Origin: Oscillochloris sp. ZM17-4
GTDB taxonomy: Bacteria; Chloroflexota; Chloroflexia; Chloroflexales; Chloroflexaceae
NCBI RefSeq assembly: GCF_019599295.1
Contig: NZ_JAIEWN010000022.1
Location: 15,770-49,892, forward strand
Length of the DNA: 34,123 nucleotides
Direction: 5' to 3'
Positions within the stretch are counted from its first letter, which is position 1. Each line of letters starts with the position of its first letter. The notes under the pieces were generated by a model, which saw nothing but the letters and a program-made list of their open reading frames with translations, had not been told where the DNA came from and ran no database searches. This document shows positions 1 to 34,123 of the stretch, piece by piece. A program made the translations under genes and the position numbers.

Positions 1-928
1 AGTTATTGACCACATCGGGCGCATCGTCGGTGTTCGGGTCGCCGTCCGGGTCGAGCAGCCACTGAAAGGCCGCGTGGATGGCGCTCTCCGTCGCATCGCC
101 GTTATCATCGAAGATCTTGGCCGCGATCCACGTCGCATCTGGGGCGACGCCGACCGAGTACACCGTGTTCGTGGCGCTATCTACCATCACATCGCCGCCA
201 ACCATCAGGCCCATCACCTGCGTGCCGTGGCCTTTGAACTCGAGCGAGGAGCTGGTAATATCTGCGGGGGTCGTGTGCTGGCCGTATGGGTCAAACCAGC
301 TGCTCGCGTCGCTCCCGGGCCGCCGCTTCGCCGACAGGTCTGGGTGATCGCCTTGCACGCCGGTGTCCATACTCGCCACAACCATGCCCTGCCCCGTGAA
401 GCCGAGGGACCACAGATCGGGTGCCTTGATTTTGGTCAGGTTATCGGTGACGGTTACGGCGTCCAGGGAGGGCGAGAGGACCGGGGCGAGATTCGCGCGG
501 AAGGAGGCGTCGGTCGCCACGCGGGCCACGCCGGGGACGCGCGCGATCTGCTGGATCGTCGCGGTGTCGGCGGTGATGGCGATGGCGTTGATGGCCCAGA
601 GCACGGTGAAGGAGGCGACGCGACCCTGAGACTGGAGCTGCGTCAGCGTCGCGCGTAGCTTGGCCTGCGACGCGTCGGCCCGGGCATGGAGCTGGCGCAG
701 CAGGCTGGCCCGTCGCTCGGCGCGGGTGGCCCCGCTCGCCGCCTGGAGGGCCGGCTGGCCGTCGAAGGAGACGATCACCGAAGACTGGGCGGCGTCTGGG
801 TCGGGCGGCGACCAGGCCACAGCCACCGGGGCGCTGACGGGCCGGGCCGAGGCTGGGGGGGGGCGAAGGGTGGTCAGCATGGCCAGCAGCGCCAGAGTCA
901 GCAGCGCGATGCGCAGGATGTGGCTCAT
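1..928 (-). CDS. Secreted S8 subtilisin-like serine protease, 3' end beyond window
   Basis: The frame starts at an ATG at 928 and stays open to the window edge, so about 309 N-terminal residues are visible. A hydrophobic signal peptide (roughly residues 1-28, ending in ASA) is followed by a region resembling an inhibitor-I9 propeptide (about 45-150). The subtilase catalytic domain then shows the Asp motif (M-D-T-G, D188) and the His motif (G-H-G-T, H234). The Ser motif must lie outside the window. A secreted, self-processing endopeptidase is expected. It is last in the minus-strand cluster but has its own promoter/operator region (see 963-973), so it is probably a co-regulated separate transcript. 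A role in processing the neighbouring secreted proteins is inference from position only. The family call is firm; the substrate is unknown. Confidence 0.9.
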   Translation of the reverse strand, partial: MSHILRIALLTLALLAMLTTLRPPPASARPVSAPVAVAWSPPDPDAAQSSVIVSFDGQPALQAASGATRAERRASLLRQLHARADASQAKLRATLTQLQSQGRVASFTVLWAINAIAITADTATIQQIARVPGVARVATDASFRANLAPVLSPSLDAVTVTDNLTKIKAPDLWSLGFTGQGMVVASMDTGVQGDHPDLSAKRRPGSDASSWFDPYGQHTTPADITSSSLEFKGHGTQVMGLMVGGDVMVDSATNTVYSVGVAPDATWIAAKIFDDNGDATESAIHAAFQWLLDPDGDPNTDDAPDVVNN

Positions 929-962
929 CGGAGCGCCTCATGTAGTAGGTCGTGCATCATAA

Positions 963-973
963 TACCGACTGTA
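963..973 (-). promoter_or_regulatory. BlaI-type operator overlapping the subtilase promoter
   Basis: TACC-N3-TGTA, one mismatch from the TACA-N3-TGTA motif found before sdr and blaI. On the minus strand the overlapping sequence GTGCTACAGT resembles the extended -10 elements before the two blaI genes (GTGCTAGAAT and GTGCTACAAT). The site is 35 bp upstream of the subtilase ATG. The rest of the 929-1113 gap holds a G/C-rich stretch and a hairpin at its left end in window coordinates; no gene is seen there. Confidence 0.5.
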
Positions 974-1090
974 GCACACCATCCTGTTGGGGGGATGTCG
1001 GGGAGGCACCGCCTTCATCACAATTTTTTTATGTTTGGCGCGGGCAGATTCGCCGCCGAGCGCGGCCGCGCCACCCCCGGCATGGCAAGC

Positions 1091-1115
1091 AGGGACGCAG
1101 CGCGCTGCCGTCCCT
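1091..1115 (-). terminator. Bulged GC-rich hairpin at the 3' end of the 161-aa gene
   Basis: AGGGACG-CAGCG faces CGCTG-c-CGTCCCT, a 12-bp stem with one bulged base, overlapping the stop codon of the 161-aa gene. There is no clear U-tract, so termination is only a suggestion. Confidence 0.35.
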
Positions 1116-1599
1116 ACCGCACCGGCACATCATTCAGCGTCAGGTCGCCCACGCGCACCACCACCCGGTCGCCGGAGCGCAGGGAGTTCCTAATATTGGT
1201 ATAGAGCAGGTAGTAGGTTGTGCCGGCCTCAAGGCGCTGGCCGTGGCGGTGGGCCGCGCCGCGCTGGTCGAGCACGAGGCCGTTGCCGGCGATGATCGTC
1301 GGCAGGCTCTCGATGCTATCGGTCATCAGGGAGGCCTTGTCGGGGTCGATCACGGTGTAGCGCAGGTCGAGCAGGCCATTATCGGCGATCAGGGCCACCA
1401 TCGAGATGCGCACGCCGTACTTGGCCTCGATCTCGGCGCTGACCGGCATGGGGGCCATGCGGTCGGAGAGAGAGACGGGGCTCTGGGATCGCTGCTGCTG
1501 CCAGAGCAGGGAGCCGGCGATCAGCAGCGCGCCGAGGATGACCGCGACGACGGGCATCGAGAGCTGGCGGGCCGGGTTGGGCATCTTCAGCGTTGCCAT
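1114..1599 (-). CDS. Small membrane-anchored extracytoplasmic protein (copy 1)
   Basis: 161 aa. A short basic N-terminus is followed by one transmembrane segment (about residues 13-32) and a soluble domain outside the membrane that looks all-beta. I do not recognise a named family. A conserved A-H-R-H-G stretch (about residues 115-119) and a Met-Pro-rich patch just after the membrane segment (R-M-A-P-M-P) could bind metal, but this is inference. A close paralogue at 17463-17948 sits beside a CopC-like gene, and both copies follow the LamG end of the 1038-aa protein or its remnant, so a role in the copper-oxidase locus is plausible. A GGAG ribosome-binding site precedes the ATG. Confidence 0.8.
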   Translation of the reverse strand: MATLKMPNPARQLSMPVVAVILGALLIAGSLLWQQQRSQSPVSLSDRMAPMPVSAEIEAKYGVRISMVALIADNGLLDLRYTVIDPDKASLMTDSIESLPTIIAGNGLVLDQRGAAHRHGQRLEAGTTYYLLYTNIRNSLRSGDRVVVRVGDLTLNDVPVR

Positions 1600-1629
1600 C
1601 GAGATTTTCTCCAGATCTATTTGGGGTTG

Positions 1630-1736
1630 GGGCGCAGCAGCGTGGCGCTGCTGCGCCCTTACGGGTCGGGGCGCAGCAGCGCGGCGCTGCTGCGCCCTTA
1701 CGGGTTGGGGCGCAGCAGCGTGGCGCTGCTGCGCCC
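1630..1736. repeat. Three 39-bp tandem units, each a perfect 13-bp hairpin
   Basis: Units start at 1630, 1669 and 1708. In each, GGGCGCAGCAGCG is followed by a 3-base loop and its exact complement. A single unit occurs at the equivalent place in the second copy of the locus (17971-17999). The array lies between the 1038-aa gene and the 161-aa gene. REP-like; possible mRNA-stabilising or terminating role. Confidence 0.9.
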
Positions 1737-1738
1737 TT

Positions 1739-1769
1739 ACAGACGGGGAGGGCTCCCCTCCCCGTCTGT
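1739..1769 (-). terminator. 14-bp perfect hairpin after the 1038-aa gene
   Basis: ACAGACGGGGAGGG pairs with CCCTCCCCGTCTGT around a 3-base loop, 11 bp beyond the stop codon of the 1038-aa gene. It is repeated in copy 2 (18002-18032). Strong stem but no U-tract, so it may be an mRNA 3' barrier rather than a classical terminator. Confidence 0.55.
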
Positions 1770-1780
1770 GGCCGTCCGTG

Positions 1781-4700
1781 CTAGTTCGCGCCGGCGCCGA
1801 TCATCGTGTTGCGCGTGGTCTTGAACTCGTCCAGGTAGATGTTGGTGTTGGATGTGCCGCTGGTCTGCGGGCCGAGCCGCAGCGTGTTCACGGTGTAGGC
1901 GCTGGTCAGCAGGCTGTTCAGCGGCGTCGCGGCGACCCCGTTGACGTAGAGCTGGAACTGCGTGCTCGCGCCGTTCGCCCAGGCCATCTCGATGTAGTTC
2001 GAGCCGTTCGTGATGGACTGCCAGGTCGTGCTCGATGTCCCGTTGGCCCGCGCCACGGACGCCCGCACCTGGTAGGTGTTCGTGCCCGTCCGCCGCAGAT
2101 CAAGGCGGAAGGCCTCGGTCTGCACGCCGCTCACATCGCCCAGCGCCTTGAAGATGGTCTTCGCGCCGGTGCCGAAGTTCTGGCTGTGCGGGTTGAGGTA
2201 GAAGCGCACGTGAAGCTGCGTCTCCGTGGCCGGCAGGGACTGCTCCACGTAGTTGTTGGCGCTGCTGCCGGTGCCGAAGGCGGCCTGCAGGCCGCGGGCC
2301 GTGCCGGCCATCGCCGCCGTCGCGTTCACCTGTAGCCGCGAGCTGGTGGTGGTGCTCTTCGAGGTCCAGCCCCAGGTGCTGTTCGTGGCGCCCGTCTCGA
2401 AGTTGTTGGCGAACGCCGAGTCGCCCACCGAGAAGCTCAGGCTCTGCGTGCTGCTGTTGCCCGCCGCGTCGGTGACGGTCACCAACACCGTGGCGCTGTC
2501 GCCCGAGACCATGCCGGTCGTGCTGATCCCGGACTGGGCGGTGCCGTTGACCAGGGTCATCGACACCTGGGCGCCGCCGTTCACGCGGTAGGAGACGCTC
2601 GCGATGCCGTTTGCGTCGGTCGGAGTGACGGTCAGGCCGACCGCCGTGCCCACGGACACCGAGCTAGCGCTCAGCACGGCCCCGGTCGTCGGCGCAGTCT
2701 TATCGATGGTGTAGGCCTCGCTGGGCACGCTCGCGCCGCCCAGCGCATTGCCGGCCTGGTCGCTGATCGTGATGCCGACAGCCTTGCTCAGGCCAAGCGC
2801 GCCGCTGCCAATACCGGTGCTCACAGTCACCGTGTACTTGAGGCCGCTGCCGCTGACGGCCGTGACGGCCGCGCCGCTCAGGACGCCGGTCGGGCTGAAG
2901 TCGGCGATATCGACGCCGGTGACGATCTCAGAGAAGGTCACGTCGAACTGCACGCTGGCCGCGTTGGTGATCGGGGTGGCCTCATTGGTGCGGACGATGC
3001 TGTTCAGCGTCGGCGCGGTCGTGTCGGTCGTGCCGCCCGTGCCGCCGCCGCCCGTGCCGCCCGTGCTACCCGTGCCGCCGGCGGTGATGAAGGTGAGCAT
3101 GCCGCCCATCCCGTTCACGCCAGCCGAGCCGTGGGCCGGCATCGCCGAGTCGTAGAGGGCGTACACGGTGCCATCATTCACGTTGGCCGGCACCGTCACC
3201 AGGCTGTCCATCGTCTGGCCGGCGCCCAGGGTCTTGGCGAACAGCGACGAGCTGATCGGCAGGGTCCCGGCGTCGTCGGCGATCACCGTCTGGCGCAGGC
3301 CCAGCACGCCGATCGAGTGGAAGCGGATGCCCGCGTTCACCTGGCGCAGCAGCACCGTGTGGCCCTCCTGGGTCGGGATGGCGTCGGTGCTCGGGTAGAC
3401 CTTGCCGTTGATCAGCAGGTAGACCGGGCTGAAGTGCTCAAGGACGAAGGTGTCCGGGCTGGCGTTGAAGTTCGGGTCGATCTCGCTGTAGACCAGCACG
3501 GCCTCGTCATCGTAGCCGTGGCCGTAGGCAGTGCTGCCCGCCTCGCGCACCACCAGGGCGCCGGCGAGGCCCATGGCGATCTGGCGCGGGCCGCTGCCGG
3601 TCAGGATGCCGGCCTGGTAGATGTAGGTGCCGGCCGGCAGGCTGGCGAAGGTGTAGACCTTCGTGCCGCCGCTGGCCGCCGCGCCGCTGGCGTCGGCCGC
3701 GCCGCCCAGGCCGGGGATCTGGATCGAGGTGGCCTCGCCCAGGTTGTTGGTCAGGTTGATCGTCAGGTCCTCGCCAGCGTTGGCGTAGAGCGTCGGGCCG
3801 ACCGCGCCGGGGGTGCCGCTGGCGCTATCGGTGTAGCTCCAGACCGGGATGGGGTTGGCGGTGCCGGGCAGGCTGATCGCCCCGATCTGCGCCCAGAGGT
3901 TGCAGGTGCGGGCGTTGCCGCTCAGCGCGCAGCCGTCGGCCAGGGCCGCGACGACATCGAAGGCGGCCGTGGCGGCCGTGGCCGCGCTGTAGTTGACATC
4001 GCCGGCCTGCTCGGCGGTCACGGTGCAGGTGCCGACATCAACCAGGGTGATCATGTCGCCGCTGATCGTGCAGACGGTGGGCGGGTCGGCGGTAAAGGTC
4101 ACCGCCAGGCCCGAGCTGGCCGTCGCCGCGACGGCGAAGTCGGCGCTGCCGAGGGCCTTGTTCGCCAGGGGGGCGAGGCTGATCGTCTGGCTCGCCGGGG
4201 CGATCGAGACGACCTGCTGGGCCGTGGCGGCGGTGAAGGCCGTGGTGGCGGCGGTGTCGGCCTGCACCGTGCAGTCGCCCGCGCCGCTCGTGCTGAAGGT
4301 CGCCCCGCTGACCAGGGAGCAGGGGCCGCTCACGGCGCTGTAGGTCAGCGCGCCGTTCGAGTTGGTCGTGGTCGAGACGGTGAAGTTGCCGCCCAGGTAG
4401 GTCGGCGCCGGCGCCGCGCCGAAGGTGATCGTCCCGGTCTGCTGGACGGCCGCGCCCACGGTCAGGGTGCCGCCCACGTTCTGGATGTCGGTGCCGCTGC
4501 CACTGCGCTGCGCGCGAACGGTGAAGTTCCGCGCGGCGGCCGGCGTCGCCGCCGAGGTATTGATCGTCAGGGTAGATGTGCGCGTGCTTGCGCCATTCCA
4601 GTTGGTCAGCGAAGCGGGCGAGAATGAAGCCGTGACCCCCGCCGGCGTCCCGCCCGACCAGATGATGCTCAGGTTCGCGGTCGAGTTGTTGTTCTGCGTG

Positions 4701-4897
4701 TTCTTTGTCACCGATACCAGATAGGTGACAGAGCCGGGCGTGCCGGCGGTGAGTGTGGCCGAGGGCGCGCCCAGGGTGATCGCCGTGAGCCTAGCAGCCG
4801 GCGCGGCCTCGGCCTGCCGCACACCGGTGCCAAGGCTCAGGGCGAGCATGGCCACTGCCAGCAGCGCGGCGGTGAGATATCGTGCGAAGAGACGCAT
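1781..4897 (-). CDS. Secreted mosaic protein: Ig-like + copper-ligand-less MCO fold + LamG-like domain
   Basis: 1038 aa with a clear signal peptide (about 1-31, A-E-A cleavage site) and a GGAG ribosome-binding site. Order of regions: an Ig-like N-terminal domain (about 35-150), two MBG/Ig-like repeats (about 155-315), a region homologous to the two neighbouring MCO proteins (about 320-610), a Gly/Thr linker (about 612-628), two bacterial Ig-like domains (about 629-825) and a C-terminal concanavalin/LamG-like domain (about 828-1038). The MCO-like part keeps the fold signatures (Y-I-Y near 424, a G-G-M-L-T end near 605). The histidine/cysteine positions are replaced: Y-H-C-H is Y-I-Y-Q-A-G here, and H-x-H-G is absent. 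It is therefore unlikely to bind the catalytic coppers and may be a scaffold, adhesin or assembly partner. It lies directly downstream of the two MCO genes. Confidence 0.85.
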   Translation of the reverse strand: MRLFARYLTAALLAVAMLALSLGTGVRQAEAAPAARLTAITLGAPSATLTAGTPGSVTYLVSVTKNTQNNNSTANLSIIWSGGTPAGVTASFSPASLTNWNGASTRTSTLTINTSAATPAAARNFTVRAQRSGSGTDIQNVGGTLTVGAAVQQTGTITFGAAPAPTYLGGNFTVSTTTNSNGALTYSAVSGPCSLVSGATFSTSGAGDCTVQADTAATTAFTAATAQQVVSIAPASQTISLAPLANKALGSADFAVAATASSGLAVTFTADPPTVCTISGDMITLVDVGTCTVTAEQAGDVNYSAATAATAAFDVVAALADGCALSGNARTCNLWAQIGAISLPGTANPIPVWSYTDSASGTPGAVGPTLYANAGEDLTINLTNNLGEATSIQIPGLGGAADASGAAASGGTKVYTFASLPAGTYIYQAGILTGSGPRQIAMGLAGALVVREAGSTAYGHGYDDEAVLVYSEIDPNFNASPDTFVLEHFSPVYLLINGKVYPSTDAIPTQEGHTVLLRQVNAGIRFHSIGVLGLRQTVIADDAGTLPISSSLFAKTLGAGQTMDSLVTVPANVNDGTVYALYDSAMPAHGSAGVNGMGGMLTFITAGGTGSTGGTGGGGTGGTTDTTAPTLNSIVRTNEATPITNAASVQFDVTFSEIVTGVDIADFSPTGVLSGAAVTAVSGSGLKYTVTVSTGIGSGALGLSKAVGITISDQAGNALGGASVPSEAYTIDKTAPTTGAVLSASSVSVGTAVGLTVTPTDANGIASVSYRVNGGAQVSMTLVNGTAQSGISTTGMVSGDSATVLVTVTDAAGNSSTQSLSFSVGDSAFANNFETGATNSTWGWTSKSTTTSSRLQVNATAAMAGTARGLQAAFGTGSSANNYVEQSLPATETQLHVRFYLNPHSQNFGTGAKTIFKALGDVSGVQTEAFRLDLRRTGTNTYQVRASVARANGTSSTTWQSITNGSNYIEMAWANGASTQFQLYVNGVAATPLNSLLTSAYTVNTLRLGPQTSGTSNTNIYLDEFKTTRNTMIGAGAN

Positions 4898-4913
4898 ATC
4901 CTACTCCCTTACA

Positions 4914-4938
4914 GGCGTCGGCGCTTCAGACCGACGCC
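4914..4938 (-). promoter_or_regulatory. Intercistronic hairpin between the second MCO gene and the 1038-aa gene
   Basis: GGCGTCGG and CCGACGCC form an 8-bp stem with a 9-base loop in the 51-bp gap. It could adjust expression or mRNA processing between the two genes; no direct evidence. Confidence 0.45.
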
Positions 4939-4948
4939 GGGTTATGCT

Positions 4949-6373
4949 TTACTGCTGCGGGCAGCTGTTGGGCGTCGGCGGGTCGATCCGGGTGTAGGTG
5001 GCCTGGCCGCTGAGCGTGATGCCGCCCCAGCTGGTCATCTGCTGCAGGGCGTGGTTGTGGGCGATGTGGTAGTACTCGCCGCACTGGCTGTAGCCCTCGC
5101 CGCCGGGGGGCAGCGCGCCGGAGCTGCCCAGGTAGGGGCTGCCGCTCCAGTAGGGTCCAACCGTCAGGTTCGCCGTCTGCGGCACCGTCACCGGGATGGG
5201 GTTGCTGGCGCTGTAGTTGTTATCGTCCTGCCAGTCGAAGGTGATGTCCCAGGTCTGGCCGGGGCCGACGGGGATCGAGAACTTATAGGTGCTCAGGTCC
5301 GCCCCGCTCGCGTTCACCAGCGCCCGGCCGTCGCGGCCGATCACCAGCGAGTCGTTGCCGTGCGGGTGGAAGGGGTAGTCCTGGGTGCCAGCGCCCACGT
5401 AGCGCACCAGGGCCGGGTAGGGGTCGCTGGCGCTCTTGGCGTGGATGTGGACCAGGGCGCTGTAGGGCTGGTTGGGCAGCCAGGGCACCAGGTTGTCGGC
5501 CAGGGTGTCGGGGAAGGAGCGCCCGTTGATCAGGAAGTAGCGCGCCACATAGCCCTGCATGTCGAAGGCCTGCGGGTTATGCTCGCCCGTGCTCATCCAG
5601 TTGATGAAGTCGGCCTCGTAGGCCTGGTGCATAAACGGGTCGATCTCCGAGAGGATCTCGACGTTCTCGTGGGCCGGGTTGTAGGCGCTGTCCGCGCGGT
5701 TGTAGGCGTAGGCCACCTGCGTCTCATCGCCCGAGCCGATATCGTAGGTGTAGCCGAAGCCCGCGTTGCTGGGGCGCACGATGATCGTGCCGAACATGCC
5801 CATCTGCACCTGCACGCCGGCGTTGGTGCCGCTCTCGTAGATGTAGGTGCCGGGCTCGCTGGCCAGGAAGCTGTACTCCATCGTGCCGCCGGCCGTCACA
5901 TTGCCGCCGGAGCCCGAGGCCGCCGAGGCAACCGGGGCCAGCGAGGTCATCGCGCCGGAGATAAACACCGGCTGCGAGGGGAAGCCACCGGCCTGGACGT
6001 TATCCTGGCCGGGGAAGATCAGCGAGGTGTCCTCGGGCAGCATGTTGTGCAGCCGGATGGTCAGGGTGTCGCCCTGGTTCACGCAGAGGATCGGGCCGGG
6101 GTACTGGTAGTGCTCGGCCGCCGTGGCGGCGTCGGCGGTCCAATCGCCGTTGGCGTAGCCCCACATGTGGATGGCGTTGCCGTCCGACATCGTCACATAG
6201 CCGATCGTCGCCGTCAGGTCGAACATGGTCGGGTCGCCGTTGGTGCTGGTGCTACAGACCACCCCGTTGCGCGGGATGGCGGTCGACTGGGCCTGCGCGG
6301 TGCCGCGCTGCGCGACCGAGACCAGCAGTATCGCGAGGGCCGCCAGGATGGCGGGGAGCAATCGTCGCTTCAT
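4949..6373 (-). CDS. Multicopper-oxidase paralogue carrying only the second-domain half-site
   Basis: 474 aa from the ATG at 6373, chosen because GGAG lies 7 bp upstream and a signal peptide follows at once (residues 1-28). Two cupredoxin-like domains. In domain 1 the copper motifs are lost: Y-I-Y-E-S-G near 177-182 replaces Y-x-Y-H-C-H, although the trailing M-G-M-F-G is kept. In domain 2 they are kept: P-F-H-P-H-G (H346, H348) and H-I-A-H-N-H followed by Met (H446, H449, H451, M456). Those pairs match the two domain-2 histidine pairs of trinuclear copper sites; no type 1 Cys is in place. It starts 13 bp after the 439-aa gene, which has the complementary half. It probably acts with that protein outside the cell; the reaction is unknown. 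Confidence 0.85.
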   Translation of the reverse strand: MKRRLLPAILAALAILLVSVAQRGTAQAQSTAIPRNGVVCSTSTNGDPTMFDLTATIGYVTMSDGNAIHMWGYANGDWTADAATAAEHYQYPGPILCVNQGDTLTIRLHNMLPEDTSLIFPGQDNVQAGGFPSQPVFISGAMTSLAPVASAASGSGGNVTAGGTMEYSFLASEPGTYIYESGTNAGVQVQMGMFGTIIVRPSNAGFGYTYDIGSGDETQVAYAYNRADSAYNPAHENVEILSEIDPFMHQAYEADFINWMSTGEHNPQAFDMQGYVARYFLINGRSFPDTLADNLVPWLPNQPYSALVHIHAKSASDPYPALVRYVGAGTQDYPFHPHGNDSLVIGRDGRALVNASGADLSTYKFSIPVGPGQTWDITFDWQDDNNYSASNPIPVTVPQTANLTVGPYWSGSPYLGSSGALPPGGEGYSQCGEYYHIAHNHALQQMTSWGGITLSGQATYTRIDPPTPNSCPQQ

Positions 6374-6386
6374 ATCAGTACTCCGT

Positions 6387-7706
6387 TTACGCGAGGGAGG
6401 AGAGGTCGTTCGGGCCGACCTGCACAGCCGGGATGGCGTTCGAGCTCGCCGAGTAGACACGCACCTCGGTCATCTGTCCGCCCAGGCCCGCACCGCCGTT
6501 GTTGCTGATGCCCTGGATGTTGCGGTTGTAGAGCAGGTAGGTGTCGTAGCCGGCGCCGCCGCTGTGGGCCGGGGCCTCGAAGATCGCATCGACGCTCTCG
6601 CCCGGGCCAACCTGGGCGGTGCTCGTCTCGTACGAGCCGTCGGCGTCGGTCTTGCCGCGCAGCTGGGTCGCGTCCAGGCCCACCACCCGCATGCGGATGC
6701 CGGCCAGGGTCATCGAGGCCTTGGTGAAGCCCAGGTTGATCAGGCGCAGCAGCACCCGCTCACCCTCCTTGCAGTGCACCACCGCGCTGTAGGGCTGGTC
6801 GCGCAGGTCGCCGGGGACGCCGTTGGTCGGCGCGCCCACCGCAGCGCCGTTCGGCAGCAGGGTGTCCGGGTAGACCCGGCCGTTGATCAGGTAGAAGTCG
6901 GCCTTGTAGTCGGTCCAGTCCGGCAGCTGGATGTGGGCGTCGTCCCAGTGCGACTCGTTCCACACCTCGCTCAGGAAGATCACATACTCGCGGTTGTAGC
7001 CGGTGCTGCCGTCGCCATCGTTGTAGGCGAACTTCGTAAACGTCTTGCCGCCGTGCGTGTGCGCGGTGCCGTTCTGGGCCGGGCGCACCACCACCGGGCC
7101 GACCATGCCCATGTGGACGTGCTCGGTATCCTCGAAGTGGCAGTGGTACATATAGGTGCCGGGCTCGTAGGGCTTGTAGGAGTAGTCGAAGACGCGCCCG
7201 ATCGGCACGGCGATCGAGGTGCTCGGCTCGCCGTCGAACATCGGGATGACATTCTGGAAGCCGTGCCAGTGGACGGTGTGCGAGTCGACCAGGTCGGGGC
7301 GGACGGCCAGGCCCAGGTTGGTCAGCCGCACGACCGCGCTCTCGTTCTCGTCGAAGTACATCATCGGCGCGCAGGACTGGGCCTTCTGCTTGAAGCCCAG
7401 CACGTCGGCCGAGACGGGCGGGTCGGCCGTCTTATAGGCGCTCACGTTGGCGAAGCCGAACATGTAGCTCGTCTTGCCGGTCGGCGCCCAGGGGTCCGGG
7501 TAGAAGTGGGTGTTGCCGGTGCCGGGAAAGCTGGCCCAGCCATCGGTGCCGGCCAGGTAGTACTTCGGCGTGATGGTCGTGGCCGCCTGGGCCACCGGGC
7601 TGAGGTGCCCGGCCCGGCTGCTGAGGAAGAGCTGGGCCCCGGCCGCCCCGGCCGCCGCACCCAGGCCGAGCTTGAGGAAGCCTCGGCGCGAGAGTCGCTT
7701 GCTCAT
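6387..7706 (-). CDS. Tat-exported multicopper oxidase with type 1 copper and first-domain half-site
   Basis: 439 aa with a Tat signal (S-R-R-G-F-L-K at 6-12, then a hydrophobic stretch). Two cupredoxin domains. Domain 1 has a complete motif set: H-T-V-H-W-H-G (H143, H146, H148) and Y-H-C-H followed by E-H-V-H-M-G-M (H188, C189, H190, H196, H198, M201). This gives the type 1 ligands H143, C189, H196 and M201 and four trinuclear-site histidines. In domain 2 the matching histidines are gone: T-L-A-G stands where H-x-H-G is expected, and L-Y-N-R-N where an H-x-H pair is expected. Tat export suits a cofactor protein folded in the cytoplasm. A ribosome-binding site (AGGAG) precedes the ATG. Its partner for the missing half is probably the next gene. 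Confidence 0.92.
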   Translation of the reverse strand: MSKRLSRRGFLKLGLGAAAGAAGAQLFLSSRAGHLSPVAQAATTITPKYYLAGTDGWASFPGTGNTHFYPDPWAPTGKTSYMFGFANVSAYKTADPPVSADVLGFKQKAQSCAPMMYFDENESAVVRLTNLGLAVRPDLVDSHTVHWHGFQNVIPMFDGEPSTSIAVPIGRVFDYSYKPYEPGTYMYHCHFEDTEHVHMGMVGPVVVRPAQNGTAHTHGGKTFTKFAYNDGDGSTGYNREYVIFLSEVWNESHWDDAHIQLPDWTDYKADFYLINGRVYPDTLLPNGAAVGAPTNGVPGDLRDQPYSAVVHCKEGERVLLRLINLGFTKASMTLAGIRMRVVGLDATQLRGKTDADGSYETSTAQVGPGESVDAIFEAPAHSGGAGYDTYLLYNRNIQGISNNGGAGLGGQMTEVRVYSASSNAIPAVQVGPNDLSSLA

Positions 7707-7728
7707 AGGATCTCCTATAGGAATTGCA

Positions 7729-7787
7729 GATTTTAGATTTTAGATTTTAGATTGCAATCTAAAATCTAAAATCTAAAATCTAAAATC
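7729..7787. repeat. 7-bp-period array forming a 26-bp perfect inverted repeat
   Basis: Repeats of the heptamer TTTTAGA run to 7754 and the exact complement runs 7755-7780 with no loop, followed by one extra unit. It almost fills the gap between the sdr stop and the MCO start. The same design with other heptamers occurs at 17420, 24328, 30559 and 32746. Confidence 0.92.
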
Positions 7788-7790
7788 AGA

Positions 7791-10700
7791 CTACGGCAGG
7801 GTCTGGGCGCTGAAGTTGTCGACGCGGGCACCGCTCGGCAGGTAGATGCCGATCCGACCGCCGCTGGTGCCGTAGCTCCAGGAGTTGCCGCCCGAGGTCG
7901 GGATGCTCACGTGGCCCAGGTAGGTGGTGGTGGCCCCGCTGGTCTTCCACACATCCACCGAGCCGTCGGCGTTCGCCACGGCGCTCAGGGTGTCGCCGTT
8001 GGCGAAGCTGCCGGCCAGCGTGCCACGCGTGGTGTAGGTGGGGTTGTTGTTGCTGCCGTTGATCGTCGTCGCAACCACCACCTGCCCGCCGCTGTTGGTC
8101 TCGTAGCGCACGCGGATGAAGCGCGACGGCGAGGACGATGAGCCGCTGCTGGCCTTCATGTACAGGGCCGTGCCCGTCGCCGGCGTGCTGGCGAAGGTGA
8201 ATGCCGCGCCCTGGGTGGCCCCGAAGTTGCTGCCCGTGCCGTTCCAGATCGCCTGGCCGGTGCTGTTGGCGGACGCCTGCTGGTTGTTCACGCGCAGGTT
8301 GCTGTTCGGCTGGCTCCAGTTGTTGCCCAGGCCAAAGTTGCTGTTGTTCCGGTTGAAGTTATCGCGCAGCGTCAGGCTCGGCAGGGTCGGGTCGGTGGCA
8401 CCACCGCCGCCGCCGCCCGTCCCGCCGACCAGCTCGTCAGCGCCGGCGTCGGGGTTGCCCGTGCGGGTGTCGCCGTCGATGTCCGTCGTCGGGGCGCTGC
8501 GCCCGCTCTTCGATGCCGCGCCCATATTGATCGCCGGCGAGCCGGCCGCCAGGTGGTAGTTGCCCAGCAGGTTCGGCGGCAGGTCCACCGCAACCAGGGT
8601 CTGGCCCGTGCCCGCGCCGGGCATCACGCGCCAGGGCAGCACCAGCAGGCTCACGTCATAGGTCGGGTCGACCACCAGGGACTTCAGGGCCAGCGTGTGC
8701 GAGACGTTAAAGCTGCTGACCAGCTTGTTCGAGGTGTCGGTGTTGTAGCGGCCAGTGCTATCGCTGTCGAGCACCGAGTTGGTCGGGCTCAGCAGATCGC
8801 CGCCGTTGCCGCCCATCACGCCGATGTCCCAGTAGTTGATCGGCGTGGTGTCGTTGGCCGCGCCGATGCCGGTCAGGTCGCTGCCGTTGAAGGCGCCGGC
8901 CCGGTTGTCGGCGAAGATGTTGTTGAACAGCAGCGGGTTGCCGAACGTCGTGGAGCCGCCAGGCAGGATGGCCTGGAGCTGGTCGCTGTTCGCGCCGGTG
9001 CTCAGGCCGGCCGCCGCCGGGGTCCCGTCGCTGGTCACCGCCGTGGCCGTGGTGATGTTCTTCATCACGGTGTTGTTGTAGAAGCGGACGTTCGGCGCGT
9101 CGTCGATGGCCACACCGGCACCCTCGTGGGTGGCGATGTTGTTGACGATCATGTTGTTGTAGACGTTGTAGGTGTAGGTGCCGGCCATCAGGAGGCGCAG
9201 GCCGCCGCCGTCATCGTTGGACAGGTTGCCCTGGATGAGGTTGTTGTAGACATCGACGTTGCCGGCGCCCTTCGCGCCGTTGGCCGTGCCATAGTTGGCG
9301 GCCGGGTCGCTCGGCAGCTCGCCGGCGATCATCACCGCGCCACCCTCATCGTAGGAGCGGTTGAAGTAGATCCGGTTGTCGTGGATCTTGCCGCCCGTGC
9401 TCAGGCCGTAGTGGCCGATCGCGCCGCCGTACTCGGCCGAGAAGTTGCCACAGATATCGTTGTAGCCGACATCGTAGCTGTTCGAGCCCGAGAAGAGGCC
9501 GACCGCGCCGGCCAGGTTCGTCCCGCCGTTGGCGATGATCCGGTTGTGCAGGATCGACGCGTTGTTGGTGCGGCCGTTATTGGCCAGGCCAGGCAGGTTC
9601 GGCGAGCTGATGCGGATCGCGCCGCCGTAGGCCCCGCCGTTCGCCTGGAAGATGTTGTTCGTCACACCCAGGTAGTCCACATAGGAGTTGGCGTAGAGGC
9701 CGCCGCCCTGGGTCTCAACATTCACCGGGGCGCCCGTGGGCAGGCCGTAGATCTCAGAGACATTGCCCGGGAAGCCCTGCTGGTTGCCGCCCTGGATGGT
9801 GAAGCCGTCCACCACCAGCGGGTGGCCCGAGGTGTAGGTGTTCGTCCGCGGGGCGACCGCGGTGATCACCGCGCCCTCGTAGATGGTCTGGTTGCCCAGC
9901 CAGCCAGCGGCGAAGAGCTGCGCGGCCCGCGTGCGCCAGGTGTTCGCCATCGCGGTGTCGCCCACAAAGGCCCCGCCGTCGATGATCGAGCCGTCCACCG
10001 TGGTGGTGCCGCCCACCGTGATCGCGTTGCCATCGGCGTCGGTGTAGACGCCGCCGGGGCCGACGCCCTGCAGGCTCAGCGGCTGGCTGATCAGCAGGTT
10101 CTCGAAGTAGGCCAGCTGCGGGTTGTAGGTCGGGTTGGTGCTGTCGGGCACGCCGCCGGGGTAGACCACGATCAGCGGGTAGCTGGACACCAAGTTGTTG
10201 CCGGGCTCGCCGGGCAGCCGCAGGTTGCGGTCGGTGCGGTTGATCGCGGCCTGGATGGTGGCGTAGGGCTTGCCGGGGCCAACCTCCAGCAGCGTCGGGT
10301 TGTAGACGCCGTTCTGCAGCACGTGGATGGTCAGGCCGTTCACCTGGCTCATCCCGCTCGTGCCGTTCTTGATGCTCAGCTGCCACTGGCCCGGCAGCAT
10401 CTGGTTATTCGGCAGAATACCGTTAGACGCAGGCAGCGTCACCACGATCTGGTTGTTCGTCCAGCTGGTGACCGTCGGCGTGCGCACTTCGGCGAAGCCG
10501 TTGCTGTTGGTGCGGCTGAAGGTCAGGGTGCCAGCTGTGCCGAAGCCCTGGCCCTTGATCGTCAGGGTGCGGTCGCCGATGGTGTTGGCGCTGTTCTCGA
10601 AGTGGACGTAGGGCTTGTCCACCGCGAAGAGCTGCGGCTGGGCCGTGGCGGTGTTGTTGTCCAGGCGGCAGCTGACCGGGTAGCTGATCTGCGAGCCGGG

Positions 10701-13700
10701 GGCCTGGATGCTCACGCCGATCTGGGTCGGGGCCAGGTCGGCCGGCTCGATATCGCCGGGGAAGATCTCGAAGGTCGCCGAGATCGTCCGCAGCTGCGGG
10801 TTATAGTTCGGGTTCAGCCGGCCGGGGATGCCCGGGTCGTTGCCCACAATCCGGTACAGGTTCGCGCAGACACCGGTGGGCGTCGGGCAGCTAATCGTCG
10901 TGGTCGAGGGCAGCAGCACCTCGAAGACGCCGTTCGGGTCGGAGGTGATCGTGCGCACCAGCCGGTTAGCGTAGTCGTAGATGCCGATCGGGGAGTTGGC
11001 CACGCCGGCCTTCTCGCCGAACAGCAGGTCCTGCGGGTTCGACGACAGGTTCAGGTCGTCCACGATGTAGCCGAACCAGCGGCCCGGCAGGGGCACCGGG
11101 GTGAAGAGGCCGAAGCTGGGGGCGATCGACTTGCCGTTGCTCAGCGTCACCAGCTTGGTGTCGCAGAGCGGCTTCTGCTGGCCCTCGAAGGGGCTGCCGC
11201 CAATCGCGGCGAAGTCGGGGTTGACCACAGCGTCGTCGCCGTCGCCCTGGAAGGCCGGGTTCAGCGTCACCTCATCGTCAAGGAACTTCAGGTTGCCGGC
11301 CGCATCAATGCCGGCCACGTCCACCGTGTGCAGCTTGCCGGCGCAGGCCGGCGGGGCCGCCTGGGGCGTGTAGGAGTCGCCGGTGAAGACGTTGATGTCC
11401 TCCTCGCGGGTCGGCGTGTAGATCGGGCGGCCGGAGTACGGGTCGTTGGGGATCTCCACCTCGACCAGGTAGTCGCCGGCGAGCAGCGGATTGCCGTTGG
11501 CATCCTCGGTGAAGCCGTAGTTACCGTCCACCGCCGCATACTCGGTGCCGAACTGGGTGCCGACCATCGGACCCTCGACGCAGTCGCGGCCGGCGCCATC
11601 GTTCAGCGGCAGGGCCTGGAAGAAGCCCGGGTCGAGCGGCGCGCCGTCCGGCCCACGGGCCACACAGTCGGTCGGCCGAACCCAGCTCTCGGTGTCCGTC
11701 GTGTTGAGCAGGGGGCCGTGCTTCAGCGAGCCGTCGGCGAGGGCCACGTAGGAGCCGGAGCCGGTCGGGTTGGCCACGCAGCGCTCACCCGGCTGCAAGG
11801 TGTAGCCGACGCAAGAGACCGGCTTGTAGAGGTTCACCGTCAGCCCGGGGATGCCGACCTGCCAGTTCTCAACGGCCAGCTCGCGCGGGTTCAGCTCGTT
11901 GCGGGTGGTGTCGTAGCTGACCGTGCCGACGATGCCGCCGTTGTGCGGGACCTCAACCGTGTTGTTCGTCCCCGGCACATACTTGGCGAAGGGCAGGGCG
12001 TTGTAGCGCTGCACGGCCCAGTCGAGGTGGCCGTTCTGGCCGATGATCGTCAGGAAGTTCACGTCCACGCCAGCGCCATCGATATGGCTCTTCACATAGC
12101 TGGTCGGGTCGTTCGGGTTCGAGAGCGGGCTATTGTCGGCCCAGTAGGTCGCGCCGGTGGTGTAGTAGGTGTCGGAGTAGGCCTCGATCACAATCCACGC
12201 CGTCAGCGGGTAGACCGAGTCCATGACGTAGTTGCCGGTGGCGTCGGTGACGGCGCCCTGGTTGCCGCGGTCGATCACCGAGTTGGTGCGCCGCTTCACG
12301 GCCAGCGGGAAGCCCGAGAGGCCGGGCTCGGTGTCCTGGCAGTAGCCGTCGTAGTTGGTGTCCGAGCAGACCCGGCCGCTCAGGTGGGCGTACCAGGCCG
12401 TCAGGTGCAGCTGGCCCACGTCGGTGATCTGGCCGTTCTTCACATCGACCTGCTGCCAGTCAAGCAGATACAGCTGGTCGGTGTCCCACCAGCTGATCTG
12501 GTAGGTGCCGTCGGGCACGTGGGGCACGTAGAAGTTGCCCTGGGCGTCGCCCTGGCCGACCCAGACAGTCTGGTCGCCGTTGTTCAGGTCGGAGATGGCG
12601 ACCCAGGGGTTCTCGATCGGCTTATCTTCTTTGGCGCCGCTCAGGCCGGCCCAGATCGAGCCGGAGTAGGGGATGCCGCCAACGCCGGGGGTGTAGACGG
12701 TCACCGCCATAACGCTGCCCTTGATGCCGCCGGTGGCGGCGGGGGCGATCCCGTTCTGCGGGTTGGCGGTGGGCTGCACAAAGCCGAAGGGCACCCAGGG
12801 GAAGGGCTCTCCAGCCACCGCGAACTCGGTGTCGTAGCCGGTGGAGCCCTCCTGCACCCAGACGTCCCAGTCGTGGTTGCCCTCAAGGGTGGCAGTCTGG
12901 ATCCAGGTCTGGCCGTCGGGCGGGGTGGCCAGCATGGTGTAGCGGTTCGGCCCCATGTTGGGGATGGCCACCTGGCCGGCGAGCAGCGGCGAGTTGGCCG
13001 GGTCGCCCAGGTCGGGGGCGGTGCCATCGCTGCTGTAGAGGCAGCCGTTCAGCTGCTGCGGGCCGGGCTCGTCAGTGTTCGGGCTGCCGTCGCTGTTCAG
13101 AGTCGGGTAGGTGGAGCAGATCGGGTTGCCGAACACATCGTTGGTGATCTCACCGAGGGTGTCGTTCACCGTGAGGCGGAGGCCGGCCAGGCCGGGCTGG
13201 TCGCCGGCCTCGCCGGGGGCGCCGGGGGTGCCGGTGATGCCCATCTCGGCGGGCAGGTCGGGCTGGCCGTTGGTCGAGCGGTTGTCGTTGAACACCACCG
13301 CGCGCAGGGTCGCCGTCGGCAGGTCGTAGGTGTTCATCTGGACGACAACCTGCTCGCCCTCCTGGAGCGGCATGGTGAACCAGGCGCCATCGATCTTGTA
13401 GCCGGCGGCGGTAACCGAGATCATGTAGTTGCCGGCGGGCAGGCCATTCGGGAAGCCGATACCGCCGGCGAAGACGCCGTTGGCATCGAAGTCCGCGGCG
13501 CTGCCCTGGGTCACGATCGGGGCGTAGCCGCTCTGCGTCTTGATCGAGGTCCAGTCGCAGCCAGCCGGGTAGTCGGGGTTGGTGGCCTTAGCGCAGAGGT
13601 CGCGCGACTGCGTGTTGTTGCCGACGTTATCCTCGACGATCAGGAACTGAAAGTCCGGCAGCCGCACCGGATTAGCGTTCGGGTGCTTCGGATCGATCCC

Positions 13701-13892
13701 CTCGACGATGAAGTTCACCGTGGGATCATTGAGATTGGGATTCGTCGTAACGGCACGATCCCACTTCAGCAGGTTCGTCGTGGCGGCGTGGGCCACGGGC
13801 GGGCTGCCGAGTGAGGGCAGCGCGGCCACGGCCATGGCCAGCATGAGCAGCAGGCTGAAGAGCCGGAGCTGCTTTGTTCGTGTTGCGGGCAT
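7791..13892 (-). CDS. Giant secreted SdrD-like / right-handed beta-helix protein (copy 1)
   Basis: 2033 aa with a signal peptide (about 1-36, ending A-H-A-A) and a G-rich ribosome-binding site (AGGGGG) before the ATG. The N-terminal half has carboxypeptidase-regulatory/SdrD-B-like modules (for example around 505-600, with D-x-N-x-D-G-x-C-x-D-T-E-P-G). An IPT/TIG-like domain lies near 1095-1160. A pectin-lyase-type parallel beta-helix rich in Asn and Gly (N-N-I, Y-N-N) covers about 1205-1655. A choice-of-anchor-Q-type end (D-I-D-G-D-x-R-x-G) lies near 1805-1825, and a concanavalin/LamG-like domain ends the protein (about 1836-2033). No LPXTG or C-terminal membrane anchor is seen. It is probably an extracellular fibre, sheath or adhesin component, and is the first structural gene after blaI/M56, upstream of the MCOs. 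Its N-terminal 840 residues are paralogous to the protein at 18394-21045. Confidence 0.88.
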   Translation of the reverse strand: MPATRTKQLRLFSLLLMLAMAVAALPSLGSPPVAHAATTNLLKWDRAVTTNPNLNDPTVNFIVEGIDPKHPNANPVRLPDFQFLIVEDNVGNNTQSRDLCAKATNPDYPAGCDWTSIKTQSGYAPIVTQGSAADFDANGVFAGGIGFPNGLPAGNYMISVTAAGYKIDGAWFTMPLQEGEQVVVQMNTYDLPTATLRAVVFNDNRSTNGQPDLPAEMGITGTPGAPGEAGDQPGLAGLRLTVNDTLGEITNDVFGNPICSTYPTLNSDGSPNTDEPGPQQLNGCLYSSDGTAPDLGDPANSPLLAGQVAIPNMGPNRYTMLATPPDGQTWIQTATLEGNHDWDVWVQEGSTGYDTEFAVAGEPFPWVPFGFVQPTANPQNGIAPAATGGIKGSVMAVTVYTPGVGGIPYSGSIWAGLSGAKEDKPIENPWVAISDLNNGDQTVWVGQGDAQGNFYVPHVPDGTYQISWWDTDQLYLLDWQQVDVKNGQITDVGQLHLTAWYAHLSGRVCSDTNYDGYCQDTEPGLSGFPLAVKRRTNSVIDRGNQGAVTDATGNYVMDSVYPLTAWIVIEAYSDTYYTTGATYWADNSPLSNPNDPTSYVKSHIDGAGVDVNFLTIIGQNGHLDWAVQRYNALPFAKYVPGTNNTVEVPHNGGIVGTVSYDTTRNELNPRELAVENWQVGIPGLTVNLYKPVSCVGYTLQPGERCVANPTGSGSYVALADGSLKHGPLLNTTDTESWVRPTDCVARGPDGAPLDPGFFQALPLNDGAGRDCVEGPMVGTQFGTEYAAVDGNYGFTEDANGNPLLAGDYLVEVEIPNDPYSGRPIYTPTREEDINVFTGDSYTPQAAPPACAGKLHTVDVAGIDAAGNLKFLDDEVTLNPAFQGDGDDAVVNPDFAAIGGSPFEGQQKPLCDTKLVTLSNGKSIAPSFGLFTPVPLPGRWFGYIVDDLNLSSNPQDLLFGEKAGVANSPIGIYDYANRLVRTITSDPNGVFEVLLPSTTTISCPTPTGVCANLYRIVGNDPGIPGRLNPNYNPQLRTISATFEIFPGDIEPADLAPTQIGVSIQAPGSQISYPVSCRLDNNTATAQPQLFAVDKPYVHFENSANTIGDRTLTIKGQGFGTAGTLTFSRTNSNGFAEVRTPTVTSWTNNQIVVTLPASNGILPNNQMLPGQWQLSIKNGTSGMSQVNGLTIHVLQNGVYNPTLLEVGPGKPYATIQAAINRTDRNLRLPGEPGNNLVSSYPLIVVYPGGVPDSTNPTYNPQLAYFENLLISQPLSLQGVGPGGVYTDADGNAITVGGTTTVDGSIIDGGAFVGDTAMANTWRTRAAQLFAAGWLGNQTIYEGAVITAVAPRTNTYTSGHPLVVDGFTIQGGNQQGFPGNVSEIYGLPTGAPVNVETQGGGLYANSYVDYLGVTNNIFQANGGAYGGAIRISSPNLPGLANNGRTNNASILHNRIIANGGTNLAGAVGLFSGSNSYDVGYNDICGNFSAEYGGAIGHYGLSTGGKIHDNRIYFNRSYDEGGAVMIAGELPSDPAANYGTANGAKGAGNVDVYNNLIQGNLSNDDGGGLRLLMAGTYTYNVYNNMIVNNIATHEGAGVAIDDAPNVRFYNNTVMKNITTATAVTSDGTPAAAGLSTGANSDQLQAILPGGSTTFGNPLLFNNIFADNRAGAFNGSDLTGIGAANDTTPINYWDIGVMGGNGGDLLSPTNSVLDSDSTGRYNTDTSNKLVSSFNVSHTLALKSLVVDPTYDVSLLVLPWRVMPGAGTGQTLVAVDLPPNLLGNYHLAAGSPAINMGAASKSGRSAPTTDIDGDTRTGNPDAGADELVGGTGGGGGGATDPTLPSLTLRDNFNRNNSNFGLGNNWSQPNSNLRVNNQQASANSTGQAIWNGTGSNFGATQGAAFTFASTPATGTALYMKASSGSSSSPSRFIRVRYETNSGGQVVVATTINGSNNNPTYTTRGTLAGSFANGDTLSAVANADGSVDVWKTSGATTTYLGHVSIPTSGGNSWSYGTSGGRIGIYLPSGARVDNFSAQTLP

Positions 13893-14032
13893 TGATTCCC
13901 CCTAAACCTTCAGAGACAACAGCATCCCTGCCGAGCGCCCTGCGGCGTCGGCTCCATCGTGCGGTCTTGTGGTCGATGTGGGTCGGGATTGTCCGGAAGC
14001 GCCGATCTGGCGCGCTCACCGGCGCAGAAGGG

Positions 14033-14056
14033 TTAGGGCGCAGATGCGATGGTCAT
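14033..14056 (-). promoter_or_regulatory. Seven-codon leader ORF conserved between the two sdr leaders (copy 1)
   Basis: A run of seven G is followed 4 bp later by ATG, six more codons and TAA (M-T-I-A-S-A-P). The equivalent place in copy 2 (21291-21314) has the same length, the same G-run and the same CCC-TAA end (M-T-L-L-S-S-P). It lies 140 bp upstream of the sdr ATG. A leader peptide or translational control element is possible; it could also be chance within a conserved block. Confidence 0.4.
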
Positions 14057-14090
14057 AGTTCCCCCCCAGGGTAGATAAGCATTAAAACGT

Positions 14091-14109
14091 TGTATTTATA
14101 CAGCGTGTA
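14091..14109 (-). promoter_or_regulatory. BlaI-type operator 1 before sdr copy 1
   Basis: TACA-GCG-TGTA is a perfect inverted repeat at 14099-14109. An extra half-site to its left gives TGTA-N4-TACA-N3-TGTA over 19 bp. On the minus strand a TATAAAT -10-like sequence overlaps it. The half-sites match those of BlaI/MecI/CopY repressors, for which genes lie next door. Confidence 0.65.
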
Positions 14110-14117
14110 GAAGGTGC

Positions 14118-14166
14118 TGCGAGGAGACCTCGCAGGCTAGCCGGACACTCCCCTACCCGGCATAGC
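14118..14166 (-). ncRNA. Two adjacent hairpins conserved before both sdr genes (copy 1)
   Basis: Hairpin 1: TGCGAGG/CCTCGCA around AGA (14118-14134). Hairpin 2: GCTAGCCGG pairs with CCGGC-a-TAGC (14136-14166) around a loop containing CACTCCCCTA. In copy 2 the loop sequence is unchanged while the stem becomes CAGCTGGG/CCCAGCTG, so pairing is kept by compensatory changes. This suggests a structured RNA leader or a protein-binding cruciform. Function not known. Confidence 0.5.
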
Positions 14167-14180
14167 AATCATAACGCTAC

Positions 14181-14357
14181 TGTATGAATACACGGTGTAG
14201 AATCGCCATGATTGGCATCACAAATAATTCAGACAAGGCGGATGGATGGCGTTCAAGGTCTGTATCTATACACGATGTATAATCATCGCGGCATTTGTCA
14301 CAAATAATTCCGGCAAACGAGGCGGGCTCTTTATCCGCCGTATTGATACACGCTGCA
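14181..14357 (-). promoter_or_regulatory. Operators 2 and 3 in 80-bp duplicated units, plus a degenerate fourth
   Basis: Two units of 80 bp (from 14181 and 14261) share TGTA-N4-TACA-N3-TGTA and, about 30 bp on, CACAAATAATTC. Perfect TACA-N3-TGTA cores lie at 14189-14199 and 14269-14279; a weaker TACA-N3-TGCA lies at 14347-14357. With operator 1 the sites are spaced 90, 80 and 78 bp. The 529-bp gap 13893-14421 thus holds the sdr control region and no protein gene other than the mini-ORF. Confidence 0.65.
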
Positions 14358-14421
14358 AAAGCTACGTGAACCTACTCACAAGGAGCAACGACCGAGTGCG
14401 GCGAGCGCGGCCGCGAGCGTG

Positions 14422-15438
14422 CTATGAGCCGAGCAGAGCGGGAAGGACGGCAAGGATCAGCAGCACCGTGGCGATGAGATATGCGCCGGCGAGCACCCGC
14501 CAGCTTGAGCGGCGCGGATCATCGACCAGCGCGATCATCTGCTCGACCCGCGTGGTGATATCGGTGCGCGCGGCGGCGAAGGCGGTGGCGCTGATCATGG
14601 GCGGCAGCTCCGTCTGCGTCCAGGCGCCGGCAACCTTCACCAGCGCGCGGGCGAGGACCAGAGGCTCATTAGTAAACCGCACCGCCATCGCATCACAATC
14701 CTCATCCTGGCTCATCACCATCCACTTCCAGCCGATATGGCTGAAGGGCACAAACCAGACCATATCGCGCAGCATACGAATAACCCAGTTCCACAGGTTA
14801 TCGTGGCGGCGGACGTGGGCCAGCTCGTGGCAGAACACCGCCATCGTCTCATCGGCGGTGAGCAGGTCAAGCAAGGACTCGGTGATGAAGATGCGCGGCT
14901 TAATCAGGCCGGTCGTGAAGGCGAGGGGTGCCTGGAGGGGGATGACCTCTACCGAGGGGATAGCGATCCCATTCTCGGCGGCGATCTGCGCAAACCGCGA
15001 CTGGAGCGGGGCATACTCCGTATCGCTCAGCGGGATAGCGATCTGAAGACCTTGGCGCAGCCGATAGCTCCCGTAGAGGAAGCGCACCAGCGAGAGCAGC
15101 ATCAGCACCGCCAGCGCGCCCGCCATCATCGAGATGATGCGTGGGGCGAGGAAGATGTCGATCTGGAGCGGCTGCAGGTAGGCCTGATGGATGTGCGACA
15201 TCACATTGCCAACAGCAGTCTCCGCGCCGGGGCGCAGCCAGAAGATCGCGTAGTTTCCAAACTCGGCAAACAGCGGCAGGCCAATCGCCAGGCCCACCAG
15301 CATCACCCGCGTGCGCGGGCGATCCACAAGGGCGTAACGGTTATACAGATACACCACGACCCATGCCACACACGTCACGGCTAGGGTATAGCCGAGATGT
15401 GGATGATACGGCTCGTAGGGAATAACGCCTTCGCCCAT
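14422..15438 (-). CDS. BlaR1-like M56 family membrane metalloprotease
   Basis: 338 aa from the ATG at 15438, which follows a G-run and fits the first membrane segment; an upstream in-frame extension lacks support. Several N-terminal transmembrane segments are followed by a zinc-protease domain with H-E-L-A-H (H204, E205, H208), a downstream D-E-D-C-D-A acidic motif, and a final membrane helix near the C-terminus. There is no penicillin-binding sensor domain as in BlaR1, so the signal is different or enters through a partner. It lies 95 bp after the blaI gene, the standard arrangement in which signal-activated M56 protease cleaves the BlaI repressor. In this setting the signal may be copper or oxidative stress; that is inference. 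Confidence 0.88.
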   Translation of the reverse strand: MGEGVIPYEPYHPHLGYTLAVTCVAWVVVYLYNRYALVDRPRTRVMLVGLAIGLPLFAEFGNYAIFWLRPGAETAVGNVMSHIHQAYLQPLQIDIFLAPRIISMMAGALAVLMLLSLVRFLYGSYRLRQGLQIAIPLSDTEYAPLQSRFAQIAAENGIAIPSVEVIPLQAPLAFTTGLIKPRIFITESLLDLLTADETMAVFCHELAHVRRHDNLWNWVIRMLRDMVWFVPFSHIGWKWMVMSQDEDCDAMAVRFTNEPLVLARALVKVAGAWTQTELPPMISATAFAAARTDITTRVEQMIALVDDPRRSSWRVLAGAYLIATVLLILAVLPALLGS

Positions 15439-15485
15439 GCCCCCCCCATTCCAGGATCTTGCCGCTACATGACACGCACGCGCGA

Positions 15486-15524
15486 CAGATGTCTGGCAGC
15501 CCCCCCAGACAAACCACACATCTG
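15486..15524 (-). promoter_or_regulatory. Stem-loop between blaI and the M56 gene
   Basis: CAGATGT pairs with ACATCTG, with an inner TCTGG/CCAGA stem and a C-rich loop. It lies in the 95-bp gap and could uncouple the levels of repressor and protease. Confidence 0.45.
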
Positions 15525-15533
15525 CCAACGAGA

Positions 15534-15980
15534 CTAGGAATTCTGCTTCTTCTTGCGATCCGCCGCATTGATCATCTCGGTCAGCCGGACAATCTGATCT
15601 GGGTCGCTGTCCTGGATCTGATCGAGGAACTGCGCGTAGACCGGCGCGCCGAAGCTGTCAACCAGACTTGAGATGATCTCGCGCACCGCTGATTTGGTAA
15701 ACTCTTCGCGGCTCAGCGGGGCACGATAGAGATACTGGTTGTTCTCCATGGTTCGCTGAAGCACATCTTTCTGCACCAGCCGGTCGAGAACTGTCTTCAC
15801 CGCGCCGTACGAGAGCCGCTGCCCCTGGTCGCGGAGCGCCTCAAAAATATCGCGGGCGGTGGCCTCTTCGTGCTGCCAGACAAGATCCATGATGTCCGAC
15901 TCCAGGGAGCCGAACAGCTTGGACAAGCCCTCACTGTGCGGGCGGAATGCCGTAACAATACGGTTTTTGCGATTCATCAT
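15534..15980 (-). CDS. blaI: BlaI/MecI/CopY-family winged-helix repressor (copy 1)
   Basis: 148 aa. The winged-helix region (about 20-92) has the typical L-E-x-x-I-M-x-x-x-W start, the A-R-D-I-F-E-A-L helix and the S-Y-G-A-V-K-T-V-L-D-R-L recognition helix, then a wing and an alpha-helical dimer tail. GAGGAG lies 7 bp before the first of two ATGs. It is followed by the M56 protease and preceded by a TACA/TGTA-type operator at 16028, which implies autoregulation. Likely targets are the sdr-MCO operon, the subtilase and itself. A paralogue lies at 21483-21899. Confidence 0.92.
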   Translation of the reverse strand: MMNRKNRIVTAFRPHSEGLSKLFGSLESDIMDLVWQHEEATARDIFEALRDQGQRLSYGAVKTVLDRLVQKDVLQRTMENNQYLYRAPLSREEFTKSAVREIISSLVDSFGAPVYAQFLDQIQDSDPDQIVRLTEMINAADRKKKQNS

Positions 15981-16027
15981 CAGCTAACTCCTCTACTACG
16001 GCGGCTGCCACCAGACAGTAGTTATAA

Positions 16028-16038
16028 TATACCGTGTA
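16028..16038 (-). promoter_or_regulatory. Operator before blaI copy 1
   Basis: TATA-CCG-TGTA, one mismatch from TACA-N3-TGTA, followed by GTAGTA. It lies 48 bp upstream of the blaI start. The equivalent site in copy 2 is at 22028-22038. Confidence 0.5.
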
Positions 16039-16088
16039 GTAGGTCTACGGCAAGACGCACATCGCCTGAATTTGATCCTAAAACGCGC

Positions 16089-16229
16089 TACATGGTGTCA
16101 TATCAAATCTGGCAAGACCGTGGGCATGTCATGCTGAGCGCAGCGAAGCATCTTCCAGTCGCGTGTCTGGGAAGACCCTTCGCTTCGCTCAGGGTGACAG
16201 GATACATGGTATCAATCAAGATTTGATAT
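16089..16229. mobile_element. MITE-like palindromic element inserted between blaI promoter and operator
   Basis: Short inverted ends (ATATCAAATCT at 16100-16110 and its complement at 16219-16229) enclose an imperfect inner palindrome: TGTCATGCTGAGCG with CGAAGCATCTT on one side, and AAGACCCTTCG with CGCTCAGGGTGACA on the other. TACATGGT occurs near both ends (16088 and 16203). No coding capacity. The corresponding region of copy 2 lacks it. Such short palindromic elements occur in many copies in some Chloroflexota genomes (general knowledge, not checked). Confidence 0.55.
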
Positions 16230-16263
16230 CACGGTTAGGAGCTGTGCATTAACTGCGTGTCGC

Positions 16264-16273
16264 ATTCTAGCAC
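16264..16273 (-). promoter_or_regulatory. Putative blaI copy 1 promoter (-10 region)
   Basis: On the minus strand GTGCTAGAAT aligns with GTGCTACAAT before blaI copy 2 (22067-22076) and GTGCTACAGT before the subtilase. A TTATGCA block about 20 bp upstream is shared by the two blaI copies. The remainder of the 15981-16500 gap holds an operator, a MITE-like element and a long hairpin; no gene is seen. Confidence 0.45.
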
Positions 16274-16355
16274 GCCGTATGTTGCTATTGCATAACAATC
16301 CATTCATTCATAGTGCAAAATAGCGCAAGATTACACCGCCCCAAGGTGAACAATA

Positions 16356-16411
16356 CGTCATCGACAGCTGCCCCGTGGCGTCTCGACGCCACGGGGCAGC
16401 TGTCGATGACG
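16356..16411. terminator. 25-bp perfect hairpin between copC-like gene and blaI promoter
   Basis: Arms 16356-16380 and 16387-16411 are exact complements around a 6-base loop. No U-tract follows on either strand, so it may be a barrier or cruciform rather than a standard intrinsic terminator. It marks the boundary between the two copies of the locus. Confidence 0.6.
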
Positions 16412-16500
16412 ATGCACAGCCGAAGGGCAGCCGCCCGCCGCTGCGCGATCACAGGTTGCGGAACAACAACTATCGACAACGGTATGAAGCGCGCCGCGGC

Positions 16501-17406
16501 CTACGCCCTGCGCCGCCGCATGAGCACGAAGCCGCCGGCGACGACGACGACCACAAGGGCGAGCACCATCACGAGAAGCGACGGGCTGGAGGAGCTATCG
16601 GGGACGTCCCAGGCGATATGGGCGACCGTCTCGGGGACGATGCCGCGATCAATCCGCACCTCAGCCGCCCAGCTGCCGGGGCGGTCGATCAGGTCGCCGG
16701 ATGCCTGGAAGCGCCCGTCATTCGCCTGGGCCAGCACAATATCGCGCGGGGCCTCGCCGGGCGGGGTCAGGCGCAGGGTCACCTCACCGATCTGCGCGCG
16801 CAGGGGCCGGCGGATCGGCGCGGCCTGAACGCTCATAAAGTTGGCCCCCGGCCGGTTCGGCCGGATCGCCAGCGTCACCATGAGGTCGTCGGCGATATCG
16901 GTGTAGCTCTGCGAGAGCGCATCGCCGCCATCGGCGCTCGCCGGCGCGTCGGGGTCCACGCCGAAGACGAGGCTGCCCGTCGTGGCCACACGGTCCTTGG
17001 TGGCGATCGCCCGCCAGCTCATGCGATAGGTGCCGGGGCCGAGCTCAGGCAGGTGAACCATCAGGGTCGTCGGGTAGCTGTTCAGCCCCAGCGAGCAGAG
17101 GAAGAGGAAGGTGGGGTCGAAGAGCGTGGAGAGGCCGGCGTCATCCGGCTTGTAGATATCGGTGTGGAAGCTCTCGACCGGCACCTCGCGGCCATCGGCG
17201 TCGGTGAGAGTCACCGCGCCGGGCTCGATGATCGCCGAGCTGTCGTACCAGAGCTGGAGCATCTGCGGGGGCTTCTGAAGCACCGACCCATCGACCGGCT
17301 CGCTATGCACCACCACCGAGCGCGCCCGCGCAGAGGCCGGAAAGGCGAGCATGCTCGCCAGCAGCAAGAGGCTCAGCAGCGGCCAGAGCGTGTGGCGTCG
17401 GGGCAT
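16501..17406 (-). CDS. CopC-like protein fused to a second beta domain with C-terminal membrane anchor
   Basis: 301 aa from the ATG at 17406, chosen because GGAGG lies 6 bp upstream; the longer frame runs into a repeat. Signal peptide about 1-28, then a CopC-type beta-barrel beginning H-S-E-P-V-D-G-S. In CopC proteins the N-terminal His and a D-G-H motif bind Cu(II). Here the equivalent of D-G-H reads K-D-R-V, so one ligand appears lost. A second domain (about 160-270) resembles YtkA/CopD-tail-like beta domains and ends in P-G-S-W-A-A-E-V. A transmembrane helix and a basic tail (R-R-R-R) follow. Probably an extracytoplasmic copper-handling protein; it is last in the second, decayed copy of the copper locus. 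No CopD is nearby. Confidence 0.8.
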   Translation of the reverse strand: MPRRHTLWPLLSLLLLASMLAFPASARARSVVVHSEPVDGSVLQKPPQMLQLWYDSSAIIEPGAVTLTDADGREVPVESFHTDIYKPDDAGLSTLFDPTFLFLCSLGLNSYPTTLMVHLPELGPGTYRMSWRAIATKDRVATTGSLVFGVDPDAPASADGGDALSQSYTDIADDLMVTLAIRPNRPGANFMSVQAAPIRRPLRAQIGEVTLRLTPPGEAPRDIVLAQANDGRFQASGDLIDRPGSWAAEVRIDRGIVPETVAHIAWDVPDSSSSPSLLVMVLALVVVVVAGGFVLMRRRRA

Positions 17407-17419
17407 CGCGAGCCTCCAG

Positions 17420-17459
17420 ATTGCAGCATTCAGCATTCAGCATTCAACATTCAGCATTC
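17420..17459. repeat. 7-bp-period array upstream of the CopC-like gene
   Basis: Five or six units of GCATTCA/ACATTCA type fill most of the 56-bp gap between this gene and the 161-aa paralogue. It belongs to the same repeat class as 32746-32836. Confidence 0.8.
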
Positions 17460-17462
17460 TCG

Positions 17463-17948
17463 CTACCGCACCGGGACATCATTCAGCGTCAGGTCGCCCA
17501 CGCGCACGATAACCGTATCGCCGGGGCGCAGGGAGTTTTTCACATTGCTATAGAGCAGGAAGTAGGTCGTGCCGGCCTCAAGGTTCTGGCCGTGGCGGTG
17601 GGCCGCGCCGCGCTGGTCGAGCACCGTCCCGTTGTTGGCGACAATCGTCGGGAGGCTCTCGATGCTGTCGGTCATCAGGGCGGCCTTATCGGGGTCGATC
17701 ACAGTGTACCGCAGATCCGCCAGGCCGCGGTCGGCGATCAGGGCCACCTGTGAGATCCGCACGCCATACTTCGCCTCGATCTCAGAGCTCACCGGCATCG
17801 GAGCCATGCGCTCGGCCAGCGTGGCGGGCTCGCGCACCTGCTGCTGCTGCCAGAGCAGCGCGCCGGAGATCAGCAGGGCGCCGAGGACGATGGCGACGAC
17901 GGACATCGGGAGGCGGCGGGCCGGGTTGGGCATCTTGAGGGTTGCCAT
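17463..17948 (-). CDS. Small membrane-anchored extracytoplasmic protein (copy 2)
   Basis: 161 aa, the same length as and very similar to the protein at 1114-1599: membrane segment at about 13-32, the M-A-P-M-P patch, the A-H-R-H-G stretch and an identical C-terminal V-G-D-L-T-L-N-D-V-P-V-R. It lies directly before the CopC-like gene in the same direction, with a 7-bp-period repeat between. Its retention in both copies, when the MCO genes were lost from this one, suggests a role separable from the oxidases. Function unknown. Confidence 0.82.
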   Translation of the reverse strand: MATLKMPNPARRLPMSVVAIVLGALLISGALLWQQQQVREPATLAERMAPMPVSSEIEAKYGVRISQVALIADRGLADLRYTVIDPDKAALMTDSIESLPTIVANNGTVLDQRGAAHRHGQNLEAGTTYFLLYSNVKNSLRPGDTVIVRVGDLTLNDVPVR

Positions 17949-17970
17949 AAAAAGACTCCTACTATAGTAA

Positions 17971-18032
17971 GGGCGCAGCAGCGCGGCGCTGCTGCGCCCT
18001 TACAGACGGGGAGGGGACCCCTCCCCGTCTGT
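17971..18032 (-). terminator. REP-like hairpin plus 15-bp hairpin, copy 2 equivalent of 1708-1769
   Basis: GGGCGCAGCAGCG and its complement (17971-17999) are followed by ACAGACGGGGAGGGG and its complement (18002-18032). Copy 1 has the same pair but with three units of the first hairpin. Confidence 0.6.
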
Positions 18033-18043
18033 GGCCGTCCGTG

Positions 18044-18427
18044 CTAGTTCGGGCCGATCGTGGTGCTGCTCGTCACGACCACCTCATCGAGGTAGATAGT
18101 GGCGCCGGCGTTCGTGCTGTTATTCGCCGTGTTCTGCGGGCCGAGCCGCAGCGTGTTCACCGTGTAGGCGCTGGTCAGCAGGCCGTTCAGGTTCACCGGG
18201 GCGGCCCCGTTGACCGTGAGCTGGAACTGCGTGCTCGCGCCGCTGGCCCAGGCCATCTCGACCCAGTTCGCGCTGTCGTCAATGTTCCGCCAGCCGGTGT
18301 TTGAGGCACCGTTGGCCCGCCGGACAATCGCCCGCACCTGGTAGCCGCCGTTGGCCTGGCGGATCTGCAGGCTGAAGGCCTCGGTGTTGCCGTTCAGCGC
18401 GCGGAAGATAACCTTCGCGCCGGTGGC
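18044..18427 (-). pseudogene. Remnant of the LamG-like C-terminus of the 1038-aa protein
   Basis: The minus-strand frame encodes about 127 residues closely matching the last part of the protein at 1781-4897: A-K-V-I-F-R-A-L, then Y-Q-V-R-A, W-V-E-M-A-W-A, S-T-Q-F-Q-L, T-V-N-T-L-R-L-G-P-Q. It has no own start or signal peptide and is joined upstream, out of frame, to the truncated sdr gene near 18424-18432. The natural stop codon and downstream hairpins are intact. The 18337 in-frame start gives only 97 aa and is probably not used. Confidence 0.85.
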
Positions 18428-21045
18428 AGGGCCACCTGGGGCGTGTAGTGGTCGCCGGTGAAGACGTTGATGTCCTCCTCGCGGGTCGGCGTGTAGATCG
18501 GCCGGCCGGAGTAGTCATCATCCGGGACGTTCACCTTGACCAGGTAGTCGCCGGCGGTCAGCGCCTTCGGCGCGTTCCCATCGGCGCAGACCTCCGTCGT
18601 CGGGTTGTAGGCGCCCTGGGCCACGCTGCAGCCCTCGGTGAAGCCGTAGTTGCCGTCGACGGCGGCGTACTCGCTGCCGAACTGGATGCCCACCATCGGG
18701 CCCTCAACGCAGTCGCGGCCGGCGCCATCGTTCAGCGGCAGGGCCTGGAAGAAGCCCGGGTCGAGCGGCGTGCCGTCCGGCCCGCGAGCCACGCAGTCCT
18801 GCGGCCGCACCCAGCTCTCCGTGACCGTCTGGTTGAGCAGGACGCCCTGCTTCAGCGCACCGGTGCTGTCGGCCACATAGGAGCCGGGGCCGGTCGGGTT
18901 CTGCACGCAGGTCTCGCCGGGCTGCAGGGTGTAACCCGCGCAGGAGACCGGCCGGTACATATCCACCGTCAGGCCGGGGATGCCAACCTGCCAGTTCTCG
19001 ACGGCCAGCTCGCGCGGGTTCAGCTCGTTGCGGGTGGTGTCGTAGCTGACGGTGCCGACGATGCCGCCGTTCTGCGGAATCAGCTCGTTATTCGTGTCTC
19101 TGCGCGGGAAGGGCAGGGCGTTATAGCGCTGCACGGCCCAGTTCAAGTAGCCGTTCTGGCCGATGATCGACAGATAGTTCACGTCGACGCCGGCGCCCGC
19201 GATGCAGTGCCCCTCGGCGACGCACTCGGCCATCGTGATGTCATCGCCGCCGACGCCGTCGATCTTCGCCGGGTCGAGCGGGTTGTTGTCGGCCCAGAAG
19301 CTCACGCCGGTGGTGTAGTAGGTATCAGAGTAGGCCTCGATCACCAGCCAGGCGGTCAGCGGGTAGACCGAGTCCATGGCGTAGTTGCCGAACGAGTCGG
19401 TGACGGCGCCATTGCTGCCGCGGTCGATCACCGAGTTGGTGCGCCGCTTCACGGCCAGCGGGAAGGCGTCGATGCCGGGCTCGGTGTCCTGGCAGATGCC
19501 GTCATAGTTGATGTCCGAGCAGACCCGGCCCTTCAGCTGCGAGTACCAGGCCGTCAGGTGCAGCTGGCCCACGTCGGTGATCTGGCCGTTCTTCACCTCG
19601 ACCTGCTGCCAGTCGAGCAGATACAGCTGGTCGAAATCCCACCAGCTGATCTGGTAGGTGCCATCGGGCACGTGGGGCACGTAGAAGTCGCCGTTGGCAT
19701 CGCCGGTGCCGACCCAGACGGTCTGGTCGCCGTTGTTCAGGTCGGAGATGGCGACCCAGGGGTTCTCAATCGGCTTGTCGTACTTGGCGCCCTGCAGGCC
19801 GGCCCAGATCGAGCCGGAGTAGGGGATGCCGCCGACGCCGGGGGTGTAGACGGTCACGGCCGCCACGCTGCCCCTGATGCCGCCGGTGGCCGCCGGGTCG
19901 AGCCCAAGCTCGGGGTTAGCGGTGGGCTGCACGAAGCCGAAGGGCACCCAGGGGAAGGGCTCGCTCGCGATCGCGAACTCGGTGTCGTAGCCGGTGGAGC
20001 CCTCCTGCACCCAGACGTCCCAGTCGTGGTTGCCCTCGAGGGTGGCGGTCTGGATCCAGGTCTCGCCATCGGGCGGGGTGGCCAGCATGGTGTAGCGGTT
20101 CGGCCCCATGTTGGGGATGGCCACCTGGCCGGCGAGCAGCGGCGAGTTGGTCGGGTCGCCCAGGTCGGGGGCGGTGCCGTCGCTGCTGTAGAGGCAGCCG
20201 TTCAGCTGCTGCGGGCCGGGCTCATCGGTGTTTGGGCTGCCGTCGGTGTTCGTGTTCGGGTAGGTGGAGCAGATCGGGTTGCCGAACACATCGGTGGTGA
20301 TCTCACCGAGGGTGTCGTTCACCGTGACGCGGAAGCCGGCCAGGCCAGGCTGCTCGCCGGGCTCGCCGGCCGCGCCGGGGGTGCCGGTGATGCCCATCTC
20401 GGCGGGCAGGTCGGGCTGGCCGTTGGTCGAGCGGTTGTCGTTGAACACCACCGCGCGCAGGGTCGCCGTCGGCAGGTCGTAGGTGTTCAGCTTCACCACG
20501 ACCTGCTCACCCTCCTGGAGCGGCATGGTGAACCAGGTGCCGTCGATCTTGTAGTTAGTGGCATCAGGGTTCGTGCCGGTCGGGTCGACATCGGGGATGA
20601 CCGAGATCATGTAGTTGCCGTCGGGCAGGTTGATGCCGGGGGCAAAGATGCCGTCAGCATCGAAGTCCTGCGAGCGACCCTGGGTCACGATCGGGGCGTA
20701 GCCAGTCTGCGTCTTGATCGAGGTCCAGTCGCAGCCAGCGGGGTAGTTGGGGTTGGTGGCCTTATCGCAGCCGGTGTCGCGCGGCTGCGTATTGTTGCCG
20801 ACGTTATCCTCGACGATCAGAAACTTAAAGTAATCGAGCCGCGTCTCGACACCAGGGTTCTTCGGGTCGATGCCGACCACAAAGAAGTTCGAGGTCACCG
20901 AGTCGTTATGGTTCCAGCGGAGCACATTCGTCGTGGCGGCGTGGGCCACGGGCGGGCTGCCGAGCGTGGGCAGCGCGGCCACGGTCATGGCCAGCATGAG
21001 CAGCAGGCTGAAGAGCCGGAGCTGCTTTGTGCGTGTTGCGGGCAT
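18394..21045 (-). CDS. Truncated SdrD-like secreted protein (copy 2)
   Basis: 883 aa. The first about 870 residues are paralogous to the N-terminal half of the protein at 7791-13892: near-identical signal peptide, the same SdrD-B-like modules, and the D-x-N-Y-D-G-x-C-Q-D-T-E-P-G motif near 505-520. The beta-helix, IPT/TIG and LamG-like parts are absent. The last about 11 residues (P-P-A-R-R-L-S-S-A-R) come from reading the LamG remnant in the wrong frame. The ribosome-binding region and leader match copy 1. It could still be secreted as a short SdrD-only product, or be an expressed pseudogene. It lies 437 bp after the lone blaI paralogue. Confidence 0.85.
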   Translation of the reverse strand: MPATRTKQLRLFSLLLMLAMTVAALPTLGSPPVAHAATTNVLRWNHNDSVTSNFFVVGIDPKNPGVETRLDYFKFLIVEDNVGNNTQPRDTGCDKATNPNYPAGCDWTSIKTQTGYAPIVTQGRSQDFDADGIFAPGINLPDGNYMISVIPDVDPTGTNPDATNYKIDGTWFTMPLQEGEQVVVKLNTYDLPTATLRAVVFNDNRSTNGQPDLPAEMGITGTPGAAGEPGEQPGLAGFRVTVNDTLGEITTDVFGNPICSTYPNTNTDGSPNTDEPGPQQLNGCLYSSDGTAPDLGDPTNSPLLAGQVAIPNMGPNRYTMLATPPDGETWIQTATLEGNHDWDVWVQEGSTGYDTEFAIASEPFPWVPFGFVQPTANPELGLDPAATGGIRGSVAAVTVYTPGVGGIPYSGSIWAGLQGAKYDKPIENPWVAISDLNNGDQTVWVGTGDANGDFYVPHVPDGTYQISWWDFDQLYLLDWQQVEVKNGQITDVGQLHLTAWYSQLKGRVCSDINYDGICQDTEPGIDAFPLAVKRRTNSVIDRGSNGAVTDSFGNYAMDSVYPLTAWLVIEAYSDTYYTTGVSFWADNNPLDPAKIDGVGGDDITMAECVAEGHCIAGAGVDVNYLSIIGQNGYLNWAVQRYNALPFPRRDTNNELIPQNGGIVGTVSYDTTRNELNPRELAVENWQVGIPGLTVDMYRPVSCAGYTLQPGETCVQNPTGPGSYVADSTGALKQGVLLNQTVTESWVRPQDCVARGPDGTPLDPGFFQALPLNDGAGRDCVEGPMVGIQFGSEYAAVDGNYGFTEGCSVAQGAYNPTTEVCADGNAPKALTAGDYLVKVNVPDDDYSGRPIYTPTREEDINVFTGDHYTPQVALPPARRLSSAR

Positions 21046-21290
21046 TGATTCCCCCTAAACCTTCAGAGACAATACGATCCCTGCCGGGCGCCATGAGGCG
21101 CCGGCTGCGAGGGCTGCGGTGAGACAGGTACGCAGGCAACAGAAAGCCAGCGACCGTCTGGTCGCGACTGCACAGGGGCAGAGAGCGGCAAGCGGTCGAT
21201 GCCTGAGCCTGGTCTTCAGCAGCAGTGTGTGTGGGGCAAACAGCGGTGCGCCGGGGGCGTCCTATGGGCGACGCTCACCAGCGCGAGAGG

Positions 21291-21314
21291 TTAGGGCGAT
21301 GATAGCAGAGTCAT
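21291..21314 (-). promoter_or_regulatory. Seven-codon leader ORF (copy 2)
   Basis: Run of eight G, ATG, six codons, TAA (M-T-L-L-S-S-P). Same length and flanks as 14033-14056, 245 bp upstream of the truncated sdr gene. The flanking words CCCTGGGGGGG and CGCCCTAACC are shared. Confidence 0.4.
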
Positions 21315-21381
21315 GGTCCCCCCCCAGGGTGATGGTACAGCTATAAAACCATCGCTGCGCGCTCACGGGGCTCATCGTCCA

Positions 21382-21425
21382 CAGGCGAGGCCTGCGGGCC
21401 AGCTGGGCACTCCCCTACCCAGCTG
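21382..21425 (-). ncRNA. Conserved double hairpin before sdr copy 2
   Basis: CAGGC/GCCTG around GAG (21382-21394) and CAGCTGGG/CCCAGCTG around the loop CACTCCCCTA (21400-21425). The loop is identical to copy 1 while the stem pairs differ. No TACA-N3-TGTA operator accompanies it here; a GATGGT/ACCATC hairpin (21331-21353) stands near the place of operator 1. The rest of the 21046-21482 gap shows no gene. Confidence 0.5.
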
Positions 21426-21482
21426 ACAATGGTGTGATACGCAAACGCACAGCGACGAGAGATAACAATGCGGGCGGCGCGA

Positions 21483-21899
21483 TCAGCTCGCGCGATCCAC
21501 GAGGCGGGCCAGGTGCCGGAGCTTTTCGGGGTCGCTGTCCTTCAGCTCGGCGACAAACTGCGCATAGACCGGCGCGCCGAAGCTGTCGAGCAGGCTCGAC
21601 AGGATCTCGCGCACCGCCGAGTTCGTGAACTCCTCGCGGCTCAGCGAGGCGCTGTAGAGGTGCTGGTGACACTCCATAGAGCGCTGGAGGACGTCCTTCT
21701 GGACCAGCCGGTCCATCACCGTCTTCACCGCCCCGTACGAGATGCGCTGGCCCTGGTCGCGCAGCCCCTCGAAGATGTCGCGGGCGGTGGACAGGCGGCG
21801 CTGCCAGATCAGATCCATGATGTCCGACTCCAGGGAGCCGAACAGCTTGGCCAGTCCCTCGCTATGCGGGCGAAATGCAGTGACAGTTCGGTGCTTCAT
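21483..21899 (-). CDS. BlaI/MecI/CopY-family repressor (copy 2), without M56 partner
   Basis: 138 aa from the ATG at 21899; a slightly longer form from an upstream TTG is possible. It shares with copy 1 the R-T-V-T-A-F-R-P-H-S-E-G-L start, the winged helix with S-Y-G-A-V-K-T-V-M-D-R-L, and the tail (S-F-G-A-P-V-Y-A-Q-F). The M56 protease that follows blaI in copy 1 is missing; the next gene is the truncated sdr. It may bind the same operators and could be inactivated by the M56 protein of copy 1, or act as a constitutive repressor. An operator-like site lies 130 bp upstream. Confidence 0.9.
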   Translation of the reverse strand: MKHRTVTAFRPHSEGLAKLFGSLESDIMDLIWQRRLSTARDIFEGLRDQGQRISYGAVKTVMDRLVQKDVLQRSMECHQHLYSASLSREEFTNSAVREILSSLLDSFGAPVYAQFVAELKDSDPEKLRHLARLVDRAS

Positions 21900-22027
21900 A
21901 CTTGCTTTTTCCAAATACTACCCGGCGGCACCCATAAGCAACACGGCCATCAAGGTACTGCGCAGCCCCTCTGCCGCTCAGAAGCTCAGGGCGTCACCTC
22001 GGGGTGCCGCACAACTAGACCTGTTAA

Positions 22028-22076
22028 TACAGCGCGTAGTAAGAAGTGTTAATCTCTGTGCGCTGCATTGTAGCAC
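22028..22076 (-). promoter_or_regulatory. Promoter and operator of blaI copy 2
   Basis: TACA-GCG-CGTA (22028-22038, one mismatch) lies 30 bp downstream of a GTGCTACAAT extended -10-like element (22067-22076, minus strand). In copy 1 the same two elements are about 225 bp apart because of inserted DNA. Confidence 0.5.
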
Positions 22077-22187
22077 GGCGCTCATTATTTGTGCATAACA
22101 AAACTTTCATTGATTTACATCTTCAGGATGCCGCGCGCTTCTTCTTTCATCATATCTGACATAAAGAAATAATTAATGCACTAAGAG

Positions 22188-22200
22188 AATGATTATCATT
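22188..22200. promoter_or_regulatory. Fur-family-like box
   Basis: AATGATTATCATT is a perfect 6-1-6 palindrome preceded by GAG, close to the classical Fur/Zur/MntR-type half-sites. It lies upstream of the blaI copy 2 promoter in an AT-rich patch of the 21900-22522 gap, about 320 bp from the haem-binding-protein gene on the other side. Confidence 0.45.
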
Positions 22201-22223
22201 ACACCGCAGCCGAAAGGCAAAAT

Positions 22224-22265
22224 CCGGCCCCGGCGAGTTGTGATCTGACAACTCGCCGGGGCCGG
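22224..22265 (-). terminator. 18-bp hairpin followed by a short T-rich tract on the minus strand
   Basis: CCGGCCCCGGCGAGTTGT and its exact complement around a 6-base loop; on the minus strand it is followed by ATTTT. No minus-strand gene lies immediately upstream (22266-22522 shows no convincing ORF), so either a small untranslated transcript ends here or it insulates blaI copy 2. Confidence 0.5.
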
Positions 22266-22522
22266 GGTAGCCGCCCGAGATCAGGCAATTTTATATAAGT
22301 AAATGATTAATATCACTAGGAATAATCGGAGCGCCAGCCCGAGGCCGCCACGAACACGGCCCTGGCGCCGGCCGTCCCCCCAAGAGCAGCACCCAGGGGT
22401 AACAATATGCCACGTAGCATTGCGGCATTTCTCATCACATTCCAATCTTCCCGATCTATCATAACCCCGGTCGTTTACAGCCGGCCCAGGCCCACACACA
22501 CCGCATCTGGAGGAGACGTCTC

Positions 22523-22984
22523 TTGAGCACCCGACCCTCGCTCCTGCGCACACTGCTGCGCCCCCGCAACATCGCCATCGCCATCATCGGTCTATTCGTC
22601 CTCATCCAGCTCGTCCCCGTCTGGGCCTTCCAGGATAACCCGCCCGTCCTGGATGAGCCGGCATGGGACAGCCCGCAGACCCGCGCCCTAGCCGTACGCG
22701 CCTGCTTCGACTGCCACAGCAACGAGACGACCTGGCCCTGGTACAGCAAAGTCGCCCCGGTTTCCTGGCTGGTGACGCGCCACGTGACCGAGGGCCGCGA
22801 GAAGATGAACTTCTCGGAGTGGAGCAAGGTGCGTGAGCGCGACGAGGCCGCCGGTCACTCGGCGAAGCTCATCCGCGACGGCGAGATGCCGACCAAGGAC
22901 TTCCTGCTCATCCACCCCGAGGCGAGGCTGACGGCGGCCGAGCAGCAGCAGCTGATCGACGGGCTCAACGCGTCGCTGCGGTAG
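22523..22984 (+). CDS. Membrane-anchored haem-binding-domain protein (CxxCH)
   Basis: 153 aa with a TTG start supported by GGAGGAG 7 bp upstream; no ATG or GTG is available before the membrane segment. One N-terminal transmembrane helix (about 17-35) is followed by a single c-type haem motif C-F-D-C-H (C61, C64, H65) in the context S-N-E-T-T-W-P-W-Y-S-K-V-A-P-V-S-W. That context is typical of the haem-binding domain family PF14376. Later conserved W and Met residues (K-M-N-F-S-E-W; E-M-P) fit an axial ligand region. Electron transfer or haem sensing outside the membrane is expected. It stands alone and converges with the next gene on the other strand. Confidence 0.88.
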   Translation: MSTRPSLLRTLLRPRNIAIAIIGLFVLIQLVPVWAFQDNPPVLDEPAWDSPQTRALAVRACFDCHSNETTWPWYSKVAPVSWLVTRHVTEGREKMNFSEWSKVRERDEAAGHSAKLIRDGEMPTKDFLLIHPEARLTAAEQQQLIDGLNASLR

Positions 22985-23032
22985 CATCACAAAGGGCCGC
23001 CGCAGGGGACACAGTAGAACAGCGGGAGGGAC

Positions 23033-23066
23033 GCAGGAGGGACGCAGCGCGCTGCGTCCCTCCTGC
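23033..23066. terminator. Bidirectional hairpin between convergent genes
   Basis: A perfect 17-bp palindrome (GCAGGAGGGACGCAGCG and its complement, no loop) lies between the haem-binding gene and the stop codon of the M24 peptidase gene. Probably the shared terminator. Confidence 0.65.
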
Positions 23067-23070
23067 TGTT

Positions 23071-24312
23071 CTAAATAAGGTGCAGCTCGGTCTGCCGGCC
23101 GTCGAGCCAGGAGACCACCCCGCCGCTGAGCAGCGCGTCCTCCTCCAGGGCGACCCGCACCTCCTGATCATCCCACTCGGGCAGCGCGCACGTCACATTC
23201 AGCTCGATCGAGTAGGCCGTGCGGTCATAGAGCGGGTAGTCGCCGTTGCCGGGCACGCCGCCCTGCTGATCCCAGAGGCCGATGGTGGGGCCTGCGGCGT
23301 GGCCGTGGTAGCCCAGCGGGTGCGTGTAGATGCTCGGGCTGAGGCCGGCCGCGCGGGCCTGCCCCAGGGCGTCGCGCAGCACCGTATTGCCCGTGCGGCC
23401 AACCTTCATCGCGCCGATCAGGATGTCCTGGAGCCGGTTGCCCTCGGCCAGGGCGTGGCGCAGGCCCGTCGGCGCAGCGGCCTCGCCCGCGCGCAGGACG
23501 TAGGCGTGCTGCTGCTGATCGGTGCAGAGGCCCATGTAGGCGAAGCCGACATCGCAGTGCAGCAAGTCGCCGGGCATGATCACGCTGCGCCGCTCCTCGG
23601 CGTCGTAGCGCTGTCCGGGCGCCTGGATCTCGACCGTCGGGTGGAACCAGGCCCGCAGCCCGGCATCGTGCATGGTCTGGCGCATCCACCAGACCACGTC
23701 ATCGGTGGTGGTCTCACCGGGGGTGATAACCTCGCGCGAGAAGGCGCGGGCGATCAGGTTGTGGCCCATGGCGATGATCGGCGTGTAGGCGCTGATCTCG
23801 GCGGGGGTGCGCGTCTCCAGCCAGCCGACGGCGGCGGCCTCGGCGGAAACCAGGCGCGCGGCGTACTGCGGGCCGAGGGCGGCCAGCAGGCGCTCGTGCT
23901 CGTGGTGGCTCAGCCCATCGCCGAAGGCGAAGGTCTCCGAGACATTCACCCCGATCCGCTGGGGGTCGCGCTCGGCGACGATCCGGGCCAGGCAGGCGTC
24001 CTGCGACTCAGCATCGGGGTCCCAGGCCCGCTGGTAGTACGCGCCGTGGCCATAGCGGTCGAGGGTCAGCCGCTCGACCGTGCCGTCGGGGCGGCGGGCG
24101 AAGCAGAGGATCGTGCGACGGCGGGCGGACATGGCCGGCTCGGGCAGCAGCGACATGATCACCGGGTCCTCGTTATACTCGCGGGCGATCACCAGCCACA
24201 TATCGAGGCCGGCGCGCGCAAGGACGGCGGGGATGACGGTGTCGAGCCGCTCGCCAAGCCAGATGTTGCGCACCTCGGCCTGGATGCGCAGGGGCAGGGT
24301 GGTGAGGGACAT
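23071..24312 (-). CDS. M24 family metallopeptidase (Xaa-Pro dipeptidase/aminopeptidase type)
   Basis: 413 aa from the ATG at 24312 with AAGGAG 5 bp upstream; a longer open frame continues through the repeat and over the opposite-strand glycosidase and is not real. An N-terminal creatinase-like domain (about 1-165) is followed by the pita-bread catalytic domain with the five metal-ligand positions visible: D254 (L-H-C-D-V-G-F), D265 (C-T-D), H336 or H338 (L-G-Y-H-G-H-A-A-G-P), E370 (S-I-E-L-N) and E390 (L-E-E-D). Cytoplasmic; likely cleaves X-Pro dipeptides or short peptides. Divergent from the GH1 gene, with a large repeat between. Confidence 0.9.
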   Translation of the reverse strand: MSLTTLPLRIQAEVRNIWLGERLDTVIPAVLARAGLDMWLVIAREYNEDPVIMSLLPEPAMSARRRTILCFARRPDGTVERLTLDRYGHGAYYQRAWDPDAESQDACLARIVAERDPQRIGVNVSETFAFGDGLSHHEHERLLAALGPQYAARLVSAEAAAVGWLETRTPAEISAYTPIIAMGHNLIARAFSREVITPGETTTDDVVWWMRQTMHDAGLRAWFHPTVEIQAPGQRYDAEERRSVIMPGDLLHCDVGFAYMGLCTDQQQHAYVLRAGEAAAPTGLRHALAEGNRLQDILIGAMKVGRTGNTVLRDALGQARAAGLSPSIYTHPLGYHGHAAGPTIGLWDQQGGVPGNGDYPLYDRTAYSIELNVTCALPEWDDQEVRVALEEDALLSGGVVSWLDGRQTELHLI

Positions 24313-24327
24313 GGGGGCTCCTTGAGA

Positions 24328-24426
24328 ATTGCAGATTGCAGATTGCAGATTGTAGATTGTAGCGTGCAATCTGCAATCTGCAATCTGCAATCTGCAATCT
24401 GCAATCTGCAATCTGCAATCTGCAAT
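24328..24426. repeat. 7-bp-period (CTGCAAT) array in the divergent promoter region
   Basis: About four GATTGCA-type units (two altered to GATTGTA) face about nine CTGCAAT units, so the array folds into a long hairpin with unequal arms. It occupies most of the gap between the M24 and GH1 genes and must overlap their promoters. Confidence 0.92.
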
Positions 24427-24465
24427 GTATAATGCCTGCGGCAAACGCATGCACCAGGGGCATCT

Positions 24466-25809
24466 ATGAGCAACGACATCCGCTTCCCTCCCGGCTTCCT
24501 CTGGGGCGCGGCGACGGCGGCATACCAGATCGAGGGTGCCTGGGACGAGGGCGGCAAGGGCGAGAGCATCTGGGACCGCTTTGTGCGCCGGCCGGGGGTT
24601 ATCGCCGACGGCACCAGCGGCGACATGGCCTGCGACCACTACCACCGCTACGCGGAGGATGTGGGGCACATGGCAGAGATGGGCCTGGGAGCCTACCGCT
24701 TCAGCATCGCATGGCCGCGCATCTTCCCGAGCGGCGGCGGGCGGCCGAACCAGGCCGGGCTCGACTTCTATCGGCGCCTGGTCGCCGCCCTGCGCGACAA
24801 GGGCATCGTCCCGATGGCGACGCTCTACCACTGGGATCTGCCGCAGGCGCTGGAGGACAGGGGCGGCTGGGTGAACCGGGACACGGCCCTGCGCTTCGCC
24901 GAGTACGCCAGCGTTATGTTCAGCGCCCTGGGCGCGGAGGTGCCGCTCTGGGCCACCCATAACGAGCCCTTCATCCAGGCCTTCTACGGCTACGGCAACG
25001 GCGAGAACGCGCCCGGCCGGCGCAGCCCCTGGGCCATCCTGCCGGCGGGCCACCACCTGCTGCTCTCGCACGGCATGGCGGTGGACGCCTTCCGCGCCGC
25101 GCGCATCCCCGGCGCGCAGGTCGGCGTCGTGCTGATGATCTGGCCACACCACCCGGCCTCTGATCGCCCGGCCGACGTGGCCGCCGCCCGGCGGGTCGAC
25201 GGGGCGATGAACCGCATGTTCCTGGAGCCGATCTTCCGCGGGCGCTACCCCGAGGACGTGCTGCGCCACTTCGCGCGGCGCCTGATGCGCCCGCCCGTCC
25301 GCCCCGGCGACATGGAGCTGATCAGCCGGCCGATCGACTTCCTCGGCGTGAACACCTACACCCGGCTGACCCACGCCGCCGACTGGCGCGACCCGCTGGC
25401 CGGGGCGCGGCAGGTGCCGCCGCGCGGCCCGACCACGGCGATGGGCTGGGAGATCTACCCGGACTGTGTCGTGGAGGCGCTGGCCAAGGCCCGCGAGTTC
25501 GCCGACGTGCCGCTCTACATCACCGAGAACGGCGCGGCCTTCGACGATCTGGTCGGGCCGGACGGCCAGATCGTCGACGCGGCGCGAGTAGACTACCTGC
25601 GGGCGCACATCGCGGCGGCGCGGCGGGCGATCGACGCGGGGGCCGACCTGCGGGGCTACTTCGTCTGGTCGCTCATGGACAACTTCGAGTGGGCGCAGGG
25701 CTGCGCGAAGCGCTTCGGGCTGATCCACACCGACTACGCGACCCAGCGGCGCACCTGGAAGGCCAGCGCGCACTTCTTCCGCGAGGTGATCGCGCGCAAC
25801 GGGCTGTGA
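24466..25809 (+). CDS. GH1 family beta-glycosidase
   Basis: 447 aa, the normal length of bacterial GH1 beta-glucosidases. N-terminal F-P-x-G-F-L-W-G-A-A-T-A-A-Y-Q-I-E-G signature; acid/base E167 in T-H-N-E-P; nucleophile E354 in Y-I-T-E-N-G; the late W-S-L-M-D-N-F-E-W motif that lines the sugar site. No signal peptide, so cytoplasmic hydrolysis of imported beta-glucosides or galactosides. The transporter gene begins 5 bp after its stop, suggesting coupled expression with sugar uptake. Confidence 0.96.
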   Translation: MSNDIRFPPGFLWGAATAAYQIEGAWDEGGKGESIWDRFVRRPGVIADGTSGDMACDHYHRYAEDVGHMAEMGLGAYRFSIAWPRIFPSGGGRPNQAGLDFYRRLVAALRDKGIVPMATLYHWDLPQALEDRGGWVNRDTALRFAEYASVMFSALGAEVPLWATHNEPFIQAFYGYGNGENAPGRRSPWAILPAGHHLLLSHGMAVDAFRAARIPGAQVGVVLMIWPHHPASDRPADVAAARRVDGAMNRMFLEPIFRGRYPEDVLRHFARRLMRPPVRPGDMELISRPIDFLGVNTYTRLTHAADWRDPLAGARQVPPRGPTTAMGWEIYPDCVVEALAKAREFADVPLYITENGAAFDDLVGPDGQIVDAARVDYLRAHIAAARRAIDAGADLRGYFVWSLMDNFEWAQGCAKRFGLIHTDYATQRRTWKASAHFFREVIARNGL

Positions 25810-25814
25810 TGTAG

Positions 25815-27092
25815 ATGATGTCAAATTTCAGCCGTCCGGCCCGGCTCTACCTCACCCACGTCGCCCTGCTCACCTTCGGCATCTCGATCAGCGGGATCTT
25901 CTTCAACCTGGCGCTGGTATCGCTCGGCTACGACCAGCGCACGCTGCGGCTGCCGCTGCTGGGCGAGCTCTCGCTGCTGGGCGTGCTGAACAGCCTGCCG
26001 GTGCTGGCGGCCGCGCTGAGCAGCCTGCCGCTCTGGTGGCTGGTGGGCCGGGTGGGGCTGCGGGCCTCGCTGATCATCGCCGCCGGCCTGGCCAGCATCC
26101 CGCTGCTCAGCGTGGCCCTCTGGCCAGAGCCGCTGCCGCTCCTAGTCGGCACGGCCATCGGCGGCCCGGCGGCGGTGCTCTTCCAGGTCAGCGCGGCCCC
26201 ACTGATGATGCGGGCCAGCGGGGCGCAGGGCCGCGACCTGCTCTTCAGCGTCAGCTTCGGGCTGAGCATCGGCGTGGCGGGGCTGGGCAGCCTGGTGGGC
26301 GGGCTGATGCCGGGGCTGGCCGCGCGCCTGCTGGAGGTCGCCCCGCAGAGCGCCGGGGCCTACCGGGCCACCTTCGCGATCTCGGCGCTGGTGGTGCTAG
26401 CCTCGGCCGCGCCGCTGCTGGCGCTGCGCGTGCCGCCGGCGGCGGGCGCGGGGGGCGACGCGGCGCCGATCGGCGGCCTGCTGCGCGAGCTGCTGGCGCG
26501 GCCGTGGGGCACCCTGCGCTTCCTGATCTCGCCGCTGCTGATCTCCTGCGGCGCGGCCCTGCTCATCCCCTACCTGAGCCTCTACTTCCGCCTGCGCTAC
26601 GGCGCGCCCGACGCGGCCCTGGGACTGATCTTCGCCGCCGTGGATGTGGCCACCGGGGCAGCCACACTGCTCGCCCCCCAGCTCTCCGCGCGCCTGGGCA
26701 GGCCAGCCAGCGTCGTGCTCACCCAGGCTATCGCCACCCCCTGCCTGCTACTGCTCGGCATGGCCCCCGCCCTCTGGATGGCATCTTCCGTCGCCATCGT
26801 GCGCGGAGCCCTGATGAACATGGCCGCGCCGCTCTACGAGGCCCACGCCATGGAGCAGACCCCCGAGGCCGCCCGGCCGCTGGTGATCGGGCTGATCAGC
26901 GGGGCCTACTCGGCCGGCTACATCATCGGCCCCACCGTCAGCGCTGAGGTGCAGCGGTCCTACGGCTTCGCGCCCCTCTTCGCCGCCACCGCCGCATGCT
27001 ACTGCCTGGCCGCCCTCGCCAACTACCTGATCTTTGTCCGGCCTGGGGCCAGGCCGGGGGCCGAGCGCGGGAGCCCGGCGAGCGGGGTATAA
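25815..27092 (+). CDS. Major facilitator superfamily transporter
   Basis: 425 aa, about 12 hydrophobic segments and a central cytoplasmic loop (about 205-235). The start at tandem ATGs lies 5 bp after the GH1 stop. It resembles MFS proteins of the sugar/drug-efflux type. Substrate cannot be read from the sequence; linkage to the glycosidase suggests a glycoside or oligosaccharide. The C-terminal tail is G/P/R-rich and disordered. Confidence 0.88.
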   Translation: MMSNFSRPARLYLTHVALLTFGISISGIFFNLALVSLGYDQRTLRLPLLGELSLLGVLNSLPVLAAALSSLPLWWLVGRVGLRASLIIAAGLASIPLLSVALWPEPLPLLVGTAIGGPAAVLFQVSAAPLMMRASGAQGRDLLFSVSFGLSIGVAGLGSLVGGLMPGLAARLLEVAPQSAGAYRATFAISALVVLASAAPLLALRVPPAAGAGGDAAPIGGLLRELLARPWGTLRFLISPLLISCGAALLIPYLSLYFRLRYGAPDAALGLIFAAVDVATGAATLLAPQLSARLGRPASVVLTQAIATPCLLLLGMAPALWMASSVAIVRGALMNMAAPLYEAHAMEQTPEAARPLVIGLISGAYSAGYIIGPTVSAEVQRSYGFAPLFAATAACYCLAALANYLIFVRPGARPGAERGSPASGV

Positions 27093-27143
27093 TGCCCCTG
27101 CGCCGCCAGGAACGCACTCGCCGTACACCCAGAAGGAGCCGCG

Positions 27144-28226
27144 ATGGCCGGGGTCGTGCTCTACATCTTCACGCTGCTGATCGAGTCGATCAGCGTGGTC
27201 GTGCGCTTCGGGATCGTGAGCGGGCTGGTCAGGCTGCTCGCCGGGGGCACCGCGGGGATTGTGGCGGGGGCCGTCGCCGGGCTCGGGCCGGTCATCTACT
27301 CGCTGCTCGCCCAGGTCCGCGCCAGGGGCGTGCCCTTCCCCAGGCACGTCTTCGCCGTGGACATCGAGGGGCTCAACGCGGCCATCTCCGGGCGGACGAT
27401 GTACATCTACCGCGAGCTGTTCGACAGCCGCTACCTGACCGGGGTGGTGGCCCACGAGCTCGGCCACTTTAACAGCATGGACGGCCGGCTGATGCTCGGC
27501 ATCCGCGCCCTGACGATCCCCGGCGGGTTCTTCATCGCCTACCTGCTGCTCGGCCTGCTGCGCTGGGTGGCCTACGGCATCTCTACGGTGCTGGTGGCGT
27601 TTCTCGTCGTCGTCTTCGCCTTCCTCCGCATCAACCTCAGCGGGCTGGCCGGCCCGCTCTTCGGGATCAGCCTCCAGATCACGCGCATGACGATCATCTT
27701 CGCCGTCGGCGGGGTCGGCCCGGCGCTGCTCGGATCGATCTGGCGATCCTACTTTATCGAGCGCGAGTTCGCCGCCGACGCCTTCGCCGGCCGGCTGGGC
27801 TACGCCTACGACCTGCTCGACTTCTTTGAGACGGAGGTGCTGAGCGATGTGAGCATCCCATGGTACGAGCAGCCGACCCACCCGACCACCACGCGGCGGG
27901 TGGTGAACCTGGAGCAGGTGGCGGCCAGCTTCCCGCAGGCCCGCGCCCGCCCGCAGGGCGCCCGCCGCCCGCCGCCCAGCCCCGCGCCTGAGCGATCGGC
28001 GCCCACCGGCGCGCAGCCGTCCGCCGCCGCCCGCCCCCAGGCCCGCGATCTGCGGGCGGCCCGCTCGGCCCGCCGGCCCTGGCCGATCATCGCCGGCGTC
28101 GGTCTGCTGGCCGCCGCCATCCTGATCGTCGCGCTGCTTTCCGGCGCCCCGCCCGCCCGCCCCGCCGACGCCTACCGGCCGACGCCGGGGCCGACGCCGA
28201 CGCTGGGGATATCACTGAGTCACTGA
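27144..28226 (+). CDS. M48 family (HtpX-like) membrane zinc protease
   Basis: 360 aa with AAGGAG before the ATG. N-terminal hydrophobic segments (about 5-55), then V-V-A-H-E-L-G-H (H104, E105, H108), two more membrane segments (about 127-160), and the third zinc ligand in R-E-F-A-A-D (E208). A Pro/Ala/Arg-rich linker (about 265-305) leads to an extra transmembrane helix (about 312-330), an addition beyond standard HtpX. Membrane-protein quality control is the usual role. The final codons (I-S-L-S-H-stop) lie in the 81-bp tandem repeat that follows, so the C-terminus has probably been set by the repeat. Confidence 0.9.
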   Translation: MAGVVLYIFTLLIESISVVVRFGIVSGLVRLLAGGTAGIVAGAVAGLGPVIYSLLAQVRARGVPFPRHVFAVDIEGLNAAISGRTMYIYRELFDSRYLTGVVAHELGHFNSMDGRLMLGIRALTIPGGFFIAYLLLGLLRWVAYGISTVLVAFLVVVFAFLRINLSGLAGPLFGISLQITRMTIIFAVGGVGPALLGSIWRSYFIEREFAADAFAGRLGYAYDLLDFFETEVLSDVSIPWYEQPTHPTTTRRVVNLEQVAASFPQARARPQGARRPPPSPAPERSAPTGAQPSAAARPQARDLRAARSARRPWPIIAGVGLLAAAILIVALLSGAPPARPADAYRPTPGPTPTLGISLSH

Positions 28227-28455
28227 GGCGCTGAGGTGCTGAGGGACTGAGGCGTTGAGAGACCAATCTCAGTTTGCCAGGCGCTTGATCTCAAACTGAG
28301 TCACTGAATCACTGAGGCGCTGAGGGACTGAGGCGCTGAGGGACCAATCTCAGTTTGCCAGGCGCTTGATCTCAAACTGAGTCACTGAATCACTGAGGCG
28401 CTGAGGGACTGAGGCGCTGAGGGACCAATCTCAGTTTGCCAGGCGCTTGATCTCA
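28213..28455. repeat. Three 81-bp tandem units containing the 3' end of the GxxExxY gene
   Basis: The word GACCAATCTCAGTTTGCCAG starts at 28261, 28342 and 28423, an exact 81-bp period. The last unit includes the real C-terminal codons (E-I-K-R-L-A-N-stop) of the minus-strand gene; the others are copies of that end. The other half of the unit is a run of CACTGAGGCGCTGAGG-type words, which also form the stop of the M48 gene. Confidence 0.93.
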
Positions 28456-28829
28456 AGCCGGGCGGCGCCGAAGTTGATCAGCAGCCCAACCTTATACCCG
28501 GACGCCTTGAGGTAGGAGAGCGCCTGGACGTGATGAACTGGCTCAAGCTGCCCGCGCGCCTTGATCTCCAACATAACATCCTCGATCACAAAGTCCACCC
28601 GCTTACGCCCGAGCAAACGACCCTTGTAGCGCACATCAATCCAGACCTCGCGAGCGAACTCTAGGCCGAACCCCGGCAGCTCCATAGCCAACGCGCGCTG
28701 GTAGAACACCTCCTCGAAGCCTGGCCCCAGCGTGCGATGCACAGCGAGCGCCGCCGCGATGATCTGTGCGGTTGTCTCGGAGGACGGGTAGGCCGGGTCA
28801 ACAAAAGAGCGGTCAGCAGTTCCGGTCAT
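28431..28829 (-). CDS. GxxExxY family protein (PD-(D/E)XK-like fold)
   Basis: 132 aa. The family motif is G37-F-E-E40-V-F-Y43. A nuclease-like core follows: V-D-F-V-I (D79) and L-E-I-K (E88, K90). This small family is common in Chloroflexota and other environmental bacteria; its biological role is not established and it may bind or cut nucleic acid. No partner gene lies next to it. Its last codons are part of the 81-bp repeat. Confidence 0.9.
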   Translation of the reverse strand: MTGTADRSFVDPAYPSSETTAQIIAAALAVHRTLGPGFEEVFYQRALAMELPGFGLEFAREVWIDVRYKGRLLGRKRVDFVIEDVMLEIKARGQLEPVHHVQALSYLKASGYKVGLLINFGAARLEIKRLAN

Positions 28830-28895
28830 AGCTCGTGCTCCTGCGCTATCGATGCTTCCCTACGTACACCGATCAGGCCGGGCAAAAGACACGTA

Positions 28896-29054
28896 TCACT
28901 GAGGCGCTGAGGGTGTGAGGCACTGAGCCACTGAGCGTTCACTCCCTCAGTGCCTCACACCCTCAGCGCCTCAGTGATCCCGGAGCCACGGAAGCACTGA
29001 GCCACTGAGCGTTCACTCCCTCAGTGCCTCACACCCTCAGCGCCTCAGTGATCC
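28896..29054. repeat. 74-bp direct repeat plus 32-bp perfect hairpin at a nuclease gene 3' end
   Basis: A 60-bp block occurs at 28921-28980 and 28995-29054. Arms 28896-28927 and 28946-28977 are exact complements with an 18-base loop. The 29029-29054 part encodes the C-terminus (W-I-T-E-A-L-R-V-stop) of the nuclease-like gene. It shares the word TCACTGAGGCGCTGAGG with the 81-bp array. Confidence 0.93.
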
Positions 29055-30555
29055 ACGCCGCCAGCTCCCCATCATCGCCGGGCAGCAGGGGTAGGGCAGC
29101 GACTCCACTCGGGTAGATCTCGGCAGCCCCCAAGCCAGGGTAGAGCAGGGCCACGGCCACCGCCGCCCGCGCCCCGTCGGCCGCGCCGATGCTGCCCAGG
29201 TAGCTGTAGGCGTCGGCCAGGGCGTCCTCGGGCACGCCGCCGGAGGCGTCCAGCCGGTACTTTGCGTCGAGCATGACGACCTGCGGCGGCGCATCGGGCC
29301 GGCGGATCTCCAGGGACAGGTCAGGCACGCGGGTGTGCCGGTCGAGCGAGCGCAGCGGCGCGCCGCCGGGCGCGTAGCGGGCCTGGTAGCGCAGGGCCAG
29401 CCGCGCGCCCGCCGCGCCCTCCAGCTCAAGCAGCGCGCCGCCCTCGGCCAGGCGCAGCCCCCATGCCATGTCGTCGTCGTCGTCCTGGCGCGCCAAATCC
29501 TGCGCGGCAAGGGTCAGGCCGGGCATGTCCAGCAGGGCCAGGGCCACCCTGGCCGCGCACCAGCGCTCGTAGAGCCTCGGCAGATCCTGCACGGGGATCG
29601 CCAGGGTCGCCGCATCCCACTGGACGAGCGGGCGGCGGCGCAGCAGCTGCCACATGCGGAAAACCGCGCGGTAGTCGGGGTCGCGCTGGAGCCGCGGGGT
29701 GGGGCCGGCGAACTGGCTGAGCGCGGCCACATCGGCGAGGAAGGGCCGCCCCCGCAGGCCGCGCAGCTGATCGACGGCGTCCGCGACCCGCCGCCGCGCC
29801 GGCTCGGGCAGGCCGGGCGTCGCCTGGAGCAGCGCCGCCCGCCGGGCCAGGGCGGCCAGCGCCCGCTTGAGCAGCCGGTTCTCGTAGGAGTCGTGGCTGG
29901 CGGCCGGGCGGCGCTCGGGGATGGCGGACAGCTGGCGCGCCTTCGCCGCCACGTCGCCAGACTCGCCAGCAAGGGCCGAGGCATCGATACGCGCCCGGTC
30001 GAGCGCCGAGAGGTCGCGGGCCTGACCGGGTTCCACCAGCTCCACCCCGGGGCGCAGGCGGTCGGGCGGGCGGCGGGCGATCCGCTCGGCGGCGGCCAGG
30101 AAGCGGTCGAGGTCGGGGCCGAGCAGGCCGGCCAGGTCCTCGGCAGGCGCGGGCGGGCCGGCGTCGGGCTCGGGCGACCATGCGCCGGGCGCGGCCCCGC
30201 CGCCGAGGGCGAAGACCAGCGCGCGCCCGAGGCGCTGGAGGTCATCGAGCAGGGCGCGGTAGCGATCCTCGTCGAGCTTGCGCGGGCGCACCCGCAGGGT
30301 CGCGCGCAGCTCCTCGGCGCGGCCGTCGGGCCACCCGGCGCGCAGCACCAGCGCGAAGCCGCCGACGCCGCCCTGGGCGACCCAGCGCCAGCGCCAGGCC
30401 GGGTCGCCCGGCCGCAAGAAGGGCTCCAGCTCGGCGTCGCCCAGCCACAGGCGCAGGGCAGCGCCCTCGGGCGGCAGGCAGGAGAGCTCGGCCGCCCGCC
30501 ACTCGTCGATGGCGGCGGCCGAGCCGAGCGGCTGGCCGTCGAGCAGGAGCTCCAT
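29029..30555 (-). CDS. DUF2357-like protein with PD-(D/E)XK nuclease core
   Basis: 508 aa from the ATG at 30555; the longer frame runs into a repeat and encodes repeat-derived residues. The N-terminal beta-rich half is followed by a helical middle with the conserved H-D-S-Y-E-N-R-L-L-K-R-A-L motif (about 245-257), and a C-terminal nuclease-like core: V-P-D-L-S-L-E-I (about 410-417) and V-M-L-D-A-K-Y-R (D430, K432). This matches the McrC/LlaJI-type restriction-endonuclease-like family. These usually pair with an McrB-like AAA+ GTPase, which is absent here, so it is an orphan or acts in trans. No obvious frameshift. Confidence 0.78.
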   Translation of the reverse strand: MELLLDGQPLGSAAAIDEWRAAELSCLPPEGAALRLWLGDAELEPFLRPGDPAWRWRWVAQGGVGGFALVLRAGWPDGRAEELRATLRVRPRKLDEDRYRALLDDLQRLGRALVFALGGGAAPGAWSPEPDAGPPAPAEDLAGLLGPDLDRFLAAAERIARRPPDRLRPGVELVEPGQARDLSALDRARIDASALAGESGDVAAKARQLSAIPERRPAASHDSYENRLLKRALAALARRAALLQATPGLPEPARRRVADAVDQLRGLRGRPFLADVAALSQFAGPTPRLQRDPDYRAVFRMWQLLRRRPLVQWDAATLAIPVQDLPRLYERWCAARVALALLDMPGLTLAAQDLARQDDDDDMAWGLRLAEGGALLELEGAAGARLALRYQARYAPGGAPLRSLDRHTRVPDLSLEIRRPDAPPQVVMLDAKYRLDASGGVPEDALADAYSYLGSIGAADGARAAVAVALLYPGLGAAEIYPSGVAALPLLPGDDGELAAWITEALRV

Positions 30556-30558
30556 AGC

Positions 30559-30630
30559 GATTGCAGATTGCAGATTGCAGATTGCAGATTGCAGGTTCAA
30601 TCTGCAATCTGCAATCTGCAATCTGCAATC
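30559..30630. repeat. 7-bp-period (GATTGCA) array with 33-bp perfect arms
   Basis: Arms 30559-30591 and 30598-30630 are exact complements around a 6-base loop. It fills the gap between the deoxyhypusine-synthase-like gene and the nuclease-like gene, 3 bp from each. Confidence 0.95.
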
Positions 30631-30632
30631 AA

Positions 30633-31709
30633 TTAGCCCAGGCGGGCCCGGTAGTCGGCGCTGATCTGCGCCAGCAGATCGTCGCGCCTATCGTAGAGCC
30701 GCTTGAGCGGGCGGGGCGGCGCGCTGGCCAGGGCGTAGCTGGCCAGGATGGGCAGGGCCACCGTGCTGTCCAGGTAGCAGACCACCGTGCCGGGGAGCTG
30801 GTCGGGGTCGATCTTGCCCCAGGTCATCGCCTCGGAGGGCGTGGCCCCCGAGAGGCCGCCGGTGTCGGGGCGGGCGTCGGTGAACTGGATGAAGTAGTCG
30901 TGGCCGGCCTCGTCGAGGCCGAGGATCTCCTGGATCTGCGGCTCGGTCTGGAGGATAAAGTTCTTCGGCGAGCCGCCGCCGACGATCACCACCGCGCTCT
31001 GGCCGCCGCGCTTCTTGGCGTCGTAGACGATCGCCGTGCTCTCGTTCACATCGCGCTCGACATCGAAGCGGCACCTGTTGCCCTCAAGGGCCAGGGCGGC
31101 CACATTCATGCCCAGGGTGCTGTCGCCCGGGCTGGATGTGTACATGGGCACGCCGCACTCGTGGGCCGCCGTGAGGATGCTCACATAGCCGCTGCCCAGG
31201 GCCTCCTCGCGGGCCTTGGTGTACTTGCCAAGCTTGTAGTGCAGCTCGGCGCTGCCCATCGTCATCTGGAACTCCTCGCCGCGCAGGCACTCGCGCACAA
31301 ACGCGTCGCTCTCCAGCAGCACGTCCTGATGGAAGAGGATATCGTAGATGCGGATGATCTTATTCTCGCGCAGCTCGATGTCGTTGGTGAAGGGCGTGCT
31401 GCCGAACAGCTCGAAGCCCAGCGAGCGGTGCATGTCGTGGTAGAGGTTGGCCCCCGTGCTCACCACCCAGTCGATCAGGCCGGCCCGGATCAGCGGCACG
31501 ATCGCCGCCGTGCCGATGCCGGTCGGCGTCAGCGCGCCGCTCAGGGTGACGCCGATCGTCACATCGGGCTGGGCGATCTTGCGGGCGAAGAGCTGGCAGG
31601 CCTCGCGCAGGCGGGCCGCGTTATAGGCGAACAGATAGGTATCGACCAGATCGACCACCCCGATATCGCCGCTCAGCGGGCGCGGGTCGAGCTTCACTCC
31701 GTAGGACAT
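30633..31709 (-). CDS. Deoxyhypusine synthase family protein (possible homospermidine synthase)
   Basis: 358 aa, full length for the family. Conserved blocks: T-L-S-G-A-L-T-P-T-G, D-W-V-V-S-T-G-A-N-L-Y-H-D, S-P-G-D-S-T-L-G-M-N, V-I-V-G-G-G-S-P-K-N-F (NAD site) and S-E-A-M-T-W-G-K-I with the catalytic-type lysine at K299. Bacteria lack eIF5A, the substrate of the eukaryotic enzyme. Some bacterial members instead make homospermidine from putrescine or spermidine with NAD. The intact lysine supports an active aminobutyl-transfer enzyme. Cytoplasmic. It lies 69 bp after corA in the same direction. Confidence 0.9.
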   Translation of the reverse strand: MSYGVKLDPRPLSGDIGVVDLVDTYLFAYNAARLREACQLFARKIAQPDVTIGVTLSGALTPTGIGTAAIVPLIRAGLIDWVVSTGANLYHDMHRSLGFELFGSTPFTNDIELRENKIIRIYDILFHQDVLLESDAFVRECLRGEEFQMTMGSAELHYKLGKYTKAREEALGSGYVSILTAAHECGVPMYTSSPGDSTLGMNVAALALEGNRCRFDVERDVNESTAIVYDAKKRGGQSAVVIVGGGSPKNFILQTEPQIQEILGLDEAGHDYFIQFTDARPDTGGLSGATPSEAMTWGKIDPDQLPGTVVCYLDSTVALPILASYALASAPPRPLKRLYDRRDDLLAQISADYRARLG

Positions 31710-31746
31710 CTCTCACTCCTCTCGCAAATGCAACATGCAACATGCA

Positions 31747-31762
31747 GCAAAAGAACTTTTGC
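31747..31762 (-). terminator. GCAAAAG-AA-CTTTTGC hairpin after corA
   Basis: Perfect 7-bp palindrome in the 69-bp gap between corA and the next gene, beside three ATGCAAC-type heptamers (31728-31746). Weak terminator or spacer element. Confidence 0.4.
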
Positions 31763-31778
31763 AGGTTGCATTATACCC

Positions 31779-32741
31779 TCACCACCACCTGCGGCTCTTG
31801 AAGAACAGGCCGAGCCCGGCGGCGATGGTCAGCATGATGCCGAGGGCGAGGGGGTAGCCCAGCGGCCAGGACAGCTCCGGCATATACATGAAGTTCATGC
31901 CGTAGATGCCCGAGACCAGCGCGCAGGACATGAGGATGATCGAGGCCAAGGTCAGCGCCTTCACCAGCTGGTTGAGCTGGTTCGACTGGAGCGAGAGGTA
32001 GCTGTCCAGCGCGCTGGAGAGCAGGTCGCGGTAGGTGTCGATGCTGTCCGTCACCCGCACCAGGTGGTCGTAGACATCCTGGATGTAGGCGATCTCCGGG
32101 CCCTTGAAGAGCGCCATCTCCTGACGCAGCAGCACGTTGAGCACATCGCGCTCGGGGGAGACCGCCCGGCGCAGCAGCAGCAGATCCTTCTTCAGGCGGA
32201 AGATATCCTGGATCGAGTCCTCGCGGAACTTGCCGAAGATCGTGTCCTCCAGCTCCTCGACCCGGTCGACGACCCGGTCCATCAGGGTGAAGTAGTTATC
32301 GACGATCGTGTCGAGCAGGGCGTGGAGCAGGCGCGTGGTGTTCTCGCCGATCGGCGCGTTCGGCGCGTGCCAGCGGGCCATGGTCTCCTCGATCTCGCTG
32401 ATCGGGCCGCGCCGGATGCTCACCAGGTAGTTGCCGCCCACAAAGAGGTTCACGCTCTGGAGCACGATCTGGTCGCGCTCGTTATAGCGCGCGGCGTAGA
32501 AGATCAGCAGGTAGTAGCCGTCGTAGGCGTCCACCTTCGGGCGCTCGTGGTCGCGCACGGCGTCCTCGATCGCCAGGGGGTGGAAGCCGAACTCGTCGCG
32601 CAGCAGAGCCACCTCGACCTCATCGGGCGACTCCAGGTCGAGCCAGACGAGGGACTCGGGGCGGGCCAGGTAGTCGCTGATCGTGCTCAGGTCGCCGACG
32701 TCGTGGAAGGTGCCGGTCTGGCAGACGTGGAGGGTGTGCAT
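31779..32741 (-). CDS. corA: CorA family divalent-cation (Mg2+/Co2+) channel
   Basis: 320 aa from the ATG at 32741 (M-H-T-L-H-V-C), the last before the core domain; a longer frame runs through the 7-bp repeats and would add repeat-derived residues. Large N-terminal cytoplasmic alpha/beta-helical domain, long stalk helix, then two C-terminal membrane segments with the diagnostic Y-G-M-N-F motif between them and a basic tail. Homopentameric Mg2+ uptake channel. No clear ribosome-binding site is seen; the 5' leader is a heptamer-repeat hairpin. Confidence 0.94.
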   Translation of the reverse strand: MHTLHVCQTGTFHDVGDLSTISDYLARPESLVWLDLESPDEVEVALLRDEFGFHPLAIEDAVRDHERPKVDAYDGYYLLIFYAARYNERDQIVLQSVNLFVGGNYLVSIRRGPISEIEETMARWHAPNAPIGENTTRLLHALLDTIVDNYFTLMDRVVDRVEELEDTIFGKFREDSIQDIFRLKKDLLLLRRAVSPERDVLNVLLRQEMALFKGPEIAYIQDVYDHLVRVTDSIDTYRDLLSSALDSYLSLQSNQLNQLVKALTLASIILMSCALVSGIYGMNFMYMPELSWPLGYPLALGIMLTIAAGLGLFFKSRRWW

Positions 32742-32745
32742 ATGT

Positions 32746-32836
32746 AATGGTGAATGCTGAATGCTGAATGGTGAATGCTGAATGGTGAATGCTGAATGTT
32801 CGGAATTCAACATTCACCATTCAGCATTCACCATTC
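32746..32836. repeat. 7-bp-period (ATTCACC/ATTCAGC) array with 25-bp perfect arms
   Basis: Arms 32767-32791 and 32811-32835 are exact complements around a 19-base loop; further GCTGAAT units lie at 32746-32766. It fills the gap between corA and the acetyltransferase gene. Confidence 0.93.
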
Positions 32837-32838
32837 TC

Positions 32839-33444
32839 TCAAGCTTCCCACACGAGGAGCGATGCGTGGCCGGTCATCTCGCCGGCGCGGATGTGGTCGT
32901 AGAGCACGCCGCGCACCGAGAAGCCGATCCGCAGCTGCGAGGTGAGGGTGGGGTCGACGACCCGGCCGGCCGCCACCTCGGCCACATAGGCGTCCACGTC
33001 CATCCTATCGGCGTGGGCGTTATAGCCGGGGAGCATGCCGCCGGCGACAATGCCGCGCAGGCCGAGGCGGCGGATCACCTCCCAGCGCGCCCCATAGAGC
33101 ATGCGCGAGACCCCGCGGCCGCGGAAGTCGGGGTGGACGCTCATGTCGCCGCCGTAGAGCCACTCGCCGGCGTCGTCGTGCTCGGTGAAGAAGCCCTCGC
33201 CGACGATCTCGTGGAAGGTGTGCTGCTTGAAGACGTACTCGCCGCGCACGCGGAAGGTGCTGCTCTGGCCGATCACCCGGCCGTCGGCGAGGGCCACGTG
33301 CTGGCCATCGGGGAAGACCCGCATCTGCGCGGCGAAGTGCTCGGCCCCGAAGAGATCTTCGACCTTCAGGGTGGGGAAGCAGATCTTCTGGTGTTCCACC
33401 AGCTCGGGGATGTGCGCGGGCTGTGTCTGGACAATTGTTATCAT
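32839..33444 (-). CDS. GNAT family N-acetyltransferase
   Basis: 201 aa. The acetyl-CoA-binding core is visible as M-S-V-H-P-D-F-R-G-R-G-V-S-R-M-L-Y (about 100-116), followed by G-L-R-G-I-V-A-G-G-M-L-P-G-Y. The C-terminal extension (about 150-201) with I-G-F-S-V-R-G-V-L-Y-D-H resembles GNAT proteins that act on small metabolites. Substrate not predictable. Ribosome-binding site weak. Next to corA but separated by a repeat, so linkage is uncertain. Confidence 0.88.
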   Translation of the reverse strand: MITIVQTQPAHIPELVEHQKICFPTLKVEDLFGAEHFAAQMRVFPDGQHVALADGRVIGQSSTFRVRGEYVFKQHTFHEIVGEGFFTEHDDAGEWLYGGDMSVHPDFRGRGVSRMLYGARWEVIRRLGLRGIVAGGMLPGYNAHADRMDVDAYVAEVAAGRVVDPTLTSQLRIGFSVRGVLYDHIRAGEMTGHASLLVWEA

Positions 33445-33461
33445 AAAAGCTCTGGGAGTGC

Positions 33462-33512
33462 GGGGCGGCTACACCGCCCCACGATATATTATGCAGGTCG
33501 GGGCATAGCCCC
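33462..33512 (-). terminator. Two small GC hairpins between the oxidoreductase and acetyltransferase genes
   Basis: GGGGCGG/CCGCCCC (33462-33480) and GGGGC/GCCCC (33500-33512), separated by an AT-rich stretch, in the 74-bp gap. Likely transcription end or mRNA punctuation. Confidence 0.45.
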
Positions 33513-33518
33513 AAGATA

Positions 33519-34123
33519 TCACAGCTCGGCGATCATCCGCGCCGCCGTCTCGCGGCCGCTCTGGATCGCCAGGTGCAGGCGGCCCAGGCCGGTCAGAAAA
33601 TCCCCGGCGAAGGAGAGCCCGCTGCCAGTGCCGTTGAGCAGCTCGCCGTCGCAGCGGCCGTCGGGCAGCGAGTAGCGCCAGCGCTGGGCGTTGGCCCACA
33701 GGGGCGCGCCCAGGTCGCCGGCGAGCGAGGTCACCATAGCGCACACCGCGTCGAGCGGCGGCATGAGCGGCGCGCCCTGGCCGTAGGTCCCGCGCTCGAC
33801 GGCGTCCCAGTGCGCCACGCTCCAGTCGTGGCCCATCTGCGCGGTAAGCAGCCCCTGGCCGGCGGGGGCGCGGCCGGGCTTATCGTGCTCGCAGGCCAGC
33901 CATGCGATCGGGTGGCGTCGGTCGGTGTTCACCAGGGCGTACCAGGGCAGATCCGGCCGCCGGCCATAGGCGAAGGTGAGCGAGATGCAGCGCCGGTAGG
34001 TGCCCCGGTCCAGCTCGGCCGCCAGCGCGTCGCGCAGGCCCGCATCAAGCTCGCTGGCCCGCAGGATCGCCGCCGACTGCGGCGCCGGCGCGGTCAGGAT
34101 CACCCGGTCGGCAACCCCCAACA
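33519..34123 (-). CDS. FAD-dependent amine-oxidase/renalase-like oxidoreductase, 5' part outside window
   Basis: About 201 C-terminal residues; the frame is open to the window edge, so the start lies beyond it. The A-D-R-V-I-L-T-A-P-A-P-Q strand and the C-terminal L-S-F-A-G-D-F-L-T-G-L-G-R-L-H-L-A-I-Q-S-G-R-E-T-A motif are the FAD-binding end of the amine-oxidase/protoporphyrinogen-oxidase-like superfamily. The Rossmann motif is not in view. Cytoplasmic flavoprotein; substrate unknown. Confidence 0.82.
   Translation of the reverse strand, partial: LGVADRVILTAPAPQSAAILRASELDAGLRDALAAELDRGTYRRCISLTFAYGRRPDLPWYALVNTDRRHPIAWLACEHDKPGRAPAGQGLLTAQMGHDWSVAHWDAVERGTYGQGAPLMPPLDAVCAMVTSLAGDLGAPLWANAQRWRYSLPDGRCDGELLNGTGSGLSFAGDFLTGLGRLHLAIQSGRETAARMIAEL

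Follow-up and report, generated by a model that had tools for sequence, protein, structure and literature searches.

Multicopper oxidases reduce oxygen at a trinuclear copper site which, to our knowledge, lies within one chain or between identical chains. A locus of Oscillochloris sp. ZM17-4 raises the question whether such a site can also be divided between two different proteins. In the stretch of DNA analysed here (34,123 nucleotides, referred to as the window), two adjacent genes, A and B, encode multicopper-oxidase subunits with complementary sets of ligands, which a preliminary description had read as one active site shared by two different subunits.

The cluster is read from the minus strand in the order P, A, B, C, followed by the gene for a 161-aa protein (Table 1). 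A, B and C are three separate genes, and six cupredoxin domains are present only as their sum. PF07732 was above the cut-off in A, B and C, and PF07731 and PF00394 were found in A. The 474 residues of B are counted from an ATG; the open frame extends back to a GTG at 6460. C, a third two-domain module, had been overlooked in the preliminary description. A second A-B-C set with identical ligand motifs is located on the same contig outside the window (genome of 6.7 Mb in 182 contigs).

Table 1. Features of the A-B-C cluster; positions are those of the window.
Feature	Position	Strand	Remarks
P: 2033-aa surface-type protein	7791..13892	-	directly upstream of A, conserved partner
A: two-domain multicopper-oxidase subunit, 439 aa	6387..7706	-	all ligands in domain 1, none in domain 2
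A, domain-1 ligand stretch, H143 to M201	7104..7280	-	roles via alignment to type C two-domain oxidases
B: two-domain multicopper-oxidase subunit, 474 aa	4949..6373	-	no copper sites in domain 1, four trinuclear His in domain 2
B, domain-2 stretch, H336 to H441	5051..5368	-	aligned with HTH and HDH of 3G5W
C: 1038 aa, two-domain multicopper-oxidase module with long extra regions on both sides	1781..4897	-	
C, two-domain module, about residues 323-618	3044..3931	-	without copper site
161-aa protein downstream of C	1114..1599	-	N-terminal hydrophobic segment by eye

Domain 1 of A contains the motifs H143-TV-H146-W-H148-G and H188-C189-H190-FEDTE-H196-VHMG-M201, which provide the type 1 ligands H143, C189, H196 and M201 and the trinuclear histidines H146, H148, H188 and H190. 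When A of the window was aligned to intact one-chain relatives, T, A, Y and R were found at the four domain-2 positions. In B, the trinuclear histidines are H336, H338, H439 and H441 (474-aa numbering), which belong to the motifs HPHG and HNH of domain 2; of the eight domain-1 ligands, only the Met at the axial position is present in the same kind of alignment. The preliminary description had named the same eight ligands of A, which are seen directly in its sequence, and was also right that A lacks the domain-2 histidines and B the domain-1 motifs. Its histidine pairs in B, given as PHG and HNH, do exist, but their residue numbers (346, 348, 449 and 451) were off by ten. Its total of eight trinuclear histidines, four from each protein, applies to every A row and every B row of the wider comparison below.

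For this comparison, genome contigs were searched with A, the best 80 of 100 relatives were kept as loci, and A, B and C were extracted from these and from the window. Ligands were scored against intact one-chain relatives. All eight domain-1 ligands are kept in 81/81 A rows, while 79 of these rows have no domain-2 histidine and two have one. B rows have the opposite pattern. All four domain-2 histidines are kept in 79/79 rows, and no domain-1 trinuclear histidine is left in 76 of them, with one left in the other three. Counted over all eight domain-1 ligands, 69 of the 79 B rows have none and ten have one, which is a trinuclear histidine in three of the ten. The column of the first type 1 histidine is a gap in the B rows of the counting alignment, and T or V is found there in other alignments. 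For C, no domain-1 ligand remains in 64 of 75 rows and only the axial Met in the other 11; domain-1 trinuclear histidines are absent (0/75), and domain-2 histidines are absent from 73 rows, with one in each of the remaining two.

The type 1 copper site in domain 1 is a property of A only (81/81) and is absent from B and C, and in no A, B or C row are both trinuclear halves found in one chain. One type 1 site plus one trinuclear site with four and four histidines is provided by A and B jointly and by neither alone. The lost positions are conserved too: Q occupies a type 1 histidine position in 79/79 B rows and 75/75 C rows, and R occupies the last domain-2 position in 77/81 A rows. The ligand partition between A and B is not due to chance. 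As far as can be judged from the sequences, neither A nor B could form a working homotrimer with this partition.

All three genes were recovered in 75 of the 81 loci, and in 75/75 they follow each other in the order A-B-C on one strand. Of the six remaining loci, five stop at a contig end, and in one (L082) C is broken into two overlapping frames. Whole genomes of Chloroflexota, Actinomycetota and Bacillota were searched separately with A and B profiles (E up to 1e-30), and those of a fourth phylum, that of a Deltaproteobacteria record (G305), with the A profile only. The total sample was 939 genomes from four phyla, 35 of which have A when the Bacillota genome G718 is left out. Only some of the first-look candidates were scored per genome, so misses are possible.

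Each profile matched 10 of 301 Chloroflexota genomes, and the strong matches were in the same seven (A 1.3e-80 or better, B 2.7e-169 or better); the other three contain two intact one-chain oxidases (G244 and G300) and a tandem protein (G185, see below). For Actinomycetota, A and B matched the same 3 of 246 genomes, with B cut by a contig end in one of them. In Bacillota, A was found in 12 of 199 genomes at E values of 1.6e-118 or lower, and 11 of the 12 also have B (7.2e-158 to 1.2e-175). The weaker Bacillota matches in G600, G711, G723 and G744 are intact one-chain oxidases; those in G552, G579, G674 and G730 were left out of that examination. The fourth phylum has A in 13 of 193 genomes, with B beside it in 11 of the 13 and C next in 10, the rest being cut by contig ends.

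One Bacillota genome, G594, has A and C only 9 bases apart, and B is gone. In its A, three of the four trinuclear histidines are replaced by Y, E and Y, and the whole type 1 set is retained. In a thirteenth Bacillota genome, G718, the frame of A is broken, B is absent and only a remnant of C is left; an assembly error is not excluded for this cluster. Apart from contig ends, an intact A half-site without B was found in none of the genomes sampled in the four phyla. The preliminary description had asked whether both genes always co-occur with complementary losses. They do so here, and the sole A-bearing genome without B is the one whose A has no longer three of its four trinuclear histidines. 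The split is conserved and old, and several bacterial phyla have it.

In a maximum-likelihood tree of 67 rows, A, B and C each form one side of a branch (100/99, 99/97 and 100/94, respectively). B groups with C in this tree, and A is placed beside the intact oxidases. The same clades were obtained with 58 rows when the fourth phylum was added (100/100, 95/88 and 99/94). Probably an intact ancestor was duplicated, A lost the ligands of domain 2, the ancestor of B and C lost those of domain 1, and C later lost the rest. This order of events is an inference only, because the root of the tree is a midpoint root. The distance matrices of the subunits correlate over 75 loci (0.92 for A and B, 0.84 and 0.90 for the other pairs). 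There was no control for shared species history, which alone could give much of this correlation.

Intact one-chain relatives (L098, L099, L125, L126, L130, L131 and L149) have all twelve ligands, and both domains of L098 are covered by its matches to the type C structures 2ZWN and 3G5W (E ~1e-40). The tandem protein of G185 (L100:572-2866, minus strand, 764 aa) consists of two two-domain units in a single chain. Unit 1 has kept the ligands of domain 1 and lost those of domain 2; unit 2 has kept all four domain-2 histidines and has lost the domain-1 ligands but for one histidine. The two units are mutual sisters (97/87, and 99/88 in the second tree) and are located next to intact Chloroflexota oxidases, apart from A and B. 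Since they group with intact oxidases and not with A or B, the tandem protein is probably an independent second case of the partition. This case rests on one incomplete genome (80%), and no second fusion of this type was found at E 1e-20 over full length among 16 genomes of its order.

The arrangement of the subunits was approached by structure prediction. Because A, B and C lie in one frame in a Peptococcaceae MAG (L088) and in L020, read-through chains were possible for these two loci, and the stops were read as Gly to give single A-B-C chains. AlphaFold2 with alignments of 40 and 42 rows gave a mean pLDDT of 83.0 and 82.1 and a pTM of 0.85 each. Three-domain oxidases superpose on residues 1..730 of model 1 (6vow: 379 residues, 2.7 Å, Z 34.8), from which domain 1 of A and domain 2 of B are inferred to correspond to domains 1 and 3 of laccases, the two domains that bind the trinuclear site. 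The superposition on model 2 spans residues 461..1189 (2xu9: 391 residues, 2.9 Å, Z 26.1), a span inferred to comprise domain 1 of B and domain 2 of C. The superpositions give first and last residues only, and the domains were assigned from these by inference. Two-domain oxidases gave Z values of 30-32 on the models, and most of the top rows for model 2 are two-domain chains lying on C alone.

Both models fit a predicted ring in which A1 faces B2, B1 faces C2 and C1 faces A2 (the numbers denote domains). Model 2 speaks directly for the contact of B1 with C2 and only by implication, in a ring of three units, for that of A1 with B2. The opposite ring would set A1 against C2, which has no histidine. 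Structure prediction had been suggested as a check in the preliminary description, and the two fused models do give a ring order in which domain 1 of A meets domain 2 of B, without His-His distances or inter-domain error estimates. Read-through fusion forces the chains together and could bias the ring order.

The neighbouring genes and the signals for localisation were also compared. A twin-arginine-like signal is present in A of the window, and a twin-arginine-like motif was found in 69/81 A rows with a loose pattern. No signal peptide was seen by eye in the Bacillota copies of A, B and C, and a location at the spore surface in this phylum is a guess. The P family is found upstream in 72/81 loci, including all ten Bacillota loci, and its matches are SdrD-like, carboxypeptidase-regulatory-like and beta-helix proteins. 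The family of the 161-aa protein, for which no Pfam or NCBIfam match was obtained, is present in 52/81 loci, none of them from Bacillota. CopC-CopD proteins were found in 43/81 loci by neighbour clustering, a count that leaves out the window, which has a separate CopC protein. Clustering of the neighbours over the 81 loci gave no clue to the substrate.

We consider it highly probable that A, B and C are the subunits of an obligate 1:1:1 heterotrimeric oxidase with its site between domain 1 of A and domain 2 of B. The three subunits, as diverged copies of one type C two-domain multicopper oxidase, would assemble into a six-cupredoxin ring, with the stoichiometry being inferred. Domain 1 of A would supply the type 1 copper site and four trinuclear histidines, and domain 2 of B the other four. 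The interfaces of B1 with C2 and of C1 with A2 would be dead, which leaves one active site per ring. In the established chemistry of multicopper oxidases, electrons pass from the type 1 copper through a Cys-His motif to the trinuclear centre. The electron path inferred for A-B-C is the same: the type 1 copper of A would take an electron from an outside reductant and pass it via the H-C-H motif to the trinuclear centre between A and B, where O2 would be reduced to water. As this centre is split between A and B, neither alone could be an oxidase. The substrate class is inferred to be an extracellular or surface reductant. C would close the ring, and its extra domains in Chloroflexota and many others may anchor it.

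The idea of one active site shared by two different subunits is supported by the observed complementary losses, by co-occurrence and by the ring order of the fused models; assembly, copper content and activity are inferred. The 3+3 ring of A and B that had been suggested with it was rejected, since the ring of a two-domain oxidase offers three places and C always adjoins A and B. The third place is most likely filled by C; there is no evidence for a catalytic role of C, and other stoichiometries remain possible. On the larger scale, we think it likely that A-B-C is a ceruloplasmin-like ring in three genes with one site. The two halves of this site would have been separated onto paralogues a single time, in an ancestor of lineages that today belong to at least four phyla, and probably again in the tandem fusion.

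The third place is where a ring built from A and B alone (A2B or AB2) would differ, with C as a separate surface protein. C has no copper site and has large unrelated regions, and one site requires only A1 and B2. However, C follows A and B in all of the complete loci, its clade is as old as those of A and B, and it is part of the ring in both fused models. Moreover, C of Bacillota is hardly longer than its two-domain module, at 315-423 aa for eight of the ten loci. A ring without C is regarded as unlikely.

It is also conceivable that there is no trinuclear centre, with A being only a type 1 electron carrier or copper-binding protein and B and C being non-catalytic. Pseudo-oxidases such as factor V and SufI exist, and A of G594, which keeps its type 1 set after the loss of trinuclear histidines, suggests that a type 1-only form may be viable. 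Against this, the retention of the four trinuclear histidines in every A row and every B row is hard to explain without a shared metal site, and the sites of A and B decay together in G594 and G718. This explanation appears very improbable to us. A further reading is ordinary decay or wrong gene calls of a normal two-domain oxidase, with A and B functionally unlinked; oxidase domains do often occur as degenerate copies. But the same partition is present in four phyla with each subunit forming a clade, and decay or misannotation is contradicted by the conservation of both the kept and the lost positions (Q in B and C, R in A), which leaves this reading with practically no weight. The heterotrimer of A, B and C remains the preferred explanation, and the ligand, phylogenetic and co-occurrence evidence for it, although all derived from sequence data, is strong.

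The published record was searched for a similar case. Bacterial laccase-like genes were surveyed in PMC3192119, and the words Chloroflex, adjacent, incomplete and truncated are absent from the main text as far as it was available. The term "heterotrimeric" in the available part of PMC10367259 refers to a CO dehydrogenase and not to a multicopper oxidase. By title and abstract, no description of a divided or heteromeric multicopper-oxidase site was found among the matches listed for the open-licence literature, with subscription papers and preprints being outside the scope; the preliminary description had likewise known of none. The variant is real, conserved and apparently undescribed: a multicopper oxidase, inferred to be heteromeric and active, whose site is distributed over paralogues. 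With the halves of the site fixed in different proteins, activity would therefore be conditional on assembly. Annotation that expects all motifs in one chain would judge every subunit inactive or atypical, and oxidases of these phyla may therefore go unnoticed.

Compared with known systems, A-B-C is closest in its parts to the type C two-domain oxidases. 3G5W and 2ZWN match the C module over its two domains and also match the A and B chains, and 3G5W is the first match for the B and C profiles. In the available part of PMC13151041, two-domain oxidases are described as trimeric with a trinuclear site common to two protomers, and type C is defined by a type 1 site in the N-terminal domain. A-B-C shares with the type C oxidases 3G5W (Nitrosomonas europaea) and 2ZWN (a metagenome laccase) the two-domain fold, the type 1 site in domain 1 and equivalent trinuclear histidines. 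In contrast, the identical chains of type C each carry both halves and form a ring with three sites, whereas the halves of A-B-C are located in different products and one site per ring is inferred. The G185 tandem protein has the same partition as A-B-C, but in a single chain and outside the A and B clades.

Ceruloplasmin and MnxG of Bacillus (9BXA) likewise have six cupredoxin domains and one trinuclear site, but they are built from one chain and A-B-C from three genes. According to the part of PMC3600357 that was available, the trinuclear site of six-domain oxidases is located between domains 1 and 6 in chordates and between domains 2 and 3 in bacteria, and their type 1 copper is in even-numbered domains, unlike that of A-B-C, which is in a first domain. 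In the same part, six-domain proteins are derived from a triplicated two-domain protein in one chain, and the terms "heteromer" and "separate genes" do not occur. With Foldseek, all six domains align to ceruloplasmin, factors V and VIII and MnxG, with TM values of only 0.19-0.23. Such low values would be expected if, as we infer, the ring runs opposite to the chain order of ceruloplasmin and MnxG. No ceruloplasmin or MnxG chain is among the 50 structural matches listed for both models, which is uninformative on kinship. Membership of A-B-C in the MnxG/ceruloplasmin group was not adopted in view of the one chain, the different type 1 position and the inferred permuted order. In the Mnx complex, MnxG is bound to an MnxE3F3 hexamer, of which MnxE and MnxF are small and without known homologues (PMC5622069, available part). 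Mnx is, like A-B-C, a multi-subunit oxidase complex; unlike in A-B-C, its catalytic site is not said to be divided in that part of the source.

A-B-C would offer a bacterial and experimentally tractable example of the change from a symmetric homotrimer to an asymmetric heterotrimer with one catalytic interface. If the proposed assembly is true, it would represent the step at which a three-site homotrimer turns into an asymmetric ring with a single site. This state would be comparable to the six-domain rings of ceruloplasmin and MnxG, which also have one site, but no gene fusion would have been needed to reach it.

The complementary ligand partition seen between A and B also exists within a single chain. 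At the Chloroflexota locus L100, two two-domain oxidase units lie in tandem in one polypeptide and divide the ligands in the same way as A and B, and these units are followed by a cupredoxin domain in the same protein. The genome of the window (G000) carries a second A-B-C set, which locates on the same contig but outside the window. It has the same ligand motifs as the window set, and its A, B and C subunits contain 506, 471 and 704 aa, respectively. C can reach a great size in the fourth phylum (the phylum of G305, whose record is titled Deltaproteobacteria), where the open frames at loci L147, L151, L153 and L155 are 1694–2001 aa, with frames cut at the end of the stretch examined.

Upstream of P, further members of the P and 161-aa families and a CopC-domain gene were found, with no A, B or C of their own adjoining. 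The heptanucleotide tandem repeats occur mostly as facing pairs, such as AGATTTT (3.7 copies) followed by AATCTAA (4.6 copies) between P and A, and these pairs could form hairpins.

Coordinates of the features (window positions unless a locus or contig is named)
Feature	Position	Strand	Remark
Tandem two-domain oxidase	L100:572-2866	minus	one chain, 764 aa
Second A-B-C set	G000:C98 about 7470-12604 = L102:4471-9605		
Three genes upstream of P	16501-21045	minus	
Second P-family surface-type protein	18394-21045	minus	
Second 161-aa-family member	17463-17948	minus	
CopC-domain protein	16501-17436	minus	
Intergenic heptanucleotide tandem repeats	7728-7787, 24328-24426, 30559-30630, 32746-32836, 17424-17459		
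39-bp unit	1624-1740		three copies, downstream of C
81-bp unit	28214-28456		three copies
Deoxyhypusine synthase-like protein	30633-31709	minus	PF01916, E 9.5e-67

The window also encodes a protein with a strong match to deoxyhypusine synthase, an enzyme usually linked with eukaryotes and archaea.
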